Assembly (NCBI GenBank): GCA_001898935.1
Contig: MKVT01000034.1
Coordinates: 1 to 64,000 of the forward strand
Source: Paludibacter sp. 47-17
GTDB lineage: Bacteria > Bacteroidota > Bacteroidia > Bacteroidales > Paludibacteraceae
Direction: 5' to 3'
DNA: 64,000 nucleotides
The notes beneath the pieces are model-generated. The model worked only from the letters and a program-made list of their open reading frames with translations. It had not been told where the DNA came from and ran no database searches. The translations under genes were made by a program, and so were the position numbers. Positions 1-64,000 of the stretch are shown piece after piece. Numbering within the stretch: the first letter of the stretch is position 1; each line of letters opens with the position of its first letter.

Positions 1-24
1 CCTGATGGTCGGTGAGTTACCAGG

Positions 25-60
25 AACAGCCTCCGTTTGAAGCTCCAAACGGGGGCTGTT
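25..60 (+). terminator. Intrinsic terminator-like hairpin of an upstream gene
   Basis: A 15-bp stem (25-39 with 46-60, one G-T pair) closes a 6-nt loop. No long T run follows, so Rho-independent termination would be imperfect. It probably ends a gene lying before the window. Nothing else is visible in bases 1-137. Confidence 0.6.
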
Positions 61-137
61 CGGTTGAGTAATAAGGGCCGATGATTATTATGCACGGTTT
101 CTGTCAAAAAATCCACATCTTACAGTGTGGATTGCTT

Positions 138-145
138 TATTTTTG
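138..145 (+). promoter_or_regulatory. Bacteroidetes -7 promoter element for the PL9 lyase
   Basis: TATTTTTG matches the Bacteroidetes -7 consensus TAnnTTTG and lies 29 bases before the preferred ATG at 175. No well-placed -33 TTTG is visible. It supports the downstream start over the longer frame that begins at 127. Confidence 0.5.
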
Positions 146-174
146 TAGTCGAAAAATCCTTAAATTCTACTTTC

Positions 175-2904
175 ATGATGAATCGACTATGTTCCGTTGT
201 AGCTTGCCTGCTATTGCTCGTTGTGCAGGCCGAAGCAAAAGAAATTTATGTATCGGTAAGCGGGAACGATGCCGATGCAGGCTCGCAGAACGCTCCGTTG
301 CTTTCTATCCAAAAGGCAGTCGACCTGGCCGGGCCGGGTGATGTGATTTACCTGCGTGGCGGCACTTATTTACTCACAAAACGAATCAAAATTGAAAAAG
401 CGGGGAGGGAAGATGCATATATCTCGCTGATAGGCTATCCCGGCGAACGGGTAATTATCGATGGTAGCCAGATTGTCGCCAATTCGGTGAACGAATTCAA
501 ACAAGCCCGGTGTATTTACGTGAATCATTTCGGCGACTACTGGCACTTTAAGAATCTTGAAGTGTGTAATGCCAAGGATAATGGCATGAAGGTGGAAGGA
601 AGTTTCAATATCGTGGAAAATTGTAAGTTCTACGGTAACAACGATACGGGACTTCAACTCGGGATGTACAAGGATTTTTCGATTGAGGAAACCAAATCGT
701 TTCCGATCTCGGGCGAACCGCAGTTTAATCCGGGTTATAGTTATTCGCGTTACAATAAAATAATTAATTGTGATGCCTGGAATAACTACGACAGCAAATC
801 GTACGGGGGAAGCGACGATGGAGGCGATGCCGATGGATTTGCCGCTAAGCTATTTCCGGGTCCGGGAACCGAATTTCACGGATGCAGAGCCTGGAATAAT
901 TCCGACGATAACTGGGATTTGTACATGGTATATCATCCTGTTGTGATTTCTGATTGCTGGGCCTGGAATGGGGGTAAAGACGCCGGCAATGTGGCTCGCG
1001 GAAATGGTAACGGTTTCAAACTGGGCGGTGGTGGTTCGTCGGGCGGAGCTGCATTTGCACAATCGGTGGGAGCCCATCTGATAACGAATAATGTATCGTT
1101 CAACAATACCAATAAAGGATTTGACCAGAATAATGCCTACGAAGCCATGTATTTGTTCAACAACGTGGCCTGGGGGAACGGCTACAACTATCGTTTTCCT
1201 ACAGTCATTCCTTATGGAACCATGTATATGCGCAATAATATCGGATTTAATGCCGTCACCTTGAATCACGAATTTCTTTCGGCGAATAAGGAAGGGGCGA
1301 AAGTTCCCGATACCGAATCGAACAGCTGGACTACTTTTGATAAATGCGATCCGTATAAGGATGGAAATAAGGTGAACGGAACGACTATCTGGGCGAAAGA
1401 TTATTCAGCTCAGTTTAAGAACCGGAGTATCGAACTCGCTTCGGCTCCCCGTGAAGCCGATGGTTCGTTGCCTGTAAACGATTTTGCCCGGCTGATTACA
1501 AACAGTTTGTTTATCAATGCCGGTACGAATATTGATAATTTCACGCCGCAGGCGCATAGTCCAGGCGGACTCACTTTACCACCCGTTTCGCTTTTGTTTA
1601 ACGATGGGTGCGCCGATATGGGGGCCTTCGAAACCGGCGATCCCAGCACGGCAACCTTGTGGCTTACAACAGGCAAGGCCAATCAGATCGTGTTTGCAGG
1701 CTCGGCCATACAAATCACGGTTTATAAGTGGGGAGGAGCAGCTACCGACCTAACGATTGACTATCTTCCGCAGGGTCTTACTACAACGAAAGATCTACAG
1801 GCAAAAACCCTGACGATTTCAGGGATACCCATTGCCGATGGAACCTATACTGTGACAACAGTAGGTGGAATCAATAGTTTACAGCTTCAGGGGACTATCA
1901 GAGTATCGCAGGAAGCTCCGGCTACTCTTACGCTACGTTCAGGAAAAGCGGTGCAGGAAGTGTTTTTCAACACTCCGATGGAGAGCCAGGTATTCGTCTG
2001 GGGTGGAGGAGCCACCGGCATAGAATACGGCGAATTACCTGCGGGCGTCACTGCCGTCGACGACCCGGAGGCCCGTACGCTTACCATTTCGGGAGTACCC
2101 GGAAGCGATGGTTCCTATAGTGTGACCACAGTGGGAGGAATGGAGGGATCACAGATCACCATCAATTGCAATATTACCCGGGTGTTGCCGTCGAAAATAC
2201 TGACAGGTGGATGGTATCCTATTCAGGATGAGTTCGATGCTTTACCCGGAGACTTGAAGGACGTAGTTCAGATTCATCAGGGAAGCAACAGCAGTTATGC
2301 GACAGTATGGGATCCTGGCTATACCGAAGGAGGTTCGTTGCCCCCGGGATGTACTGCCGGCGCCATTAATATTGAACGCAATGGAGGCGCCGTGTCGTGG
2401 ACGCTACCCAGTTTGGTGGAATTAAAATCGAACATTCACTTCACGGGTACCCGTACCCTGAGTATCGAATATACCATTGGTGGGGTCACTAAAAGCTGGA
2501 ATTCCGAATCGTTGAGTAAACGTACAATGGCGGGTTGGGATATGATGCTGGCCATCGGACTGGAACCGGTGAGTATGCCTGTTACCCTCAAGTTTATCAA
2601 CAACTCCAGTTCGGGTGGCATCCGTATGTACGATTTCTTTGTGAAAACCTATGATGTGAAAACCGCTGTCGATATTTCGCCGGTATCTCCGGCAATACGG
2701 CTTTACAGCACCGAAACCGCACTTATTGTTTACGCAGCAGATATTGCTTCCTTGCAGGTATACGATTTGAACGGGAAGCTTGTTTCTCGTTCGCAGCAAT
2801 CGCAAGTGGTGGGTACCTCCGGCTTACCGGAAGGTGTGTACATGGTGGAAGTACGCACTGGCGACGGTAAACGAATAGTAGAAAAATTCAGAAAGATCAA
2901 ATAA
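175..2904 (+). CDS. Secreted PL9-family pectate lyase with two Ig-like repeats and a T9SS C-terminal signal
   Basis: Predicted pectate/exopolygalacturonate lyase cutting de-esterified homogalacturonan by beta-elimination outside the cell. The 909-residue protein has a signal peptide (about 1-21) and a parallel beta-helix to about residue 430. The PL9 signature is complete: ADGFAAK with Asp220, NSDDNWD with Asp244, Asp245 and Asp248, and GNGFKLGG with Lys282. Spacing from Asp220 to Asp244 is 24 residues, the same as the calcium ligands Asp209 and Asp233 of Dickeya Pel9A; Lys282 corresponds to the catalytic base Lys273. Two ~85-residue repeats follow (about 490-575 and 581-665), each ending in a TVGG motif, then a beta-rich region and a ~70-residue T9SS-type C-terminal domain (VYDLNGK, GVYMVEV). 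The start at 175 is chosen because the signal peptide begins there; ATG 178 is an alternative. The 3' end overlaps the convergent kinase gene by 8 bases. Confidence 0.9.
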   Translation: MMNRLCSVVACLLLLVVQAEAKEIYVSVSGNDADAGSQNAPLLSIQKAVDLAGPGDVIYLRGGTYLLTKRIKIEKAGREDAYISLIGYPGERVIIDGSQIVANSVNEFKQARCIYVNHFGDYWHFKNLEVCNAKDNGMKVEGSFNIVENCKFYGNNDTGLQLGMYKDFSIEETKSFPISGEPQFNPGYSYSRYNKIINCDAWNNYDSKSYGGSDDGGDADGFAAKLFPGPGTEFHGCRAWNNSDDNWDLYMVYHPVVISDCWAWNGGKDAGNVARGNGNGFKLGGGGSSGGAAFAQSVGAHLITNNVSFNNTNKGFDQNNAYEAMYLFNNVAWGNGYNYRFPTVIPYGTMYMRNNIGFNAVTLNHEFLSANKEGAKVPDTESNSWTTFDKCDPYKDGNKVNGTTIWAKDYSAQFKNRSIELASAPREADGSLPVNDFARLITNSLFINAGTNIDNFTPQAHSPGGLTLPPVSLLFNDGCADMGAFETGDPSTATLWLTTGKANQIVFAGSAIQITVYKWGGAATDLTIDYLPQGLTTTKDLQAKTLTISGIPIADGTYTVTTVGGINSLQLQGTIRVSQEAPATLTLRSGKAVQEVFFNTPMESQVFVWGGGATGIEYGELPAGVTAVDDPEARTLTISGVPGSDGSYSVTTVGGMEGSQITINCNITRVLPSKILTGGWYPIQDEFDALPGDLKDVVQIHQGSNSSYATVWDPGYTEGGSLPPGCTAGAINIERNGGAVSWTLPSLVELKSNIHFTGTRTLSIEYTIGGVTKSWNSESLSKRTMAGWDMMLAIGLEPVSMPVTLKFINNSSSGGIRMYDFFVKTYDVKTAVDISPVSPAIRLYSTETALIVYAADIASLQVYDLNGKLVSRSQQSQVVGTSGLPEGVYMVEVRTGDGKRIVEKFRKIK

Positions 2905-4579
2905 ACTGCACCGGTACCGTAAAATAAAAACACGATCCCTTACCGGGTTCCGATTCCACGCTGAGTCGGCCCCCCAATACCTCGGCCAGCTTCTTCGACA
3001 TCGACAACCCGATGCCCAGTCCGCCGTAATGTCGGTTGATACCATCGTCGAGTTGGCGGAAAAGGTCGAAGATATGCTGTTGCTGGTCGGCCGGAATACC
3101 GATGCCGGTATCGCTTACGTACATTTTCAGGCTGTCTCTGGTACGGGCGATGCCAAATTCGATAGTGCCGGAAGGGGTAAACTTAACTGCATTGTTGAAT
3201 AAGTTGGTAAGTACCTGCTGAATTTTTTGCCGGTCGGTGATTAAGGTGGTCGTCATCAGCGCATGATCGGGTTTGAAATGGAGCTTGATGAGTTCGTTTT
3301 TTCCCGAACTGTGCAACATCTCGGTTAACAGTTCTTTGCAAGCCATGTAGAGCTCTACGCCTTTCACCTGGGAGGTGCGTACGATCATCGCGCTTTTCTC
3401 GGCAAGAGCCAGTGCGAACATATCCTCGATCATTCCGAGCAGTCCATTCCCGCTCGTACATAAATCGGCCGCAAACTCCTTGATGTGTTTTTCGGATGAA
3501 TGATCGCGGATCAGCGCTCCGAATCCGAGAATATGGTTGAGCGGTGTACGCAGTTCATGACTGATGGTAGCCAGAAAAGCCGATTTTAACCGGTCGCTTT
3601 CGTTGGCATTTTCGAGCGCTTTAGCCAAGGCTTCCTCCGACCGGATGCGTTGCCGGGCCGATACCACCGTTTGTGCGAATATCTTCAATAATTGTTTTTC
3701 TTCCTCTCCAAATTGCTTGGTCGTACGCACAGCATCGATGCCCATAAAGCCCGTGTACTGTCCGTGGTCGATGAGCGGAACAAGGATCATGCTTTTTACA
3801 CCTTGCGCAAGCAGCATCGTTTTCAGTGCATCATTATCGCGCAAGGCTGCAACATCCTCCACGATATAAAAATCGATCCGGCGGTGTTCCATCATCCATC
3901 GGTCCATATCGGTAGGAGCAATTCCCTGCATCGATTTCATCAACGAATCGATACCCTCGTTGCACCACTCGTAAGTATTGTAAAACAGTCCCTCATCGGG
4001 CCGGTATTCGTAAATATAAAAACGGTCGGCACCCACAAATTCGCCTAAGTCGTGTACCGATTCCTTCAAGGTCTCATGTAGCCTGTCGGCAGGCAGATTG
4101 ATATAAGTGTTGGATATTTTTGTAAGTAATTCCTGCAACTGCGTTTGAAAGCGTAGTTTTTGATCTTTCACTTTCGATTCGGTAATATCGTGTATCAAAC
4201 CGGCATGCCGTATCAATTGATTCTGATCGTCGTACACGTGGAACGCCGAAGAAGAGATCCACCTGATTTCGCCATCGGGCCGTATAATACGGAATTCCTC
4301 GGTGAACTTACCGGTGTGGAGAAAAGAGTTGAATTTTTGGGCAATATACTCCCGGTCGTCGGGATGAATGATAGAATCCAGAGCTTCCTGGGGTGGTAAA
4401 TCGGTAAGTTGCTGTATTCCAAATAATTGTTTGTAATTTGGACTGATGTATAAGATTTCGTTTAAGTCGGCTGAAAGCAACCAGAATGTACCACCGATAT
4501 TATTTACTATCTGTCTGAAATTCAGGTTGTTTTCGAGCTCATTGTTGTGTGGCAAACTGGCTTGCGAGGTAGTTTCCAT
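2897..4579 (-). CDS. Soluble PAS-GAF sensor histidine kinase
   Basis: A 560-residue signalling kinase. In order: a PAS/PAC sensor domain (about 20-135), a GAF domain (about 150-305), a dimerisation/phosphoacceptor helix with the H-box SHELRTPLN (His341), and a HATPase domain with the N-box (NLFNNAVKF), G1 box (DTGIGIP) and G2 box (GLGIGLS). No membrane segment or signal peptide is present, so the signal is probably sensed in the cytoplasm. No receiver domain or response regulator lies next to it, so the partner is unknown. It is divergent from the carbonic anhydrase gene and convergent, with an 8-base overlap, with the pectate lyase gene. The ligand cannot be read from the sequence. Confidence 0.92.
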   Translation of the reverse strand: METTSQASLPHNNELENNLNFRQIVNNIGGTFWLLSADLNEILYISPNYKQLFGIQQLTDLPPQEALDSIIHPDDREYIAQKFNSFLHTGKFTEEFRIIRPDGEIRWISSSAFHVYDDQNQLIRHAGLIHDITESKVKDQKLRFQTQLQELLTKISNTYINLPADRLHETLKESVHDLGEFVGADRFYIYEYRPDEGLFYNTYEWCNEGIDSLMKSMQGIAPTDMDRWMMEHRRIDFYIVEDVAALRDNDALKTMLLAQGVKSMILVPLIDHGQYTGFMGIDAVRTTKQFGEEEKQLLKIFAQTVVSARQRIRSEEALAKALENANESDRLKSAFLATISHELRTPLNHILGFGALIRDHSSEKHIKEFAADLCTSGNGLLGMIEDMFALALAEKSAMIVRTSQVKGVELYMACKELLTEMLHSSGKNELIKLHFKPDHALMTTTLITDRQKIQQVLTNLFNNAVKFTPSGTIEFGIARTRDSLKMYVSDTGIGIPADQQQHIFDLFRQLDDGINRHYGGLGIGLSMSKKLAEVLGGRLSVESEPGKGSCFYFTVPVQFI

Positions 4580-4778
4580 GGTGCACGAGGTTAAATAAAA
4601 ATCAGGAAAGTACAGAATTTGGAAGTAAAAGTATGAAAATTTGTTGGTAAATACAATAAATGTTGCAAAAAGAGGATAAAGTGAGAAAAAAGTTTTGAGA
4701 GGGATCCTTTTGTGTTTTCAGGTGAACGTGAACAAACAGGGCAGTTTTGTAGTTGTATGAAAGATTAAAAATAACTCT

Positions 4779-5411
4779 ATGTGGGCTCATACGAAAGAAT
4801 TACAGGACCGGATCACACCGCAGGAAGCACTGGATTACCTGATAGAAGGCAACCGGCGATTTGTTAATAATCTCAATACCAACCGTAATTTGCTGAAGCA
4901 GGTGAACCTCACCAGCGAAGAGCAATTTCCATTTGCGGCCATCCTGAGTTGTATCGATTCGCGGACATCGGCCGAACTCATTTTCGATCAGGGGCTGGGC
5001 GATATATTCAGTATCCGGATTGCCGGGAATGTGTTGAACGACGATATTCTGGGAAGTATGGAATATGCCTGTGCCATCGCACATTCGAAAATAATTGTCG
5101 TATTGGGACATACCCGCTGTGGCGCCATCACCAGTGCCTGCAACGATCTGGAGTTTGGTTACCTCACGGGCTTGGTGCAAAAGATCAAAATTCCCATCAA
5201 CCTGGAGACTACGGTCACACACATGCGAACCGGCGGGAATCCCGACTTTGTGAATAAGGTAAGCGAACTTAACGTGCATCATACCGTAAAACTGATCAGG
5301 GAAAAAAGTACTATAATAAGCCGGCTCGAACAGGAGGGAGCTATTTTGCTGATAGGTGGAATGTATGATCTGACTTCGGGAAAAGTCAATTTTTTTGATG
5401 TTCCTTACTGA
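4779..5411 (+). CDS. Beta-class carbonic anhydrase
   Basis: Interconverts CO2 and bicarbonate in the cytoplasm. The 210-residue protein carries the zinc-site residues of the beta class: Cys58 with the Asp60/Arg62 dyad in SCIDSRTS, and His111 and Cys114 in GHTRCGA. Length fits the family. It stands alone, 199 bases from the divergent kinase gene. Bicarbonate is a substrate of carbamoyl-phosphate synthase, encoded at 24-28 kb, and of carboxylations in propionate metabolism; a link to these is inference. Several near-matches to a Bacteroidetes promoter lie upstream but none is exact. Confidence 0.95.
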   Translation: MWAHTKELQDRITPQEALDYLIEGNRRFVNNLNTNRNLLKQVNLTSEEQFPFAAILSCIDSRTSAELIFDQGLGDIFSIRIAGNVLNDDILGSMEYACAIAHSKIIVVLGHTRCGAITSACNDLEFGYLTGLVQKIKIPINLETTVTHMRTGGNPDFVNKVSELNVHHTVKLIREKSTIISRLEQEGAILLIGGMYDLTSGKVNFFDVPY

Positions 5412-5493
5412 TCGCCGTATAACAATTTCTTTTTTGTACGCTACATTTTACATTTTGCAACTGCTTATGCTTCATTTGTAAGTCTGAAATTTT

Positions 5494-5501
5494 TACCTTT
5501 G
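5494..5501 (+). promoter_or_regulatory. Bacteroidetes -7 promoter element for the GH43 gene
   Basis: TACCTTTG matches TAnnTTTG and lies 17 bases before the ATG at 5519. A TTTG at 5475-5478 is 15 bases upstream, shorter than the usual 18-21. Confidence 0.45.
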
Positions 5502-5518
5502 GTGAAAATTAATTCCTC

Positions 5519-7231
5519 ATGAATATGAAGTATCTTCTCGTGTTATGCCTGGTCTTGTCGGCTTTTGGTAGCGAAGCCCAGCGAAAATCAAAAAAGATCC
5601 CGGTTAATCATCCGGTGTTTTCTGAGTTCACGTACACAGGCAACGACCGGGTGTTCTCCGAAAATCCGCTCGACGGGACGCAGTTTTACAATCCCCTTTT
5701 AACCGGATGCTATCCCGATCCGTCGATTTGCCGGCGGGGAAACGATTATTTCATGGTGAATTCGTCGTTTGCCATGTTTCCCGGAGTACCTGTTTTTCAC
5801 TCCACCGATTTGGTGAATTGGCGCCAGATCGGCCACGTGCTCGATCGTAAATCGCAGTTGAAAGTATCCGATGCCGGTATTTCGGCCGGAATTTATGCGC
5901 CGGTCATTCGTTACAACAAGCATAACCAGACATTTTACATGATCACTACCCAATTTGCAGGGGGTATCGGTAATATGGTGGTGAAAACAAAAGATCCGTT
6001 TCAAGGATGGAGCGATCCTGTTCGATTGAAGTTCGACGGTATCGATCCGTCGTTGTTTTTCGACGACGACGGTAAGGCCTATGTCGTTCACAACGATGCC
6101 CCGGTAAAGGCTTTGTACGAAGGACACCGGGTAATCAAAGTATGGGAATACGATCTGGCGACCGATCAGGTAATCGAAGGTTCCGACCGGTTGATAGTAG
6201 ACGGGGGCGTGGATATCACTCAAAAGCCCATCTGGATCGAGGCCCCCCATATCTATAAGCGGCACGGCAGGTATTACCTGATGTGTGCCGAAGGCGGTAC
6301 AGGCGACCAGCACAGCGAAGTTATTTTTACTTCCGATAGTCCGATGGGACCCTATATCCCGGCGCCATCCAATCCCATCCTTTCGCAGCGCTATTTACGC
6401 GACGATCGCTCGAATAAAGTCGATTGGGCAGGACATGCCGATCTGGTCGAGACGCCCGATGGTCAATTCTACGGTGTTTTTCTGGCGGTACGACCCAACG
6501 AAAAGAGCCAGGTGAATACAGGGCGTGAAACCTTTATGTTGCCTGTCGACTGGTCGGGAACGTATCCCGTCTTCGAAAACGGCCTGGTGCCGATGAAGCC
6601 TACACTCCGGTTGCCCGAAGCTGTATCGGTTCAGCCGGGTTACTTTCCTTCCGGAAATTTTACTTATCATGAAGCGTTTAAAAATCCGTCGCTCGATTTC
6701 CGGTGGATTGGTGTAAGGGGGCCGCGGGAGGATTTCATTCAACTTACCGAAAACGGGCTGGCGATTCAACCTTTTACCTTGAACATCAAAGCACAAGGCC
6801 CCACATCAACCTTGTTCCACCGCCAGCAGCATCTTGCTTTCGCAGCGCAAACCACCATGTATTACCGGCCCACCTCGCCCGCCGACATGGCAGGTCTGGT
6901 GTGCTACCAGAGCGAATCGTTCCACTACGTGATGGGAGTTACACTGAAAGATCAAGTTCCCTATATTGTGCTTTCCCGGACCGAAAAGCTGCACAGCCAG
7001 GTGGTTACGAAGGTGTTGGCCTCGGAAAGAATAGATGTTCGGCTGCCCGTTCAACTGCGGGTGAGTGCCGACGGCGCCCGCTACCGTTTCGAGTATTCGC
7101 AAAACGATAAGACATTTCAGCCCTTAGGTGGGGTAGTGCCGGGCGATATTTTATCGACCAATATTGCCGGTGGTTTTACCGGGGCGCTCATCGGATTATA
7201 TGCTACGTCGGCCAACGATATTGTGCCATAA
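5519..7231 (+). CDS. Secreted GH43 beta-xylosidase / alpha-L-arabinofuranosidase
   Basis: A 570-residue glycoside hydrolase family 43 enzyme with a signal peptide (about 1-20). The five-bladed propeller shows the three family acids: the base Asp in GCYPDPSICRRG, the pKa-modulating Asp in GIDPSLFFDDDG, and the acid Glu in IEAPHIYKRHG. GHADLVETPDG and the C-terminal beta-sandwich (about 375-570) are typical of GH43 members acting on xylan or arabinan side chains; the exact substrate cannot be read. It ends abruptly at GLYATSANDIVP, where relatives usually have one more aromatic-rich strand, so the last strand of the sandwich may be lost. It is monocistronic, with a strong terminator downstream. 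The second ATG (5525) is an alternative start. Confidence 0.9.
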   Translation: MNMKYLLVLCLVLSAFGSEAQRKSKKIPVNHPVFSEFTYTGNDRVFSENPLDGTQFYNPLLTGCYPDPSICRRGNDYFMVNSSFAMFPGVPVFHSTDLVNWRQIGHVLDRKSQLKVSDAGISAGIYAPVIRYNKHNQTFYMITTQFAGGIGNMVVKTKDPFQGWSDPVRLKFDGIDPSLFFDDDGKAYVVHNDAPVKALYEGHRVIKVWEYDLATDQVIEGSDRLIVDGGVDITQKPIWIEAPHIYKRHGRYYLMCAEGGTGDQHSEVIFTSDSPMGPYIPAPSNPILSQRYLRDDRSNKVDWAGHADLVETPDGQFYGVFLAVRPNEKSQVNTGRETFMLPVDWSGTYPVFENGLVPMKPTLRLPEAVSVQPGYFPSGNFTYHEAFKNPSLDFRWIGVRGPREDFIQLTENGLAIQPFTLNIKAQGPTSTLFHRQQHLAFAAQTTMYYRPTSPADMAGLVCYQSESFHYVMGVTLKDQVPYIVLSRTEKLHSQVVTKVLASERIDVRLPVQLRVSADGARYRFEYSQNDKTFQPLGGVVPGDILSTNIAGGFTGALIGLYATSANDIVP

Positions 7232-7302
7232 TCTGTTGTGAAACCCGACAGCACGCCTGTAGTACAACAGGCCGGTCGTGATCGGGAAGAATCGACAAAA
7301 AG

Positions 7303-7332
7303 CTCCGGAGGGATGGTTCTCCGGAGTTTTTT
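7303..7332 (+). terminator. Intrinsic terminator after the GH43 gene
   Basis: CTCCGGAG at 7303-7310 pairs with CTCCGGAG at 7319-7326 across an 8-base loop, followed by six T. Confidence 0.85.
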
Positions 7333-7388
7333 GTATTATACCAAACATACTACGTATAATATCGAACAAGGCGTATTACGATTGTCTC

Positions 7389-7396
7389 TACATTTG
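7389..7396 (+). promoter_or_regulatory. Bacteroidetes -7 promoter element
   Basis: TACATTTG matches TAnnTTTG, 32 bases before the ATG at 7429. No clear -33 element is seen. Confidence 0.5.
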
Positions 7397-7428
7397 CGGA
7401 TAACTTTTTACTAATACAGGTCTAAACA

Positions 7429-9924
7429 ATGAAGAAACAATTTTTTACCGCTGCAGCCTTCGGGCTGAGTCTGCTGTGCACGACTGCACGGGCCGACAAC
7501 TGGACCAATACCGGTTCACGATGGGAGAAGAACATTACTCCTTCTGTATTTCAGTTTACAACGCGTACTACTGCCACGATGCAGGCCCTTATTTTTCCTG
7601 CGGCAGGTGGTGCTAACCCGAATCCGGCTATCACCACCACTACCCACGATTTGTCGGATGGTTATTTTGCAGTAACGGGCGGACAGATCGGAGCAGGCGA
7701 TATTACCGATCCTGCAAATGTGCGTCAGGCTTTTATGATCACCGGCGACACGGCAGTGAACGGCACCGGCTTATTACGTTTTGCACAAAGCACGGCCGGA
7801 GTAACCGATGGCTACAAAGCCGGTAAGTTTTTGGGCTACGTAAACCTCAACTGGTACGTACCTCAGCGTTATTCCGGTTATAAGATCAGCTTTAGTTCGC
7901 GGGTGTACAATACCGGCACTTTCGGCTTGCAATTATTGGTATATGATGCCTCTGGTACGCAACTCGGGACAACGCAAAGTTTAGCCGCCGGAGGTTGGAA
8001 TACCGCTTCCTTCACTCAAACCGGTAATCGTCCTTTCCGGTTTAAAATGAGTTTACCCAATACTACGGGACTGGTGGCTTATTACGAGACTCCCAAAATA
8101 CTCTTAGTGAGCGCTGCCGAGCCGGCCGTGCGCACTATCGCGGTAACTACTTCCGGCAATGGAACCGTTACAGCCGCTTACGCAACCCTGCGCGACCAGG
8201 ACACCCAGCAATTCACCATTACTCCCGGCGCCGGTGAAACGGTGGTACAGGCTTTATACAACGGCAGTCCGGTAACACTTACCGACATGGGTAACGGTAG
8301 TTTCAGCTATACCACACCCTTGCTGACCGCCAACGCCAGCTTTGCCGTGCATTTTACTCCGCAACATTTTACCGGAACCGGTAACTGGTCGGATGCAGCC
8401 CGCTGGAGTGGAGGTGTAGTACCCGGTGCCGCATCCAAGGCGATTATCGAGGGTAAGGCTACTGTAAGTACTGCAGTAGAAGCCGCGCAAATTCAGGTAA
8501 AGCCTACCGCACAACTAACCATTTCGGAAGGTAGCTCGCTGAGCGTGACGGGCGATCTGACCCTCGAAAGCAATGCTTCGCGTACCGCAACACTGGTTAA
8601 TTACGGTAGCCTCACGGTGGGTGGGTCGGCCGTGGCACAGCAATACCTCACCGTTGACCGGCAGTGGTGGTACCTGGCATCGCCGGTGGTGGGAGCTACC
8701 TCGTCGGCAGTGGTAGGCTCCAATAAAATAGGCGATTATACCGAAGCTACACGTAGTTATTCCGATGCATTCACAGGTGCTGTAACGCTTCAGGCCGGGA
8801 AAGGATATGTTGTAAAACTCGATGCCGAAGGAGTTACCGATGGTGTTTTCGCTTTTTCAGGAACCGGCTTCTTCGATGGAAACCTCGCCCTTACTCCTAC
8901 ACGCACCATCACCGGAACGGAAGGAGATGCCAAGCGTGGTTTCAATCTGGTTGGAAATCCGTATCCCTCGTACCTCAACTGGAATGCTGCCTATAATGAA
9001 GCTACCAACCTGCGTACCACCATCTGGTACCGTACACGTGGTGCGGAAGCGATGGAATTTGTTACCTATAATGCATTGCTGGGAGTTTCTGTTCCTGCCG
9101 GTATCAATGGTTATATTCCGCCGATGCAGGGATTTTGGGTGAAAGTAGATAACGATCCGGTGTTGCCTGCCACACAAACCACCGGCAGTATCACCTTTAC
9201 GAATGCCATGCGCGCTCATGCCGATGCCGAAGGCAATTCCACCGAAAACAGCCTGAAAGCACCAGCTGAAGGCTCCTTACAATTGGTTCGTTTGAAACTT
9301 ACCGCCGGCGGGCAGTCCGACGAAACCCTCATTGCCTTGCATCCCGCTGCCGAGAACGGATACGATGGGTTCGATTCCGATAAAATGACTAATCCGGCTT
9401 CGATACCGGCGCTTTATACCCTGGCTGAGGATAAACCGCTAGTTATCAATGCTATTTCGGAGAATGAGGCGATCGGTCACATACCGCTCGTAATACAGTT
9501 GCCTGCCGCGGAAACGGCCGGCCTGCGATGGACCGAGTCGACCTTTACAGCGCCTTTGCAGTTGTTCCTGCACGATAAGGTATTGAACCTGGAAACCGAG
9601 TTGCTACCCGGCGAAGAAGTTCAGATACCATCCGGTTTCACCAATAGTGCCGGTCGTTTCGTTCTCGAGCTCCGGGCTCCCGGAATTACCACCGGCTCAA
9701 CCACTACTTCGGGCGAACCGTTCAGCGTATGGGAAAGTGCAACAGGACAGTTAACGGTACGCACCCCATCTGTAGGCGCCACTCTTTATCTTCGGTCGCT
9801 TACCGGACAAGTAGTGCATGCCCAACCGGTGACCGCTTCGCCCGTCGTACTGGACCATCGGACCGAGTCAGGAGTTTATCTTCTCACCGTTGGGAATCGG
9901 ACCCGTAAAGTAGTCGTACGCTAA
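7429..9924 (+). CDS. Large secreted T9SS-sorted protein, first copy
   Basis: An 831-residue protein of unknown function. It has a signal peptide (about 1-22), a beta-rich N-terminal half unlike its neighbour, and a second half (from about residue 405) plainly paralogous to the protein at 10455-12632. Shared blocks include RQWWYLASP, GYVVK, KRGFNL-GNPYPSYLNW and MQ-FWVKV. A T9SS-type C-terminal domain (about 765-831; LYLRSLTGQVV, ESGVYLLTVGNRTRKVVVR) predicts export across the outer membrane and surface anchoring. No catalytic motif is recognised. It is followed after 25 bases by the small peptide gene at 9950 and then a terminator, so the two should be co-transcribed. The repeat of this layout at 10.4-12.9 kb ties the peptide to this family. 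Confidence 0.85.
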   Translation: MKKQFFTAAAFGLSLLCTTARADNWTNTGSRWEKNITPSVFQFTTRTTATMQALIFPAAGGANPNPAITTTTHDLSDGYFAVTGGQIGAGDITDPANVRQAFMITGDTAVNGTGLLRFAQSTAGVTDGYKAGKFLGYVNLNWYVPQRYSGYKISFSSRVYNTGTFGLQLLVYDASGTQLGTTQSLAAGGWNTASFTQTGNRPFRFKMSLPNTTGLVAYYETPKILLVSAAEPAVRTIAVTTSGNGTVTAAYATLRDQDTQQFTITPGAGETVVQALYNGSPVTLTDMGNGSFSYTTPLLTANASFAVHFTPQHFTGTGNWSDAARWSGGVVPGAASKAIIEGKATVSTAVEAAQIQVKPTAQLTISEGSSLSVTGDLTLESNASRTATLVNYGSLTVGGSAVAQQYLTVDRQWWYLASPVVGATSSAVVGSNKIGDYTEATRSYSDAFTGAVTLQAGKGYVVKLDAEGVTDGVFAFSGTGFFDGNLALTPTRTITGTEGDAKRGFNLVGNPYPSYLNWNAAYNEATNLRTTIWYRTRGAEAMEFVTYNALLGVSVPAGINGYIPPMQGFWVKVDNDPVLPATQTTGSITFTNAMRAHADAEGNSTENSLKAPAEGSLQLVRLKLTAGGQSDETLIALHPAAENGYDGFDSDKMTNPASIPALYTLAEDKPLVINAISENEAIGHIPLVIQLPAAETAGLRWTESTFTAPLQLFLHDKVLNLETELLPGEEVQIPSGFTNSAGRFVLELRAPGITTGSTTTSGEPFSVWESATGQLTVRTPSVGATLYLRSLTGQVVHAQPVTASPVVLDHRTESGVYLLTVGNRTRKVVVR

Positions 9925-9949
9925 TAGTAACCCCTAACACTCAGTACAT

Positions 9950-10117
9950 ATGAAAACCAAACTTCCGTACAACAGTCCCGCAATTGAATGGATCCGACTC
10001 GACAGTACCATCGCGTTGCAATTGCAATCCGATGCCGATCCGATGGGAGAGCCCGATTGGGCGTCGCGTATCGTCGATACACCATCGACCGACCCCATGC
10101 AAACGTCGGTCGTGTAA
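9950..10117 (+). CDS. Small peptide, candidate RiPP-like precursor (copy 1)
   Basis: A 55-residue open frame with no cysteine and no signal peptide. Aligned with the peptide at 12649, residues 1-37 are 28/37 identical (MKTK, Tyr7, Pro10, IxE and IRLD positions), ending in an identical 15-residue block LQLQSDADPMGEPDW (23-37). The last 18 residues differ, apart from a shared DP(M/L)Q. A conserved front part with a variable tail is what a leader plus core looks like. It follows a T9SS protein by 25 bases, has its own terminator, and lies upstream of pqqD-like, kinase-like and peptidase-ABC genes. That it is a substrate of those genes is inference. The encoding DNA for the block matches the second copy at 42 of 43 bases. 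Confidence 0.75.
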   Translation: MKTKLPYNSPAIEWIRLDSTIALQLQSDADPMGEPDWASRIVDTPSTDPMQTSVV

Positions 10118-10141
10118 AATAACCATCACCCCGCTCTTCGC

Positions 10142-10176
10142 AAACTCCCGTTGCATACGACAATGGGAGTTTTTTT
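10142..10176 (+). terminator. Intrinsic terminator after peptide copy 1
   Basis: AAACTCCCGTTG (10142-10153) pairs with CAATGGGAGTTT (10161-10172) over a 7-base loop and runs into a T tract. The rest of the gap to 10454 shows no convincing gene; the frames there match nothing I recognise. Confidence 0.88.
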
Positions 10177-10409
10177 CTGTACTGAGGAAAACCGGTACCA
10201 TGCCGCTATAGGCGTGGGCCAACCTGATGACGGGAAAAAATAGCCGGCCGGTTATCGGTTGCAGTGCCAGGCGGTAGACCGACTGAAAGTTCAGAGCCTT
10301 TTCCGGCGAGCCTGCATGACCACCGGATAGATTCGTTAATGCAAACGTTTGAAAGTTAAATTGCTGTGATTTAGCAGATAAGGAGAACACTTTGAAAGGG
10401 AGTAAGTTA

Positions 10410-10417
10410 TATATTTG
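10410..10417 (+). promoter_or_regulatory. Bacteroidetes -7 promoter element
   Basis: TATATTTG matches TAnnTTTG and is 38 bases before the ATG at 10455. A TTTG at 10391-10394 is 15 bases upstream, slightly short for a -33 element. It gives the second protein-peptide unit its own promoter. Confidence 0.5.
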
Positions 10418-10454
10418 TTGCCGAAAAAAATATAAATCTAAAAAGAATACAAGT

Positions 10455-12632
10455 ATGAAAAAAATTACTTTGCTGTTGGCCTTACTACTCTTAATGGGTA
10501 CAGTATCTGCAAATGCTCAGTTTGTCGTGGCAGAAGATAATGCGGGAAACTATTCCACATGGGCTGATGCCGATAATCTGGGATTTGGTTTTGGTGAATG
10601 GGATTTGTGGAATAACGCATCTTCAGGTTGGTTTATCGGAAGTTCCTCAAGTGCCGGTTTTGGAAATATCGATTCAAATTCAAAATCTTTTGGGTTATGG
10701 GGAACCACTGGTTATGCAAATGCTCAGCGTTTGTTAAATGCTCATTGGGGCGATGGCGCTACTTTTACCATCGATTTAGCCACTGCCTACCGAAGTGGCG
10801 CCAGAGGTATAGATCTGTTTGCTTCCGGATTTGATCAGGTATGGAACTTTAACATAGGCTCAGATCAATATACTGCAGGTGGGGTAAATCAGTCGTGGGC
10901 CTATTCTCAGCAATCAATATTTAAACTTACCGTTGTTCAGGAGGGAGCAAATCTGCAAATATCGCTCACCCGAGGTACCGATACTTATTCCACAACGATC
11001 ACAGGAAAAACGTTATACGCATTTAAATTGTATTGTGGTGGAACAACTGGCGGCGATTTAAACAATCTTTTTTTCAATAATGTAAAAGTCAGCTATTCGG
11101 ACTGGAGTAAAGTGCCTTCCGATATTAAAGTAAAAGTAGCAGGAAATGCTGCACTTAATGCTGATAAAACCGTATCCGAACTTGAAATCGCCAGCGGAGA
11201 AACTACGCTCGAAGCCGGGAATCAACTTACTGTAGGTACATTAACCAACAATGGTATGCTGACGTTAAAAACGGGTGCTACTGTTTTAACCAGCTCTGTC
11301 GGAGGTTCGGGTACCACCTATGTGGAACAAACCCTTCCATCCGGCCGTCAGTGGTGGTATTTGGCAAGTCCGCTTTCGGGCGCTACCAGCAATGTAATTC
11401 GTCCGGATGGATCCGCCAATCTCATGACTCACTATGACGAAGCCACGTTCAATTATTCAACGGCTTATGCGGCCAATTCCGCCACTCCTTTAGTTGCAGG
11501 CAGGGGATATGTGGTTAAATTTTCGGATGCGAATGAACGTACGGTCGTTTTCACCGGAGGTTCGCTGAATAATGGTGAGGTCGCCCTTACACCTACCCGC
11601 ACGGGAACAACGGCCGGGAAGCGTGGGTTCAACCTGATCGGCAATCCTTATCCTTCGTATCTGAATTGGGATGCAGTGTATACCGATGCCACGAATCCTG
11701 CTGTGAATATGCGTAATGCTATCTGGTTCCGTACTATGGACGAAGTCATGAAATTCCATACCTATAGCGATGGTGAGGGTGTTCCTTCGTTGGATGCGAA
11801 TGATAATCCTTTAACCATTACCGGTCAGATTGCTCCCATGCAGGCTTTCTGGGTGAAGGTGCAGGCCGATCCGCTTGCTCCTGAAACGGTAAGCAACGGA
11901 TCGCTCACGTTTAAAAACACCCATCGTTCGCACCAGGCTGCAACCGGGTACAACCCGTTGAAAGCGAAAGCTGCCGAGCTTCGTCCCCGTGTGCGGCTCG
12001 TGATATCCAACGGGGTGGCCGATGATGAAATGCTTGTTGTAGGCAAGAGTTATGCGGCGAATGGCCTGGACAGTTACGATATCGAAAAAATGTCGAACGA
12101 CAATGCGGCTATTCCTGAATTGTTCTCGCTGGTGGAAAACCAGGAGCTGGTTATCAATTCGATGCAGGAGCTGAAAGCCGGTAAGTGGGTGATGCTCGGG
12201 ATGCGTCCCGGTGTGGCCGGAAATTTCGGTATTAAAGTTTCTCAACTCGAAAATATCGATGCGCAGGTGATGCTTATCGACCGGCTACTCAATACCGAAC
12301 AGGAACTGACGTTGGGCGAAACCTATTCGTTTACTTCCGACGGTACTGCTACCAACGACCGTTTCAGCCTCGAATTCCGTGCTCCGGGTACGATCACTTC
12401 GGTGGATGAGCTGGCAACCGAAGCGCATGTCTTTGTCAACGAAAACCGTCAGCTTATCGTGCAGGCGCCCGGCATTACGCGCAACGATCGTATAAGTGTA
12501 TATACCCTGGCCGGACAGCAATTGCAGTTACAACAGGCCGATGGAGCAGTGACGGTGCTTTCACGGCCTCTTGCTACCGGTGTTTACATTGTGAAAGTGA
12601 ATCAACTTGTCGAAAAAGTAATTGTTAAATAA
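10455..12632 (+). CDS. Large secreted T9SS-sorted protein, second copy
   Basis: A 725-residue paralogue of the protein at 7429-9924. The start at 10455 is chosen because the signal peptide (MKKITLLLALLLLMGTVSANA) begins there. The N-terminal part (about 22-225) differs from copy 1 and resembles a beta-sandwich rich in Trp, Ser and Gly. The second half shares RQWWYLASPLSGATSN, KRGFNLIGNPYPSYLNW and MQAFWVKVQ. A T9SS C-terminal domain closes the protein (ISVYTLAGQQL, GVYIVKV). Function is unknown; surface display is predicted. The 5' third of the gene looks more AT-rich than the rest. It is followed after 16 bases by the second peptide gene, which has a clear ribosome binding site. Confidence 0.85.
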   Translation: MKKITLLLALLLLMGTVSANAQFVVAEDNAGNYSTWADADNLGFGFGEWDLWNNASSGWFIGSSSSAGFGNIDSNSKSFGLWGTTGYANAQRLLNAHWGDGATFTIDLATAYRSGARGIDLFASGFDQVWNFNIGSDQYTAGGVNQSWAYSQQSIFKLTVVQEGANLQISLTRGTDTYSTTITGKTLYAFKLYCGGTTGGDLNNLFFNNVKVSYSDWSKVPSDIKVKVAGNAALNADKTVSELEIASGETTLEAGNQLTVGTLTNNGMLTLKTGATVLTSSVGGSGTTYVEQTLPSGRQWWYLASPLSGATSNVIRPDGSANLMTHYDEATFNYSTAYAANSATPLVAGRGYVVKFSDANERTVVFTGGSLNNGEVALTPTRTGTTAGKRGFNLIGNPYPSYLNWDAVYTDATNPAVNMRNAIWFRTMDEVMKFHTYSDGEGVPSLDANDNPLTITGQIAPMQAFWVKVQADPLAPETVSNGSLTFKNTHRSHQAATGYNPLKAKAAELRPRVRLVISNGVADDEMLVVGKSYAANGLDSYDIEKMSNDNAAIPELFSLVENQELVINSMQELKAGKWVMLGMRPGVAGNFGIKVSQLENIDAQVMLIDRLLNTEQELTLGETYSFTSDGTATNDRFSLEFRAPGTITSVDELATEAHVFVNENRQLIVQAPGITRNDRISVYTLAGQQLQLQQADGAVTVLSRPLATGVYIVKVNQLVEKVIVK

Positions 12633-12648
12633 ATAAAGAGATCAGGAA

Positions 12649-12813
12649 ATGAAAACAAAACAACAATACCTCCACCCCGAAATCGAGCTGATTCGTCTCG
12701 ACCATTCGATATCGCTCCAATTGCAATCCGATGCCGATCCGATGGGAGAACCCGATTGGGATGCCTGCAACGATTCGTTTACAAACGATCCCCTTCAGGA
12801 GTTTAAAGCCTGA
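12649..12813 (+). CDS. Small peptide, candidate RiPP-like precursor (copy 2)
   Basis: A 54-residue peptide read from ATG 12649, with AGGA four bases upstream. It shares the front part and the block LQLQSDADPMGEPDW (23-37) with the peptide at 9950. The tail after Trp37 (DACNDSFTNDPLQEFKA) is different and includes one cysteine. It is followed by a terminator and then the gene set MFS, PqqD-like, kinase-like and peptidase-ABC. A role as substrate is inferred from that context and from the conserved-leader/variable-tail pattern. An alternative is a short structural or chaperone-like partner of the T9SS protein before it. Confidence 0.78.
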   Translation: MKTKQQYLHPEIELIRLDHSISLQLQSDADPMGEPDWDACNDSFTNDPLQEFKA

Positions 12814-12831
12814 TGAATATATTCAGTTAAA

Positions 12832-12872
12832 AAGGTGCTGCCGGTTAGTTCTTCAGGCAGCATCTTTTTTTT
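12832..12872 (+). terminator. Intrinsic terminator after peptide copy 2
   Basis: GGTGCTGCC (12834-12842) pairs with GGCAGCATC (12856-12864, one G-T pair), followed by eight T and then a run of seven G. Confidence 0.88.
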
Positions 12873-12979
12873 GGGGGGGATAGCCGGTCTCCGGGAAGCG
12901 CAGCCGGAAAAATACGGGTCCACGTTGTAAATAATTCATCTGTCGGCAGAAGAGTGTATGTCTTTTGCAATTTTTTCAG

Positions 12980-12987
12980 TAAATTTG
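12980..12987 (+). promoter_or_regulatory. Bacteroidetes -7 promoter element for the MFS-pqqD-kinase-ABC operon
   Basis: TAAATTTG matches TAnnTTTG, 28 bases before ATG 13016. The next four genes follow at gaps of 18 and 20 bases and a 14-base overlap, so this may drive them all. Confidence 0.55.
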
Positions 12988-13015
12988 CGCTTTGATAATT
13001 TTTTAAAATTAAAGT

Positions 13016-14422
13016 ATGACAACTACCCTGGAACGAACGCTCCGTGATTCGAAAGTTGCACGGTGGACGGCCCTGATAATGCTGGCCAGCACCATGTTTT
13101 TTGCTTATATGTTTATCGATGTGCTGGCACCGCTGAGCACGCTCCTCGAAAGTCAGCTCAAATGGTCGCCCGATACCTTTGGATCGGTGGCCGGTTCGGA
13201 GTATTTTCTGAATGTTTTTGCTTTCTTTCTGATTTTCGCCGGGATCATTCTCGACAAAATGGGGGTTCGGTTTACCGCCCTGTTGTCGGGAGTCGTGATG
13301 GTAGTGGGGGCTTCGATCAAATTATACGGGGTTAGCGATGTGTTCAATAATGGCGGACTTGGTTACGAGTTTTTGAACTCGTTCTGGCCTGCCTTTCCTG
13401 CTTCGGCAAAAATGGCCTCCATCGGTTTTGCTATCTTTGGATGTGGGGTGGAAATGGCTGGAGTTACAGTTTCGAAAGGCATCGTTAAGTGGTTTAAGGG
13501 AAAAGAGTTAGCGCTTGCAATGGGACTCGAAATGGCCATAGCCCGGTTGGGGGTGTTTGCCGTATTCCGTCTGTCGCCCATCCTGGCAGCCGGTGGTATG
13601 ATTTCGAAATCGGTCGGTGTGGGTACGCTGTTGTTGCTGATCGGCTTACTTACCTTCACCGTGTATTTTTTCATGGATCGTAAGCTCGAGCAACAGGACG
13701 AATCGGCACGGGATGCCGGAGCCGACCCCGAAGAAGAGTTCAAAATCAGCGACCTGAAAGCGATCTTTACTTCGAAAACGTTTTTGATTGTTGCCGGACT
13801 GTGCGTGTTGTTTTATTCGGCTATCTTCCCGTTTCAGAAATTTGCAACCGGTATGCTCGAAAGTCGTCTCAGCATGTCCACTTCCGAAGCCAGCAGCCTG
13901 TTTTCGTATTTCCCCATTGGCGCCATGGTGCTCACTCCCTTGTTGGGCTGGTTTATCGATAATAAGGGAAAAGCGGCTACCATGCTGATGCTGGGTTCGC
14001 TGCTGGTAGTAATTTGTCATCTCATTTTTGCTCTGGTTCCGGCTGCAAGTTTCACCTTTGGCGTGGCATTGGGCGCTATCATTCTCCTCGGTGTATCGTT
14101 TTCGTTGGTTCCGGCTGCTTTGTGGCCTTCGGTACCGAAATTGGTCGACAACCGCGTACTGGGGTCGGCGTATTCCATTATTTTCTGGATTCAGAACATC
14201 GGTTTATTGTTGACTCCGATATTCATTGGCTGGGCCCTGAAAACCTCCAACCCGGGCGTAGCCGAACAAATTGCGGCCGGCGAAGCGGTAAAGTATGTGT
14301 ATACCGTGCCGATGCTTATTTTTGCCAGCCTGGGAGTTATCGCGCTTTTACTTGCATTCTGGCTCAAAGCCGAAGATAAGAAAAAGGGCTATGGCCTGGA
14401 GCTGCCCAACGTAAAAAAATAA
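13016..14422 (+). CDS. Major facilitator superfamily transporter
   Basis: A 468-residue inner-membrane protein with about twelve hydrophobic segments. Family features include the early charged loop LDKMGVRF and a cytoplasmic mid-loop (about 222-245) rich in Glu and Asp between the two halves. The substrate cannot be told; it resembles organic-anion or sugar-phosphate MFS proteins in general layout only. Its stop is 18 bases before the pqqD-like gene with no terminator between, so it probably shares a transcript with the peptide-processing genes. It may nevertheless be an unrelated metabolic transporter. Confidence 0.85.
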   Translation: MTTTLERTLRDSKVARWTALIMLASTMFFAYMFIDVLAPLSTLLESQLKWSPDTFGSVAGSEYFLNVFAFFLIFAGIILDKMGVRFTALLSGVVMVVGASIKLYGVSDVFNNGGLGYEFLNSFWPAFPASAKMASIGFAIFGCGVEMAGVTVSKGIVKWFKGKELALAMGLEMAIARLGVFAVFRLSPILAAGGMISKSVGVGTLLLLIGLLTFTVYFFMDRKLEQQDESARDAGADPEEEFKISDLKAIFTSKTFLIVAGLCVLFYSAIFPFQKFATGMLESRLSMSTSEASSLFSYFPIGAMVLTPLLGWFIDNKGKAATMLMLGSLLVVICHLIFALVPAASFTFGVALGAIILLGVSFSLVPAALWPSVPKLVDNRVLGSAYSIIFWIQNIGLLLTPIFIGWALKTSNPGVAEQIAAGEAVKYVYTVPMLIFASLGVIALLLAFWLKAEDKKKGYGLELPNVKK

Positions 14423-14440
14423 CCTGTTAACTTATAAAAA

Positions 14441-14716
14441 ATGAATTCGTATTATAACCTGAAATCTAAATTTGTTGCCCGCGATGTAGGGGGCGAGCTG
14501 GTTGTGGTGCCGCTTACCGGCAACATTGCTCATATGAACGAATTGTTTACTTTCAATGCTTCGGCAAAATTACTTTGGGAAGCATTGCAGGAAGACTCGA
14601 CGGAAGAGACGCTCGTAAAGGCCTTACTCGATGCGTATGAGGTGGAGGAACCGGTAGCCCGGGCCGATGTGAAAAAATTTCTGGAAAGGCTGGAGCAAAT
14701 GGGCCGTAAATATTAA
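14441..14716 (+). CDS. PqqD-family small protein (candidate RiPP recognition element)
   Basis: A 91-residue protein of the PqqD type: short N-terminal beta strands (YNLKSKFVARDVGGELVVVPL), the family-typical FNASAKLLWEAL stretch where most members have a hydrophobic-N-x-x-x-x-x-hydrophobic-W pattern, and a C-terminal winged-helix part (LLDAYEVEEPVARADVKKFLERL). PqqD domains bind the leader of ribosomally made, modified peptides and present it to enzymes. It lies 18 bases after the MFS gene and 20 before the kinase-like gene. The likely partner peptides are at 9950 and 12649, which is inference. No radical-SAM enzyme or lasso cyclase gene is next to it. Confidence 0.85.
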   Translation: MNSYYNLKSKFVARDVGGELVVVPLTGNIAHMNELFTFNASAKLLWEALQEDSTEETLVKALLDAYEVEEPVARADVKKFLERLEQMGRKY

Positions 14717-14736
14717 CCTGTATATCCTACCCAGGT

Positions 14737-15636
14737 ATGAAGGAAACTGTTTTCAAGGTTGCCGAATGTGCGATTTTGGTTCGTTCCGAACACGATTTTG
14801 AGCTGGAAGAAGGCTATTTACCCTTTGTAGTTGAAGCCGGAAGCGAGCTGGAAACCGATTCCCCGCCCGAAGTTGTAATTAATGTGGTACCCCTGCTTCC
14901 CGAGGGTTTAATCTCCGGCAGGCAGCTGCTATTCGATGCCGAAAACGAACAGCAAAAATTCTATTCCATCTATCAGATGGAGGATGGACTCGGATTTGTC
15001 ATTTACGATCAGCAAACCCGTAACGATGTTCAACAAGTGGCTTTGTTGAACAAGGATTTTACCAACTGGACGGTTTATTTTGATACGAAGAGGGCGGATT
15101 TGTTTCCGTTGAAATACCCGTTCGGACCTATAATGCTTCATTATCTGACACTTAAAATTGATGCGGTAATGATGCATGCTTCATGTGCTTTCGACGGAAA
15201 AAAGGGCCGCCTGTTTTCCGGATTTTCGGGGGTAGGCAAGAGCACCATCTCGAAACTCTGGGCGCAGGAAGGAAGTCGTATTATCAACGACGACCGGTTG
15301 ATCGTGCGTAGGCATAACGGCGGATACAGGGTGTACAACACGCCTATGTACTATCAGGATATTCCCAAGGTGGCACCGTTGGGAGGAATTTTTCTCATCA
15401 GGCATTTTCCTGAAAATACGATGTGCCGTATAAAGGGAGCTGGCGCTGTATCGAAAGTAATGGCGTACAGTATTCAGAATAATTTCGACCGGCGCTACGT
15501 TGCTCAGCGACTGGCCTTTTTCAGTGAATTGGTTTCTCAGATACCCGTTTTCGAATTGGGTTTTGTACCCGATGTGTCGGTGGTACGCTACATACTCGAA
15601 CACGAGGATAAGCAGGAAGCAGGTGAAACAAGGTAA
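14737..15636 (+). CDS. HPr kinase-like protein of a peptide maturation cluster
   Basis: A 299-residue protein whose C-terminal half resembles the HprK kinase domain. It has the P-loop GFSGVGKST (162-170), the acidic NDDRL motif just after it, and a conserved region up to NTPMYYQD. The N-terminal ~130 residues are not the classical HprK N-domain. Such kinase-like proteins sit beside PqqD domains in other peptide clusters, and in some lasso clusters they phosphorylate the precursor. Here it sits between the pqqD-like gene and the peptidase-ABC gene, overlapping the latter by 14 bases, so translation is probably coupled. No HPr or PTS gene is nearby, which argues against a role in sugar control. 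The substrate is unknown. Confidence 0.8.
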   Translation: MKETVFKVAECAILVRSEHDFELEEGYLPFVVEAGSELETDSPPEVVINVVPLLPEGLISGRQLLFDAENEQQKFYSIYQMEDGLGFVIYDQQTRNDVQQVALLNKDFTNWTVYFDTKRADLFPLKYPFGPIMLHYLTLKIDAVMMHASCAFDGKKGRLFSGFSGVGKSTISKLWAQEGSRIINDDRLIVRRHNGGYRVYNTPMYYQDIPKVAPLGGIFLIRHFPENTMCRIKGAGAVSKVMAYSIQNNFDRRYVAQRLAFFSELVSQIPVFELGFVPDVSVVRYILEHEDKQEAGETR

Positions 15637-17890
15637 ACTACATAACGATCTCAGGGAAGTCATCGGAGTTTTGCTGGAGGATGACCGGCAGCTGGAATTC
15701 CGTATGAAGGGGTATAGTATGTTTCCGATGTTGCGCCCGGGCGATACCGGTATGGTGGAGAAATGTACGATCGACGAACTCCGTCCGGGTCATATAGTGG
15801 TGTTCTATCAGCGATCGAACCTGGTGGCTCACCGGTACATTCGCAGGGTTGATGACCGGATCGTTTGTAAAGGGGATAAAAATCTGTATGCCGATGAACC
15901 GGTGAAGCGCGAAGCGATTGTCGGTAAGCTGATTCGGTACAAGCGGGGTGACAAGGTATATACTACCGGCGATAAACACCCTGCAGCCTGGTTGGCCCTG
16001 CGATTACCCCGTGTTTTTGGAGCATTCAATTCGTTTCAGGCTCAGCAACATTCGCGTTGGGAATCGCTGAAAAAATACAGGACCGATTTCCGGGCCAATT
16101 TCCGGCTCGCCTCCGAACCGGCGGGCCGGCTGTTCACCTTGAACGTCCTTATTGCCATTTTACAGGGTTTAATCCCGTTTGCGGTTATAGTATTGGTGAA
16201 ATGGTTGGTGGATTTACTCCATTCCTTACCTGGAAAGGGATCATTGCCCCCGCAATTTATGGTTTTACTCGTGCTCACCGGTGCTGCATTTTTACTTACC
16301 TCGGTACTGAACGAACTAAAGAGCCTTTACGGCGAGAAACTCTCGCAGCGGGTTACCCGGTCGATGTACGGCCATCTGCACCGTAAACACATAGCATTGG
16401 AGCTTTCGCAATACGAAAATCCCACCGCATTGGATAAAATGCACCGGGCCGTGCAGGAAGCGTCGTTTCGTCCGGTAAAATTACTGAACGAAGTACAATA
16501 CCTGCTGAAATCAATTGCAGCATCGCTGTTTCTGATGGGGATCTTTATCAGTATCAGGTGGTACCTGGTGTTGATATTGCTGCTGGCCATTGCTCCGGGT
16601 GTTGTTTTAAAGATCCGGTTTGCCCGGCACTATCACCGTTTGAAGGAAAAACAAAGTCCGTTGGAACGTAAGATGTTCTATTTCAATCGAGTACTTACAG
16701 GTTTTTCTTTTGCAAAAGAAATGAAGCTGTTTGGCTTCGCTGGCTATTTCCTGAAGCGGTTCAGGGCCTTACAGGATAATATTTTTCACGATAAGTTGAA
16801 ATTACGCCGCAAAGAAGTGATACAAAACCTGTCGGCACAGACCTTTGCCGTGATGCTGATTTTTGCCACCCTGGCATTTGTTGCCTTTCAAACACTCTCC
16901 GGATTGTTCACGATAGGTACGGTTGTACTGTTTTTCTTTGCTTTTCAACGTGGCTATTCCGTATTGAACGATTTGTTCCGTTCGATGGCCAGCTTATTGG
17001 AAGACACGATCTTTATGAACGACTTCAGGCATTTTCTGGAAGGAGAACGGGTAGAGGAGAGTACTGCGGCCCCAGAGGCAATGCCTGAAACGAGATCTTC
17101 AGCCGGTACCTTCAACCGGCCGGCGTTTACACTCGACCACTCCATACGGGTAGCGAACCTAAGCTTCAGGTATGAGCATAGCGGACGCGATGCATTGCGC
17201 GGCGTCAACCTGACTATTCGAAAGGGAGAAACGGTGGCTATAGTCGGAGCCAACGGTTCGGGAAAGACAACCCTGATAAAGCTCTTGTGCGGCTTTTATA
17301 TGCCCGGTTCCGGTAAAATATACTATGATTCGGCTACCACCGAGGAATTGGGCCGTGAACAGATCTGTAACCATCTGTCGGCTGTTTTTCAGGATTTTGC
17401 ACTGTATAATGTAACAGCCAACGAAAACATCGCCTTGGGTGCCATCCGGCAGGCGTTTTCGGAACAAAAAGCAAAACATGCGGCCGGTATGGCTGGCATT
17501 GCCGAAGTATTGGAACAATTGCCCGAAGGTTACAATACCTTACTGGGTAACCAGTTTCTGGGAGGTGAAGAATTAAGTATCGGACAGTGGCAGAAACTGG
17601 CTATCGCCCGTGCGTTTTATCGCGATCGCGAGCTCCTGCTGATGGATGAGCCATCGAGCGCACTGGATGCCGTTTCGGAACAACAGATTATTGAAACCCT
17701 GCAGAAGCTGGCCCATCAGAAAACAGCCGTCATCATCAGTCACCGTCTGAGTACCGTAAGGTGGGCCGACCGCATTGTGGTGTTCGACGAAGGTTGTGTG
17801 GTAGAAGAAGGAACTCACGACCAACTGATGCAACAAAATGGCACTTATGCCCATCTGTACCGGCAGGCAACACGATCGTATGCAGATTAA
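15623..17890 (+). CDS. S26-type serine peptidase domain fused to an ABC exporter
   Basis: A 755-residue protein. Residues about 15-115 resemble S26 signal peptidases: Ser32 in GYSMFPMLRPGD, His70 in VAHRYIRR and Asp85 in CKGDKN. This looks like the Ser-His-Asp arrangement of the ER/SipW type, not the Ser-Lys type. A membrane domain follows (about 170-440), then an ABC ATPase with Walker A GANGSGKT (about 541-548), signature LSIGQWQ, Walker B LLLMDEPSSALD and the switch His in ISHRLST. The layout copies peptidase-containing bacteriocin exporters, which carry a C39 cysteine peptidase instead. The GTG at 15623 is preferred: AGGAAG lies just upstream and the peptidase domain begins soon after. 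The frame is open back to 15500, but that part lies inside the kinase gene. Likely role: leader removal and export of the small peptides. Confidence 0.85.
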   Translation: MKQGKLHNDLREVIGVLLEDDRQLEFRMKGYSMFPMLRPGDTGMVEKCTIDELRPGHIVVFYQRSNLVAHRYIRRVDDRIVCKGDKNLYADEPVKREAIVGKLIRYKRGDKVYTTGDKHPAAWLALRLPRVFGAFNSFQAQQHSRWESLKKYRTDFRANFRLASEPAGRLFTLNVLIAILQGLIPFAVIVLVKWLVDLLHSLPGKGSLPPQFMVLLVLTGAAFLLTSVLNELKSLYGEKLSQRVTRSMYGHLHRKHIALELSQYENPTALDKMHRAVQEASFRPVKLLNEVQYLLKSIAASLFLMGIFISIRWYLVLILLLAIAPGVVLKIRFARHYHRLKEKQSPLERKMFYFNRVLTGFSFAKEMKLFGFAGYFLKRFRALQDNIFHDKLKLRRKEVIQNLSAQTFAVMLIFATLAFVAFQTLSGLFTIGTVVLFFFAFQRGYSVLNDLFRSMASLLEDTIFMNDFRHFLEGERVEESTAAPEAMPETRSSAGTFNRPAFTLDHSIRVANLSFRYEHSGRDALRGVNLTIRKGETVAIVGANGSGKTTLIKLLCGFYMPGSGKIYYDSATTEELGREQICNHLSAVFQDFALYNVTANENIALGAIRQAFSEQKAKHAAGMAGIAEVLEQLPEGYNTLLGNQFLGGEELSIGQWQKLAIARAFYRDRELLLMDEPSSALDAVSEQQIIETLQKLAHQKTAVIISHRLSTVRWADRIVVFDEGCVVEEGTHDQLMQQNGTYAHLYRQATRSYAD

Positions 17891-17915
17891 AGTCAATTTT
17901 TAATACATATAGTCT

Positions 17916-18617
17916 ATGAAACATCGTATTATTGAAGCAAGTATTCTTGCAGTTGGAATTTGTTTATTGGGAGTAGCAGTCAATGCCGGTATCAACAGTT
18001 TTAAAGATAAGGACCGCATTGTAAGTGTAAAAGGATTGGCCGAAATGGAAGTGCCTGCCAATAAAATCACCTGGCCCTTGATGTACAAAGACCTGGGCGA
18101 CGATTTGCCGACGCTTTATACCAATATCAATACGAAAAACAAAGCAATCGTAGCGTTCTTAAAAACAAACGGCATCACTACCGAAGAAATCAGTGTTTCG
18201 GCGCCCGAAATCCTCGATATGCAGGCCGAGCGGTATGCAGCCAATGCTCCGGCGTATCGTTACAATGCCACCTCGGTGATCACGGTAACCTCCAACGATG
18301 TGGAGAAGGTACGTAAACTGATGGCCGAGCAAGCCGAGCTGCTGAAGCAGGGAATCGCCATTACGGGAGGCGACTACCGCTACAACGTTAGTTATGAATT
18401 CACAAAATTGAATGATATCAAGCCGGCTATGATTGAAGAAGCCACCCGGAATGCCCGGATGGCCGCCGAAAAATTTGCAAAGGATTCGGAGAGTAAGCTG
18501 GGTAAAATCCGTGATGCCAGCCAGGGACAATTCACGATCTCCGACCGCGATTCGAACACCCCTTATATCAAAAATGTGCGGGTGGTAACCACTGTTAATT
18601 ATTATCTCAAAAACTAA
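17916..18617 (+). CDS. SIMPL-domain (DUF541) protein
   Basis: A 233-residue protein with an N-terminal membrane anchor or signal segment (about 7-27: IIEASILAVGICLLGVAVNAG), then the SIMPL fold: VSVKGLAEMEVPANKITWPL, ATSVITVTSNDVEKV, and the EATRNARMAAEKFA helix near the C-terminus. Family members are periplasmic or envelope proteins of poorly known function, tied in places to oxidative stress or membrane integrity. It starts 26 bases after the peptidase-ABC gene with no terminator seen between, so it may be read from the same transcript. Its stop is two bases from the convergent lipoprotein gene. Confidence 0.88.
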   Translation: MKHRIIEASILAVGICLLGVAVNAGINSFKDKDRIVSVKGLAEMEVPANKITWPLMYKDLGDDLPTLYTNINTKNKAIVAFLKTNGITTEEISVSAPEILDMQAERYAANAPAYRYNATSVITVTSNDVEKVRKLMAEQAELLKQGIAITGGDYRYNVSYEFTKLNDIKPAMIEEATRNARMAAEKFAKDSESKLGKIRDASQGQFTISDRDSNTPYIKNVRVVTTVNYYLKN

Positions 18618-18619
18618 AT

Positions 18620-19147
18620 TTACTGTCCCAATACTTTTGCATCCACGAAAAAATTGGCATTGACTTCGATTTTATGTTCTGAGGTCAGCAATTCGTTGGT
18701 AACAGTACTTAAGCGCAGTTTGAATTCATCTTTTTTGATGTATTCTTTCAAATCCTTGCCGGTTACATCCAATTCGATGGTTTTAGCGGCTGAAGAACTG
18801 GTTTTCCAGGAGATTTTTTCTTCTGGAAGCCCTTCAGCCGAAATAAAAACATCGATCGACTTAATAAAACCCAGATTACCATTGCCGGGAGACGTGAGGG
18901 TAAGTGTCAACTTGGTTAACAACACTTCTTCGATAAGTTCCTTACTGGTGGAGTGAATTGCAAAGGTCGCTTCAGAATCGGTTTGCACATCGGGCGTAAA
19001 AAAGTTAAACGGCAAGTTGATGCCGGTCGACGACGGAATTACAACCGTCATTTTATAGCCCATGTCGAACTGGGTAAGTTTGTCGATTTTCTCGCAACCA
19101 GCGAACAACAGAATTGAAACCAGGGATAAGAAAACTATTTTTTTCAT
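18620..19147 (-). CDS. Small lipoprotein of unknown function
   Basis: A 175-residue protein read from the ATG at 19147, where a lipoprotein signal begins (MKKIVFLSLVSILLFAGC, lipidated Cys18). A longer frame starts at 19177 but would bury the signal. The mature part is beta-rich and repeats Thr, Leu and Lys patterns; no named domain is recognised. It is convergent with the SIMPL gene (2-base gap) and lies 73 bases beyond the yccF-like gene on the same strand. Confidence 0.8.
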   Translation of the reverse strand: MKKIVFLSLVSILLFAGCEKIDKLTQFDMGYKMTVVIPSSTGINLPFNFFTPDVQTDSEATFAIHSTSKELIEEVLLTKLTLTLTSPGNGNLGFIKSIDVFISAEGLPEEKISWKTSSSAAKTIELDVTGKDLKEYIKKDEFKLRLSTVTNELLTSEHKIEVNANFFVDAKVLGQ

Positions 19148-19220
19148 TCTTGTCAGTTTTTTCAGATCATAACACATCTCCCCGGATCAAAGTTTAGTAA
19201 GCCCTGTCAATAAACCCCAC

Positions 19221-19664
19221 TTAATTTACTTGTGAGCGTGCTTTCCGGACAGCAATCTCTTCGGCTACTTTGCCCGGAACGCACACTTTATTCACCGGGT
19301 TGAAATAAGTACTCAGGGATTTAGCCAGAATAACAGCGCCCGGAATACCTACAATTGAAACAAACATTCCAACGATCTGGACGATGGTTATAACGGTCAA
19401 TACCAGTCCAAACGGAAAATACAGAATACTGATCAGAAATCCGTAACTTTTCCACAGCACATTTTGTTTCTTATTCAGGTCGCTTTTACTGATCATTTCT
19501 TTCGAGAAGGGCGCCATCAGAAATTTTGAATATTCGATTAAGCCGAGCCCGATGGGAGCTCCCAGAATGGTAATCACGAATAATCCACCTACCAAAAATA
19601 CGCCCAATGCCGAAAGAAATCCCAAAAAGGGAAAGTGCCAGATAATGTTTGCCAGTGTTCTCAT
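19221..19664 (-). CDS. YccF-family inner-membrane protein
   Basis: A 147-residue membrane protein. The start at 19664 (MRTLANIIWHFPFLGF) is chosen because homologous proteins begin this way; the open frame extends to 19778 with a Lys/Phe-rich stretch unlikely to be translated. Two similar hydrophobic units each end in an I-G-x-P motif: ITILGAPIGLGLIEYSKFLMAPF and VSIVGIPGAVILAKSL, the doubled YccF arrangement. Function is unknown in the family. The region from 19665 to 19955 to the divergent BspA gene is AT-rich and holds no clear gene. Confidence 0.78.
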   Translation of the reverse strand: MRTLANIIWHFPFLGFLSALGVFLVGGLFVITILGAPIGLGLIEYSKFLMAPFSKEMISKSDLNKKQNVLWKSYGFLISILYFPFGLVLTVITIVQIVGMFVSIVGIPGAVILAKSLSTYFNPVNKVCVPGKVAEEIAVRKARSQVN

Positions 19665-19955
19665 ACCCTGTTTTTTTTTAGAATTGATGCGGTAAAAATA
19701 CAAAAAAAACAGAAAGATAAATACATCATCTTGTATTGCAGGTTGAGCAGGGCTGATGTTCCGCATCCGATCAATCATTAAAATGTGCCAGATGATACAT
19801 ACTGCGATCGGCTGTTGAAAAAATAAATATTAAATTTTATTGTTTTTTCAAAATTAAACACATAACTTTGAAACCATTTTGAAAAGTTACCCACTTTTAT
19901 TAGCCCCCCGATCAGTAGTGTTTTTATTTGTGCTAAATTTAAAACTTTCATCCTC

Positions 19956-22900
19956 ATGGAAAACCTTAAGTTGTTATCTTTCAGACTCACAGTTTGTGTT
20001 GTTTTTTTATTGAACACAGTATTTCTTTTTTCCGATCCTGTTATTACCAACGGCATATTAATCTCCTGGGACGATGCACCCGAGCATGTTATTATTCCAT
20101 CCGAAGTGGTGACCATCGCCGAAAATGCATTTAAAGGAAACTCCACGCTTCGCTTTTTGGAAGTAACTAATGCGGTAAAGGAAATAAAAGATAAAGCCTT
20201 TATCGACTGTGTAAACCTGGATTCGGTGTATTTCAACTTTGATTCAAACTTTTATACCCTTGCTCCTCCCAAAGTATCCTGTAACGCCTTTATAAATTGT
20301 AAGAAATTGAACACGGTGTTTATCGATTACAGTTTTTACAGGTCGGGACAAGATGGCTATTCACCTTTTCCTTACCTTACCGATTTGAAGTTTGGTAAAA
20401 ACCTCAAAACGATAGAATCTGCCCTTTTCAATAAATGCTATCAGCTTAAACATATAGTATTACCCGATAATATTGAAATTATTGGTAACAATAGCTTTTC
20501 CAATTGTATTCAACTCGATTCCATTGTGATGCCGGGAGTAAAAATCCTTCATGATGGCTGTTTCGAAAATTGTACTGCATTACGCACCATTACATTTCCC
20601 GAAAGATTAAGCACTTTAGGCAGATGGGTTTTCAAAGGATGTACTCAGTTACAAGAGATAAAGTTCAACGAAGGTTTGACAGTAATTTCGGAGGAATTGT
20701 TCAAGAATTGTTCATCGATTGTATATGTTGAGTTACCTCACGGTTTAAACACAATCGGACCCTATAGTTTTGAAAATTGTACCAGTCTTCGCTCGGTAAA
20801 GTGGAGTCCCTGCCTTGAAATTATTGATCGTGGTGCATTCAGAAGTTGTGATAAACTTGAAATTCCCGACTTTCCCGTTACACTTAAAAAAATTGGTGAC
20901 CATGCATTTGAAAAATTAATAAAACCTTCCGGGAACCTTTTCATTCCTGATAGTGTCACGGAAATTGGTAAGTATGCATTTTTCAGATGTACATCACTGA
21001 AGCAGGTAATAATCGGAACATCCGAAGGTGAAGGTTCTACAATAATGCTGGATGAATCTCCATTTCTTGGATGTGACAGCTTAACCAGGATCATAGTCAA
21101 CAAACCGTATACAAACATAAGAAGAGCATTTTATGGATTGAAAAACCTGAAAAATATTTATTTTGCTGAAAATAGTTTGACCATATCTCCGTCAATGTTT
21201 GAAAATTGTGGTCAACTTTCCACTGTCAATATTCCGGATTCGGTAAATTCGATTGGGAGCTATGCGTTTAAAAATTGTACAAGTTTACCTGTAATTCATA
21301 TTCCCGGGACCGTAAAAGTAATTGACGAAGGTGCATTTCAAAACTGTAGCTCCATTGTTTCTATCAATTTACCATCAGAGTTAAGGGAGATTACTCAATC
21401 GGCCTTTCAGGGTTGCAGCAGTCTCAGAGAGATAACTATTCCACCCTATGTGCAACTCATCTCAACCTATGCATTTCAGGGATGTACAGCGCTTCAAAAA
21501 ATCACTCTACCCTCACTGGTGGATATAATTGCATCGAAAGCATTCGGTAGCTGTTTAAATCTACAGGAAATCTATTGTTCAACAAAGCGTGTTCCCATAA
21601 CAGCATTAAATTGTTTCGATAGTGTTCCGGCCATCAGTTGTAAGATTTATGTACCCTCACCAAGTATAACAAGTTATAAGCAAGCAGAAGGCTGGCAACA
21701 ATTCGGCCTTGTTGAGGGCTTTCATTTTGATATCGATACAACCCTGATCATTCCGGATGAACCCCTGTACACCGATTTGAATTTTCCTGAACCTGTAATT
21801 CATGTTACGACGGTGGCTGGAGAATTGAGTGGTCAAATTAAAAATAGCTATTATGATTCTGTTGTAAAGTTGAAAGTAAGTGGAACAATGGATGCTAAAG
21901 ACTTTAGCTTTATTCGAAATTATCTGGAAAATTTGGTGTATCTTGATTTAAGTGAAGTAAGCATTCTGGCACATGACTCACCCAATTATGGAGTAAACGC
22001 GGCAAATGCTATTCCTAAAGAAGCTTTTAAGTATTCCAGGCTTAATATCATCGTTTTCCCTCCCTCAATCCTTACAATTGGTGAGTCAGCATTTTCAGGC
22101 TGTCAGAGTTTAAGGCAGCCATTAAAAATACCCTCTACGGTTAAAACAATCGAAAAGGGTGCTTTCTTTGCTTGCCAGAACCTAAAAGGTGTACTTACTT
22201 TACCAGAAAACGTTGAAACGATAGGGGAAAGTGCATTTCGAGCTTGCGGGGGCATCACACGTTTGGTTTTCAAATCATCCTTAAAAGCGATTCCTGCCAG
22301 AGCGTTTGAAAAGTGTACTCATCTTATGATAGTTGAATTGCCTTCCGGTGTGCAGCAAATTGGTGACAATGCTTTCGGATTTTGCCCATTACTCTTTAGG
22401 GTTAGTATGCCTTCGGTTCGAAGTATAGGGAATTACACCTTTGAAAATGCTGAGTTATTAAATCCGGTTATACTTCCGTCAACGTTAACTTCTATTGGTG
22501 AATATGCCTTTTCGGGCTGTAAGTCGATAACTGAAATTGTTTTTCCCGGATTAATTACCCAATTGAACAATTTTACGCTTAAAAACTGTATTGCACTTGA
22601 AAAAGTTACGCTTCCAGCTTCATTAACCAGGCTGGGCTATGGAGTATTTACTAATTGTACACTTATAAAGTCCTTTTATTGTTTGGCTGGAACTCCTCCC
22701 GGATCAACAATCGATTTTGCACAGTTTAACCAACTAAATCTGGAATTGTGCACCTTATATGTACCATGGGGGACCTCAGATCAATACAAATCGGCTCCTG
22801 TATGGAACGTGTTTAAAAATGTAGAGGAATTGGTGAAAGTTGCTAATGAATCATTGTTGGTTCCATCGGTGAATATCTTCCCGAATCCGGCAAAAGATTA

Positions 22901-23081
22901 TATTGTTGTTTCCGGAATTGATGAAGCAACCCTTTTAAAAATATTTTCGCTGGGCGGTGTAGAACTTTATTGTAAACTGGTTTCTCCTAACGAGATGGTA
23001 TCGATCGAGTGGCTCGAAAGCGGTACGTATTTGGTTCAACTTGGAAATCGTGATAGCCGTAAAATGAGTATTGTACGGTAA
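19956..23081 (+). CDS. BspA-type leucine-rich-repeat surface protein with T9SS signal
   Basis: A 1041-residue secreted protein: signal peptide (about 1-26), then more than twenty tandem ~23-residue repeats of the BspA/Treponema LRR type, with a core like AF-x2-C-x2-L-x2-I-x2-P-x2-V-x2-I. A spacer (about 590-665) separates two repeat arrays. The end (about 965-1041: NIFPNPAKDYIVVSG, SGTYLVQLGNRDSRKMSIVR) is a typical T9SS sorting domain. BspA-like proteins in oral Bacteroidetes and Treponema bind host or bacterial surfaces; here adhesion is inferred. The gene looks clearly more AT-rich than its neighbours, which suggests recent acquisition or different codon choice. Confidence 0.92.
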   Translation: MENLKLLSFRLTVCVVFLLNTVFLFSDPVITNGILISWDDAPEHVIIPSEVVTIAENAFKGNSTLRFLEVTNAVKEIKDKAFIDCVNLDSVYFNFDSNFYTLAPPKVSCNAFINCKKLNTVFIDYSFYRSGQDGYSPFPYLTDLKFGKNLKTIESALFNKCYQLKHIVLPDNIEIIGNNSFSNCIQLDSIVMPGVKILHDGCFENCTALRTITFPERLSTLGRWVFKGCTQLQEIKFNEGLTVISEELFKNCSSIVYVELPHGLNTIGPYSFENCTSLRSVKWSPCLEIIDRGAFRSCDKLEIPDFPVTLKKIGDHAFEKLIKPSGNLFIPDSVTEIGKYAFFRCTSLKQVIIGTSEGEGSTIMLDESPFLGCDSLTRIIVNKPYTNIRRAFYGLKNLKNIYFAENSLTISPSMFENCGQLSTVNIPDSVNSIGSYAFKNCTSLPVIHIPGTVKVIDEGAFQNCSSIVSINLPSELREITQSAFQGCSSLREITIPPYVQLISTYAFQGCTALQKITLPSLVDIIASKAFGSCLNLQEIYCSTKRVPITALNCFDSVPAISCKIYVPSPSITSYKQAEGWQQFGLVEGFHFDIDTTLIIPDEPLYTDLNFPEPVIHVTTVAGELSGQIKNSYYDSVVKLKVSGTMDAKDFSFIRNYLENLVYLDLSEVSILAHDSPNYGVNAANAIPKEAFKYSRLNIIVFPPSILTIGESAFSGCQSLRQPLKIPSTVKTIEKGAFFACQNLKGVLTLPENVETIGESAFRACGGITRLVFKSSLKAIPARAFEKCTHLMIVELPSGVQQIGDNAFGFCPLLFRVSMPSVRSIGNYTFENAELLNPVILPSTLTSIGEYAFSGCKSITEIVFPGLITQLNNFTLKNCIALEKVTLPASLTRLGYGVFTNCTLIKSFYCLAGTPPGSTIDFAQFNQLNLELCTLYVPWGTSDQYKSAPVWNVFKNVEELVKVANESLLVPSVNIFPNPAKDYIVVSGIDEATLLKIFSLGGVELYCKLVSPNEMVSIEWLESGTYLVQLGNRDSRKMSIVR

Positions 23082-23123
23082 AGAGTTTTCGAGACCGACT
23101 GCCCGTTGCCGCATATTTCCAAA

Positions 23124-24227
23124 TCAGCATTCTAAATACCGGGTGATCACACGCGGTAATGGATACTGATGTAACTCTTTTGTTGTTACAATTATACTGT
23201 TATGGTTTGTGTTGTTCAATTCGTTCGGTTCTATCTGAAAAAACCGTACATTTATTTTCCGGTGGGAGAGGATGTGGGTGAAATCGACAGGGGTTGGATG
23301 AAGGGTAAGTTCGCCCAGTTGTTCAAGTAGTGGATGCGAAAGCAGTTCTTCGGCTGTGAGCAGGCGATCGGCTTCAATAAGCGGGAATTCGTACATGTTT
23401 TTCCATATATTGTCGCCGGCCGAACGCGGTTGCAGAAGCAGCTTATTGTCCGAATGGATATACAGATAGGTATAGAACAACTCCTTAACAGCTGTCTTCT
23501 TGCTTTTAACCGGAAGTTGGTTGACTAATCCTAGTTCGTAAGCCCTGCATTGCGGCTGTAACACACAGCAGGTACAATCGGGACTTACCGGTACACAGGC
23601 CAGTGCTCCGAATTCCATGACAGCCTGGTTGTGCAAGCCGGGTTTAGTGGTGTCGAGCAACGATTGCGCCAGCTGTTGGAACTCTTTTTTACCCTGCGTG
23701 CTGTCGATGGGAGTGTCGACGGCAAACAGGCGCGACAGCACCCGGTACACATTCCCGTCCACCACGGCATAGGGTAAATCGTAAGCAATGGAAGCTATTG
23801 CAGCTGCTGTATAGTCGCCGATACCTTTCAGGGCCCGTATTTCTTCATAGGTGCCGGGGAATAGACCTCCATGGCTCGTAGCAATCTGTTGAGCCGCAGC
23901 ATGGAGATTTCGCGCCCGTGAATAATAACCGAGGCCCTGCCACATAGCGAGTACCTCCTGTTCCGATGCCTCGGCCAGCGAGCGCACATCGGGAAACCGA
24001 TCGAGGAACCGCAGGTAATACTCCATCCCCTGGTTCACACGGGTTTGCTGAAGTATTACCTCCGATATCCATATCCGGTACGGATCGCGCGTTTCGCGCC
24101 AGGGAAGGGTGCGATGATTGGAGGAGAACCATGAATACAACGCCAGGAGCCAGGAGTCCATACTCAAGAGGGCGGGGGCCGACGCCCCGCTCTCGTTACT
24201 TTCCTCCCCGCTCTTCGCTTTCTTCAT
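23124..24227 (-). CDS. mutY: A/G-specific adenine glycosylase MutY
   Basis: Removes adenine mispaired with 8-oxoguanine. It has the helix-hairpin-helix (LKGIGDYTAAAIAS), the catalytic Glu in SEVILQQTRV, the catalytic Asp in VVDGNVYRVLSR, and four iron-sulfur cysteines spaced C-x6-C-x2-C-x5-C (ACVPVSPDCTCCVLQPQC). A C-terminal NUDIX-like domain (about 230-367) recognises 8-oxoG. The frame gives 367 residues, but the first 22 (Ser/Gly/Ala-rich) are unlike MutY. ATG at 24161 (MDSWLLALYSWF) may be the true start; ribosome binding sites do not decide it. It lies 27 bases downstream of carAB on the same strand. Confidence 0.95.
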   Translation of the reverse strand: MKKAKSGEESNESGASAPALLSMDSWLLALYSWFSSNHRTLPWRETRDPYRIWISEVILQQTRVNQGMEYYLRFLDRFPDVRSLAEASEQEVLAMWQGLGYYSRARNLHAAAQQIATSHGGLFPGTYEEIRALKGIGDYTAAAIASIAYDLPYAVVDGNVYRVLSRLFAVDTPIDSTQGKKEFQQLAQSLLDTTKPGLHNQAVMEFGALACVPVSPDCTCCVLQPQCRAYELGLVNQLPVKSKKTAVKELFYTYLYIHSDNKLLLQPRSAGDNIWKNMYEFPLIEADRLLTAEELLSHPLLEQLGELTLHPTPVDFTHILSHRKINVRFFQIEPNELNNTNHNSIIVTTKELHQYPLPRVITRYLEC

Positions 24228-24254
24228 TTTTCCCTTTCCGGTTCTTACCGTTAC

Positions 24255-27200
24255 TCAATATTCATCCCAGCTCTTAATTTTTATATCTTCTACCTTATAC
24301 GTGCAGAACGCAGTGATAAAGGCCGAAGCAAGTCGGGCATTGGTGAGCAGGGGAATATTAAAATCGATGGCACCTCGCCGGATGATATAATCGTTTTTCA
24401 ACTCCCGTTCCGTGGTGTTTTTCGGGATGTTGATAACCAAATCAAATTCCTTGCGCGAAAGCATGTCTTTCACATTCAGTTCTCCGGGTTCATCGGGCCA
24501 GTTTACAGGGGTACTCTCGACGCCGTTGTCGCGCAGGAAACGGAACGAGCCCCGGGTGGCAAACAATTCGAAACCTTTCTTCGATAGCATTTTACACGCA
24601 TCGATAAGCTCTACTTTCGATTTTGGTTCACCCGAAGAAATCAAGATCCGTTTTTTCGGAATCCGGAATCCTACCGACAGTAAGGACTTCAGAATCGCTT
24701 CGGAAAAATCGTCACCAATACAACCCACTTCGCCGGTCGAAGCCATATCCACGCCCAATACCGGATCGGCCAGCTGAAGGCGATGGAAGGAGAACTGCGA
24801 GGCTTTGATGCCCACATAATCGAGGTCGAAGGCCGACTTTTCGGGACGTTCGACCGGCAGACCGAGCATTACCTTGGTAGCCAGTTCGATAAAGTTGATT
24901 TTCAGCACTTTGGACACGAAGGGGAAGGAGCGCGACGAACGAAGGTTACACTCGATCACCTTGATGTAGTTGTCCTTGGCCAGGAACTGGATATTAAACG
25001 GTCCGGAGATATGGAGCGAAGCTGCAATCTGACGGGCTATATTCTTGATCCGGCGGATGGTTTCCACATAAATTTTTTGCGGAGGAAACTGTGTGGTGGC
25101 ATCACCGGAGTGGACCCCGGCAAACTCCACATGCTCCGAGATGGCATAGGCAATGATTTCCCCTTTTTCGGCTACGGCATCGATCTCGATTTCCTTGCAA
25201 CGCTCCAGAAATTCCGAAACCACCACCGGGTGTTTTTTCGATACCTCGGTAGCCAATTTCAGGAAGTTTTCGAGCTGAGCGGCATCGTGGCACACGTTCA
25301 TGGCTGCACCCGAGAGTACGTAGGAAGGACGAACCAGTACCGGGAATCCGATACGATCAACAAATTCGCTCACATCTTCGAAGGTGGTGAGTTCCTTCCA
25401 GCGAGGCTGGTCGATTCCCAACTCATCGAGCATCGACGAAAATTTATGACGGTCTTCGGCACGGTCGATGTCCTTAGCCTGGGTTCCCATCAGGGTGACT
25501 CCTGCGCCGGCCAGTTTCATAGCCAGGTTGTTCGGGATCTGACCTCCGGTCGAAACGATGGTTCCCATCGGATTTTCCATCTCGATAATATCCATCACGC
25601 GTTCAAAACTAAGCTCGTCGAAATAGAGCCGGTCGCACATGTCGTAGTCGGTCGAAACGGTTTCGGGATTGTAATTGATCATTACCGAGCGGAAACCTTC
25701 CTTCCGGATGGTCATGAGGGCATTAACCCCGCACCAGTCGAATTCGACCGACGAACCGATACGATAGGCTCCCGATCCCAGCACCACCACCGAACGGTGG
25801 TCGCCCAGGTATTTCATATCGCCCGCCACGCCGCTGTAAGTGAGGTAAAGGTAATTGGTTTGTGCCGGATATTCAGCCGCCAGGGTATCGATTTGCTTTA
25901 CCACCGGAAGAATGCCGCGCGATTTACGGTAAGCCCGTGTCAGTTTTATTTTTTCATCAATTTCGTCGTTGCTGCACTTGGTCACCAGCCGGGTGATCTG
26001 GAAATCGGAGAAACCGGCTACTTTGGCATCGCGTAGCAGTTCGTCGCCCACTTTCTCCAGCGTATCGCATGCCGCCAGTTCTTTTTCGAGCGATTTAATG
26101 CGGGCCAGTTTATGCAGGAACCATTTATCGATGCGGGTAAGCTCGTGAATACGATCGACGCTGTATCCGGCTTCCAGGGCCTGGGCGATGTAGAATACAC
26201 GCTTGTCGGTGGGAGCGGAGAGGTGCTTGTCGAGATCGTCGACAAACATTTCCTTATTGGCCACGAACCCGTGCATGCCCAATCCGATCATTCGAAGTCC
26301 CTTTTGCATTACTTCTTCGAACGTACGGCCGATCGACATGATTTCGCCCACCGATTTCATGCTCGAACCCAATTCGCGGCTTACTCCCTGGAATTTCCCA
26401 AGATCCCAACGTGGGATTTTACACACGATATAATCGAGCGCAGGTTCGAAGAAAGCGGTAGTATCCTTGGTTACCGAGTTTTTCAACTCGGGCAAACCGT
26501 ATCCCAGGCCGAGTTTGGCAGCCACAAAGGCCAGCGGATAGCCGGTAGCTTTGGAAGCCAGGGCCGAAGAACGGCTCAGACGAGCATTTACTTCAATCAC
26601 CCGGTAATCTTCGGAATAAGGATCCAAAGCATACTGAACATTACATTCGCCTACGATTCCAATATGGCGGATAATCCGGATGGCCAATTCGCGTAATTTA
26701 TGGTATTCGCTGTTGGTAAGCGTTTGCGAGGGTGCCACCACGATACTTTCGCCCGTGTGAATTCCCAGCGGGTCGAAGTTTTCCATGTTACACACGGTGA
26801 TACAGTTGTCGTACCGGTCGCGCACCACTTCGTATTCAATTTCTTTCCAACCTTTCAGCGATTTTTCAACCAATACCTGCGGTGAGTATGCAAATGCTTT
26901 ATCGGTGATCACCTTCAGTTCCTCGTCGTTGTCGCAAAAACCTGAACCTAAACCACCCAGGGCGTAGGCGGCGCGCACGATTACCGGGTAACCCAGTTCG
27001 TTGGCTGCACGGCGGGCATCTTCAAAATTGGTTACGGCTTCCGACTTGATGTAGTTGACGTTAATTTCGGAGAGCTTCTGGTTGAAGATCTCGCGGTCCT
27101 CGGTGTCGATAATCGATTGTACGGGAGTACCCAGTACTTTCACCTTGTATTTTTCAAAAATACCTCCTTTGTAAAGGGCTACCCCGCAGTTGAGCGCGGT

Positions 27201-28625
27201 TTGTCCGCCAAACGAAAGAAATACGCCATCGGGACGTTCTTTTTCAATCACCCGCTCTACAAAGTCGGGCGTTACCGGCAGAAAGTATACTTTATCGGCA
27301 ATGCCTTCGGAAGTTTGAACCGTGGCAATATTGGGGTTGATCAGCACCGTATAAACGCCCTCTTCCTTAAGGGCTTTGAGCGCTTGTGACCCCGAATAAT
27401 CGAATTCGCCCGCTTCTCCGATTTTGAGAGCGCCGGAACCGAGCACCAGTACTTTTTTCACTCCGCCTTTTTCCACTCCCCTGTATTCTTTCTTTTCCAC
27501 CTGACGGGTATCCATTTCCTGAGCGATCATTTGCGGTATAGGAGTGGAGCGATCGGTCATGGTTTTCAGGTACACATCGAACAATACTTCGGTATCAGTG
27601 GGGCCCGACGTAGCTTCGGGATGGAACTGACAAGAGAACCAAGGTTTTGTTTTATGGCGAACCCCCTCATTCGTACCATCGTTCATGTTGATAAAAAGAG
27701 GTTCCCAATCGCTACCCAGGGTAGCATTGTCGACAGCAAAACCATGGTTTTGGGTCGTGATAAAGGCCCGTTGGGTTCCCGCCAGCTGAACCGGCTGGTT
27801 GTGCGAACGGTGACCGTATTTCAGTTTATAAGTCGATGCACCGCCGGCTACCGAGAGCAATTGATTTCCCATGCAAATGCCGAAGATAGGTTTGCCGGTT
27901 TGCATGGCTTTGCGGATGTTTTCGACTGTGGCGGTACAATAGGCCGGGTCGCCCGGACCGTTGGAAATAAACAAGCCATCGTAGTCGATGTGCGAAAAAT
28001 CGTAATCCCAGGGCACGCGAATGACGGTAGTATCGCGTTTGAGCAGGCAACGGATAATGTTATGTTTCACCCCGCAGTCGACCATCACAATTTTATGCTT
28101 GCCTGCGCCATAAGTAATTACTTCCTTGCAGCTTACTTTTGCCACCTGATTTTCGTCGTCGGGATTTACGAATTCGATATCGTCGCCCTCCGGAAAAACC
28201 AGTTTTCCTTTCATGGTTCCTTTTTCGCGCACCAGCTTGGTGAGTTCCCGGGTGTCGATACCGAAAATTCCGGGCACTTCATGTTCGATGAGCCAGTCGC
28301 TGAGGCTTTTCACAGCATTCCAATGACTGTATTCAAACGAAAAATCGGAAATAATAAGGCCGGTCACCTGTATTTTTTCCGATTCGTAAAATGTGGATAA
28401 CTGGTTTTGAACTGTGTCGTTCGGAACCCCGTAATTACCAACCAATGGGAAGGTGATGGCCAACAACTGCCCGGCGTAGGACGGGTCGGTGAGACTCTCG
28501 GGATACCCCACCATGGCGGTGTTGAAAACTACCTCGCCGGCAACGGCTTTTTCGTACCCGAACGATTTACCTTCGAAAACGGTTCCATCTTCCAGAACAA
28601 GATGAAAAGGTTTGTACTTTTGCAT
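24255..28625 (-). CDS. carAB: Carbamoyl-phosphate synthase, small and large subunits fused
   Basis: One uninterrupted 1456-residue frame joins the glutaminase subunit (about 1-370) and the synthetase subunit (about 400-1456). The glutaminase part has nucleophile Cys251 in GICMGNQ and His335/Glu337 in FHPEATSGP. A ~30-residue linker leads to KVLVLGSGALKIGEAGEFDYSG, then two ATP-grasp halves and a C-terminal MGS-like regulatory domain. It makes carbamoyl phosphate from glutamine, bicarbonate and 2 ATP for pyrimidine and arginine synthesis. In most bacteria carA and carB are separate genes; fusion is typical of eukaryotic CPS II. The ATG at 28625 is preferred; an in-frame TTG lies 30 bases upstream. 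A strong promoter precedes it. Confidence 0.95.
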   Translation of the reverse strand: MQKYKPFHLVLEDGTVFEGKSFGYEKAVAGEVVFNTAMVGYPESLTDPSYAGQLLAITFPLVGNYGVPNDTVQNQLSTFYESEKIQVTGLIISDFSFEYSHWNAVKSLSDWLIEHEVPGIFGIDTRELTKLVREKGTMKGKLVFPEGDDIEFVNPDDENQVAKVSCKEVITYGAGKHKIVMVDCGVKHNIIRCLLKRDTTVIRVPWDYDFSHIDYDGLFISNGPGDPAYCTATVENIRKAMQTGKPIFGICMGNQLLSVAGGASTYKLKYGHRSHNQPVQLAGTQRAFITTQNHGFAVDNATLGSDWEPLFINMNDGTNEGVRHKTKPWFSCQFHPEATSGPTDTEVLFDVYLKTMTDRSTPIPQMIAQEMDTRQVEKKEYRGVEKGGVKKVLVLGSGALKIGEAGEFDYSGSQALKALKEEGVYTVLINPNIATVQTSEGIADKVYFLPVTPDFVERVIEKERPDGVFLSFGGQTALNCGVALYKGGIFEKYKVKVLGTPVQSIIDTEDREIFNQKLSEINVNYIKSEAVTNFEDARRAANELGYPVIVRAAYALGGLGSGFCDNDEELKVITDKAFAYSPQVLVEKSLKGWKEIEYEVVRDRYDNCITVCNMENFDPLGIHTGESIVVAPSQTLTNSEYHKLRELAIRIIRHIGIVGECNVQYALDPYSEDYRVIEVNARLSRSSALASKATGYPLAFVAAKLGLGYGLPELKNSVTKDTTAFFEPALDYIVCKIPRWDLGKFQGVSRELGSSMKSVGEIMSIGRTFEEVMQKGLRMIGLGMHGFVANKEMFVDDLDKHLSAPTDKRVFYIAQALEAGYSVDRIHELTRIDKWFLHKLARIKSLEKELAACDTLEKVGDELLRDAKVAGFSDFQITRLVTKCSNDEIDEKIKLTRAYRKSRGILPVVKQIDTLAAEYPAQTNYLYLTYSGVAGDMKYLGDHRSVVVLGSGAYRIGSSVEFDWCGVNALMTIRKEGFRSVMINYNPETVSTDYDMCDRLYFDELSFERVMDIIEMENPMGTIVSTGGQIPNNLAMKLAGAGVTLMGTQAKDIDRAEDRHKFSSMLDELGIDQPRWKELTTFEDVSEFVDRIGFPVLVRPSYVLSGAAMNVCHDAAQLENFLKLATEVSKKHPVVVSEFLERCKEIEIDAVAEKGEIIAYAISEHVEFAGVHSGDATTQFPPQKIYVETIRRIKNIARQIAASLHISGPFNIQFLAKDNYIKVIECNLRSSRSFPFVSKVLKINFIELATKVMLGLPVERPEKSAFDLDYVGIKASQFSFHRLQLADPVLGVDMASTGEVGCIGDDFSEAILKSLLSVGFRIPKKRILISSGEPKSKVELIDACKMLSKKGFELFATRGSFRFLRDNGVESTPVNWPDEPGELNVKDMLSRKEFDLVINIPKNTTERELKNDYIIRRGAIDFNIPLLTNARLASAFITAFCTYKVEDIKIKSWDEY

Positions 28626-28663
28626 AAAATTTTTAGAGATTTTTTTGTGGTCCAAAATTCCTG

Positions 28664-28694
28664 CAAAAGTACTAAATTTTTATTAGCTGTCAAA
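28664..28694 (-). promoter_or_regulatory. Complete Bacteroidetes promoter for carAB
   Basis: On the minus strand TTTG (28694-28691) is followed after 19 bases by TACTTTTG (28671-28664). Both elements and the spacing fit the -33/-7 consensus. It lies 38 bases before the ATG. Confidence 0.7.
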
Positions 28695-28819
28695 TGTATT
28701 CGCTGTTTATTTTCTTAAAAATTGCAATTTACGACCGAATATGCAAAATAAATTGTATGTGTATGCAAAAGTCGACTTCTTAGTTTCATTATCCTGGAAA
28801 ATGTTGTATATAAATGCCA

Positions 28820-28882
28820 ATACTTGAACACCCTTCCATCGACCTATTATGCTAATAAATCGTTGGAAGGGTGTTGAAGTAT
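28820..28882. repeat. Long imperfect inverted repeat between carAB and the GH2 gene
   Basis: Arms 28820-28842 and 28860-28882 pair over 23 positions with two mismatches around a 17-base loop. It lies 40 bases past the 3' end of the GH2 gene, so it may end that transcript, but neither strand has a T tract after it. Nothing else is seen in 28700-28920 apart from the carAB promoter. Confidence 0.7.
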
Positions 28883-28922
28883 CGTGCGTCTGTTCAAATA
28901 AACCGACGCGTATCAGTCCATA

Positions 28923-32030
<3,108 letters not shown>

Positions 32031-32057
32031 TTATTTTATTGTTGGTAGATAATTCGT

Positions 32058-33635
32058 TTAAAATTCGGAGCTGAAATGGAACCTGATTTTCTGAAAGTCC
32101 TGCTGAGCCATCATCAATACATAGCCCGAGTCGGCCAAAAACACATCACGACCTTCTTTATCCAGCGCCATGTATTGCGCCTTTCGTTTTTTAAAATTCT
32201 CCAGCTCTTGCGGATCATCACTTTCAATCCAGCAGGCTTTATGCAGGTTCACGGGTTCCCAACGGCACTGCGCCCCGTATTCGTGCAGCAACCGGTATTG
32301 GATTACTTCAAACTGAAGCTGTCCGACAGTACCCACAATTTTACGGTTGTTGAACTGATTCACAAACAACTGTGCCACGCCCTCGTCCATCAACTGGTTG
32401 ATTCCTTTTTCCAATTGCTTGGTTTTCATCGGATCGGCATTTTCGAGGTAATTAAACATTTCGGGCGAGAAACTGGGAAGTCCCTTGAAATGAAGGATTT
32501 CACCCGAGGTAAGCGTGTCGCCGATTTTAAAGGTACCCGTATCGGGCAAACCCACTATATCGCCTGCAAATGCTTCGTCCACCGTTTCCTTTTTTTGGGC
32601 CATAAAGGCTGTCGGAGCCGAAAACCGCATCAGTTTATTATGACGCACATGCCGGTAGTTCACATTGCGTTCAAATTTCCCGGAGCAAATCTTCACAAAG
32701 GCAATGCAACTCCGGTGATTGGGATCCATATTGGCATGGATTTTAAAAATAAATCCCGAGAAATTGGATTCGTAGGGATTTACTTCCCGTTCCAGCGTAT
32801 GAATAGGGCGGGGTGAGGGTGCGATTTCGACAAAACAGTCGAGCAATTCCTTTACTCCGAAGGTATTGAGTGCCGAACCGAAAAAGACGGGAGCCAGTCG
32901 GCCGGCCAGGTATTCCTGTATATCGAAAGCAGGATATACCCCCTCGATAAGCTCCATATCCTCACGCAGTTTAGCCGCATCGCGTTCGCTCACCAACCGG
33001 TCCAGTTCAGGACTCCCGATATTCTGCAGCTGTACCGACTCGCTGATGGTTTGCTTATTGGGTGTGTAAAGTTCCAGTTTATCCTGGTAAATATTATAAA
33101 CGCCTTTAAACGAAAAGCCCTGATTGATGGGCCAGCTGAGCGGACGTACGCCAATGCCCAGTTCTGCTTCCAGTTCATCCAGCAAATCAAACGGATCCTT
33201 TCCTTCACGATCCATTTTATTGACAAAAATCATCACCGGGGTATTCCGCATCCGGCAAACATTCATCAGTTTACGGGTCTGTGTTTCCACCCCTTTGGCA
33301 GTATCGACCACGATAATAACCGAGTCCACTGCCGTAAGCGTACGGTAGGTATCTTCGGCAAAATCCTGGTGACCGGGAGTGTCGAGAATATTGATTTTAT
33401 AATCGCGGTACTCAAAGCCCATGACCGAGGTAGCCACCGAAATTCCGCGTTGCTTTTCGATTTCCATCCAGTCGGAGGTAGCCGTTTTTTTAATTTTATT
33501 CGACTTTACAGCTCCGGCGACATGAATGGCGCCTCCGAAGAGCAATAATTTTTCGGTCAGGGTAGTTTTCCCTGCATCCGGGTGTGAAATAATCGCAAAG
33601 GTTCTGCGACGTTGAATTTCAGCCTCTAAACTCAT
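32058..33635 (-). CDS. prfC: Peptide chain release factor 3
   Basis: A 525-residue translational GTPase that removes RF1/RF2 from the ribosome after termination. It shows the G1 motif HPDAGKTT, G2 region [11 protein letters not shown]3 DTPGHQDF and G4 NKMDRE, then the RF3 C-terminal domains. Length matches the family. Start ATG 33635 ([24 protein letters not shown]) is standard. It precedes the GH2 gene by 33 bases on the same strand. Confidence 0.97.
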
Positions 33636-33688
33636 GAAGTGTTCGGGGGTTGTTAAATAAGAATATGAATTATTTTATTAATGCTGCG

Positions 33689-33696
33689 CAAATATA
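33689..33696 (-). promoter_or_regulatory. Bacteroidetes -7 promoter element for prfC
   Basis: The minus strand reads TATATTTG here, a match to TAnnTTTG, 53 bases before the prfC ATG. It lies just beyond the end of lipA. Confidence 0.5.
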
Positions 33697-33708
33697 CAAA
33701 AAAATCGG

Positions 33709-34554
33709 TTAACCCACGTGCTTCTCGGCAAAATACGACGAGCGGACGAAGGGCCCGCTTTCGATGAAACGGAAGCCTTTGGCTTTACCGATCTGTTTAT
33801 ATTCGGCAAACTTATCGGGATGGATATAGGCTGAAACCGGAGCGTGTTTACGGGAAGGCTGGAGGTACTGACCGATGGTGATCACCGAACAGTTGTGTGC
33901 CAGGGCATCGTCCATCAGTTCCAGAATTTCGTCTTCGGTTTCGCCCAGTCCCAGCATAATCCCGGTTTTTGCCGTTTTCCCGCGAGAGGCGATATGCTGC
34001 AGCACTTTCAGACTTACATCGTATTTCGCTTTGGTGCGGATTTGCGGAGTAAGACGGCGTACGGTTTCCAGGTTATGCGAAACCACATCCGGTCCTGCAT
34101 CGATGACCTGATCGATCAATTCCGTTTTACCGTCGAAGTCGGGAATCAGAACTTCCAGCGTAATGCCCGGATTCAATTCCTTTACCTGACGGATGGTTTC
34201 GGCCCAGATAGCCGCCCCGCCGTCCTTCAAATCGTCGCGATCGACCGATGTAATCACAGCATGCTTCAATTTCATCAACCGTATCGACTCGGCCACTTTC
34301 CGGGGTTCGTCGTGATCGGGCGGGAGCGGCCTGCCGGTAATCGTGTTGCAAAACTTGCAGGCTCTGGTACAGATATTTCCCAGGATCATGAGCGTAGCCG
34401 TGCCGCGGCTCCAGCATTCGCTTTGGTTCGGACACCGTCCGCTGGTACAGATCGTATGAAGTCCGTGTTCCTTAATCACCGAGTTTACGTGCGAATAACT
34501 TTTATCGCTGTATATTTTATTGAGCAGCCATTCGGGCTTGCGTTGGTAGTTCAT
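33709..34554 (-). CDS. lipA: Lipoyl synthase
   Basis: Radical-SAM enzyme that inserts two sulfurs into protein-bound octanoate to make lipoyl groups for 2-oxoacid dehydrogenases and glycine cleavage. Both clusters are present: auxiliary cysteines in CTSGRCPNQSEC and radical-SAM cysteines in CTRACKFC. The frame is open from ATG 34578 (289 residues), but the promoter -7 element ends two bases before that ATG, so a transcript would begin at or inside it. The second ATG (34554, MNYQRKPEWLLNKI, 281 residues) therefore fits better and also resembles the usual N-terminus. Confidence 0.95.
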   Translation of the reverse strand: MNYQRKPEWLLNKIYSDKSYSHVNSVIKEHGLHTICTSGRCPNQSECWSRGTATLMILGNICTRACKFCNTITGRPLPPDHDEPRKVAESIRLMKLKHAVITSVDRDDLKDGGAAIWAETIRQVKELNPGITLEVLIPDFDGKTELIDQVIDAGPDVVSHNLETVRRLTPQIRTKAKYDVSLKVLQHIASRGKTAKTGIMLGLGETEDEILELMDDALAHNCSVITIGQYLQPSRKHAPVSAYIHPDKFAEYKQIGKAKGFRFIESGPFVRSSYFAEKHVG

Positions 34555-34579
34555 TCTGAAGTCAGTTTCTTTTTGCATA

Positions 34580-34587
34580 CAAAAATA
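34580..34587 (-). promoter_or_regulatory. Bacteroidetes -7 promoter element for lipA
   Basis: The minus strand reads TATTTTTG, matching TAnnTTTG. Its position makes the ATG at 34578 an unlikely start unless the message is leaderless. Confidence 0.5.
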
Positions 34588-34697
34588 CGAATTTTTTAAT
34601 TATCAATTGTTAATTATTAATGATCGGATGTAGAGAGGGTTTGATGTGGGTAACATATTTTTTGGATGGAAGTTGAATCCTTTAGTGTTTATTTTAG

Positions 34698-34705
34698 TAT
34701 TTTTG
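34698..34705 (+). promoter_or_regulatory. Bacteroidetes -7 promoter element for ispE
   Basis: TATTTTTG matches TAnnTTTG; a TTG at 34673-34675 lies 22 bases upstream. The ATG is 44 bases downstream, preceded by AGGAGG at 34713-34718. Confidence 0.5.
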
Positions 34706-34749
34706 CAATCACAGAGGAGGTATAAAACATTTAAAAAGATTGCAATAAG

Positions 34750-35574
34750 ATGACAGTCAGTTATTTGGCAAACGCAAAGATTAATATTGGTCTCAATGTG
34801 ATTGAAAAACGCAGCGACGGTTACCACAACCTGGAAACGGTATTTTACCCGTTACCGGTACACGATGAACTCATCGTTGAGGCAAACGCCCGCATCGATA
34901 ATGATTACCGGCTGGAAGTGGAAGGGTTGCAGCTTGCCACTGCCGACGAAGACAATCTGATAATAAAGGCATACCGGTTGTTGCAACAGGATTTTGCACT
35001 GGGAAAGACCCGCGTTATGTTGAAGAAAAACATACCCTTTGGTGCGGGGCTGGGAGGAGGGTCGTCGGATGCGGCGTTCATGTTGAAAGCCCTGAACGAG
35101 CTGTATCAGTTGCAGTTGAGTCCTGGCCGGATGGAAACATATGCAGTGAAGCTCGGTGCCGATTGCCCGTTTTTTATCCGGAATCAGCCTGTTTTTGCCA
35201 CCGGAATCGGGAATATCTTCAGCCCGTTGCAGATTTCATTAGAGGGTTATCGGTTCGTGCTTATAAAACCCGATATTCATGTGTCGACTCCCGAAGCCTA
35301 TGCCGGTGTTCGTCCGGGCAGACCGGTTCATTCCTTGTACGAAAGTATTCAGCTACCCCTGTCGGAGTGGCGCGGGCGCATCGTGAACGATTTTGAAGCA
35401 TCGGTCGTGAAAAAATATCCGTACATAGGCGAATTGAAGGACTATTTATACCGGTCGGGAGCGGTATATGCTACCATGTCGGGTTCGGGTTCTTCGGTAA
35501 TCGGCATCTTTGCTAATGGTCAGTCACTTCCAGAACTCCCTGCCCGGTTAGTGGCGTTCAAAGGCAAATTTTAA
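34750..35574 (+). CDS. ispE: 4-diphosphocytidyl-2-C-methyl-D-erythritol kinase
   Basis: Phosphorylates CDP-methylerythritol in the MEP isoprenoid pathway. The 274-residue protein has the GHMP-kinase features: N-terminal ANAKINIGLNV, the ATP loop PFGAGLGGGSSDAA, Asp in GADCPFF, and the C-terminal glycine-rich motif MSGSGSSVIG. Length is normal. It is divergent from lipA and followed after 68 bases by dnaB, which has its own promoter match. Confidence 0.96.
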   Translation: MTVSYLANAKINIGLNVIEKRSDGYHNLETVFYPLPVHDELIVEANARIDNDYRLEVEGLQLATADEDNLIIKAYRLLQQDFALGKTRVMLKKNIPFGAGLGGGSSDAAFMLKALNELYQLQLSPGRMETYAVKLGADCPFFIRNQPVFATGIGNIFSPLQISLEGYRFVLIKPDIHVSTPEAYAGVRPGRPVHSLYESIQLPLSEWRGRIVNDFEASVVKKYPYIGELKDYLYRSGAVYATMSGSGSSVIGIFANGQSLPELPARLVAFKGKF

Positions 35575-35608
35575 CGCATCGACCGGCCTGATCTTCGAAA
35601 AAAAAGAG

Positions 35609-35616
35609 TAAATTTG
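35609..35616 (+). promoter_or_regulatory. Bacteroidetes -7 promoter element for dnaB
   Basis: TAAATTTG matches TAnnTTTG, 26 bases before ATG 35643. No clear -33 element is seen. Confidence 0.45.
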
Positions 35617-35642
35617 CCACCCCCAATTAATGCAAGGTGTTT

Positions 35643-37193
35643 ATGACTCCCGAAAAGAAAAATTATACTTCACGCAAGAAAACCGGCGCGCCGGCTCCCA
35701 TTCCGGCCAACGAATTCGGTAAATTACCCCCCCAGGCGCTCGAACTCGAAGAAGCGGTATTGGGTGCTATCATGATTGAGGCCGATGCCTATGCAATGAT
35801 TTCCGATTTGCTGAAACCCGAGTGTTTTTACAAAATAGCACATCAGAAGATTTACGAAGCTATCCAAACCCTGGCCGTACACCAACAGCCCATCGATATG
35901 CATACCGTTACCGAACAATTGCGGAAAAGTGGTTATATCGACGATGTCGGAGGGCCCTATTATATTACTTTGCTTACTGCGAAAGTGAATTCGGCAGCTC
36001 ACCTCGAGTATCATGCCCGAATTATCATGCAGAAATTTCTTGCACGTGAATTGATTCGTATTTCATCGGAAATACAAACAAAAGCATTCGATGAGAAAAC
36101 CGATGTAGATGATTTGATGCAGGAGTCGGAGGGGATGCTGTTTGAAGTTTCGCAACGAAACCTGAAAAAAGATGTAACTCAAATCAATCCGGTGATTGAA
36201 GAAGCCCGCAACCGGATGATGCAGGCGGCCAACCGCCAGGGAGCCAGCGGGGTGCCCAGTGGTTTCCATTCGCTCGACAAAATTACGTCGGGCTGGCAAA
36301 AATCCGACCTTATCATCATTGCTGCCCGTCCGGCGATGGGAAAAACCGCTTTTATTTTGTCGATGGCCAAAAATATAGCGGTGGATTATAATGTTCCGGT
36401 TGCCGTTTTTTCGCTCGAAATGTCGAATGTTCAGTTGGTCAACCGTTTGATTATGAACGTTTGTCAACTGGAAGGCGATAAGATTAAGAATGGCCAGCTC
36501 GATCAGTATGAATGGGAAAAATTCGATCGCGATATTACCCAGTTACTCGATGCTCCGATATTTATCGACGATACCCCCAGCTTATCGATTTTCGAATTGA
36601 GGAGCAAAGCCCGGCGTCTGGTGCGGGAGCATAAAATTCAGATGATAATTATCGACTACCTTCAGCTGATGAATGCTTCGGGAATGAGTTTCGGCAGTCG
36701 CGAACAAGAGGTAAGTATCATATCGCGCTCGTTGAAAGGTCTTGCCAAGGAGCTCGATATTCCGATTATCGCACTTTCGCAGCTCAACCGTGGGGTCGAG
36801 GGACGTACGGGTATCGAAGGAAAGCGGCCACAGCTGTCGGACCTTCGCGAATCGGGAGCCATTGAACAGGATGCCGACATGGTGTGTTTTATCCACCGTC
36901 CCGAATATTACAAGATCACCGAAGATGCCCAGGGAAATTCGCTGAAGGGCATCGCCGAGATCATTATTGCCAAACACCGTAACGGGGCAACCGACGATGT
37001 ACAACTGAAGTTTAAGAATGTGTACGCGAAATTTATGAACAAAGACGACGCTGATGCCGAAGAAGCCATGGCTGCTACAGGATATCAGTCGATTCCGTCG
37101 AAAATGAATGTTCAGGCTGGCGCAGGCTTTGAAATTCCGCCGGCACCGGCATCGCCATTTGGCGCTGCCCGGTTCGACGAAACACCGTTTTGA
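35643..37193 (+). CDS. dnaB: Replicative DNA helicase DnaB
   Basis: Hexameric helicase that opens the replication fork. The 516-residue protein has the N-terminal helical domain (about 25-130), a linker helix, and a RecA-like domain with Walker A ARPAMGKTAF, Walker B MIIIDYLQLM and LSQLNRGVE. The C-terminal ~50 residues are a Pro/Ala-rich tail. A GTG two codons upstream is also in frame, but ATG 35643 follows AAGG at a better distance. No intein. It ends 6 bases from the convergent nucleoside transporter gene. Confidence 0.97.
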   Translation: MTPEKKNYTSRKKTGAPAPIPANEFGKLPPQALELEEAVLGAIMIEADAYAMISDLLKPECFYKIAHQKIYEAIQTLAVHQQPIDMHTVTEQLRKSGYIDDVGGPYYITLLTAKVNSAAHLEYHARIIMQKFLARELIRISSEIQTKAFDEKTDVDDLMQESEGMLFEVSQRNLKKDVTQINPVIEEARNRMMQAANRQGASGVPSGFHSLDKITSGWQKSDLIIIAARPAMGKTAFILSMAKNIAVDYNVPVAVFSLEMSNVQLVNRLIMNVCQLEGDKIKNGQLDQYEWEKFDRDITQLLDAPIFIDDTPSLSIFELRSKARRLVREHKIQMIIIDYLQLMNASGMSFGSREQEVSIISRSLKGLAKELDIPIIALSQLNRGVEGRTGIEGKRPQLSDLRESGAIEQDADMVCFIHRPEYYKITEDAQGNSLKGIAEIIIAKHRNGATDDVQLKFKNVYAKFMNKDDADAEEAMAATGYQSIPSKMNVQAGAGFEIPPAPASPFGAARFDETPF

Positions 37194-37199
37194 TAACGG

Positions 37200-38429
37200 C
37201 TATTTCACATGTTTATGTTTGAATAATACTGCGAACAATATCATGATCACGGCCGAGTAGGCGGTGAACGTAAACCAGATCCCTTCCCAGTTCTTGATCC
37301 CATCCGTCGTAAAGAACCGGTCGATCAACACTCCGCTGATGAAGCTGCCCATGATGGCTCCGAAGCCGTTGGTCATCATCATGAATAATCCCTGGGCGCT
37401 CGAACGGATCGACGAGTCGGTGGTGGTTTCAATAAACAAGGATCCCGAGATATTAAAGAAATCGAATGCCATTCCGTATACTACCATCGAAAGCAGAATC
37501 ATCCACAGCCGATCGTCGGGATTGCCCAGGCCAAATAATCCGAAACGTAATACCCAGGCTGCCATACTGAGTAACATCACGTTTTTGATGCCAAAGCGTT
37601 TCAGAAAAAACGGGATGGCAAGAATAAACAGCGTTTCCGAAATCTGGGAAATCGACATGATGATGGTCGAATATTTCACAACGAAGGAATCGGCGTACTG
37701 TGGAATTTTCTGGAAATCGGTGAGGTAAGTGTCGCCGTACATATTGGTGAGCTGAAGAGCGGCTCCCAGGAACATTGAAAATACAAAGAACAATGCCATC
37801 TTATAATTAGCGAAAAGCTTGAAGGCTTTCAGCCCCAGCGAGTCGGCGATATTCAGTTCTTTGGTTCCTTTCATAGGCGGCGGACAAGCCGGAAGTGTAA
37901 ACGAATAAACTCCCAGCAGGAGCGAAAAGGCTGCTGAAAAATAGAACTGAACTTCGGTAGCTTTGTTGCCTGTAAGGTTGGTAATCCACATGGCGGCAAT
38001 AAAACCGATGGTACCCCATACGCGGATGGGCGGAAAAGCCTTTACCACATCGAGATTGTTCGATTTTAAAGCTGTATAGGCCACCGAATTGGACAGGGCG
38101 ATGGTGGGCATGTAAAAGAACATGGCGACAAGCATGATCCAGAAGAACAGTCCCGAGTCGTCGACCAATGTTAACGAAAACATGGCAATACCACTGAGTA
38201 TATGCAGTATGCCGTACAATTTCTCGGCATTCACCCATTTATCGGCGACGATACCGAACAGGGCGGGCATAAAAATAGAAGCAATACCCAAGGTCGAAAA
38301 TACGGCACCGAATTCGGTACCTCCCCATTGCCGGGTTTCAAACCAATATACACCAATCGTAATTAACCATGCTCCCCAAATCATAAATTGGAGAAAACTC
38401 ATCACCGTCAGCCGAAATTTAAGTCCCAT
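37200..38429 (-). CDS. NupG-type nucleoside:H+ symporter (MFS)
   Basis: A 409-residue inner-membrane protein with about twelve membrane segments. The start (MGLKFRLTVMSFLQFMIWGAWLITIG) and the motifs FGIVADKW, ALSNSVAYTAL and FPPIRVWGTIGFI are typical of the NupG/XapB nucleoside symporter family. It probably imports nucleosides. The frame extends upstream to 38486 but the promoter match at 38458-38487 lies within that stretch, so ATG 38429 is chosen. Confidence 0.9.
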   Translation of the reverse strand: MGLKFRLTVMSFLQFMIWGAWLITIGVYWFETRQWGGTEFGAVFSTLGIASIFMPALFGIVADKWVNAEKLYGILHILSGIAMFSLTLVDDSGLFFWIMLVAMFFYMPTIALSNSVAYTALKSNNLDVVKAFPPIRVWGTIGFIAAMWITNLTGNKATEVQFYFSAAFSLLLGVYSFTLPACPPPMKGTKELNIADSLGLKAFKLFANYKMALFFVFSMFLGAALQLTNMYGDTYLTDFQKIPQYADSFVVKYSTIIMSISQISETLFILAIPFFLKRFGIKNVMLLSMAAWVLRFGLFGLGNPDDRLWMILLSMVVYGMAFDFFNISGSLFIETTTDSSIRSSAQGLFMMMTNGFGAIMGSFISGVLIDRFFTTDGIKNWEGIWFTFTAYSAVIMILFAVLFKHKHVK

Positions 38430-38457
38430 TTGTGGTATTATTTTAAAAATTTGAACG

Positions 38458-38487
38458 CAAATGTAACGATTTCTTTGCAAATTCAAA
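38458..38487 (-). promoter_or_regulatory. Bacteroidetes promoter for the nucleoside transporter
   Basis: On the minus strand TTTG (38487-38484) is followed after 18 bases by TACATTTG (38465-38458), 28 bases before the ATG. It overlaps the divergent rho promoter. Confidence 0.6.
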
Positions 38488-38504
38488 ATATTATTTTAAC
38501 TTTG
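38474..38504 (+). promoter_or_regulatory. Complete Bacteroidetes promoter for rho
   Basis: TTTG (38474-38477), 19 bases, then TAACTTTG (38497-38504). The predicted start leaves a leader of about 145 bases before the rho ATG, long for this genome. Confidence 0.65.
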
Positions 38505-38656
38505 TCCCCGATTTTCAACTCTATAGTCGGGCCTCCTGCCCATTGTCCGGTATATACCGGAAAACTCAACCAACAATTATCAATTAAACATTTTAGTATC
38601 CCAGCGTTTATATCTTTTTCAGAAGAACAATTCCTGATAAACGTATCATCAAACTT

Positions 38657-40690
38657 ATGAGTAATTACAACCTTACACAGCTCGAGTCGAAAGACATGAC
38701 TGAGCTACGCCAGATTGCCCAGGAACTGGAATTAAAAGTTCCCAATTCAATTTCGCAACAACAACTTGTATATGAGATCCTTGATCGGCAAGCAATCGTC
38801 AATGCGCAGGCAAAGGCGGTGAAAGACCAAAACAAACCCGCTAAAGGGCGCCATGTACGCGGACCGGTGAAAAAGGGCTCCGATCAAAAATCCGCTCCTG
38901 CAGCCGACTCTAAAAATCAGCAACGGAAACCTGAAAAGCAACGTACCGAAGCCACTCCAAAAGACAGCCAGCAACCAAAGGAAGCAGCGGTTAAGCAGAA
39001 GGCAGTGGTAACGGAGAAACAAGAATCGAAGCAAGCCGAAGCGGCAACTCCCGATGCGACAGTACAAAAAACACCGGCCAAACGAGGCCGGAAGCCGAAA
39101 GCCGAAAAAACAGCGCCTGCCGAAAATCAATCTGAAAAGGAAAAGGCTGCAAAAATGGCCGAACCGGCTACCGCAAAACCAGCCGACGTAAAACCGACGG
39201 ACGAATCGCCTGCACAAGCCCCTCGCCGCGATCCGAATCAACCCCGGATGCGTGTAATTAAAAAAGTTCAACCGGCCGAGGCTGCACCGGCCGCAGAAGA
39301 AGTAAAAAACATCCTCCCCGAATTGGAAGCCGGCGATCCTTCCGACAACGAAATGCCCGAATTCCCATTAAGCACTGCCGACGATGCCGGCCTGCCCGTT
39401 ACGAACGAGCAGGAGCCTGAAACTCCCGACGAAACCGCCGAACCGGCGGCAACGATTCAGCAGCCATCGCAACACGGGCATCAGCAACAACAGCAGAAGC
39501 AGCAACAGCAAAACAACAACCGTCCGAAATTCGTAGCGCAACGTACCGAACGCCAATACGATTTCGATGGTATTCTGGAAGCAACCGGAACGCTCGATAT
39601 GGTGGCCGATGGTTATGGCTTCCTCCGTTCCTCCGATTACAACTATTTAAGCTCTCCCGACGATATTTACGTATCGCAATCACAAATCAAACTGTTCGGG
39701 CTTCGTCCCGGCGATACGGTTACGGGAGCTATCCGGCCTCCCAAAGAAGGAGAAAAATATTTTCCGCTCATCCGTGTGAGCAAAATCAATGGCCGCAGTC
39801 CCGAATATGTGCGCGACCGGGTTCCCTTCGAACACCTCACTCCACTCTTTCCCGATCAGAAATTTACACTCTGCACCGGTAAAAACGATCCGCTTTCGGT
39901 TCGTATGGTCGACTTGTTTTCGCCTATCGGGAAAGGCCAGCGTGGTTTGATCGTGGCACAGCCTAAAACAGGTAAAACGGTATTGCTGAAGGAAATTGCC
40001 AATGCCATTGCGGTCAATCATCCCGAAGTGTATATGATCGTATTGCTTATCGACGAACGCCCCGAGGAAGTTACCGATATGGCGCGCAGTGTGAAGGCTG
40101 AAGTAGTGGCTTCCACCTTCGACGAACCGGCCGAACGCCACGTACGTGTAGCAGCCATGGTTCACGAAAAGGCAAAACGATTGGTGGAATGTGGTCACGA
40201 CGTGGTGATTCTGCTCGATTCCATTACCCGTTTGGCTCGCGCTTATAATACGGCGATGCCTGCTTCGGGTAAAATCTTGTCGGGTGGGGTAGATGCCAAC
40301 GCGCTTCACAAACCCAAACGCTTTTTCGGAGCTGCCCGTAATATCGAAAACGGAGGTAGCCTGACGATTATTGCCACAGCACTTACCGAAACCGGCTCGA
40401 AAATGGACGATGTGATTTTTGAAGAATTCAAAGGTACGGGAAATATGGAATTGCAATTAGATCGTCGTTTGGCAAACAAAAGAGTATTTCCTGCTGTTGA
40501 TATTATGGCCTCGAGTACTCGTCGCGACGATTTGCTGCTCGACAACGATACGCTGAACCGTATGTGGATACTGCGCAAGTATCTTGCGGACATGAACGCA
40601 GTGGAAGCGATGGAATTCATGAAAGACCGTATGGAACGTACGGTGAATAACGAAGAATTCCTGTTGTCGATGATGAGCGAACGTAAATAA
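38657..40690 (+). CDS. rho: Transcription termination factor Rho with a long low-complexity insert
   Basis: RNA-dependent ATPase hexamer that ends transcription. The 677-residue protein is much longer than E. coli Rho (419). The Rho N domain (about 5-45, [17 protein letters not shown]) is separated by a ~245-residue Lys/Ala/Pro/Glu/Gln-rich stretch, ending in a glutamine run (about 272-290), from the RNA-binding cold-shock fold ([20 protein letters not shown]) and the ATPase. The ATPase has Walker A QPKTGKT, Walker [17 protein letters not shown] and the R loop. Such inserts are common in Bacteroidetes Rho and may extend RNA binding or drive condensates (known for some species, inferred here). 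fabG follows after 39 bases. Confidence 0.96.
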
Positions 40691-40729
40691 GGATTTTCTA
40701 ACTTCAAATATTAATCAAATTACTAGTTT

Positions 40730-41476
40730 ATGAAATTATTGGAAGGAAAAGTGGCCATCGTAACCGGTGCTGCCCGTGGAATTGGTAAGGCAATTGCCCT
40801 GAAACTGGCTGGTGAGGGTGCAGCTATCGCCTTTACCGATTTAAATATCGACGAAAATGCGCTGAATACTCAGAAAGAGTTGGAAGCGCTGGGCGTAAAA
40901 GCCAAGGGATATGCCTCGAATGCAGCGAATTTCGACGACACCCATGCTGTGGTGGAAGAAATTCAAAAGGAATTTGGTCGCATCGACATCCTCGTTAATA
41001 ATGCCGGTATTACTAAAGACGGTTTGATGATGCGCATGAGCGAAGCTCAGTGGGATGCGGTGATCAACGTAAACCTGAAATCGGCTTTCAACTTTATTCA
41101 TGCCTGTACTCCCATCATGATGAAACAGCGCACCGGTTCGATTATCAATATGAGTTCGGTAGTGGGTGTTTCGGGTAATGCCGGACAGGCCAACTATTCG
41201 GCTTCTAAAGCAGGTATGATCGGATTGGCGAAATCGGTTGCCAAAGAACTCGGATCGCGTGGTATCCGTGCCAATGCGATTGCTCCGGGTTTTATCGAAA
41301 CCGAAATGACGCACGCGCTTACCGATGAGCAACGGGCGAAATGGGCTGAACTGATTCCACTGCGCCGTGGCGGAAAACCCGAAGAAGTGGCTAATGTGAC
41401 CCTCTTCCTCGCTTCCGACTTATCGTCGTATGTGAGCGGACAGGTTATCAATGTTTGCGGAGGGATGAATACCTGA
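40730..41476 (+). CDS. fabG: 3-oxoacyl-ACP reductase
   Basis: NADPH-dependent reductase of fatty acid elongation. The 248-residue short-chain dehydrogenase has the nucleotide loop TGAARGIGK, NNAG (about 88-91), and the catalytic Ser-Tyr-Lys set in NMSSVVGVSGNAGQANYSASK. Length and the C-terminal YVSGQVINVCGGM match FabG. It lies alone after rho and ends in a strong terminator. Confidence 0.95.
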   Translation: MKLLEGKVAIVTGAARGIGKAIALKLAGEGAAIAFTDLNIDENALNTQKELEALGVKAKGYASNAANFDDTHAVVEEIQKEFGRIDILVNNAGITKDGLMMRMSEAQWDAVINVNLKSAFNFIHACTPIMMKQRTGSIINMSSVVGVSGNAGQANYSASKAGMIGLAKSVAKELGSRGIRANAIAPGFIETEMTHALTDEQRAKWAELIPLRRGGKPEEVANVTLFLASDLSSYVSGQVINVCGGMNT

Positions 41477-41500
41477 TCGGAACAGTTGAAGATACGGAAA

Positions 41501-41534
41501 GAAGCCGTTTTGCACAGAAATGCGAAACGGCTTC
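41501..41534 (+). terminator. Intrinsic terminator after fabG
   Basis: GAAGCCGTTTTGCA (41501-41514) pairs with TGCGAAACGGCTTC (41521-41534) around a 6-base loop; only three T follow directly. Confidence 0.75.
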
Positions 41535-41589
41535 TTTATGTTAAGCGGGATGAAAATCACCCGGTAAGACCGGCGAAGGCACGGACCGG

Positions 41590-43740
41590 TTAATTGCTGA
41601 AAATCAGCGCATCGCCCTGACGCTCCACCTGTATCGTACTGTTCCTGCTCACCTTGCCTGCTAAGATCGATTTGGAAAGTTCGTTCAGCAGCAACCGTTG
41701 GATGGCACGCTTTACCGGACGGGCGCCGAACTGTGGATCGTAGCCTTCGGAAGCAATAAAATCGAAGGCTTCGCGGCTCAGTTCCAACTGGATGCCATTG
41801 GTGCCGAGTAGTTGTCGAATGGATGCGAGTTGCAGTTTCACGATCGCTTCTATCTGCTGTTTATCGAGAGGAGCAAACATGATGAGTTCGTCCACCCGGT
41901 TTAAAAACTCAGGACGAATGGTTTGTTTCAGTAATTCAAATACCTGATTCCGGGTACGCTCCATAATTTCGTCATGATTCGAATCGTTTATCGCTGCGAA
42001 ATTATCCCGAATCAGCGACGAACCGATGTTGGAAGTCATGATGATTATCGTATTCTTGAAATTCACAGTTCGCCCTTTGTTGTCGGTCAGCCTTCCATCG
42101 TCGAGCACCTGCAACAGCACGTTAAACACATCGGGATGTGCTTTTTCAATTTCATCGAAAAGTACTACCGAATAGGGTTTTCGTCGGATGGCCTCGGTGA
42201 GCTGTCCGCCTTCGTCGTAACCCACATAACCCGGAGGCGATCCGATGAGCCGGGTAACCGAGAATTTCTCCTGGTATTCGCTCATGTCGATTCGCGTCAT
42301 CATGTTTTCGTCGTCGAAAAGGTACTCGGCTAACGCTTTGGCAAGCTCGGTTTTACCTACGCCCGTGGTTCCCAGGAAAATAAATGATCCTATGGGACGC
42401 TTTGGATCCTGAAGCCCGGCACGGCTGCGCCGAACGGCATCGGCAACAGCCACGATAGCCTCGTCCTGTCCCACGACACGATGATGCAACACCTCTTCCA
42501 GGTGGAGGAGCTTGTCGCGCTCGCTCTGCATCATTTTGTTCACAGGAATTCCGGTCCACCGGCTCACCACTTCGGCAATATCGTCGGCATCCACTTCCTC
42601 CTTGATTAAAGCGCTACTTCCTTGAAGGTCGGATAACTGGCTTTGATACAGGGCGATATCGTTCTCCAGATTTTTAATTTTTCCATAGCGCAATTCGGCT
42701 ACCTTACCGTAATTTCCTTCCCGTTCGGCTTTGTCGGCTTCAAATTTAAACTGTTCGATATCGATTTTCGCCTGCTGAATCCGGTCGATTAATTTCTTTT
42801 CCGACGACCATTTTTCCCGTATCACCGCGCTTTCGGCTTTGAGTTTAGCGATCTCTTCCTTCAATTGGTCCAGCTTTTTTGTATCGTTTTCGCGCTTGAT
42901 GGCTTCCCGTTCGATTTCCAGTTGCTTGACGGTACGCTCGATCACATCCAGCTCTTCGGGAACCGAATCTACCTCCAGCCGCAGTTTAGCCGCTGCTTCG
43001 TCCATCAGGTCGATGGCCTTGTCGGGTAAGAAGCGATCGGTGATGTAGCGATTCGAAAGTTCGACCGAAGCAATAATCGCATCGTCCTTGATCCGCACTT
43101 TATGATGGTTTTCGTAACGTTCTTTCAATCCCCTCAATATAGAGATCGTGCTGGCTACATCCGGTTCATCTACCATAACGAGTTGGAACCGGCGTTCCAG
43201 CGCTTTATCTTTTTCAAAATATTTTTGGTATTCATTGAGCGTGGTTGCACCAATCGAACGCAATTCGCCGCGGGCCAGCGCCGGCTTCAGAATATTGGCA
43301 GCATCCATAGCCCCATCGCTTTTACCGGCGCCTACCAGGGTGTGAATTTCGTCGATAAACAAAATAATCTCTCCATCGGCCTTGATAACCTCATTTACCA
43401 CCGATTTCAGCCGTTCTTCAAATTCGCCTTTGTACATCGCTCCCGCTATGAGCGCACCCATATCCAGCGAGAAAATCTGCTTCGATTTCAGATTTTCAGG
43501 CACATCGCCCCTTATTATCCGGTGAGCAAGTCCCTCGGCTATCGCAGTTTTACCGGTTCCCGGTTCACCGATCAGGATAGGATTGTTCTTCGTACGGCGA
43601 CTCAATATCTGCAGTACCCTGCGGATTTCGTCATCGCGCCCGATCACCGGGTCGAGTTTCCCGGCCCGTGCGCGTTCGTTTAAATTAATAGCGTATTTCG
43701 ATAATGCGCTTTCGTTGGTGGGTTGTTGATTCGTGTTCAT
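41590..43740 (-). CDS. clpB: ClpB-type disaggregase lacking the N-terminal domain
   Basis: An AAA+ chaperone that, with DnaK, pulls proteins from aggregates. Both ATPase rings are complete: Walker A GEPGTGKT and GTTGVGKT, Walker [10 protein letters not shown] and [11 protein letters not shown]. The coiled-coil M domain (about 245-385) identifies ClpB rather than ClpA or ClpC. The protein has 716 residues against ~860 for full ClpB. It begins with a short linker ([20 protein letters not shown]) exactly where the Clp-N domain normally ends. No N-domain frame is found upstream in 43741-44000, so this is not a simple frameshift. The short form resembles ClpB made in E. coli from the internal start. 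Confidence 0.93.
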
Positions 43741-43959
43741 AGTTGTTTGTTTTTATACCGGAAAGCCTGTTTCAAACTATCTACCAATTGCCGGTTTCTG
43801 TCAAAAAGGCACCGTTTTACAAAATGAAAGGAGTTTAAAATGTCAAAGTGTCAATAAATGCCGGAAGTTTAGAACTATTTAACGTTCCGAGCCGTTAGAA
43901 TTCAGCATGTTTATGGGAAAACAATTCAAGAAATTTTTCTGTAATTGATAAAAAATTCG

Positions 43960-43967
43960 TAAATTTG
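43960..43967 (+). promoter_or_regulatory. Bacteroidetes -7 promoter element for mutA-mutB
   Basis: TAAATTTG matches TAnnTTTG, 33 bases before the mutA ATG at 44001. The rest of 43741-43959 shows no gene and no heat-shock operator (CIRCE) for clpB. Confidence 0.5.
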
Positions 43968-44000
43968 CATCCGTTTAAAAAACCGATTATCAAACATAGT

Positions 44001-45884
44001 ATGTCAGAAAAAAAATTGAATTTATTGGCCGATTTTCCAGCAGTAAGCGCGCAGGAATGGATGGATAAAATCACGGCCGATTTAAAGGGAGCTGATTTTA
44101 ACAAGCGGCTGGTTTGGAAGACCAACGAAGGTTTTAACGTGATGCCTTTTTACCGTGCCGAGGACATTGAAAATTTCCCGACGACAGAGGTAAAACCGGG
44201 TGGTTTTCCGTACGTGCGTGGTACTAAGGCCAACAACGACTGGTTTGTTCGTCAGAACATTGTGGTAACTGATGCGAAAGAGGCCAATAAAAAAGCCCTG
44301 GACATTCTTAACAAGGGTGTAAACTCCCTGGGATTCAAAGTGGATAAAAATGCGCTGAGTCCCGAATACATCGCAACCCTGCTCGACGGTATCGATGCCG
44401 AATGCGTGGAACTGAACTTCCAGACTTGCGTACGTAAGTCGGCTTATCTGATGGATTTGCTGGTAGCCTATTTTGCGGCCCATCAGTACGACGTGCTTAA
44501 ACTGGAAGGTTCGATCAATTTCGACCCGATGAACAGCATGCAGCTGAAGGGTAAAAAACTGGCAAAGGACGATGTGATGGAAATGGCCAAGAACATTGTT
44601 CTTTCTGCTGCCCGCCTGCCGTTCTACCGGGTAATCGGGGTGAATGCCGTGAGTCATAACAACGCCGGTGCTTTTGCTGCCCAGGAACTGGGGTATGCAT
44701 TGGCCTGGGGGAACGAATATCTTTCATCGTTGGTCGATCGTGGAGTTGATACTTCGCTGGCGGCCAAAAAAATCAAGTTTAATTTTGGCGTAGGCGGCAA
44801 CTATTTCATGGAAATTGCGAAATTCCGCGCCGCTAAATGGCTGTGGGCACTTATTGTGGAAGCCTACCAGCCTGCTTGTCGCCGCGAAAACTGCGAACTC
44901 ACCCGCGATGGTATCTGCTATTGCGCCATGAAAATGCGTCTGCATGCCGAAACTTCCGCTTTTAATAAAACGATTTTCGATGCGCATGTAAATATGTTGC
45001 GCACGCAAACCGAAGCCATGAGCGCTTCGCTCGGAGGTGTTCATTCGCTCACGGTGCTTCCGTTCGATGCTCCTTTCAAGGCTGGTGACGAGTTCTCGGA
45101 GCGTATAGCACGTAACCAGCAGTTATTGCTGAAAGAAGAATCGAACTTCGACAAGATTACCGATCCTGCCGGCGGTTCGTATTATATTGAAACCCTCACG
45201 AAGGAGCTGGCCGCCCAGGCCTGGAAACTTTTCCTGGAAATTGAAGATAAGGGTGGTTTCTTTGCGGCTATTCAGGATGGTTCGGTTCAGGCTGCCCTTA
45301 CAGCTACTGCCGATAAGCGCCTGAAAGATGTTTCTTCGCGTCGCGAGGTATTACTGGGAACCAACCAGTTCCCGAATTTCAACGAAGTGGCTGGAGCGAA
45401 AGTAAGTCCTGTTGCCGGTTGCGGTTGCAACGACGGAGCTGCCACACTTCCGGTAGTACGTGCCGCCCAGGAATTCGAAGCATTGCGTTTTGCCACCGAA
45501 GCGGCTGCCCGCCGTCCGAAAGTGTTTATGCTTACCATTGGCAACCTGGCCATGCGCCTGGCCCGCGCTCAATTCTCGAGCAACTTCTTTGCCTGCGCAG
45601 GCTACGAGATTATCGACAATCTCGGTTTTGCCAGCGTTGAAGAAGGCGTAGCGGCTGCCCGTAAAGCACATGCCGATATCATTGTACTTTGCTCTTCGGA
45701 CGACGAATACGCCGACTTGGGCGTACAGGCCATCGAGCTGACCAAAGGACAGGAAATTCTGGTGATTGCCGGAGCGCCTGCCTGCGCCGACGACCTGAAA
45801 GCTGCCGGAGCAGAACATTTTATCAATGTGAAAACCAATGTGCTTGAGTCGCTGAAAGGCTTCAATGCTTTGTTGAACATTTAA
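44001..45884 (+). CDS. mutA: Methylmalonyl-CoA mutase small (beta) subunit
   Basis: Structural partner of MutB in the adenosylcobalamin enzyme that interconverts succinyl-CoA and methylmalonyl-CoA on the way to propionate. The 627-residue protein has the mutase TIM barrel ([30 protein letters not shown]) and a degenerate B12-binding fold at the end. It lacks the DxHxxG motif, as small subunits do. ATG 44001 ([13 protein letters not shown]) fits the promoter; the frame opens at 43965. mutB follows after 16 bases. Confidence 0.95.
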
Positions 45885-45900
45885 AAAACTAATTACGATT

Positions 45901-48027
45901 ATGAAGCCAAACTTCAAAAATATACAGATAAATGAATTCAAGGCGGCTCAGGTAGAACTGCCTGCCGAATCGAATTGGTTGACTCCGGAACTGATCCCGG
46001 TTAAACCGGTTTATACTAAAAACGATCTGGAAGGGATGCAGCACCTGAATTATGCTGCCGGTCTTCCTCCTTACCTGCGCGGTCCGTATTCGGTAATGTA
46101 TGCCATGCAGCCCTGGACGATCCGTCAGTACGCCGGATTTTCCACTGCTGAAGAATCCAATGCGTTTTACCGCCGTAACCTGGCTGCCGGGCAGAAAGGG
46201 CTTTCGGTTGCTTTCGACCTGGCTACACACCGTGGCTACGATGCCGATCACGAACGTGTGGTAGGCGACGTAGGGAAAGCGGGTGTGTCGATTTGTTCGG
46301 TAGAAGACATGAAAGTGCTGTTCGACGGTATTCCGTTGAACAAAATGTCGGTTTCGATGACCATGAACGGTGCGGTACTGCCGGTGCTTGCTTTTTATAT
46401 TAATGCAGGCCTGGAACAGGGAGCTAAACTGGAAGAGATGGCCGGAACCATCCAGAACGATATCCTGAAGGAATTTATGGTACGTAATACCTATATTTAT
46501 CCGCCGAAATTCTCGATGAAGATCATCGCCGACATCTTCGAATACACTTCGAAGAATATGCCCAAGTTCAACTCGATTTCCATTTCGGGATACCATATGC
46601 AGGAAGCAGGCGCTACAGCCGACATCGAGCTGGCATATACCCTGGCCGACGGTCTGGAATACCTTCGTGCCGGTGTGAATGCCGGTATGGACATCGACTC
46701 GTTTGCTCCCCGCCTGTCGTTCTTCTGGGCCATTGGTATGAACCATTTTATGGAAATTGCCAAGATGCGTGCAGCCCGTTTGTTATGGGCGAAGATCGTG
46801 AAACAATTCAATCCGAAAAATCCGAAATCGCTGGCGCTGCGTACGCACTCGCAAACTTCAGGCTGGTCGCTCACCGAGCAGGATCCGTTCAACAACGTAG
46901 GTCGTACCTGTATCGAAGCCATGGGCGCCGCCCTGGGACACACACAGTCGCTCCATACCAATGCACTCGACGAAGCCATCGCGCTTCCGACCGATTTCTC
47001 GGCGCGAATTGCCCGTAATACGCAGATTTATATCCAACAGGAAACCGAAATCTGCCGCGAAGTGGATCCATGGGCCGGTTCGTATTATGTGGAAGCTTTG
47101 ACCCAGGAACTGGTTGAAAAAGCATGGGCGCATATTGAAGAAGTAGAAAAACTGGGCGGAATGGCTGCAGCCATCGAAACCGGTATTCCTAAAATGCGTA
47201 TCGAAGAAGCGGCTGCCCGTACGCAGGCCCGCATCGATTCGGGTGCACAAACCATCGTGGGTGTGAACAAATATCGGTTGGAAAAAGAAGATCCTATCGA
47301 TATTCTGGAGGTAGATAATACGGCTGTTCGTAAACAGCAGATCGAGCGTTTGCAGCAGCTGAAAGCCAATCGCAACGAAGCAGATGTGAAGAAAGCCCTC
47401 GAAGCCATTACCGAATGCGCCCGCACGGGTGAAGGTAATCTGCTCGAGCTGGCGGTCGAAGCTGCCCGCGTTCGCGCTACTTTAGGAGAAATCTCCGATG
47501 CCTGCGAGGCAATTTCGGGCCGTTATAAAGCAACCATCAGAACTATTTCAGGCGTGTATTCATCAGAAACCAAAGAAGATGCAACCTTCAGAAAAGCTTG
47601 TGAGCTCACCGAAGCATTTGCAAAGAAAGAAGGTCGCCGACCTCGTATCATGATTGCGAAAATGGGACAGGACGGTCACGACCGTGGTGCCAAGGTAGTT
47701 GCAACGGGCTATGCCGATTGCGGATTCGACGTGGATATGGGGCCGCTGTTCCAGACTCCTGCCGAAGCAGCCAAGCAAGCTGTTGAAAACGATGTGCATA
47801 TCCTGGGAGTATCGTCGCTCGCAGCCGGTCATAAAACCTTGGTTCCGCAGGTGATTGAAGAATTGAAAAAGCTGGGGCGTGAGGATATCGTTGTAATTGC
47901 CGGCGGAGTGATCCCGGCACAGGATTACGATTACCTCTACAAAGCCGGGGTTGCAGCCATCTTCGGCCCGGGTAGTCCGGTAGCCAAAGCAGCATGTACC
48001 ATTATGGAGATATTACTGGAAGATTAA
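45901..48027 (+). CDS. mutB: Methylmalonyl-CoA mutase large (alpha) subunit
   Basis: Catalytic subunit, 708 residues. The N-terminal barrel binds the CoA ester ([23 protein letters not shown] region) and the C-terminal domain binds cobalamin through DGHDRGAK (the DxHxxG histidine), with GVSSLAAGH and the glycine-rich IAGGVIP. With MutA it supports propionate formation from succinate. Epimerase and decarboxylase genes are not in the window. A terminator follows. Confidence 0.97.
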
Positions 48028-48050
48028 AGAATCTCGAATAAAATTCCAAA

Positions 48051-48086
48051 AACGGGAAAAAAAATTACTTTTTTTCCCGTTTTTTT
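48051..48086 (+). terminator. Intrinsic terminator after mutB
   Basis: AACGGGAAAAAAA pairs with TTTTTTTCCCGTT around a short loop, followed by a T run that also carries the -33 element of the next promoter. Confidence 0.85.
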
Positions 48087-48115
48087 GTTGTTTGAAAAAT
48101 AAATCCCTATATTTG
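48084..48115 (+). promoter_or_regulatory. Complete Bacteroidetes promoter with no obvious gene behind it
   Basis: TTTG (48084-48087), 20 bases, then TATATTTG (48108-48115). Both elements and spacing fit the consensus. The unit it would drive ends at the terminator near 48398. Confidence 0.65.
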
Positions 48116-48121
48116 CATAGT

Positions 48122-48398
48122 TAAACAATAAGTCGTTTGAATAACAACCCAATTGATACTATTCTCGCAAGGAGATAGATTCTCTTGGTTAGATTGTTAA
48201 ATCAAAAAACTGTTTATTTACACTTCCACGATACGCTTTTTTTAATGGAGATATCGCGGATTTTATGCCTGAACTTTACAATAGTGCCGATTTCATGGTA
48301 CAATGGAATGGGCACGATAAGAAGATTCTTGTTTGATTCCCTCTTATTAAAATTAACAGAAACGGGAAACTCCTCTGCGCGATGCAAAGGAGTTTTTC
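48122..48398 (+). ncRNA. Candidate small RNA between mutB and the arabinanase gene
   Basis: About 275 bases lie between a full promoter and a hairpin (AAACTCCT ... AGGAGTTT) followed by a T-rich tail. No frame here looks like a real protein: the longest runs through the terminator into the next gene. A 23-codon frame from ATG 48265 is possible but has no good ribosome site. I do not recognise tmRNA, RNase P or SRP RNA motifs. It could be an sRNA, possibly 6S-like, or a leader peptide unit. The end points are estimates. Confidence 0.4.
48369..48398 (+). terminator. Intrinsic terminator of the candidate small RNA
   Basis: AAACTCCT and AGGAGTTT form the stem around 13 bases, followed by TT and, after CA, five more T. 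It stops just before the 3' end of the convergent arabinanase-like gene and may serve that gene too. Confidence 0.75.
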
Positions 48399-48402
48399 AT
48401 TT

Positions 48403-50163
48403 TTATTGCACCTTCTTGCCCCAAAGCGAATGGCCCGATGCATTTAACCCTGCGTAAACAAGAGTCGGTTTACGTGGATTGGCCTCCCAGTCGAGCTCTC
48501 TCTCTACTTTAAGTTTAAGTTGTGCGCCCCCGGTCAACCGGATGGTAAGTGTTTTGGTATAGGCATTAAACGACCAGAAACCTGTAAAAGCGCCTGTGAC
48601 CACATAATTGGGCGACAGGTTGAGGTTGACCGATGCCATCTGATTTTGATACGAATATTGCAATTGTATGTGCTCCCAGCTACCTGCCAAATCTTCGTCG
48701 GTGATTATGGTTTGCGGTACAGCCGCGTATCGTTGAGGCAGTACCACCGGCCAACCGTCGTCGGTCCAGACGATTTTCCGCACATGTCCCATCATAATAG
48801 CATTGCTGTAGGCATTTCCATTGGTATTGGCCGGTAACCGAGCCTGCGAAACATAGTACCATTGGTCATCGGCAGGATCCTGAAAAACAGCACAATGCGA
48901 GAAACCTACCCAGCCGGAATGATTCTTAAACTTATACGGATGGGTGATGATCGGCCAGCAATCGGCGCCATTTGTAATATTAGCTCCGTTGTAGCCGTAA
49001 TAAGGTCCGTTGATGTTTTTCGAACGACATACGCGCGTGTTATAGGCCACCGATAGCTCGTCGTAGGCCAGAAACAAATAGTAATAGCCTGTTTGGGGAT
49101 TGTAAATAATCTCCGGGCCTTCCTGCGCCTGCCACCGGTTGGCGTCGTTGTTGGTTCTTCGTGCAATACGGGTTCCGAAATCGGCCAACACCAGAGCTTG
49201 TTTTTTTAATTTGCCTGTTTCGGGATCCACAGGCACCGATACGATTCCCGAATGCCACGATCCGTAAATCAGATAATGGTCGCCTTCGGGTGTAACCTGA
49301 TAGGTAGGATCGATCGCATTCCATTTAAAATACGCACTCCAGTCGTTTAAACTGGCCCGGTAATAATTGCTACCCCGGTCGGTAGAAGAGTGAATTACAT
49401 AGCCCTTGTCGACCCAGCTGGTAACATATTGAGGTGTCGAGGTTTCCATCATCCCGATAAAAGCTCTTTCGGTCCAGGAGTTATCAAAATTGGCAGAGGT
49501 ATTGACCGCTCCGGTTTTTATATAGTTATCCACAATTACACTGTAATAGAGCCGGTATTTGGTCCCGACTTTACGCATCACCGGTGCCCAGAAGCCATAA
49601 ACCGGATTGGCAATGGCGCTTAATCCCATACGGGCCCGCATGCTGTTTAACGAATCTTTTATCCATGCAGGAGGGGTCTGGGGCATTGCAAATCCCAGGA
49701 ATTCCCATTTGACCAGGTCCTTCGACCGTCGCATCGGATAATGCCCCCGGCCGTTGAGTACATTACCGTACGAAGCATCGGTTTGCGACATATAAAAATA
49801 GTCGTCGTGTTTTACAACGGTCGGATCGTGCACATTGGCCATATGCCAAAGATGCCGTTGGGTGTAACTCGAAATCCCGCTGTAATCGTCGGCATAGCTA
49901 GGTGCGCTGTAGGAAACGGTTGGTAAATCGGCCAGCGTCAGGCTGTCGATTGTGTTGAGTAAAATAGACGTAATTGTAGCGTCGGATTTGTAAATCCGTA
50001 ACTGGGTTCTGAGCGAATCGAATCCTATGCTGTCGATGCTGGTGAGCGGTAAGGCATTCAGGGCACCGGTTTTTCTGAAAATATAGAGCCTGTCGTCGGC
50101 AACAGCCTGAAGGGTTGCCATTGCCAATACAAGTGCCAGCGTATGCGTTCGTAAGTTGATCAT
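48403..50163 (-). CDS. Secreted GH43 endo-arabinanase-like enzyme
   Basis: A 586-residue secreted protein (signal peptide about 1-21; ATG 50163 chosen because the signal begins there). An N-terminal ~55-residue unit (LYIFRKTGALNALPLTSIDSIGF) is of a kind often seen on Bacteroidetes surface proteins. The GH43 propeller follows, with the base Asp in HDPTVVKHDDYFY, the second Asp in IDPTYQVTPEGDHYLIYGS and the acid Glu in EGPEIIYNPQTGYYYLF. A beta-barrel domain closes it (about 490-586). The layout is that of endo-alpha-1,5-arabinanases, which fits the GH51 gene in the same locus. It is divergent from the hybrid regulator. Confidence 0.87.
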   Translation of the reverse strand: MINLRTHTLALVLAMATLQAVADDRLYIFRKTGALNALPLTSIDSIGFDSLRTQLRIYKSDATITSILLNTIDSLTLADLPTVSYSAPSYADDYSGISSYTQRHLWHMANVHDPTVVKHDDYFYMSQTDASYGNVLNGRGHYPMRRSKDLVKWEFLGFAMPQTPPAWIKDSLNSMRARMGLSAIANPVYGFWAPVMRKVGTKYRLYYSVIVDNYIKTGAVNTSANFDNSWTERAFIGMMETSTPQYVTSWVDKGYVIHSSTDRGSNYYRASLNDWSAYFKWNAIDPTYQVTPEGDHYLIYGSWHSGIVSVPVDPETGKLKKQALVLADFGTRIARRTNNDANRWQAQEGPEIIYNPQTGYYYLFLAYDELSVAYNTRVCRSKNINGPYYGYNGANITNGADCWPIITHPYKFKNHSGWVGFSHCAVFQDPADDQWYYVSQARLPANTNGNAYSNAIMMGHVRKIVWTDDGWPVVLPQRYAAVPQTIITDEDLAGSWEHIQLQYSYQNQMASVNLNLSPNYVVTGAFTGFWSFNAYTKTLTIRLTGGAQLKLKVERELDWEANPRKPTLVYAGLNASGHSLWGKKVQ

Positions 50164-50185
50164 CGCGTCGTTTTTTTGGTGTATG

Positions 50186-50193
50186 CAAATATA
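50186..50193 (-). promoter_or_regulatory. Bacteroidetes -7 promoter element for the arabinanase gene
   Basis: The minus strand reads TATATTTG, matching TAnnTTTG, 22 bases before the ATG at 50163. Confidence 0.5.
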
Positions 50194-50215
50194 GCCACTC
50201 TCGTTCATGCGGCAA

Positions 50216-50244
50216 GTGGACAATCGTTGAACTATGGTGGATAA
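50216..50244. promoter_or_regulatory. Possible operator of the hybrid regulator
   Basis: GTGGACAA (50216-50223) and GTGGATAA (50237-50244) are direct repeats 21 bases apart, two helical turns, between the divergent promoters. AraC-type regulators often bind such spaced repeats. This is a weak, single-site observation. Confidence 0.25.
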
Positions 50245-50296
50245 ATGCAGATAATTAGATCGAACTGCTTTTCAATTCAAATCGATTCATTACTTT

Positions 50297-50304
50297 TACT
50301 TTTG
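50297..50304 (+). promoter_or_regulatory. Bacteroidetes -7 promoter element for the hybrid regulator
   Basis: TACTTTTG matches TAnnTTTG, 15 bases before ATG 50320, giving a very short leader. Confidence 0.45.
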
Positions 50305-50319
50305 AATAATCTGAAATGC

Positions 50320-53300
50320 ATGAAAACCATTTTTATATCACTGATTGCTGTTTTTTTTAGTCTGGCTGTACGTGCACAATCGTATAAAGTAAGTTATCTG
50401 ACCGCCGACGAAGGGCTGTCGCGTAATTTTGTCAATTATATCTATAAGGATTCGAAAGGCTACATGTGGTTTGCCACCAGCAAAGGTCTCGACCGTTACG
50501 ATGGCTACGATTTTCTGCATTACAACAACACACAGCTCGAGCGGTATTTACCTGCCGATGTGGTGAATTGCATTATCGAGGATCCCTTGGGCGATTATTG
50601 GCTGGGAACCGAAAACGGATTGTTTTATTTTAGTTTCACCACCGGTAAAATACTACCGGCAGCCGGAAAGCTGGGGGTGAGCCCTGCGTATCTGAACAGC
50701 AATATAACGGTGTTACAGCGCGATGCCGACGGTGGAATATGGATAGGACATTCGCAGGGAATATCATTATTAAACGTTTCGAAAAACGAGTGTACGCTCC
50801 ATTCCGTGTATGAAACAAATGCGTTATCGTCGTTGCTCTTGTTCAATGGGTATGTGTATGTGGCCGAAGGCAATTCGGTGTACCGGCTGGTAAAAGATAA
50901 TCTGCACCGATACAGTAAGGTTCAGGCCGAACAACGACTTTTAAATTTACCTTCTGATGTAAATACGCTGTTTTATGACAATAGTTTCATCTGGATTGGA
51001 ACCGGTTTCGGACTGTACCGTTACGATCCTGTAACGGAAGAATTAAGGCATTACCAGAATCGGCCGGGCGTTGGCAATTCTCTCTCGTCGGATGTAATCA
51101 CCGAAATCAGGCGCACGAAAGACGGTCCGTTGCTGATCGGTACCTTGATCGGCTTAAATATTTTCGACTATCAGACCAATTCGTTCCGGCGAATTACTTC
51201 CGACGCCGGCGGCAACAGCGAAGTGCTGAATAATAATTTTATAAGTGCTCTTTTTGTCGACGAAAACATGATTTGGATCGGTACCGAAAAGGGGGGAGTC
51301 AATGTGTTAAAACCCGACCAGAAGTTTTTTACGCATTATGTGCATATACCGTCCGACAAGGGAAGTATTTCTAAAAATCCCGTGAATGCTGTTTTTGAAG
51401 ACAATGAGGGCGACTTACTGGTAGGAACGGTGGAAGGCGGCCTCAACATCCGAAAGAAAGGGAGCAAGGATTTTATCCATATTCTGGCCGAAAGTCAGCG
51501 TTCCAATAGCTTAAGTCATAATTCGGTAAGTGCTGTCATCCAGGATTTTAATATGGATTACTGGATTGCAACCTGGGGACGGGGCCTTAATTTTCTGGCC
51601 CGGCAGAATAAATACCGCCCTGTTTTTACACAGTTCATGGATCCGGAAGGAGATTCGGAAGGAATCTCCAGTAATTTTGTTTCGGCCTTGGTAAGCGATG
51701 CAAGCACGAAGGGCTTGTGGATAGGCACACGTTCGGGAGTCGATTTTCTCTCGCTACCCGAACGGAAGTTTTACAGGCTTTTTGAGGGATTAAAAATTAA
51801 AGAGGAGCTGCGGTTTGTGACCGGCATGCTCATCGATCGACAAAGTCGCCTTTGGATTGGAACTTCAAACGGTTTGTTTGTAATTCATCTGAAAAAAACA
51901 GACATCCGCAAAGGGGTTTTTGCATACGAGTATTTTAAATTCGAATTGTCGAATCCCGAATCGGCAAAAATTGAAAAAATTAACAGCATCATCCAAACCC
52001 GCGACGGCCATGTGTGGTTTGGGAGCAACGGACATGGCATTTACAAATTAGAGGATGGCTCCCCAACCTATCGGTTCGTAAAAATTGACGAATCGGAAGG
52101 TTTGATTGATAATGTGGTGTATGGGCTACTGGAAGATGAAGCCGGTAATTTATGGATGAGTACCGACAAGGGACTGTGTGCCTATAATCCCACACACGGT
52201 ACATTCCGGCATTTTACCACAGCCGACGGGCTCATTTCGAATCAGTTTTATTGGGATGCTTACCACAGGGGGGCCGATGGAAAAATGTATTTCGGTCATG
52301 TAGCCGGACTTACTGTTTTTGAACCTCTGAAGTATTCATCGCAACAAACGACTAACCGGGTTACCATCACACGAATCACGGTACTCAACCAGCATATTTT
52401 TCCGGCAAATGCCACGCAACACGATACTTACCTGAAATTTGACGAGACCAATCAGTTAAAGAGAATCCGGCTGCACGAGTCCGATAAGACCTTCAGTATC
52501 GAATTTTCGGCTTTATCGTACCATTTGCCCCATAAAATTAAATATGCCTACCGGCTCCGCGGATTCGAAAACGAATGGCAGGAAGTAAAGGCCGACCGGA
52601 GGTTTGCAAGTTTTACAAACATAGGGTGGGGGATTTACACCCTCGAACTGCGTTGTACGAATGCCGACGGTACCTGGTCCGATCAGATAACAACCCTGCA
52701 GATTAAAATTGTTCCGCCTTTTTACAAATCGGTTTGGTTTATTTTGTTGTTGACCATCTTGATCGGTTACGGGGTATATTTGCTGCTTACCTACCGAATC
52801 CGCATGCTGAAAGAACAGGAATTACACCTGAAACAAATGGTGGAAGAACGGACGCAGCAAATTGAAGAACAAAAGAAGAAACTGGAGGAGCAGGCCCGGC
52901 AGGTACAGGAAGCCACGGTGGATAAAATTTCGTTTTTCACGAATATCACGCACGAATTCCGTACGCCCATTACGCTGATTATGGGACCGGTCGAACGTTC
53001 GCTTAAACTGAGTACCAATCCTCAGGTACTCGAACAATTGCATATTGTACGGCGAAATTCAAAATTATTACTCTCGCTGGTGAATCAGTTGATGGATTTC
53101 AGGAAAATTGAATCCGATAAGATGGAGCTTTCGAAAGCTTATCATGATGTGGTCGAATTTCTCGACGATATCATTTTACCCTTCGAAGATATGGGAAAGG
53201 ACAGGGGGATCGTTTTTCACAAACAATTCCGGATTCTGACCCCCGAGTTATACATCGATAAGGATAGTTTACAGAAGGTGATTACCAATTTACTGTCGAA

Positions 53301-54492
53301 TGCGTTGAAGTTTACGCCCGATAATGGCGTCATTTCGGTAGTTGCCAGCGTGTACACCGATAAGTCGGATCAGCTGGAGAAGCTGTATGTAGCCGTTAAA
53401 AATACGGGAAGCAGTATCCCCGAAGACGAACTGGAACGTATTTTCGATCGATTTTATCAGTCGAAAAGCACCAAAAAGGAAACCGGTTACGGGCAGTCGG
53501 GGACCGGTATAGGACTGTTTCTCTGTAAACGGCTTATAGAGCTCAATAAAGGTAAAATTGAGGCGATGAATCTTCATAGTGGAGGGGGCGTTAGTTTCCG
53601 TTTTATAATACCGGTCGAACGACAGGGCTCGGGCACCGGAGAAGCAATCAAGCCACAGGAGAAATTCACGGAAGAACACCTGGTGGAATCGGAACTCCAT
53701 GAAGAAACCGGCTCCGATTCGAAAAACAAATCGACGCTGCTGATTGTGGAGGATAATCCGGATATGCGTCGGTTTATCCGTTTGCTGATGAAGGACGACT
53801 TCAATATTCTGGAGGCTTCCAACGGAGTAACCGGTCTTGAAGTGACCAATCGTTATCAGCCTGATATCATCTTAAGCGATATTATGATGCCCGATATGGA
53901 TGGAATCGAGTTTTGCCGGAATATAAAGTCCAGCTTTACCACCTCTCATATACCGGTCATTATGCTTACCGCCAAATCGGCTACCGAAACCCAGATCGAA
54001 AGTATGAACTCCGGTGCCGATGCCTACCTTACCAAGCCTTTCGACGAAGAGCTGCTCAGAGCGGTCATTAAAAATCTGAATGAAAAAAAGAACAAAACGC
54101 AGGTGAGTTTTGCCGAAAAAATGGATACTTCGGTACTGAATATCGGCAATGAGTCGCAGGATAAGAAGTTTTTGGATAAGGCCCTGGATGTATTGAAAAA
54201 GAATTATACCAATCCCGAGTTCGATGTCACCGAATTTATTGATGCCATGGCCATCAGTCGTAGTTTGCTGCATAAAAAACTTACCAATCTGGCCGGTCAG
54301 TCGGCCAGCCGTTTTATACGCACTTACCGGCTGAACATGGCCCGGGAGATATTGAAGAAAAACAGGGAATCGCATTCGCTGAATATTTCGGAAGTGGCGT
54401 ATCAGGTCGGTTTCAACGATCCTAAATATTTTACACGCTGTTTTACACGCCATTTTGGTATCCAGCCCAGCGCATTTATGGACGAAAAGTAA
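50320..54492 (+). CDS. Hybrid two-component sensor/regulator (HTCS) of the arabinan locus
   Basis: A 1390-residue inner-membrane protein that joins sensor kinase and response regulator. In order: signal peptide (about 1-19); periplasmic double beta-propeller of Reg_prop repeats (about 20-700; many WIGT, WFGS and GLY/GLF motifs); a Y_Y_Y domain (about 725-797); one membrane segment (about 805-828); a coiled coil; HisKA with THEFRTPITLI (His about 878); HATPase (NLLSNALKF, GTGIGLFLCKRL); a receiver domain with Asp in LSDIMMPDMDG (about 1187); and an AraC-type HTH (about 1285-1390). HTCS proteins bind breakdown products of one glycan and switch on its locus. The flanking GH43 and GH51 genes suggest arabino-oligosaccharide as signal. 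Confidence 0.95.
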   Translation: MKTIFISLIAVFFSLAVRAQSYKVSYLTADEGLSRNFVNYIYKDSKGYMWFATSKGLDRYDGYDFLHYNNTQLERYLPADVVNCIIEDPLGDYWLGTENGLFYFSFTTGKILPAAGKLGVSPAYLNSNITVLQRDADGGIWIGHSQGISLLNVSKNECTLHSVYETNALSSLLLFNGYVYVAEGNSVYRLVKDNLHRYSKVQAEQRLLNLPSDVNTLFYDNSFIWIGTGFGLYRYDPVTEELRHYQNRPGVGNSLSSDVITEIRRTKDGPLLIGTLIGLNIFDYQTNSFRRITSDAGGNSEVLNNNFISALFVDENMIWIGTEKGGVNVLKPDQKFFTHYVHIPSDKGSISKNPVNAVFEDNEGDLLVGTVEGGLNIRKKGSKDFIHILAESQRSNSLSHNSVSAVIQDFNMDYWIATWGRGLNFLARQNKYRPVFTQFMDPEGDSEGISSNFVSALVSDASTKGLWIGTRSGVDFLSLPERKFYRLFEGLKIKEELRFVTGMLIDRQSRLWIGTSNGLFVIHLKKTDIRKGVFAYEYFKFELSNPESAKIEKINSIIQTRDGHVWFGSNGHGIYKLEDGSPTYRFVKIDESEGLIDNVVYGLLEDEAGNLWMSTDKGLCAYNPTHGTFRHFTTADGLISNQFYWDAYHRGADGKMYFGHVAGLTVFEPLKYSSQQTTNRVTITRITVLNQHIFPANATQHDTYLKFDETNQLKRIRLHESDKTFSIEFSALSYHLPHKIKYAYRLRGFENEWQEVKADRRFASFTNIGWGIYTLELRCTNADGTWSDQITTLQIKIVPPFYKSVWFILLLTILIGYGVYLLLTYRIRMLKEQELHLKQMVEERTQQIEEQKKKLEEQARQVQEATVDKISFFTNITHEFRTPITLIMGPVERSLKLSTNPQVLEQLHIVRRNSKLLLSLVNQLMDFRKIESDKMELSKAYHDVVEFLDDIILPFEDMGKDRGIVFHKQFRILTPELYIDKDSLQKVITNLLSNALKFTPDNGVISVVASVYTDKSDQLEKLYVAVKNTGSSIPEDELERIFDRFYQSKSTKKETGYGQSGTGIGLFLCKRLIELNKGKIEAMNLHSGGGVSFRFIIPVERQGSGTGEAIKPQEKFTEEHLVESELHEETGSDSKNKSTLLIVEDNPDMRRFIRLLMKDDFNILEASNGVTGLEVTNRYQPDIILSDIMMPDMDGIEFCRNIKSSFTTSHIPVIMLTAKSATETQIESMNSGADAYLTKPFDEELLRAVIKNLNEKKNKTQVSFAEKMDTSVLNIGNESQDKKFLDKALDVLKKNYTNPEFDVTEFIDAMAISRSLLHKKLTNLAGQSASRFIRTYRLNMAREILKKNRESHSLNISEVAYQVGFNDPKYFTRCFTRHFGIQPSAFMDEK

Positions 54493-54544
54493 AATTGTCT
54501 CCCTAAAAGATAGGATTTTCCACTATAAATGTAAAATGAACACT

Positions 54545-54552
54545 TAATTTTG
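54545..54552 (+). promoter_or_regulatory. Bacteroidetes -7 promoter element for the GH51 gene
   Basis: TAATTTTG matches TAnnTTTG, 39 bases before ATG 54592. Confidence 0.5.
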
Positions 54553-54591
54553 CAATGGAGTTAGATACACTTAAATTTAATACAGCGCGAC

Positions 54592-56547
54592 ATGAGAAAA
54601 ACAACGCTACTTGCACTGGGTCTTTTGCTGACCGGTATTGTTAAAATGGCCGATGCCCAGACCACCATCACGGTCGATACCCGCAAGCCGGGTGCTCCCA
54701 TCCAGCCTACCATGTATGGGATTTTCTTTGAAGATATTAATTATGGAGCCGATGGAGGGTTGTATGCCGAAATGATTAAAAACCGCTCGTTCGAATTTCC
54801 TCAACGCCTGATGGGCTGGAATAGCTTCGGCCTTGTCGAGGTAAGAAACGACGGTCCGTTTGAGCGCAATCCGCATTATGTGCGATTGACCTGGCCCGGC
54901 CACGATCATAAGCATACTGGACTGGAAAACGAAGGGTTTTTCGGTGTTTCGGTAAAGCACGACGAAACCTATCGCTTTTCCGTATGGGCGCGGACTCCGG
55001 CGATGGCCTCGAATAACCGCGAATCAATCCGCATCGAACTGGTGGGGGCCGACAGCGAAGTGTTAACCCGTGCAAACCTGACCATCGATTCGAAAGAATG
55101 GAAAAAATACCAGGTTGAGATGAAAGCTCCCCGCACCGATGCAAAAGCCCGGCTCCGGCTTTTTCTCACTTCGAAAGGAAGTCTTGATCTCGAACATATA
55201 TCGTTGTTTCCGACGGATACCTGGAAGCAACGCGAAAACGGTTTACGCAAGGATCTCGCGCAGGCACTTTACGAGTTGAAGCCCGGCGTGTTTCGCTTTC
55301 CCGGCGGTTGTATTGTTGAAGGTACCGACCTCAAAACCCGTTACGATTGGAAAAAATCGGTAGGACCGGTCGAAAACCGCCCGCTGAACGAGAACCGCTG
55401 GCAATATACTTTTCCACACCGCTTTTTCCCCGACTATTACCAATCGTACGGCATGGGTTTTTACGAATATTTCCTGTTGTCGGAAGATTTGGGCGCCGAA
55501 CCACTTCCTATCGTTAGCGTTGGCCTGGCTTGTCAGTTTCAGAACGGCTGTTGCGAAGCCCACGTAGCCGTAGGCGAATTGCAGGATTATATTCAGGATG
55601 CCTTGGATTTGATTGAGTTTGCCAATGGCGATGCAAGTACCAAATGGGGAAAAGTGCGTGCCGATATGGGACATCCGGCTCCGTTCAATCTTAAATTTAT
55701 AGGTGTTGGCAACGAGCAATGGGGACCCGAATATCCCGAACGCTTGGAACCTTTTATGAAAGCGATCCGGGCTAAGTATCCTACCATCCGGATTATAGGC
55801 AGTTCGGGGCCCGGTTCCGAAGGTAAGGATTTCGATTTTCTGTGGCCCGAGATGAAACGCCTGAAGGTTGATCTGGTGGATGAGCATTTCTACCGTCCCG
55901 AAAGCTGGTTCCTGGCTCAGGGCGCAAGGTACGACAATTACGACCGCAAGGGCCCGAAAGTGTTTGCAGGGGAATACGCCTGCCATCCCAAAAACCGGAA
56001 GAACAATTTTGAATCGGCGCTTATGGAGGCCGCTTTTATGACCGGGTTGGAACGTAATGCCGATATCGTGCACATGGCTACCTACGCACCGTTGTTTGCT
56101 CATGTTGAAGGATGGCAATGGAGGCCCGACCTGATTTGGTTCGATAACCTGCGGAGCGTAAAGTCGATCAATTATTATGTTCAGCAGCTGTACGGGCATT
56201 ATCCAGGGACGCATGTTTTAAAAACCCTGTCGGGCAAATTACCCTTAACCGGACAAAACGGATTGTTTGCTTCGTCGGTTCTTGATAAAACAAAAAACAA
56301 ACTGATTCTCAAAATTGCCAATACCAACGATACAGCCAGGACCGTTAATTACATCTTTACCGGATTAAAAGCCGCAGAACGTCCGGCAACTTGTATCAGG
56401 ATGACTTCGCCCGACCTGGATTGGGAAAACACCCTGGATGAACCGGCAAAAGTAATTCCGGTCGAAAAAGCCCTGAAAATGACTGGAAATACTTTCCAGA
56501 CCGAACTTCCTGCCCAATCGTTTACCGTAATAATTATTGATTTGTGA
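54592..56547 (+). CDS. GH51 alpha-L-arabinofuranosidase, exported
   Basis: Releases terminal alpha-L-arabinofuranose from arabinan or arabino-oligosaccharides. The 651-residue protein has a signal peptide (about 1-22), a sugar-binding jelly roll (about 60-215), and the catalytic barrel with FPGGCIVEG, acid/base Glu375 in GVGNEQWG and nucleophile Glu461 in FAGEYACHP. A beta-sandwich ends it. It lies 99 bases after the HTCS gene with its own promoter match. With the GH43 enzyme it can break arabinan to arabinose. Confidence 0.95.
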   Translation: MRKTTLLALGLLLTGIVKMADAQTTITVDTRKPGAPIQPTMYGIFFEDINYGADGGLYAEMIKNRSFEFPQRLMGWNSFGLVEVRNDGPFERNPHYVRLTWPGHDHKHTGLENEGFFGVSVKHDETYRFSVWARTPAMASNNRESIRIELVGADSEVLTRANLTIDSKEWKKYQVEMKAPRTDAKARLRLFLTSKGSLDLEHISLFPTDTWKQRENGLRKDLAQALYELKPGVFRFPGGCIVEGTDLKTRYDWKKSVGPVENRPLNENRWQYTFPHRFFPDYYQSYGMGFYEYFLLSEDLGAEPLPIVSVGLACQFQNGCCEAHVAVGELQDYIQDALDLIEFANGDASTKWGKVRADMGHPAPFNLKFIGVGNEQWGPEYPERLEPFMKAIRAKYPTIRIIGSSGPGSEGKDFDFLWPEMKRLKVDLVDEHFYRPESWFLAQGARYDNYDRKGPKVFAGEYACHPKNRKNNFESALMEAAFMTGLERNADIVHMATYAPLFAHVEGWQWRPDLIWFDNLRSVKSINYYVQQLYGHYPGTHVLKTLSGKLPLTGQNGLFASSVLDKTKNKLILKIANTNDTARTVNYIFTGLKAAERPATCIRMTSPDLDWENTLDEPAKVIPVEKALKMTGNTFQTELPAQSFTVIIIDL

Positions 56548-56555
56548 TCAAAAAT

Positions 56556-56594
56556 CCTCCTGAATGAAGAGATTTTCACCCATTCAGGAGGTTT
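56556..56594 (+). terminator. Terminator-like hairpin after the GH51 gene
   Basis: CCTCCTGAATG (56556-56566) pairs perfectly with CATTCAGGAGG (56581-56591). Only three T follow, so termination may be partial and let transcription reach the next gene. Confidence 0.65.
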
Positions 56595-56601
56595 AAAACC
56601 A

Positions 56602-56609
56602 TAAATTTG
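56602..56609 (+). promoter_or_regulatory. Bacteroidetes -7 promoter element for LamG protein 1
   Basis: TAAATTTG matches TAnnTTTG, 41 bases before ATG 56651. Confidence 0.45.
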
Positions 56610-56650
56610 CATGTTCTCTAATATTAATTTTTATTTAAAAGTACAATTGT

Positions 56651-59146
56651 ATGAAAAAATCTTACATCTTTATCGGCCTGATAACACTATTGGGTTTTGG
56701 TGTACAGAGTATGGCACAGACCGATCCCGGTACAGCCAACCTGAAGCACCAGTGGACATTTGATGAGGGCCTCGTCGATCACGTTGGCAAGTTGGAGGGT
56801 ACGCTGGTTGGAAATGCCAAAGTTACCGCCAAAGCGTTAAACACAACTACAGGTGGTTATTTCTCGATGCCAGCCGAACAGCTGGGATTGAATACCTATC
56901 CTGAATTGACGGTTGAATTGTGGTTTACATCGTCGGCGGGAGCCAATTCGGGTAATACCATGCATGCTTATTTCGGTAACACGGTAGCCGGTGGTACATA
57001 TGGTTACAATTATCTTTACCTTGCCGGAGCCAACGGATCGAGAAGCCGTGCGGCCATTTCCTGCCTCAACGAGTCTTCTCCCTGGACTGTTGAAGATGGA
57101 GTAAGCGGTACCAAATACGACGACGGATTACTCCATCATTTGGTAGCAGTTCTCAACGAAACAACGATTACATTCTATCTCGACGGAGTAAGAGTGGGGA
57201 ATGCCGAGATGCGTCCGGAAAACAGAATTACCAATATCGGAACTCAGAAAGCCCTCCTTGCTGCAAGTGGTTATACCAACGACCCTACCTGGAGAGGTTT
57301 GATCCATAAATTCAGTATTTACGACAAAGCCCTCGACGATTCGAATGTACTCTACATGTTTATGGATGGAGCCGAAGATCAAGAGGTGATGACGGCTACG
57401 GCTTCGGTAATTGCCCTTGATACCAATTATCCGGCCGAAATGTTCAATTTCTCCAGTGCTAATCTGGGCAGCGAAATTCAGGTCGTAGCTCCGGCCGGAA
57501 TTATGGTAGAGCCTTCGAATATTACGAAAAACCAGAACGATATTCCGGTAGCTGTAATCTGGGACCTCACCACTCCTGTGGATGGCGATGTGGTGTTTAA
57601 AAGTGGTGCCACTGAGTTGGCAATCAGAATGAAAACGGTCGACGATAGCCAATGTGCGGTGAAACTGTACGACAATATCGAAAATATTGTGTCGGATATG
57701 GGTTGTAACAATATCGCCAACTTTGCCGGTTGGGGCGCCAAAAGCCTTGTTACCGTGATTGACAGCGCCGAAAATGTATATTGTGGCGCCAATGCAATTG
57801 AAGTTGGTAATGGAACCAATACCTGCTCGGGTTCGGTCGACGTATCGTTGAACGGCCTGATCCAGCCCAATACGACTTATAAAGTACGTGCCATGGTTAA
57901 AACTGTTGGTGGTACTATGCAGATTGGTCTTTGGGGTTGGAACGGCAGCGCCGGTGATATCGAACATAAGATCGATACCGAAGGCGAATGGATGCCGCTT
58001 GAATTTACCTTTACCACTGGCGAAGTATTGAGAAAGAACAGTCAGGGCGCCGATGACCATGGTATGTTCTTCAATAACTGCGGTGGAAGTACAGCAACCA
58101 TTGGTTATATCGACAACTGGGAAATGTACGAAGTGCCCGATCCGGTTATGTCGATCAACCTGAAAGAAATTGTGTTGGATCCCGAATACAAAGTTGTCGA
58201 TTTGATTATGACCGGAAGTAATCTTTCACAGCCGGTTGCTGTAACTGCTCCTGCAGGTCTGAGCCTTAGTGCTTCGAGCTATGTTCCGAATGAAGAAGGT
58301 CGCGTATTGGCCGATACAATAACAATCAGCTGGGACGGTGCAAATGCAATTACCGGTAATGTTGAATTAAACGGTAATGGTGCAGTGGTGACTATTCCGG
58401 TGAAAACCATCCTGACTTCTAACTCCGATTGTTTTGTTCCGCTGTATACCGATCGTCCGAACCTGGTTCCGGATCCCTACCTCAACAATCCTGCTAAATT
58501 TGCCGGTTGGGGAGCTAAGAAAATCGTATCGGTGCTTACACATGCCGACAGCGTACTTTGTGGCAGCCACTCCGGTTTAATCGACGGCGGCGGTTCGATG
58601 GATGTGATGCTTACCGGTTTGATGGAAACCAATACTCAATACATTGCCCGCGTACAGGTTCGTACCTTCGGAGGAGCCTTCCAGTTAGGCGTATGGGGTA
58701 TGGACGCGTCGTCGACCGGCGATATTCAGGACTCGATCGATACTCAGGAAAGCTGGGCTCCGGTGACGCTGACATTTGTTACCGGCAATGAACTTCCTGC
58801 CGTACAAGGTATGTTCCTCAACAACTATCAGCGTTCGGGTAAACGTGCGTTCCTCGACAATTGGGAACTTTACAACCTCGGACCTGTAGGTATCGTGAAT
58901 CCTGAAGTAGGATCGAATAAATTGTACCTGGTAGGCGGTCGTGTTGTAGCCGACTTCTACATGTCGGGCGACGCTCCGGTCGATGTATCGGTTTATAATG
59001 TACAAGGTGCACAGCTCAGTACCGAAGTTATCGGAGGGGTTGCAGGACAGAATAAACACATGATAGCTGCCGACCTTGCTCCGGGTGTATACATCGTGAA
59101 AGTACATTCGCAAGGAAAACAATTTGTCGGAAAAATTATAAAATAG
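56651..59146 (+). CDS. LamG/CBM-like secreted T9SS protein 1
   Basis: An 831-residue surface protein with no catalytic motif. Signal peptide (about 1-22); a LamG/concanavalin-type domain (about 28-240; LKHQWTFDEG, YFSMPAEQLG, LLHHLVAVLNETTITFYLDG); then two similar carbohydrate-binding-like modules (about 335-500 and 590-750), each with a GWGAK motif, a CG pair, a QFQLG-like core and a DNWE strand resembling CBM4/9-type folds; then a T9SS C-terminal domain (SVYNVQGAQL, PGVYIVKVHS). It probably binds glycan at the cell surface, taking the part played by SusE/F-like binding proteins elsewhere (inference). The protein at 59305 is a close paralogue. Confidence 0.85.
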   Translation: MKKSYIFIGLITLLGFGVQSMAQTDPGTANLKHQWTFDEGLVDHVGKLEGTLVGNAKVTAKALNTTTGGYFSMPAEQLGLNTYPELTVELWFTSSAGANSGNTMHAYFGNTVAGGTYGYNYLYLAGANGSRSRAAISCLNESSPWTVEDGVSGTKYDDGLLHHLVAVLNETTITFYLDGVRVGNAEMRPENRITNIGTQKALLAASGYTNDPTWRGLIHKFSIYDKALDDSNVLYMFMDGAEDQEVMTATASVIALDTNYPAEMFNFSSANLGSEIQVVAPAGIMVEPSNITKNQNDIPVAVIWDLTTPVDGDVVFKSGATELAIRMKTVDDSQCAVKLYDNIENIVSDMGCNNIANFAGWGAKSLVTVIDSAENVYCGANAIEVGNGTNTCSGSVDVSLNGLIQPNTTYKVRAMVKTVGGTMQIGLWGWNGSAGDIEHKIDTEGEWMPLEFTFTTGEVLRKNSQGADDHGMFFNNCGGSTATIGYIDNWEMYEVPDPVMSINLKEIVLDPEYKVVDLIMTGSNLSQPVAVTAPAGLSLSASSYVPNEEGRVLADTITISWDGANAITGNVELNGNGAVVTIPVKTILTSNSDCFVPLYTDRPNLVPDPYLNNPAKFAGWGAKKIVSVLTHADSVLCGSHSGLIDGGGSMDVMLTGLMETNTQYIARVQVRTFGGAFQLGVWGMDASSTGDIQDSIDTQESWAPVTLTFVTGNELPAVQGMFLNNYQRSGKRAFLDNWELYNLGPVGIVNPEVGSNKLYLVGGRVVADFYMSGDAPVDVSVYNVQGAQLSTEVIGGVAGQNKHMIAADLAPGVYIVKVHSQGKQFVGKIIK

Positions 59147-59172
59147 CACCTTAGTGCGACAATCCTTAAAGG

Positions 59173-59207
59173 AGCGTGAAGACTTAATTGTTTTCACGCT
59201 TTTTTTT
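59173..59207 (+). terminator. Intrinsic terminator after LamG protein 1
   Basis: AGCGTGAA (59173-59180) pairs with TTCACGCT (59193-59200), followed by seven T. Confidence 0.85.
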
Positions 59208-59267
59208 GCGCCAAGCATTTACAACCAAAATACATGTTTGTCCACCTGTTGGACATTGAATCCTGTT

Positions 59268-59275
59268 TATATTTG
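59268..59275 (+). promoter_or_regulatory. Bacteroidetes -7 promoter element for LamG protein 2
   Basis: TATATTTG matches TAnnTTTG, 29 bases before ATG 59305; a TTG at 59249-59251 is 16 bases upstream. Confidence 0.5.
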
Positions 59276-59304
59276 TTTCGTAAATCCTTTTAATAAATTC
59301 TAAT

Positions 59305-61761
59305 ATGAAACGAAAAATTCTACATGTATGGATGATGCTTTGGGTCGGATGCATCAGTTGGATCGTGCAGGCACAGGTTGACCCCGGTACGGCGAATCTT
59401 AAACACCAATGGACCTTCGACGATGGCACTGCCACCGACCACATTGGCAATGTGACAGGTACTATTATTGGTAACGCCAAACTGGTTAACAAAGGATTCA
59501 ATACCACCACCAACGGTTATATGTCGTTTCCGGCAGCTGAAATCGGCATTAATTCGTATCCTGAAATCACTACCGAAATCTGGTGCACGTCGGATGCCGG
59601 AAAAAACACGGGCTGGACCATGCTGAGCTATTTCGGGGGAAGTACCGGCGGCAACGGAAATAACTGCACCTTTGTGTCGATTGCGAGGGCAGTGGACGGA
59701 AGTATGGTGGCGCTCGAAACGGCCGGTTTCTGGGACGGAGTATCGGGACCCGAATACGACGATGGCCGGTTGCATCACTTTGTTTCCACCATTAATGCTC
59801 AAACGGTTAAATTTTATATCGACGGAGCTCTGATAGCTGTCGATACGATCACAGCAGGCAACAGCATTGCCAATATCAGTCCCACCCTGGCATTGCTGGG
59901 CAAAGGAGGCTGGACGGCCGACCCGAACTGGTTGGGTATTTTTCATAAATACAGTTTGTACGATAAAGCGCTTAGCGAACAGGAGGTGCTTTACCTTTAT
60001 CAGCAGGGAGCCGAAAGTCAGGCCGTGATTTCGGCCACCATTACATCGCTGGCGCTCGACACCGATTATCCTGCCGAGATGTTCAACGTAACCAGTGCTA
60101 ATTTAACCGGGCCGCTTAGCGTACAGGCTCCTGCGGGTATTATGGTCGAGCCGTCGGCCATTCCTGCCAATCAGAATGATGTTCCGGTAGCGATTATCTG
60201 GGATACTGCAACACCCGTTGACGGAGAGATTGTGCTTTCCAGCGGGGTTACTGAAGTGAAAATACCGGTTAAAACCGTGAATACCAACGGCTGCTACACC
60301 CCCTTGTATGCCAACCTGGAAAATATCGTATTGGATCCGGGGGTGAACAATCTTGCCAACTTTTCGGGGTGGGGCGAGAAGTCGATCGTATCGGTGATTA
60401 CCGATCCTGATAATGTTTATTGCGGAGCCAATTCCGCAGTAGTGGGCGATGGGGTGCTAGTAGGTTCAGGATCGATCAATGTCGATTTTACGGCCATGAT
60501 TCAACCGCTCACTACCTACAGGATTCGTGCGATGGTAAAAACGGTAGACGGCACCTTTCAGTTGGGAGTGCTGGGATACGAACGTAATCAACCCGATATC
60601 AATCATGTAATCGATACCAAGGGCGAATGGATGCCCATCGATTTTACCTTCAGCACAGGTGCCGATATGGGCGATGTCAGCGTAATGTTTTTCAACAACT
60701 GGCAATGCACCGGCACCAGGGCCTATATCGATAATTGGGAGATGTTCGAATATCCGGAGCCTACTTTACTAACGAATGTAAAAGAAATTGCCATGGATCC
60801 TGAATATAAAACGGTACGATTAATTGTAAATGCAAGTAGTTTAAGCGAAGCAATTACGGTTTCGGCTCCTTCAGGAATCACGCTGAGTAAGACCACGCTT
60901 ACCCCCAATGATGAAGGAAAAGTAGTGGCCGATACTATTATGGTTGCCTGGGATGGCGCCGTTGCACTGGAAGGTAACCTGAGTCTTGTTACAGGCTCCA
61001 GCATTACCAACATCCCGTTGAAAACAATTGTAAGTTCCAATACCGGCTGTTTCGTACCCTTGTATACCGATCGTCAAAACATGGTTACCGATCCGTATCT
61101 CAACGATCCTGCAGCATTTTCGGGTTGGGGAGCGCGCCGGTTTATTTCTGTAGTTTCTGCTCCCGACAGCGTACTGTGTGGCAGTCATACGGGTGTGGTC
61201 GATGGTTCGGGCTCAATGGACGTAATGCTGACCGGTAAGATGCAACCCGGCACGCAGTATATGGCGCGGGTGCAGGTGCGTACCTTTGGAGGTTACTTCC
61301 AATTGGGTGTGTGGGGCATGAATCCGCGCATTGCAGGCGATATCCAGGATTCGATCGATACCCAGGAAACATGGGCACAGGCTACCCTTACTTTTGTCAC
61401 CGGCGATTCGTTGGCGGCCGTACAGGGTATGTTTGTCAACAACTATCAGCGAACGGGTAAAAAAGCCTATATCGACAATTGGGAGCTGTACAATCTTGGT
61501 CCTGTGGGCATTTCGGCGCCTTTGTTCTCAAACGATAAGTTCTATGTAAGCAATCATCGTATTGTTGCCGATATTTATCTTGAAAAAGCTTCGACAGTAC
61601 GTGTTGATGTGTATTCGGTGCAGGGGGCTTTGCTGGGAACTGAAATCTTTAACGGGGAAGCAGGCAGGAATGTACGACCGGTTCGACTACCTGTGGGTAA
61701 AGGCGTTTACATCGTCAAACCCAGCACTCACGGCAAAGCATTTAAAGTGATAAGCGATTGA
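59305..61761 (+). CDS. LamG/CBM-like secreted T9SS protein 2
   Basis: An 818-residue paralogue of the protein at 56651, co-linear along its whole length: signal peptide (about 1-23), LamG-type domain (LKHQWTFDDG, RLHHFVSTINAQTVKFYIDG), two CBM-like modules, and a C-terminal sorting region. The second module is the most alike between the two (DPYLNDPAAF-GWGA, GSMDVMLTG, VQVRTFGG, DIQDSIDTQE, DNWELYNLGPVGI). The extreme C-terminus ends in KAFKVISD rather than the basic end usual in T9SS signals, so sorting may be altered. Each copy has its own promoter match and terminator, so expression may differ. Confidence 0.85.
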   Translation: MKRKILHVWMMLWVGCISWIVQAQVDPGTANLKHQWTFDDGTATDHIGNVTGTIIGNAKLVNKGFNTTTNGYMSFPAAEIGINSYPEITTEIWCTSDAGKNTGWTMLSYFGGSTGGNGNNCTFVSIARAVDGSMVALETAGFWDGVSGPEYDDGRLHHFVSTINAQTVKFYIDGALIAVDTITAGNSIANISPTLALLGKGGWTADPNWLGIFHKYSLYDKALSEQEVLYLYQQGAESQAVISATITSLALDTDYPAEMFNVTSANLTGPLSVQAPAGIMVEPSAIPANQNDVPVAIIWDTATPVDGEIVLSSGVTEVKIPVKTVNTNGCYTPLYANLENIVLDPGVNNLANFSGWGEKSIVSVITDPDNVYCGANSAVVGDGVLVGSGSINVDFTAMIQPLTTYRIRAMVKTVDGTFQLGVLGYERNQPDINHVIDTKGEWMPIDFTFSTGADMGDVSVMFFNNWQCTGTRAYIDNWEMFEYPEPTLLTNVKEIAMDPEYKTVRLIVNASSLSEAITVSAPSGITLSKTTLTPNDEGKVVADTIMVAWDGAVALEGNLSLVTGSSITNIPLKTIVSSNTGCFVPLYTDRQNMVTDPYLNDPAAFSGWGARRFISVVSAPDSVLCGSHTGVVDGSGSMDVMLTGKMQPGTQYMARVQVRTFGGYFQLGVWGMNPRIAGDIQDSIDTQETWAQATLTFVTGDSLAAVQGMFVNNYQRTGKKAYIDNWELYNLGPVGISAPLFSNDKFYVSNHRIVADIYLEKASTVRVDVYSVQGALLGTEIFNGEAGRNVRPVRLPVGKGVYIVKPSTHGKAFKVISD

Positions 61762-61770
61762 TACGAAAAA

Positions 61771-61808
61771 GAGCGAGCGGTGCATTGAAGTACCGCTCGC
61801 TCTTTTTT
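61771..61808. terminator. Bidirectional terminator between LamG protein 2 and susD
   Basis: GAGCGAGCGGT (61771-61781) pairs perfectly with ACCGCTCGCTC (61792-61802). T runs follow on the plus strand and, after AAAAA at 61766-61770, on the minus strand. It serves both convergent genes. Confidence 0.88.
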
Positions 61809-63436
61809 CATTTTTTAATGTACCAGTTATCGGGATTCATTAAATATAATCTCATCTCTGTTTTATTGGGATACTTTGCCGATACTTTATCGGCCAGGTA
61901 CGACGCATCGTCTCCTTCCTTCATCCTCCGTAACGTAAACCGCATCAGATCGTGGAATCTGTTTCCTTCAAAGGCGGTCTCCAGGGCCAGTTCCTGCTGA
62001 ATCATATCTTCAACTACCTTTACCGAATCGATCAGTGTTGCCTGCCGCGGAATGCGATAAAATGTTGTGTCTTTATCCATATTACCCAGGCCACGCATTC
62101 TGATACCCACATTATTCTGAAAACGCATATCGGCCAGATTCAGGTAGTCGGGAACAGGATTGCCCCGTTCGGCAGCGGGTACGATTTTGTTGTTGAACAA
62201 ATTGGAGCTGTTCAAACCATATTTCAGTACGGCAAATGCAGCATTGGGTTTGTTCATCCTGTTGAGCGCCTCGGCATAACGAAGGTATAACAACGACGAA
62301 CGGTAAATGGTGATGTTCTGTTGGTAAACCTTGTATTTGTAAATTACGTAATCCGGCGAAGGATGATTGGCAAATGCATAATCGCTCACTGCCTGGCGGC
62401 GGGTTTCGTTGCTGTACGAAATAGATCCGAATTTACGTAAATCCCCGTTCGTATTCGATGCTTCGTTCAAATAATAAACCGGTATATCCCAATTGCGCAA
62501 TGCAAGTTGCGTCGGCTGTATTTTTTTCTGATTATTCAACGAGTCGAGTGCAAAATCTTGTCCGTATTCGGTCGGACAGGCAATGGTAGTGATCACCTCA
62601 TTTGAACTCATCATCAGCGAACGAATCCAAAAGAGGGTAGCGTTGGAGCTGATGGTGTTGTTAACCGGTAGCCAGGTAGAGCTGTGATCTTTATTGATTG
62701 CGATGCTACGGGTGTACATCAAATCTCGGTATTGTTCGGCAGCCTTTTGGTATTCGCCTTTCCACAAGTACAAATCGCCTAATACGAATTGCACCGGAAA
62801 GAACGAAAAACTGGTATTATATGCTTCGATATATCCGATATTGGGAATAGGTACCGTCCGTAGAGGCTCCAGCAAAGGAATCAGCGAATCGGCCAACGCT
62901 TCAATATCCAGTTCGGGATATGTTTTCCCGGCGTCGTTTACAGTAAGTATTGGTTTTGAATAGTATTTCGCGGTTTTAAAGTTGAGTGCCAGCTGCATAT
63001 AAGTCCATGCACGAATGGCATGCACGGCAGCATAATGTTTCCGGCTTAGTAATTCGCCGCGGTCGACTTTTGCCGTATCGAGATAGGTAAGCATGTAATT
63101 GCAATTGTTGATGATGGAATAATAATTCCGGACATCGGCAAATTTATTGTTTTTGCTTACCGAATGCCGGTAAATTTCCAACAACTCCCGATCGGATGCC
63201 GGGGTAGTCTCCAGCAAATCGCCTCTTAATTCGCCCAGCAGCACATAGCTATCGGCAATTTTCTGCAATTGCGTGAATAAACCAAAGATTGAATACACGG
63301 AATCACTTGGCGTGGCCAGACGAAACTCTTCTTCGGCAGTAAGGCGTTGCGAATCGGTATCCATCAAATCGTCGCAACTGCTCCAGAGAATCGCAGCACC
63401 CAGCATTAGGCCTAATATTTTGAGCATCTTGTTCAT
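61808..63436 (-). CDS. SusD/RagB-family outer-membrane lipoprotein
   Basis: Surface glycan-binding lid of a SusC-SusD importer. The 542-residue protein has a lipoprotein signal (lipobox LWSSC, Cys21), tetratricopeptide-like helices (about 90-230: NYYSIINNCNYMLTYLD, AVHAIRAWTYMQLALNF) and the C-terminal SusD part (LLYLRYAEALNRM, LALETAFEGNRFHDLMRF). It lies 16 bases after susC and ends in a terminator. Its substrate is probably arabinan or related oligosaccharides, from the locus context. Confidence 0.95.
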   Translation of the reverse strand: MNKMLKILGLMLGAAILWSSCDDLMDTDSQRLTAEEEFRLATPSDSVYSIFGLFTQLQKIADSYVLLGELRGDLLETTPASDRELLEIYRHSVSKNNKFADVRNYYSIINNCNYMLTYLDTAKVDRGELLSRKHYAAVHAIRAWTYMQLALNFKTAKYYSKPILTVNDAGKTYPELDIEALADSLIPLLEPLRTVPIPNIGYIEAYNTSFSFFPVQFVLGDLYLWKGEYQKAAEQYRDLMYTRSIAINKDHSSTWLPVNNTISSNATLFWIRSLMMSSNEVITTIACPTEYGQDFALDSLNNQKKIQPTQLALRNWDIPVYYLNEASNTNGDLRKFGSISYSNETRRQAVSDYAFANHPSPDYVIYKYKVYQQNITIYRSSLLYLRYAEALNRMNKPNAAFAVLKYGLNSSNLFNNKIVPAAERGNPVPDYLNLADMRFQNNVGIRMRGLGNMDKDTTFYRIPRQATLIDSVKVVEDMIQQELALETAFEGNRFHDLMRFTLRRMKEGDDASYLADKVSAKYPNKTEMRLYLMNPDNWYIKK

Positions 63437-63452
63437 ATGTGTCGTATTATGA

Positions 63453-64000
63453 TTATAAGTTGATTTTCAGTCCCAGGTAGTAACTACGGCTTTGAGGGGC
63501 AAATCCCATATCGACTCCCTGCATCAGCACACTGTTCGAAGCCGAAACCTCGGGGTCGGCTCCCAGGTAACCGGTCCAGAGCGCCAGGTTATTGGCCGAT
63601 GCCCATATATTTACACCGTTTATAAAACCACTCTGTTTTAAAGGCAGCTGATAGGCTACGGTAAGGTTTTTCAGCCGAAGGTATGAAGCGTCTTCGATCC
63701 AGCGGTCGGAAAACCGTGAATTCCCCATCGGATCGCCGTATACGGCGCGAGGCTGCCGGGTTGTTTGTCCTTCGGCGGTCCACCGGGTCAGCATCACCGG
63801 GCTCTGATTACTGAAATCTTTTCCCGATTCGAGCAGGTAACGTGGATAATTAAACACATCATTGCCATACGAACCTGTCAGCAAGGCCGAGATACTCAGG
63901 TTGCCCAGGGTGATTTTAGTGGATACCGAACCATAAAAATCGGGATTCGGATTGCCGATTATTTGCCGGTCGAATGCGTCGATGATACCATCGGGCGATC
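63453..64000 (-). CDS. SusC-type TonB-dependent receptor, C-terminal part only
   Basis: The last 182 residues of an outer-membrane barrel that imports oligosaccharides with SusD. The frame runs open to the window edge, so the start is outside. IGNPNPDFYGSVST, the girdle of aromatic residues, WIEDASYLRLKNLTVAYQLP and the end RSYYLGLKINL are typical of SusC C-termini. The stop at 63453 is followed by susD after 16 bases. Confidence 0.93.
   Translation of the reverse strand, partial: SPDGIIDAFDRQIIGNPNPDFYGSVSTKITLGNLSISALLTGSYGNDVFNYPRYLLESGKDFSNQSPVMLTRWTAEGQTTRQPRAVYGDPMGNSRFSDRWIEDASYLRLKNLTVAYQLPLKQSGFINGVNIWASANNLALWTGYLGADPEVSASNSVLMQGVDMGFAPQSRSYYLGLKINL

Follow-up and report, generated by a model that had tools for sequence, protein, structure and literature searches.

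Gene content of the locus

We analysed a 64,000-nucleotide stretch of DNA from Paludibacter sp. 47-17 (contig MKVT01000034.1, hereafter the window), in which forward-strand genes follow one another in the order T9SS (type IX secretion system) cargo, peptide 1, T9SS cargo, peptide 2, MFS transporter, pqqD, hprK and SpI-ABC, with the following features:

7429–9924, + strand: cargo gene paired with peptide 1, encoding the 831-aa T9SS-sorted surface protein 1; TIGR04183 22.6 bits, just below the cut-off of 23
8623–9219, + strand: cargo beta-domain of surface protein 1, with WWYLASP, GNPYPSYLNW and GFWVKV; 53% identical to the domain at 11307–11936
9950–10117, + strand: 55-aa precursor-like peptide 1 with the YxxP leader motif; codon of Ser27 at 10028–10030
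10142–10172, + strand: terminator-like hairpin 3' of peptide 1; 12-pair stem and T run
10455–12632, + strand: cargo gene paired with peptide 2, encoding the 725-aa T9SS-sorted surface protein 2; TIGR04183 28.7 bits, above the cut-off of 23
11307–11936, + strand: surface protein 2, cargo beta-domain; its model has pLDDT 87
12649–12813, + strand: 54-aa precursor-like peptide 2 with the YxxP leader motif; codon of Ser27 at 12727–12729
13016–14422, + strand: MFS transporter, between peptide 2 and pqqD; PF07690 E 1.8e-34
14441–14716, + strand: PqqD-type RiPP recognition element (RRE); PF05402 E 3.8e-15
14737–15636, + strand: HprK-like P-loop kinase, HprK/PEPCK superfamily; PF01293 E 1.4e-5, PF07475 E 5e-4
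15623–15970 (end approximate), + strand: SpI (archaeal/SipW-type signal peptidase, S26) domain; TIGR02228, triad S32-H70-D85
15971–17890, + strand: MsbA-like ABC exporter, same protein as SpI; TIGR02203 E 1.9e-83, PF00005 E 6e-30

The short peptide pair, PqqD domain, HprK-like P-loop protein and peptidase-ABC exporter named in a preliminary description of this DNA were all confirmed. That description placed the peptide genes in tight order with the genes for the other three; the genes are real, but close packing is confined to the last three, with a 20 bp gap between pqqD and hprK and a 14 bp overlap between hprK and SpI-ABC, whereas T9SS cargo genes and the MFS gene intervene further upstream. 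The T9SS gene before each peptide gene and the MFS gene before pqqD had been omitted from it.

The MFS transporter was rejected as part of the system, and its gene is probably a bystander, because the protein is 94% identical in the nearest relative found (L083) while the HprK there is 77% identical. The hairpin behind peptide 1 is a weak candidate, as the whole promoter and terminator scan gave 13 hairpins against 13.8 in shuffles, i.e. no excess. Reading other loci gene by gene, by eye, we noticed no MFS gene.

Precursor-like peptides

Peptides 1 and 2 are 59% identical, with about 37 conserved residues at the front followed by a variable tail, as had been noted from the two short genes before. 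Neither matches Pfam or NCBIfam at E ≤ 0.1, and tblastn of peptide 2 against plasmids gave no match. The family has seven members in this genome, five of them beyond the window. Among 39 diverse peptides, leader residues Y7, P10 and D18 are kept in all, position 27 is Ser in 36 and Thr in 3, and the spacing from Y7 to S27 is fixed, being gap-free in 39/39. This ungapped spacing, together with an excess of synonymous over non-synonymous codon differences against one relative (14 versus 6 in 31 codons), argues that the peptides are conserved beyond chance.

Putative maturation proteins

We compared the set with linear polyphosphorylated peptides (LPPs), RiPPs of Bacillota encoded by lppAKBSDN and described in PMC13381572 (May 2026); what we say of LPPs follows excerpts of that paper. 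Its LPP precursor motif is YxxPxVLxHQxIxFETxxS. The Paludibacter peptides have YxxPx[IVL], an Ile and the fixed Ser/Thr, and the HQ and FET parts are absent.

According to the same excerpts, LppB contacts YxxP through a conserved Asn (N33) and Asp (D70). In our PqqD-type protein, N39 and D76 are invariant in 9/9 aligned copies and align to residues 51 and 88 of PDB chain 9x8z_B, both equal to the LppB positions plus 18. Because the two positions share this offset, and because 9x90_B has Gly at the aligned Asn position, matching the paper's excerpted statement on paeninodin RREs, we infer that 9x8z_B is LppB. As in LPP clusters, the RRE is discrete and has the conserved Asn and Asp at the contact positions; its profile scores no better to 9x8z_B (24.7 bits) than to lasso RREs (9x90_B 30.7, TbiB1 29.7), and its host lies in another phylum than the monophyletic LPP clade of RREs from Bacillota. 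Lasso PqqD models of NCBIfam gave matches under cut-off only.

The product of hprK is a predicted kinase of the HprK-like type that LPP clusters also encode. Its PF01293 and PF07475 scores are both below the curated cut-offs, and a sequence search of the PDB gave weak HprK and PEPCK matches only; the best PDB fold matches of its AlphaFold model (pLDDT 92) are PEPCK and HPr kinase. An HPr-rel-A system (TIGR04352/TIGR04353) was rejected, its kinase and PqqD models giving 16 versus 200 bits and 19.6 versus 35 bits against the NCBIfam cut-offs.

The SpI-ABC protein (15623–17890, 755 aa) starts at a GTG at 15623. Its SpI domain reaches 45.7 bits with TIGR02228 (E 6e-12), below the cut-off of 51.85, and the copy in locus L077 reaches 68.8 bits; the S-H-D triad is present in 64/64 aligned SpI domains. 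The exporter scores 280.9 bits with TIGR02203, far below the MsbA equivalog cut-off of 602. Both an SpI peptidase with this triad and an MsbA-like exporter are therefore present, as in LPP clusters, and the two are fused here and in 28/63 loci with SpI. By eye there is no membrane segment ahead of SpI, and the domain should therefore face the cytoplasm.

The NTP transferase of the LPP core cluster is absent from the cluster in the window by Pfam and NCBIfam scan. A PF14907 NTP transferase gene is present elsewhere in this genome, and scans of probable NTase ORFs, chosen by eye close to hprK in other loci, gave the family in 5/5.

Co-occurrence of peptides and kinase

Across 393 genomes of the order, scored for peptide at E ≤ 1e-5 and HprK at E ≤ 1e-30 (thresholds chosen after the tables were viewed), 27 have both, 5 the peptide only, 4 HprK only and 357 neither, counts that, like their p-values, ignore shared ancestry. 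Including three weaker peptide genomes (G372, G446 and G015), none with HprK, these become 27/8/4/354. In the family (120 genomes), a profile built from six peptides of this genome only (A1) places HprK in 9/10 peptide genomes and a peptide in 9/11 HprK genomes, the remaining 2/11 having no peptide match. Of the 27 order genomes with both, 16 have a peptide no more than about 2.1 kb away from hprK. In a kinase scan of named genomes, of which the best 80 of 120 were kept, a peptide gene stands between pqqD and hprK in 10/80 loci; an eleventh such locus (L161) has a weak peptide match (E 0.09). In Labilibacter sediminis CG51 (L155), pqqD, peptide, hprK, S26 and ABC genes follow one another directly, and the peptide gene there does not follow a cargo gene.

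Our first view had been that peptides and maturation genes are unrelated, as 4/6 of the first peptides found in this genome sit elsewhere behind T9SS genes; searching the family and then the order reversed this view. Independent occurrence, named in the preliminary description as a ground for refutation, was not what the counts gave (27 genomes with both versus 9 with one only), and this, with the loci that have the peptide gene inside the pqqD–hprK pair, supports the proposal in the preliminary description that the genes form one RiPP-like pathway.

Pairing with T9SS surface proteins

At this locus, the two T9SS surface-protein genes end 16–25 bp ahead of their peptide genes, and this pairing, which the preliminary description missed, is the most distinctive feature of the system. 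In this genome, 7/7 peptides lie directly behind a beta-domain gene, of which there are nine, compared with 130 T9SS sorting-domain places; 2/9 have no peptide. For all loci, 102 distinct peptides gave 92 upstream references, one of them repeated, hence 91 genes; the ten peptides left out have no same-strand ORF ≥90 aa within 400 bp upstream, six of them lying <290 bp from a contig end. A T9SS type A sorting domain (TIGR04183, E ≤ 0.01) is encoded by 70/91 upstream genes and pqqD is the upstream gene in 13/91, so that linkage to cargo is not universal. After setting aside 18 genes (pqqD, S26, TsaD or unknown), the beta-domain family, which is undescribed, was found in 61/73 tested, so that cargo pairing is by one domain family. 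Within the Paludibacter family, 11/35 strong beta-domain places have no peptide listed directly downstream. Surface protein 1 has no Pfam match at E ≤ 0.1, a fold search of the PDB with the beta-domain gave no match at E ≤ 0.001, and the motif GNPYPS was not found in open-licence PMC papers.

Proposed pathway and alternatives

We propose, with a probability of roughly two in three, that the locus encodes a Bacteroidota counterpart of the LPP pathway, in which phosphorylated, cleaved and exported peptides serve a co-encoded surface protein. Judging from homology and the conserved contact residues, the PqqD-type RRE would bind the YxxPx[IVL] leader motif of the short precursors, after the example of LppK the HprK-like kinase may phosphorylate the near-invariant Ser27 behind the leader, and, by analogy with LppS, the putatively cytoplasm-facing SpI domain would cut the leader off close to Ser27. 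The ABC part would then export the core to the periplasm, as suggested by LppS and by peptidase-ABC exporters, and a single maturation operon would serve several precursors whose genes lie at other places in the genome. In the weakest step, the mature phosphopeptide most probably serves its T9SS protein, because each precursor in this genome is co-encoded with a T9SS protein that has the shared beta-domain; it may be a partner that binds or is attached to the protein, or may provide an element for anchoring or for accepting glycans. More tentatively, and at somewhat less than even odds, the cell surface may be the sole purpose of the pathway: every modified peptide would be matched to one T9SS protein with the beta-domain, possibly through a covalent link, and one cytoplasmic kinase-RRE-peptidase-exporter set would equip the whole family.

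An LPP-like pathway with a free secreted signal or antimicrobial as its product, the T9SS genes being merely co-regulated neighbours, appears unlikely. The upstream pqqD genes and the peptides within the pqqD–hprK operon speak for it, as does the patchy spread of HprK (31/393 order genomes at E ≤ 1e-30), typical of the conflict systems that LPPs are argued to be in the excerpts of PMC13381572; yet the pairing is specific to one domain family, which is rarer in this genome than T9SS genes at large.

It is distinctly improbable that the peptides are unmodified accessory factors for T9SS cargo, with HprK and PqqD targeting something else. Most peptides in Paludibacter genomes do lie far from pqqD and hprK, but the genome-level co-occurrence, the peptides inside the pqqD–hprK operon in Marinilabiliales-type loci and the YxxP motif with its conserved RRE contact residues argue against this.

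Even less credit is due to the explanation that the co-occurrence mostly reflects shared ancestry and profile bias: the counts are raw with respect to phylogeny and another profile (A4) was built partly of peptides from loci found by HprK, but the A1 profile agrees in the family, both genes occur together in 17 GTDB families, the peptide is in 0/40 order genomes with a distant HprK match only, and two genomes of the same genus lack both. A degenerate lasso-peptide cluster that has lost its cyclase is scarcely credible, since, for all that paeninodin-like lasso peptides also use PqqD and HprK and that NCBIfam lasso PqqD models match below cut-off, this genome has no B2 peptidase and the same set recurs, with no obvious cyclase or B2, in loci read by eye.

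Returning to the proposed LPP counterpart, its T9SS pairing is a concrete clue to the function of LPP-type peptides, and the surface-dedicated version, if true, would give the first function for this kind. The cargo domain and the YxxP peptide are also markers for precursors that lie distant from maturation genes and would be missed by gene-cluster mining. To our knowledge, a role of modified peptides as matched partners of surface proteins is known nowhere else.

Relation to known systems

The B2 transglutaminase-like peptidase (PF13471) has no match in this genome at E ≤ 1, and Pfam scans of 10 proteins gave no cyclase, radical-SAM or lanthionine family, in agreement with the earlier remark that the set has no such enzymes; a lasso peptide was rejected on these grounds. 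Paeninodin-like lasso peptides combine an RRE with an HprK kinase that phosphorylates Ser and sometimes a hexose-adding nucleotidyltransferase, according to parts of PMC8498205. The Paludibacter set shares the RRE and HprK-type kinase and differs in the YxxP, not WxxP, leader, and in that no macrolactam cyclase was seen and no B2 cysteine peptidase is found in the genome.

Clusters in relatives of the same family (L080–L082) run HprK, stand-alone S24/S26, PqqD and NTP_transf_5, with homologous kinase, PqqD and S26-type peptidase, and carry the PF14907 NTase (Pfam-tested in L080). Their kinase is distant, at 24–35% identity over the aligned part, their peptidase is not fused, and such distant-kinase clusters were rejected as the same system because the peptide is in none of the 40 order genomes with a distant kinase match only.

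In PCAT (C39) transporters, a leader peptidase that cuts at a double-glycine site is fused ahead of an ABC exporter. The Paludibacter SpI-ABC has the same arrangement, with an S26-type Ser-His-Asp peptidase instead of the C39 cysteine peptidase and without a double-glycine site.

Among open-licence PMC papers on HprK-related kinase, HPr-rel-A and PqqD, none joined any two, none joined PqqD with type IX secretion, and of those on type IX secretion and RiPPs, as far as their excerpts go, none was judged to be on this topic; RiPP mining in Bacteroidales is the subject of PMC10352776.

The preliminary description took the system as a candidate undescribed one outside the familiar classes. This is not supported, since the excerpts of PMC13381572 give Bacillota LPPs the same kinds of enzymes and a leader motif that matches in part. 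There, LPPs and paeninodins are stated to be restricted to Bacillota, a limit that a Bacteroidota branch would contradict, and their biological roles to be unknown. Within those excerpts, LPP clusters and the Paludibacter set share a discrete RRE, an HprK-like kinase, a SipW-like SpI with S-H-D triad, an MsbA-like exporter, and a YxxPx[V/I] leader followed by Ile and Ser and a variable tail, with no cyclase. The Paludibacter set differs in its phylum, in the fusion of SpI to the exporter, in an NTP transferase outside the operon, in the missing HQ and FET motif parts and in scattered precursors paired with T9SS cargo. What is new here is the Bacteroidota branch, the SpI-exporter fusion, the scattering of precursors in one genome and their pairing with T9SS cargo.

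Gene layout of the window

The window forms one end of a 250-kb contig in a genome of 4.18 Mb and 39 contigs. The preliminary description had correctly named two peptide genes and genes for a PqqD-type protein, an HprK-like kinase and a peptidase-ABC exporter; it overlooked the genes for two proteins sorted by the type IX secretion system (T9SS) and for an MFS transporter, which complete the gene order:

7429-9924, + strand, T9SS-sorted protein 1
9950-10117, + strand, peptide 1
10455-12632, + strand, T9SS-sorted protein 2
12649-12813, + strand, peptide 2
13016-14422, + strand, MFS transporter
14441-14716, + strand, PqqD
14737-15636, + strand, HprK-like protein
15623-17890, + strand, fusion of a SipW-type signal peptidase (SpI) to an ABC exporter, GTG start

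Further along, 19956-23081 encodes a BspA-type leucine-rich repeat protein of 1041 aa. Its T9SS sorting domain scores 20.5 bits in one search and 25.8 in another (cut-off 23), and a wider-profile search of the genome found no peptide of this family behind the gene. Positions 48403-61761 hold an apparent arabinan/xylan locus, comprising GH43, a hybrid two-component regulator, an arabinofuranosidase and two LamG/CBM proteins, of which the first matches the T9SS sorting domain below the cut-off.

A peptide family accompanying the processing genes

Seven members of the family were found in the window's own genome, six by searching with peptide 2 and one more by means of a wider profile; all seven genes lie directly downstream of a gene for a large protein. 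Six adjoin a T9SS sorting-domain (TIGR04183) place at E<=0.001, two of them just below the curated cut-off; the copy on contig C6 is absent from the table at this threshold. Across 39 diverse peptides, Y7, P10, D18 and P31 (peptide 2 numbering) are invariant, 36 peptides have Ser and three have Thr at position 27, and the stretch from Y7 to S27 is gap-free, while the tails differ in length and sequence, with N-D-P-F/L frequent near their ends. The family has 128 matches at E<=0.001 in the protein collection, and none of the 120 listed has a Pfam domain or any name except 'hypothetical protein'.

The preliminary description had placed peptides and processing genes in one pathway, and their co-occurrence was borne out: among 393 genomes of the order, 32 contain the peptide, 31 HprK and 27 both (Fisher p 1.5e-32, ignoring shared ancestry). 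Within the family, 120 genomes were compared using the close HprK type (E<=5e-74) and a peptide profile (A1) built from six own-genome peptides only; HprK was found in 11, the peptide in 10 and both in nine (Fisher p 5e-11, likewise ignoring shared ancestry). The tenth peptide genome (G113) has a weak match with an internal stop, and two HprK genomes (G072 and G089) gave no match to profile A1. Both genes occur together in 17 GTDB families, in a patchy distribution that includes two genomes of the window's own genus with neither, and the peptide is found in none of 40 genomes containing only a distant HprK (E 1e-10 to 3e-29). On genomic grounds, the peptide family is a strong candidate substrate of the PqqD/HprK/SpI-ABC set.

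In named genomes, we analysed the best 80 of 120 kinase loci, many of which stop at contig ends. Their labels are mostly Bacteroidota (Paludibacter, Bacteroidales, Flavobacteriales, Crocinitomicaceae, Marinilabilia); some MAG labels, as recorded, name Chlorobiota, Alphaproteobacteria (L111), a methanogen (L140) or Omnitrophota (L161). Of these 80, 77 have PqqD and 49 an ABC gene. SpI occurs in 63, as a fusion to ABC in 28 and separately in 35. The first profile detects the peptide in 41 loci at E<=1, the wider profile in 40 at E<=0.01; in ten of the 80, the peptide gene lies between pqqD and hprK. Three loci from relatives in the family (L080, L081, L082) carry a recurrent cluster of HprK-like, stand-alone S24/S26-like peptidase, PqqD and NTP_transf_5-like genes, close to which no peptide of this family was seen.

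Pairing of peptides with cargo proteins

In the retrieved loci, 91 distinct genes lie immediately upstream of a peptide gene; TIGR04183 was detected at E<=0.01 in 70 of them, the remainder being 13 PqqD, one SipW-like, one TsaD and six other genes. The partner proteins share a domain of ~200 residues with the motifs WWYLASP, GNPYPS and FWVKV. Of 73 upstream genes tested, 61 contain this domain, and four of the 12 negatives are pieces of 95-239 aa. Pfam has no match over this cargo domain in the two window proteins, and its model (pLDDT 87), mainly beta structure, found no PDB match at E<=0.001 in a fold search.

The own genome has nine cargo-domain places versus 130 sorting-domain places, and seven of the nine precede the seven peptides. 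Contig C9 also encodes a 1670-aa T9SS protein with the domain (L007:9601-14613), located between two cargo-peptide pairs, with no peptide gene seen downstream. With a profile derived from own-genome sequences, and hence biased towards relatives, strong matches (E<=1e-20) fell at 35 places in nine of the 120 family genomes, eight of which have HprK and peptides and one (G023) neither; by coordinates, a listed peptide lies directly downstream of 24 of the 35. Weaker matches occur in 27 further family genomes, three of them with HprK; taken as a whole, the cargo domain is therefore not confined to the system. In a Fluviicola MAG (L154), two identical peptides (833-994 and 3494-3655) each lie 26 bp downstream of a cargo-domain gene. 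The peptide may act on its cargo protein, the most conjectural part of our reading.

Other candidate components

LPP (linear polyphosphorylated peptide) clusters carry an NTP transferase, whereas the operon here is without one. The own genome has one PF14907 gene over the cut-off (L225:8190-9392; C9, 34.2-35.4 kb), far from pqqD and hprK, with a short partial PF14907 match beside it and neighbours resembling, by eye, polysaccharide synthesis genes. PF14907 was found in all five NTase-like ORFs picked near hprK in other loci (L113, L123, L128, L138, L154), directly behind hprK in the Fluviicola MAG. By analogy, the L225 enzyme is a candidate partner acting in trans and might glycosylate phosphopeptides, as is reported for pseudomycoidin.

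The own genome's second PqqD over the cut-off (L227:8994-11621, contig C18) is followed by a protein of 347 aa that by eye resembles ATP-grasp enzymes and by one of 451 aa, at the very N terminus of which stands a stretch resembling a YxxPxL leader, MEKKRYERPTLRKM. This may be a further PqqD-guided system, in which the leader is fused to a large protein.

Comparison with linear polyphosphorylated peptides

All 64 aligned SpI domains have the triad S32/H70/D85, and the HprK-like kinase model (pLDDT 92) matches PEPCK and HprK in fold. In the fusion, SpI lies, as judged by eye, N-terminal to the first hydrophobic stretch, and should therefore act in the cytoplasm, by analogy with C39 peptidase-ABC exporters, in which the peptidase acts in the cytoplasm.

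The preliminary description had called the system undescribed; its enzyme kit is that of the LPPs (PMC13381572). As that paper shows, the Paenibacillus recognition element LppB binds YxxP via D70 and N33, HprK-like LppK adds up to four phosphates to core Ser3, and LppS, an SpI (S29/H68/D93) requiring LppB in vitro, cleaves such that this Ser becomes core residue 3. Aligned with LppB N33 and D70, the recognition element here has N39 and D76 in nine of nine copies; from a constant offset of 18, chain B of PDB 9x8z would be LppB. Ser27 lies six residues past a conserved Ile, versus seven for the LPP Ser (PMC13381572), and by analogy would be the phosphate acceptor, with leader cleavage just before it. 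We infer phosphorylation, cleavage site and export direction from such likenesses, and the set likely works like LPP. Membership of the LPPs by descent is uncertain, because the recognition-element similarity is not special and parts of the motif differ.

We found no publication in the open-licence literature linking PqqD to type IX secretion or containing the string GNPYPS. The main text of PMC13381572 states that LPPs are restricted to Bacillota and does not contain 'bacteroid'. What is new compared with the LPPs is the phylum, the fusion of SpI to the ABC exporter, the dispersal of the precursors and their pairing with cargo.
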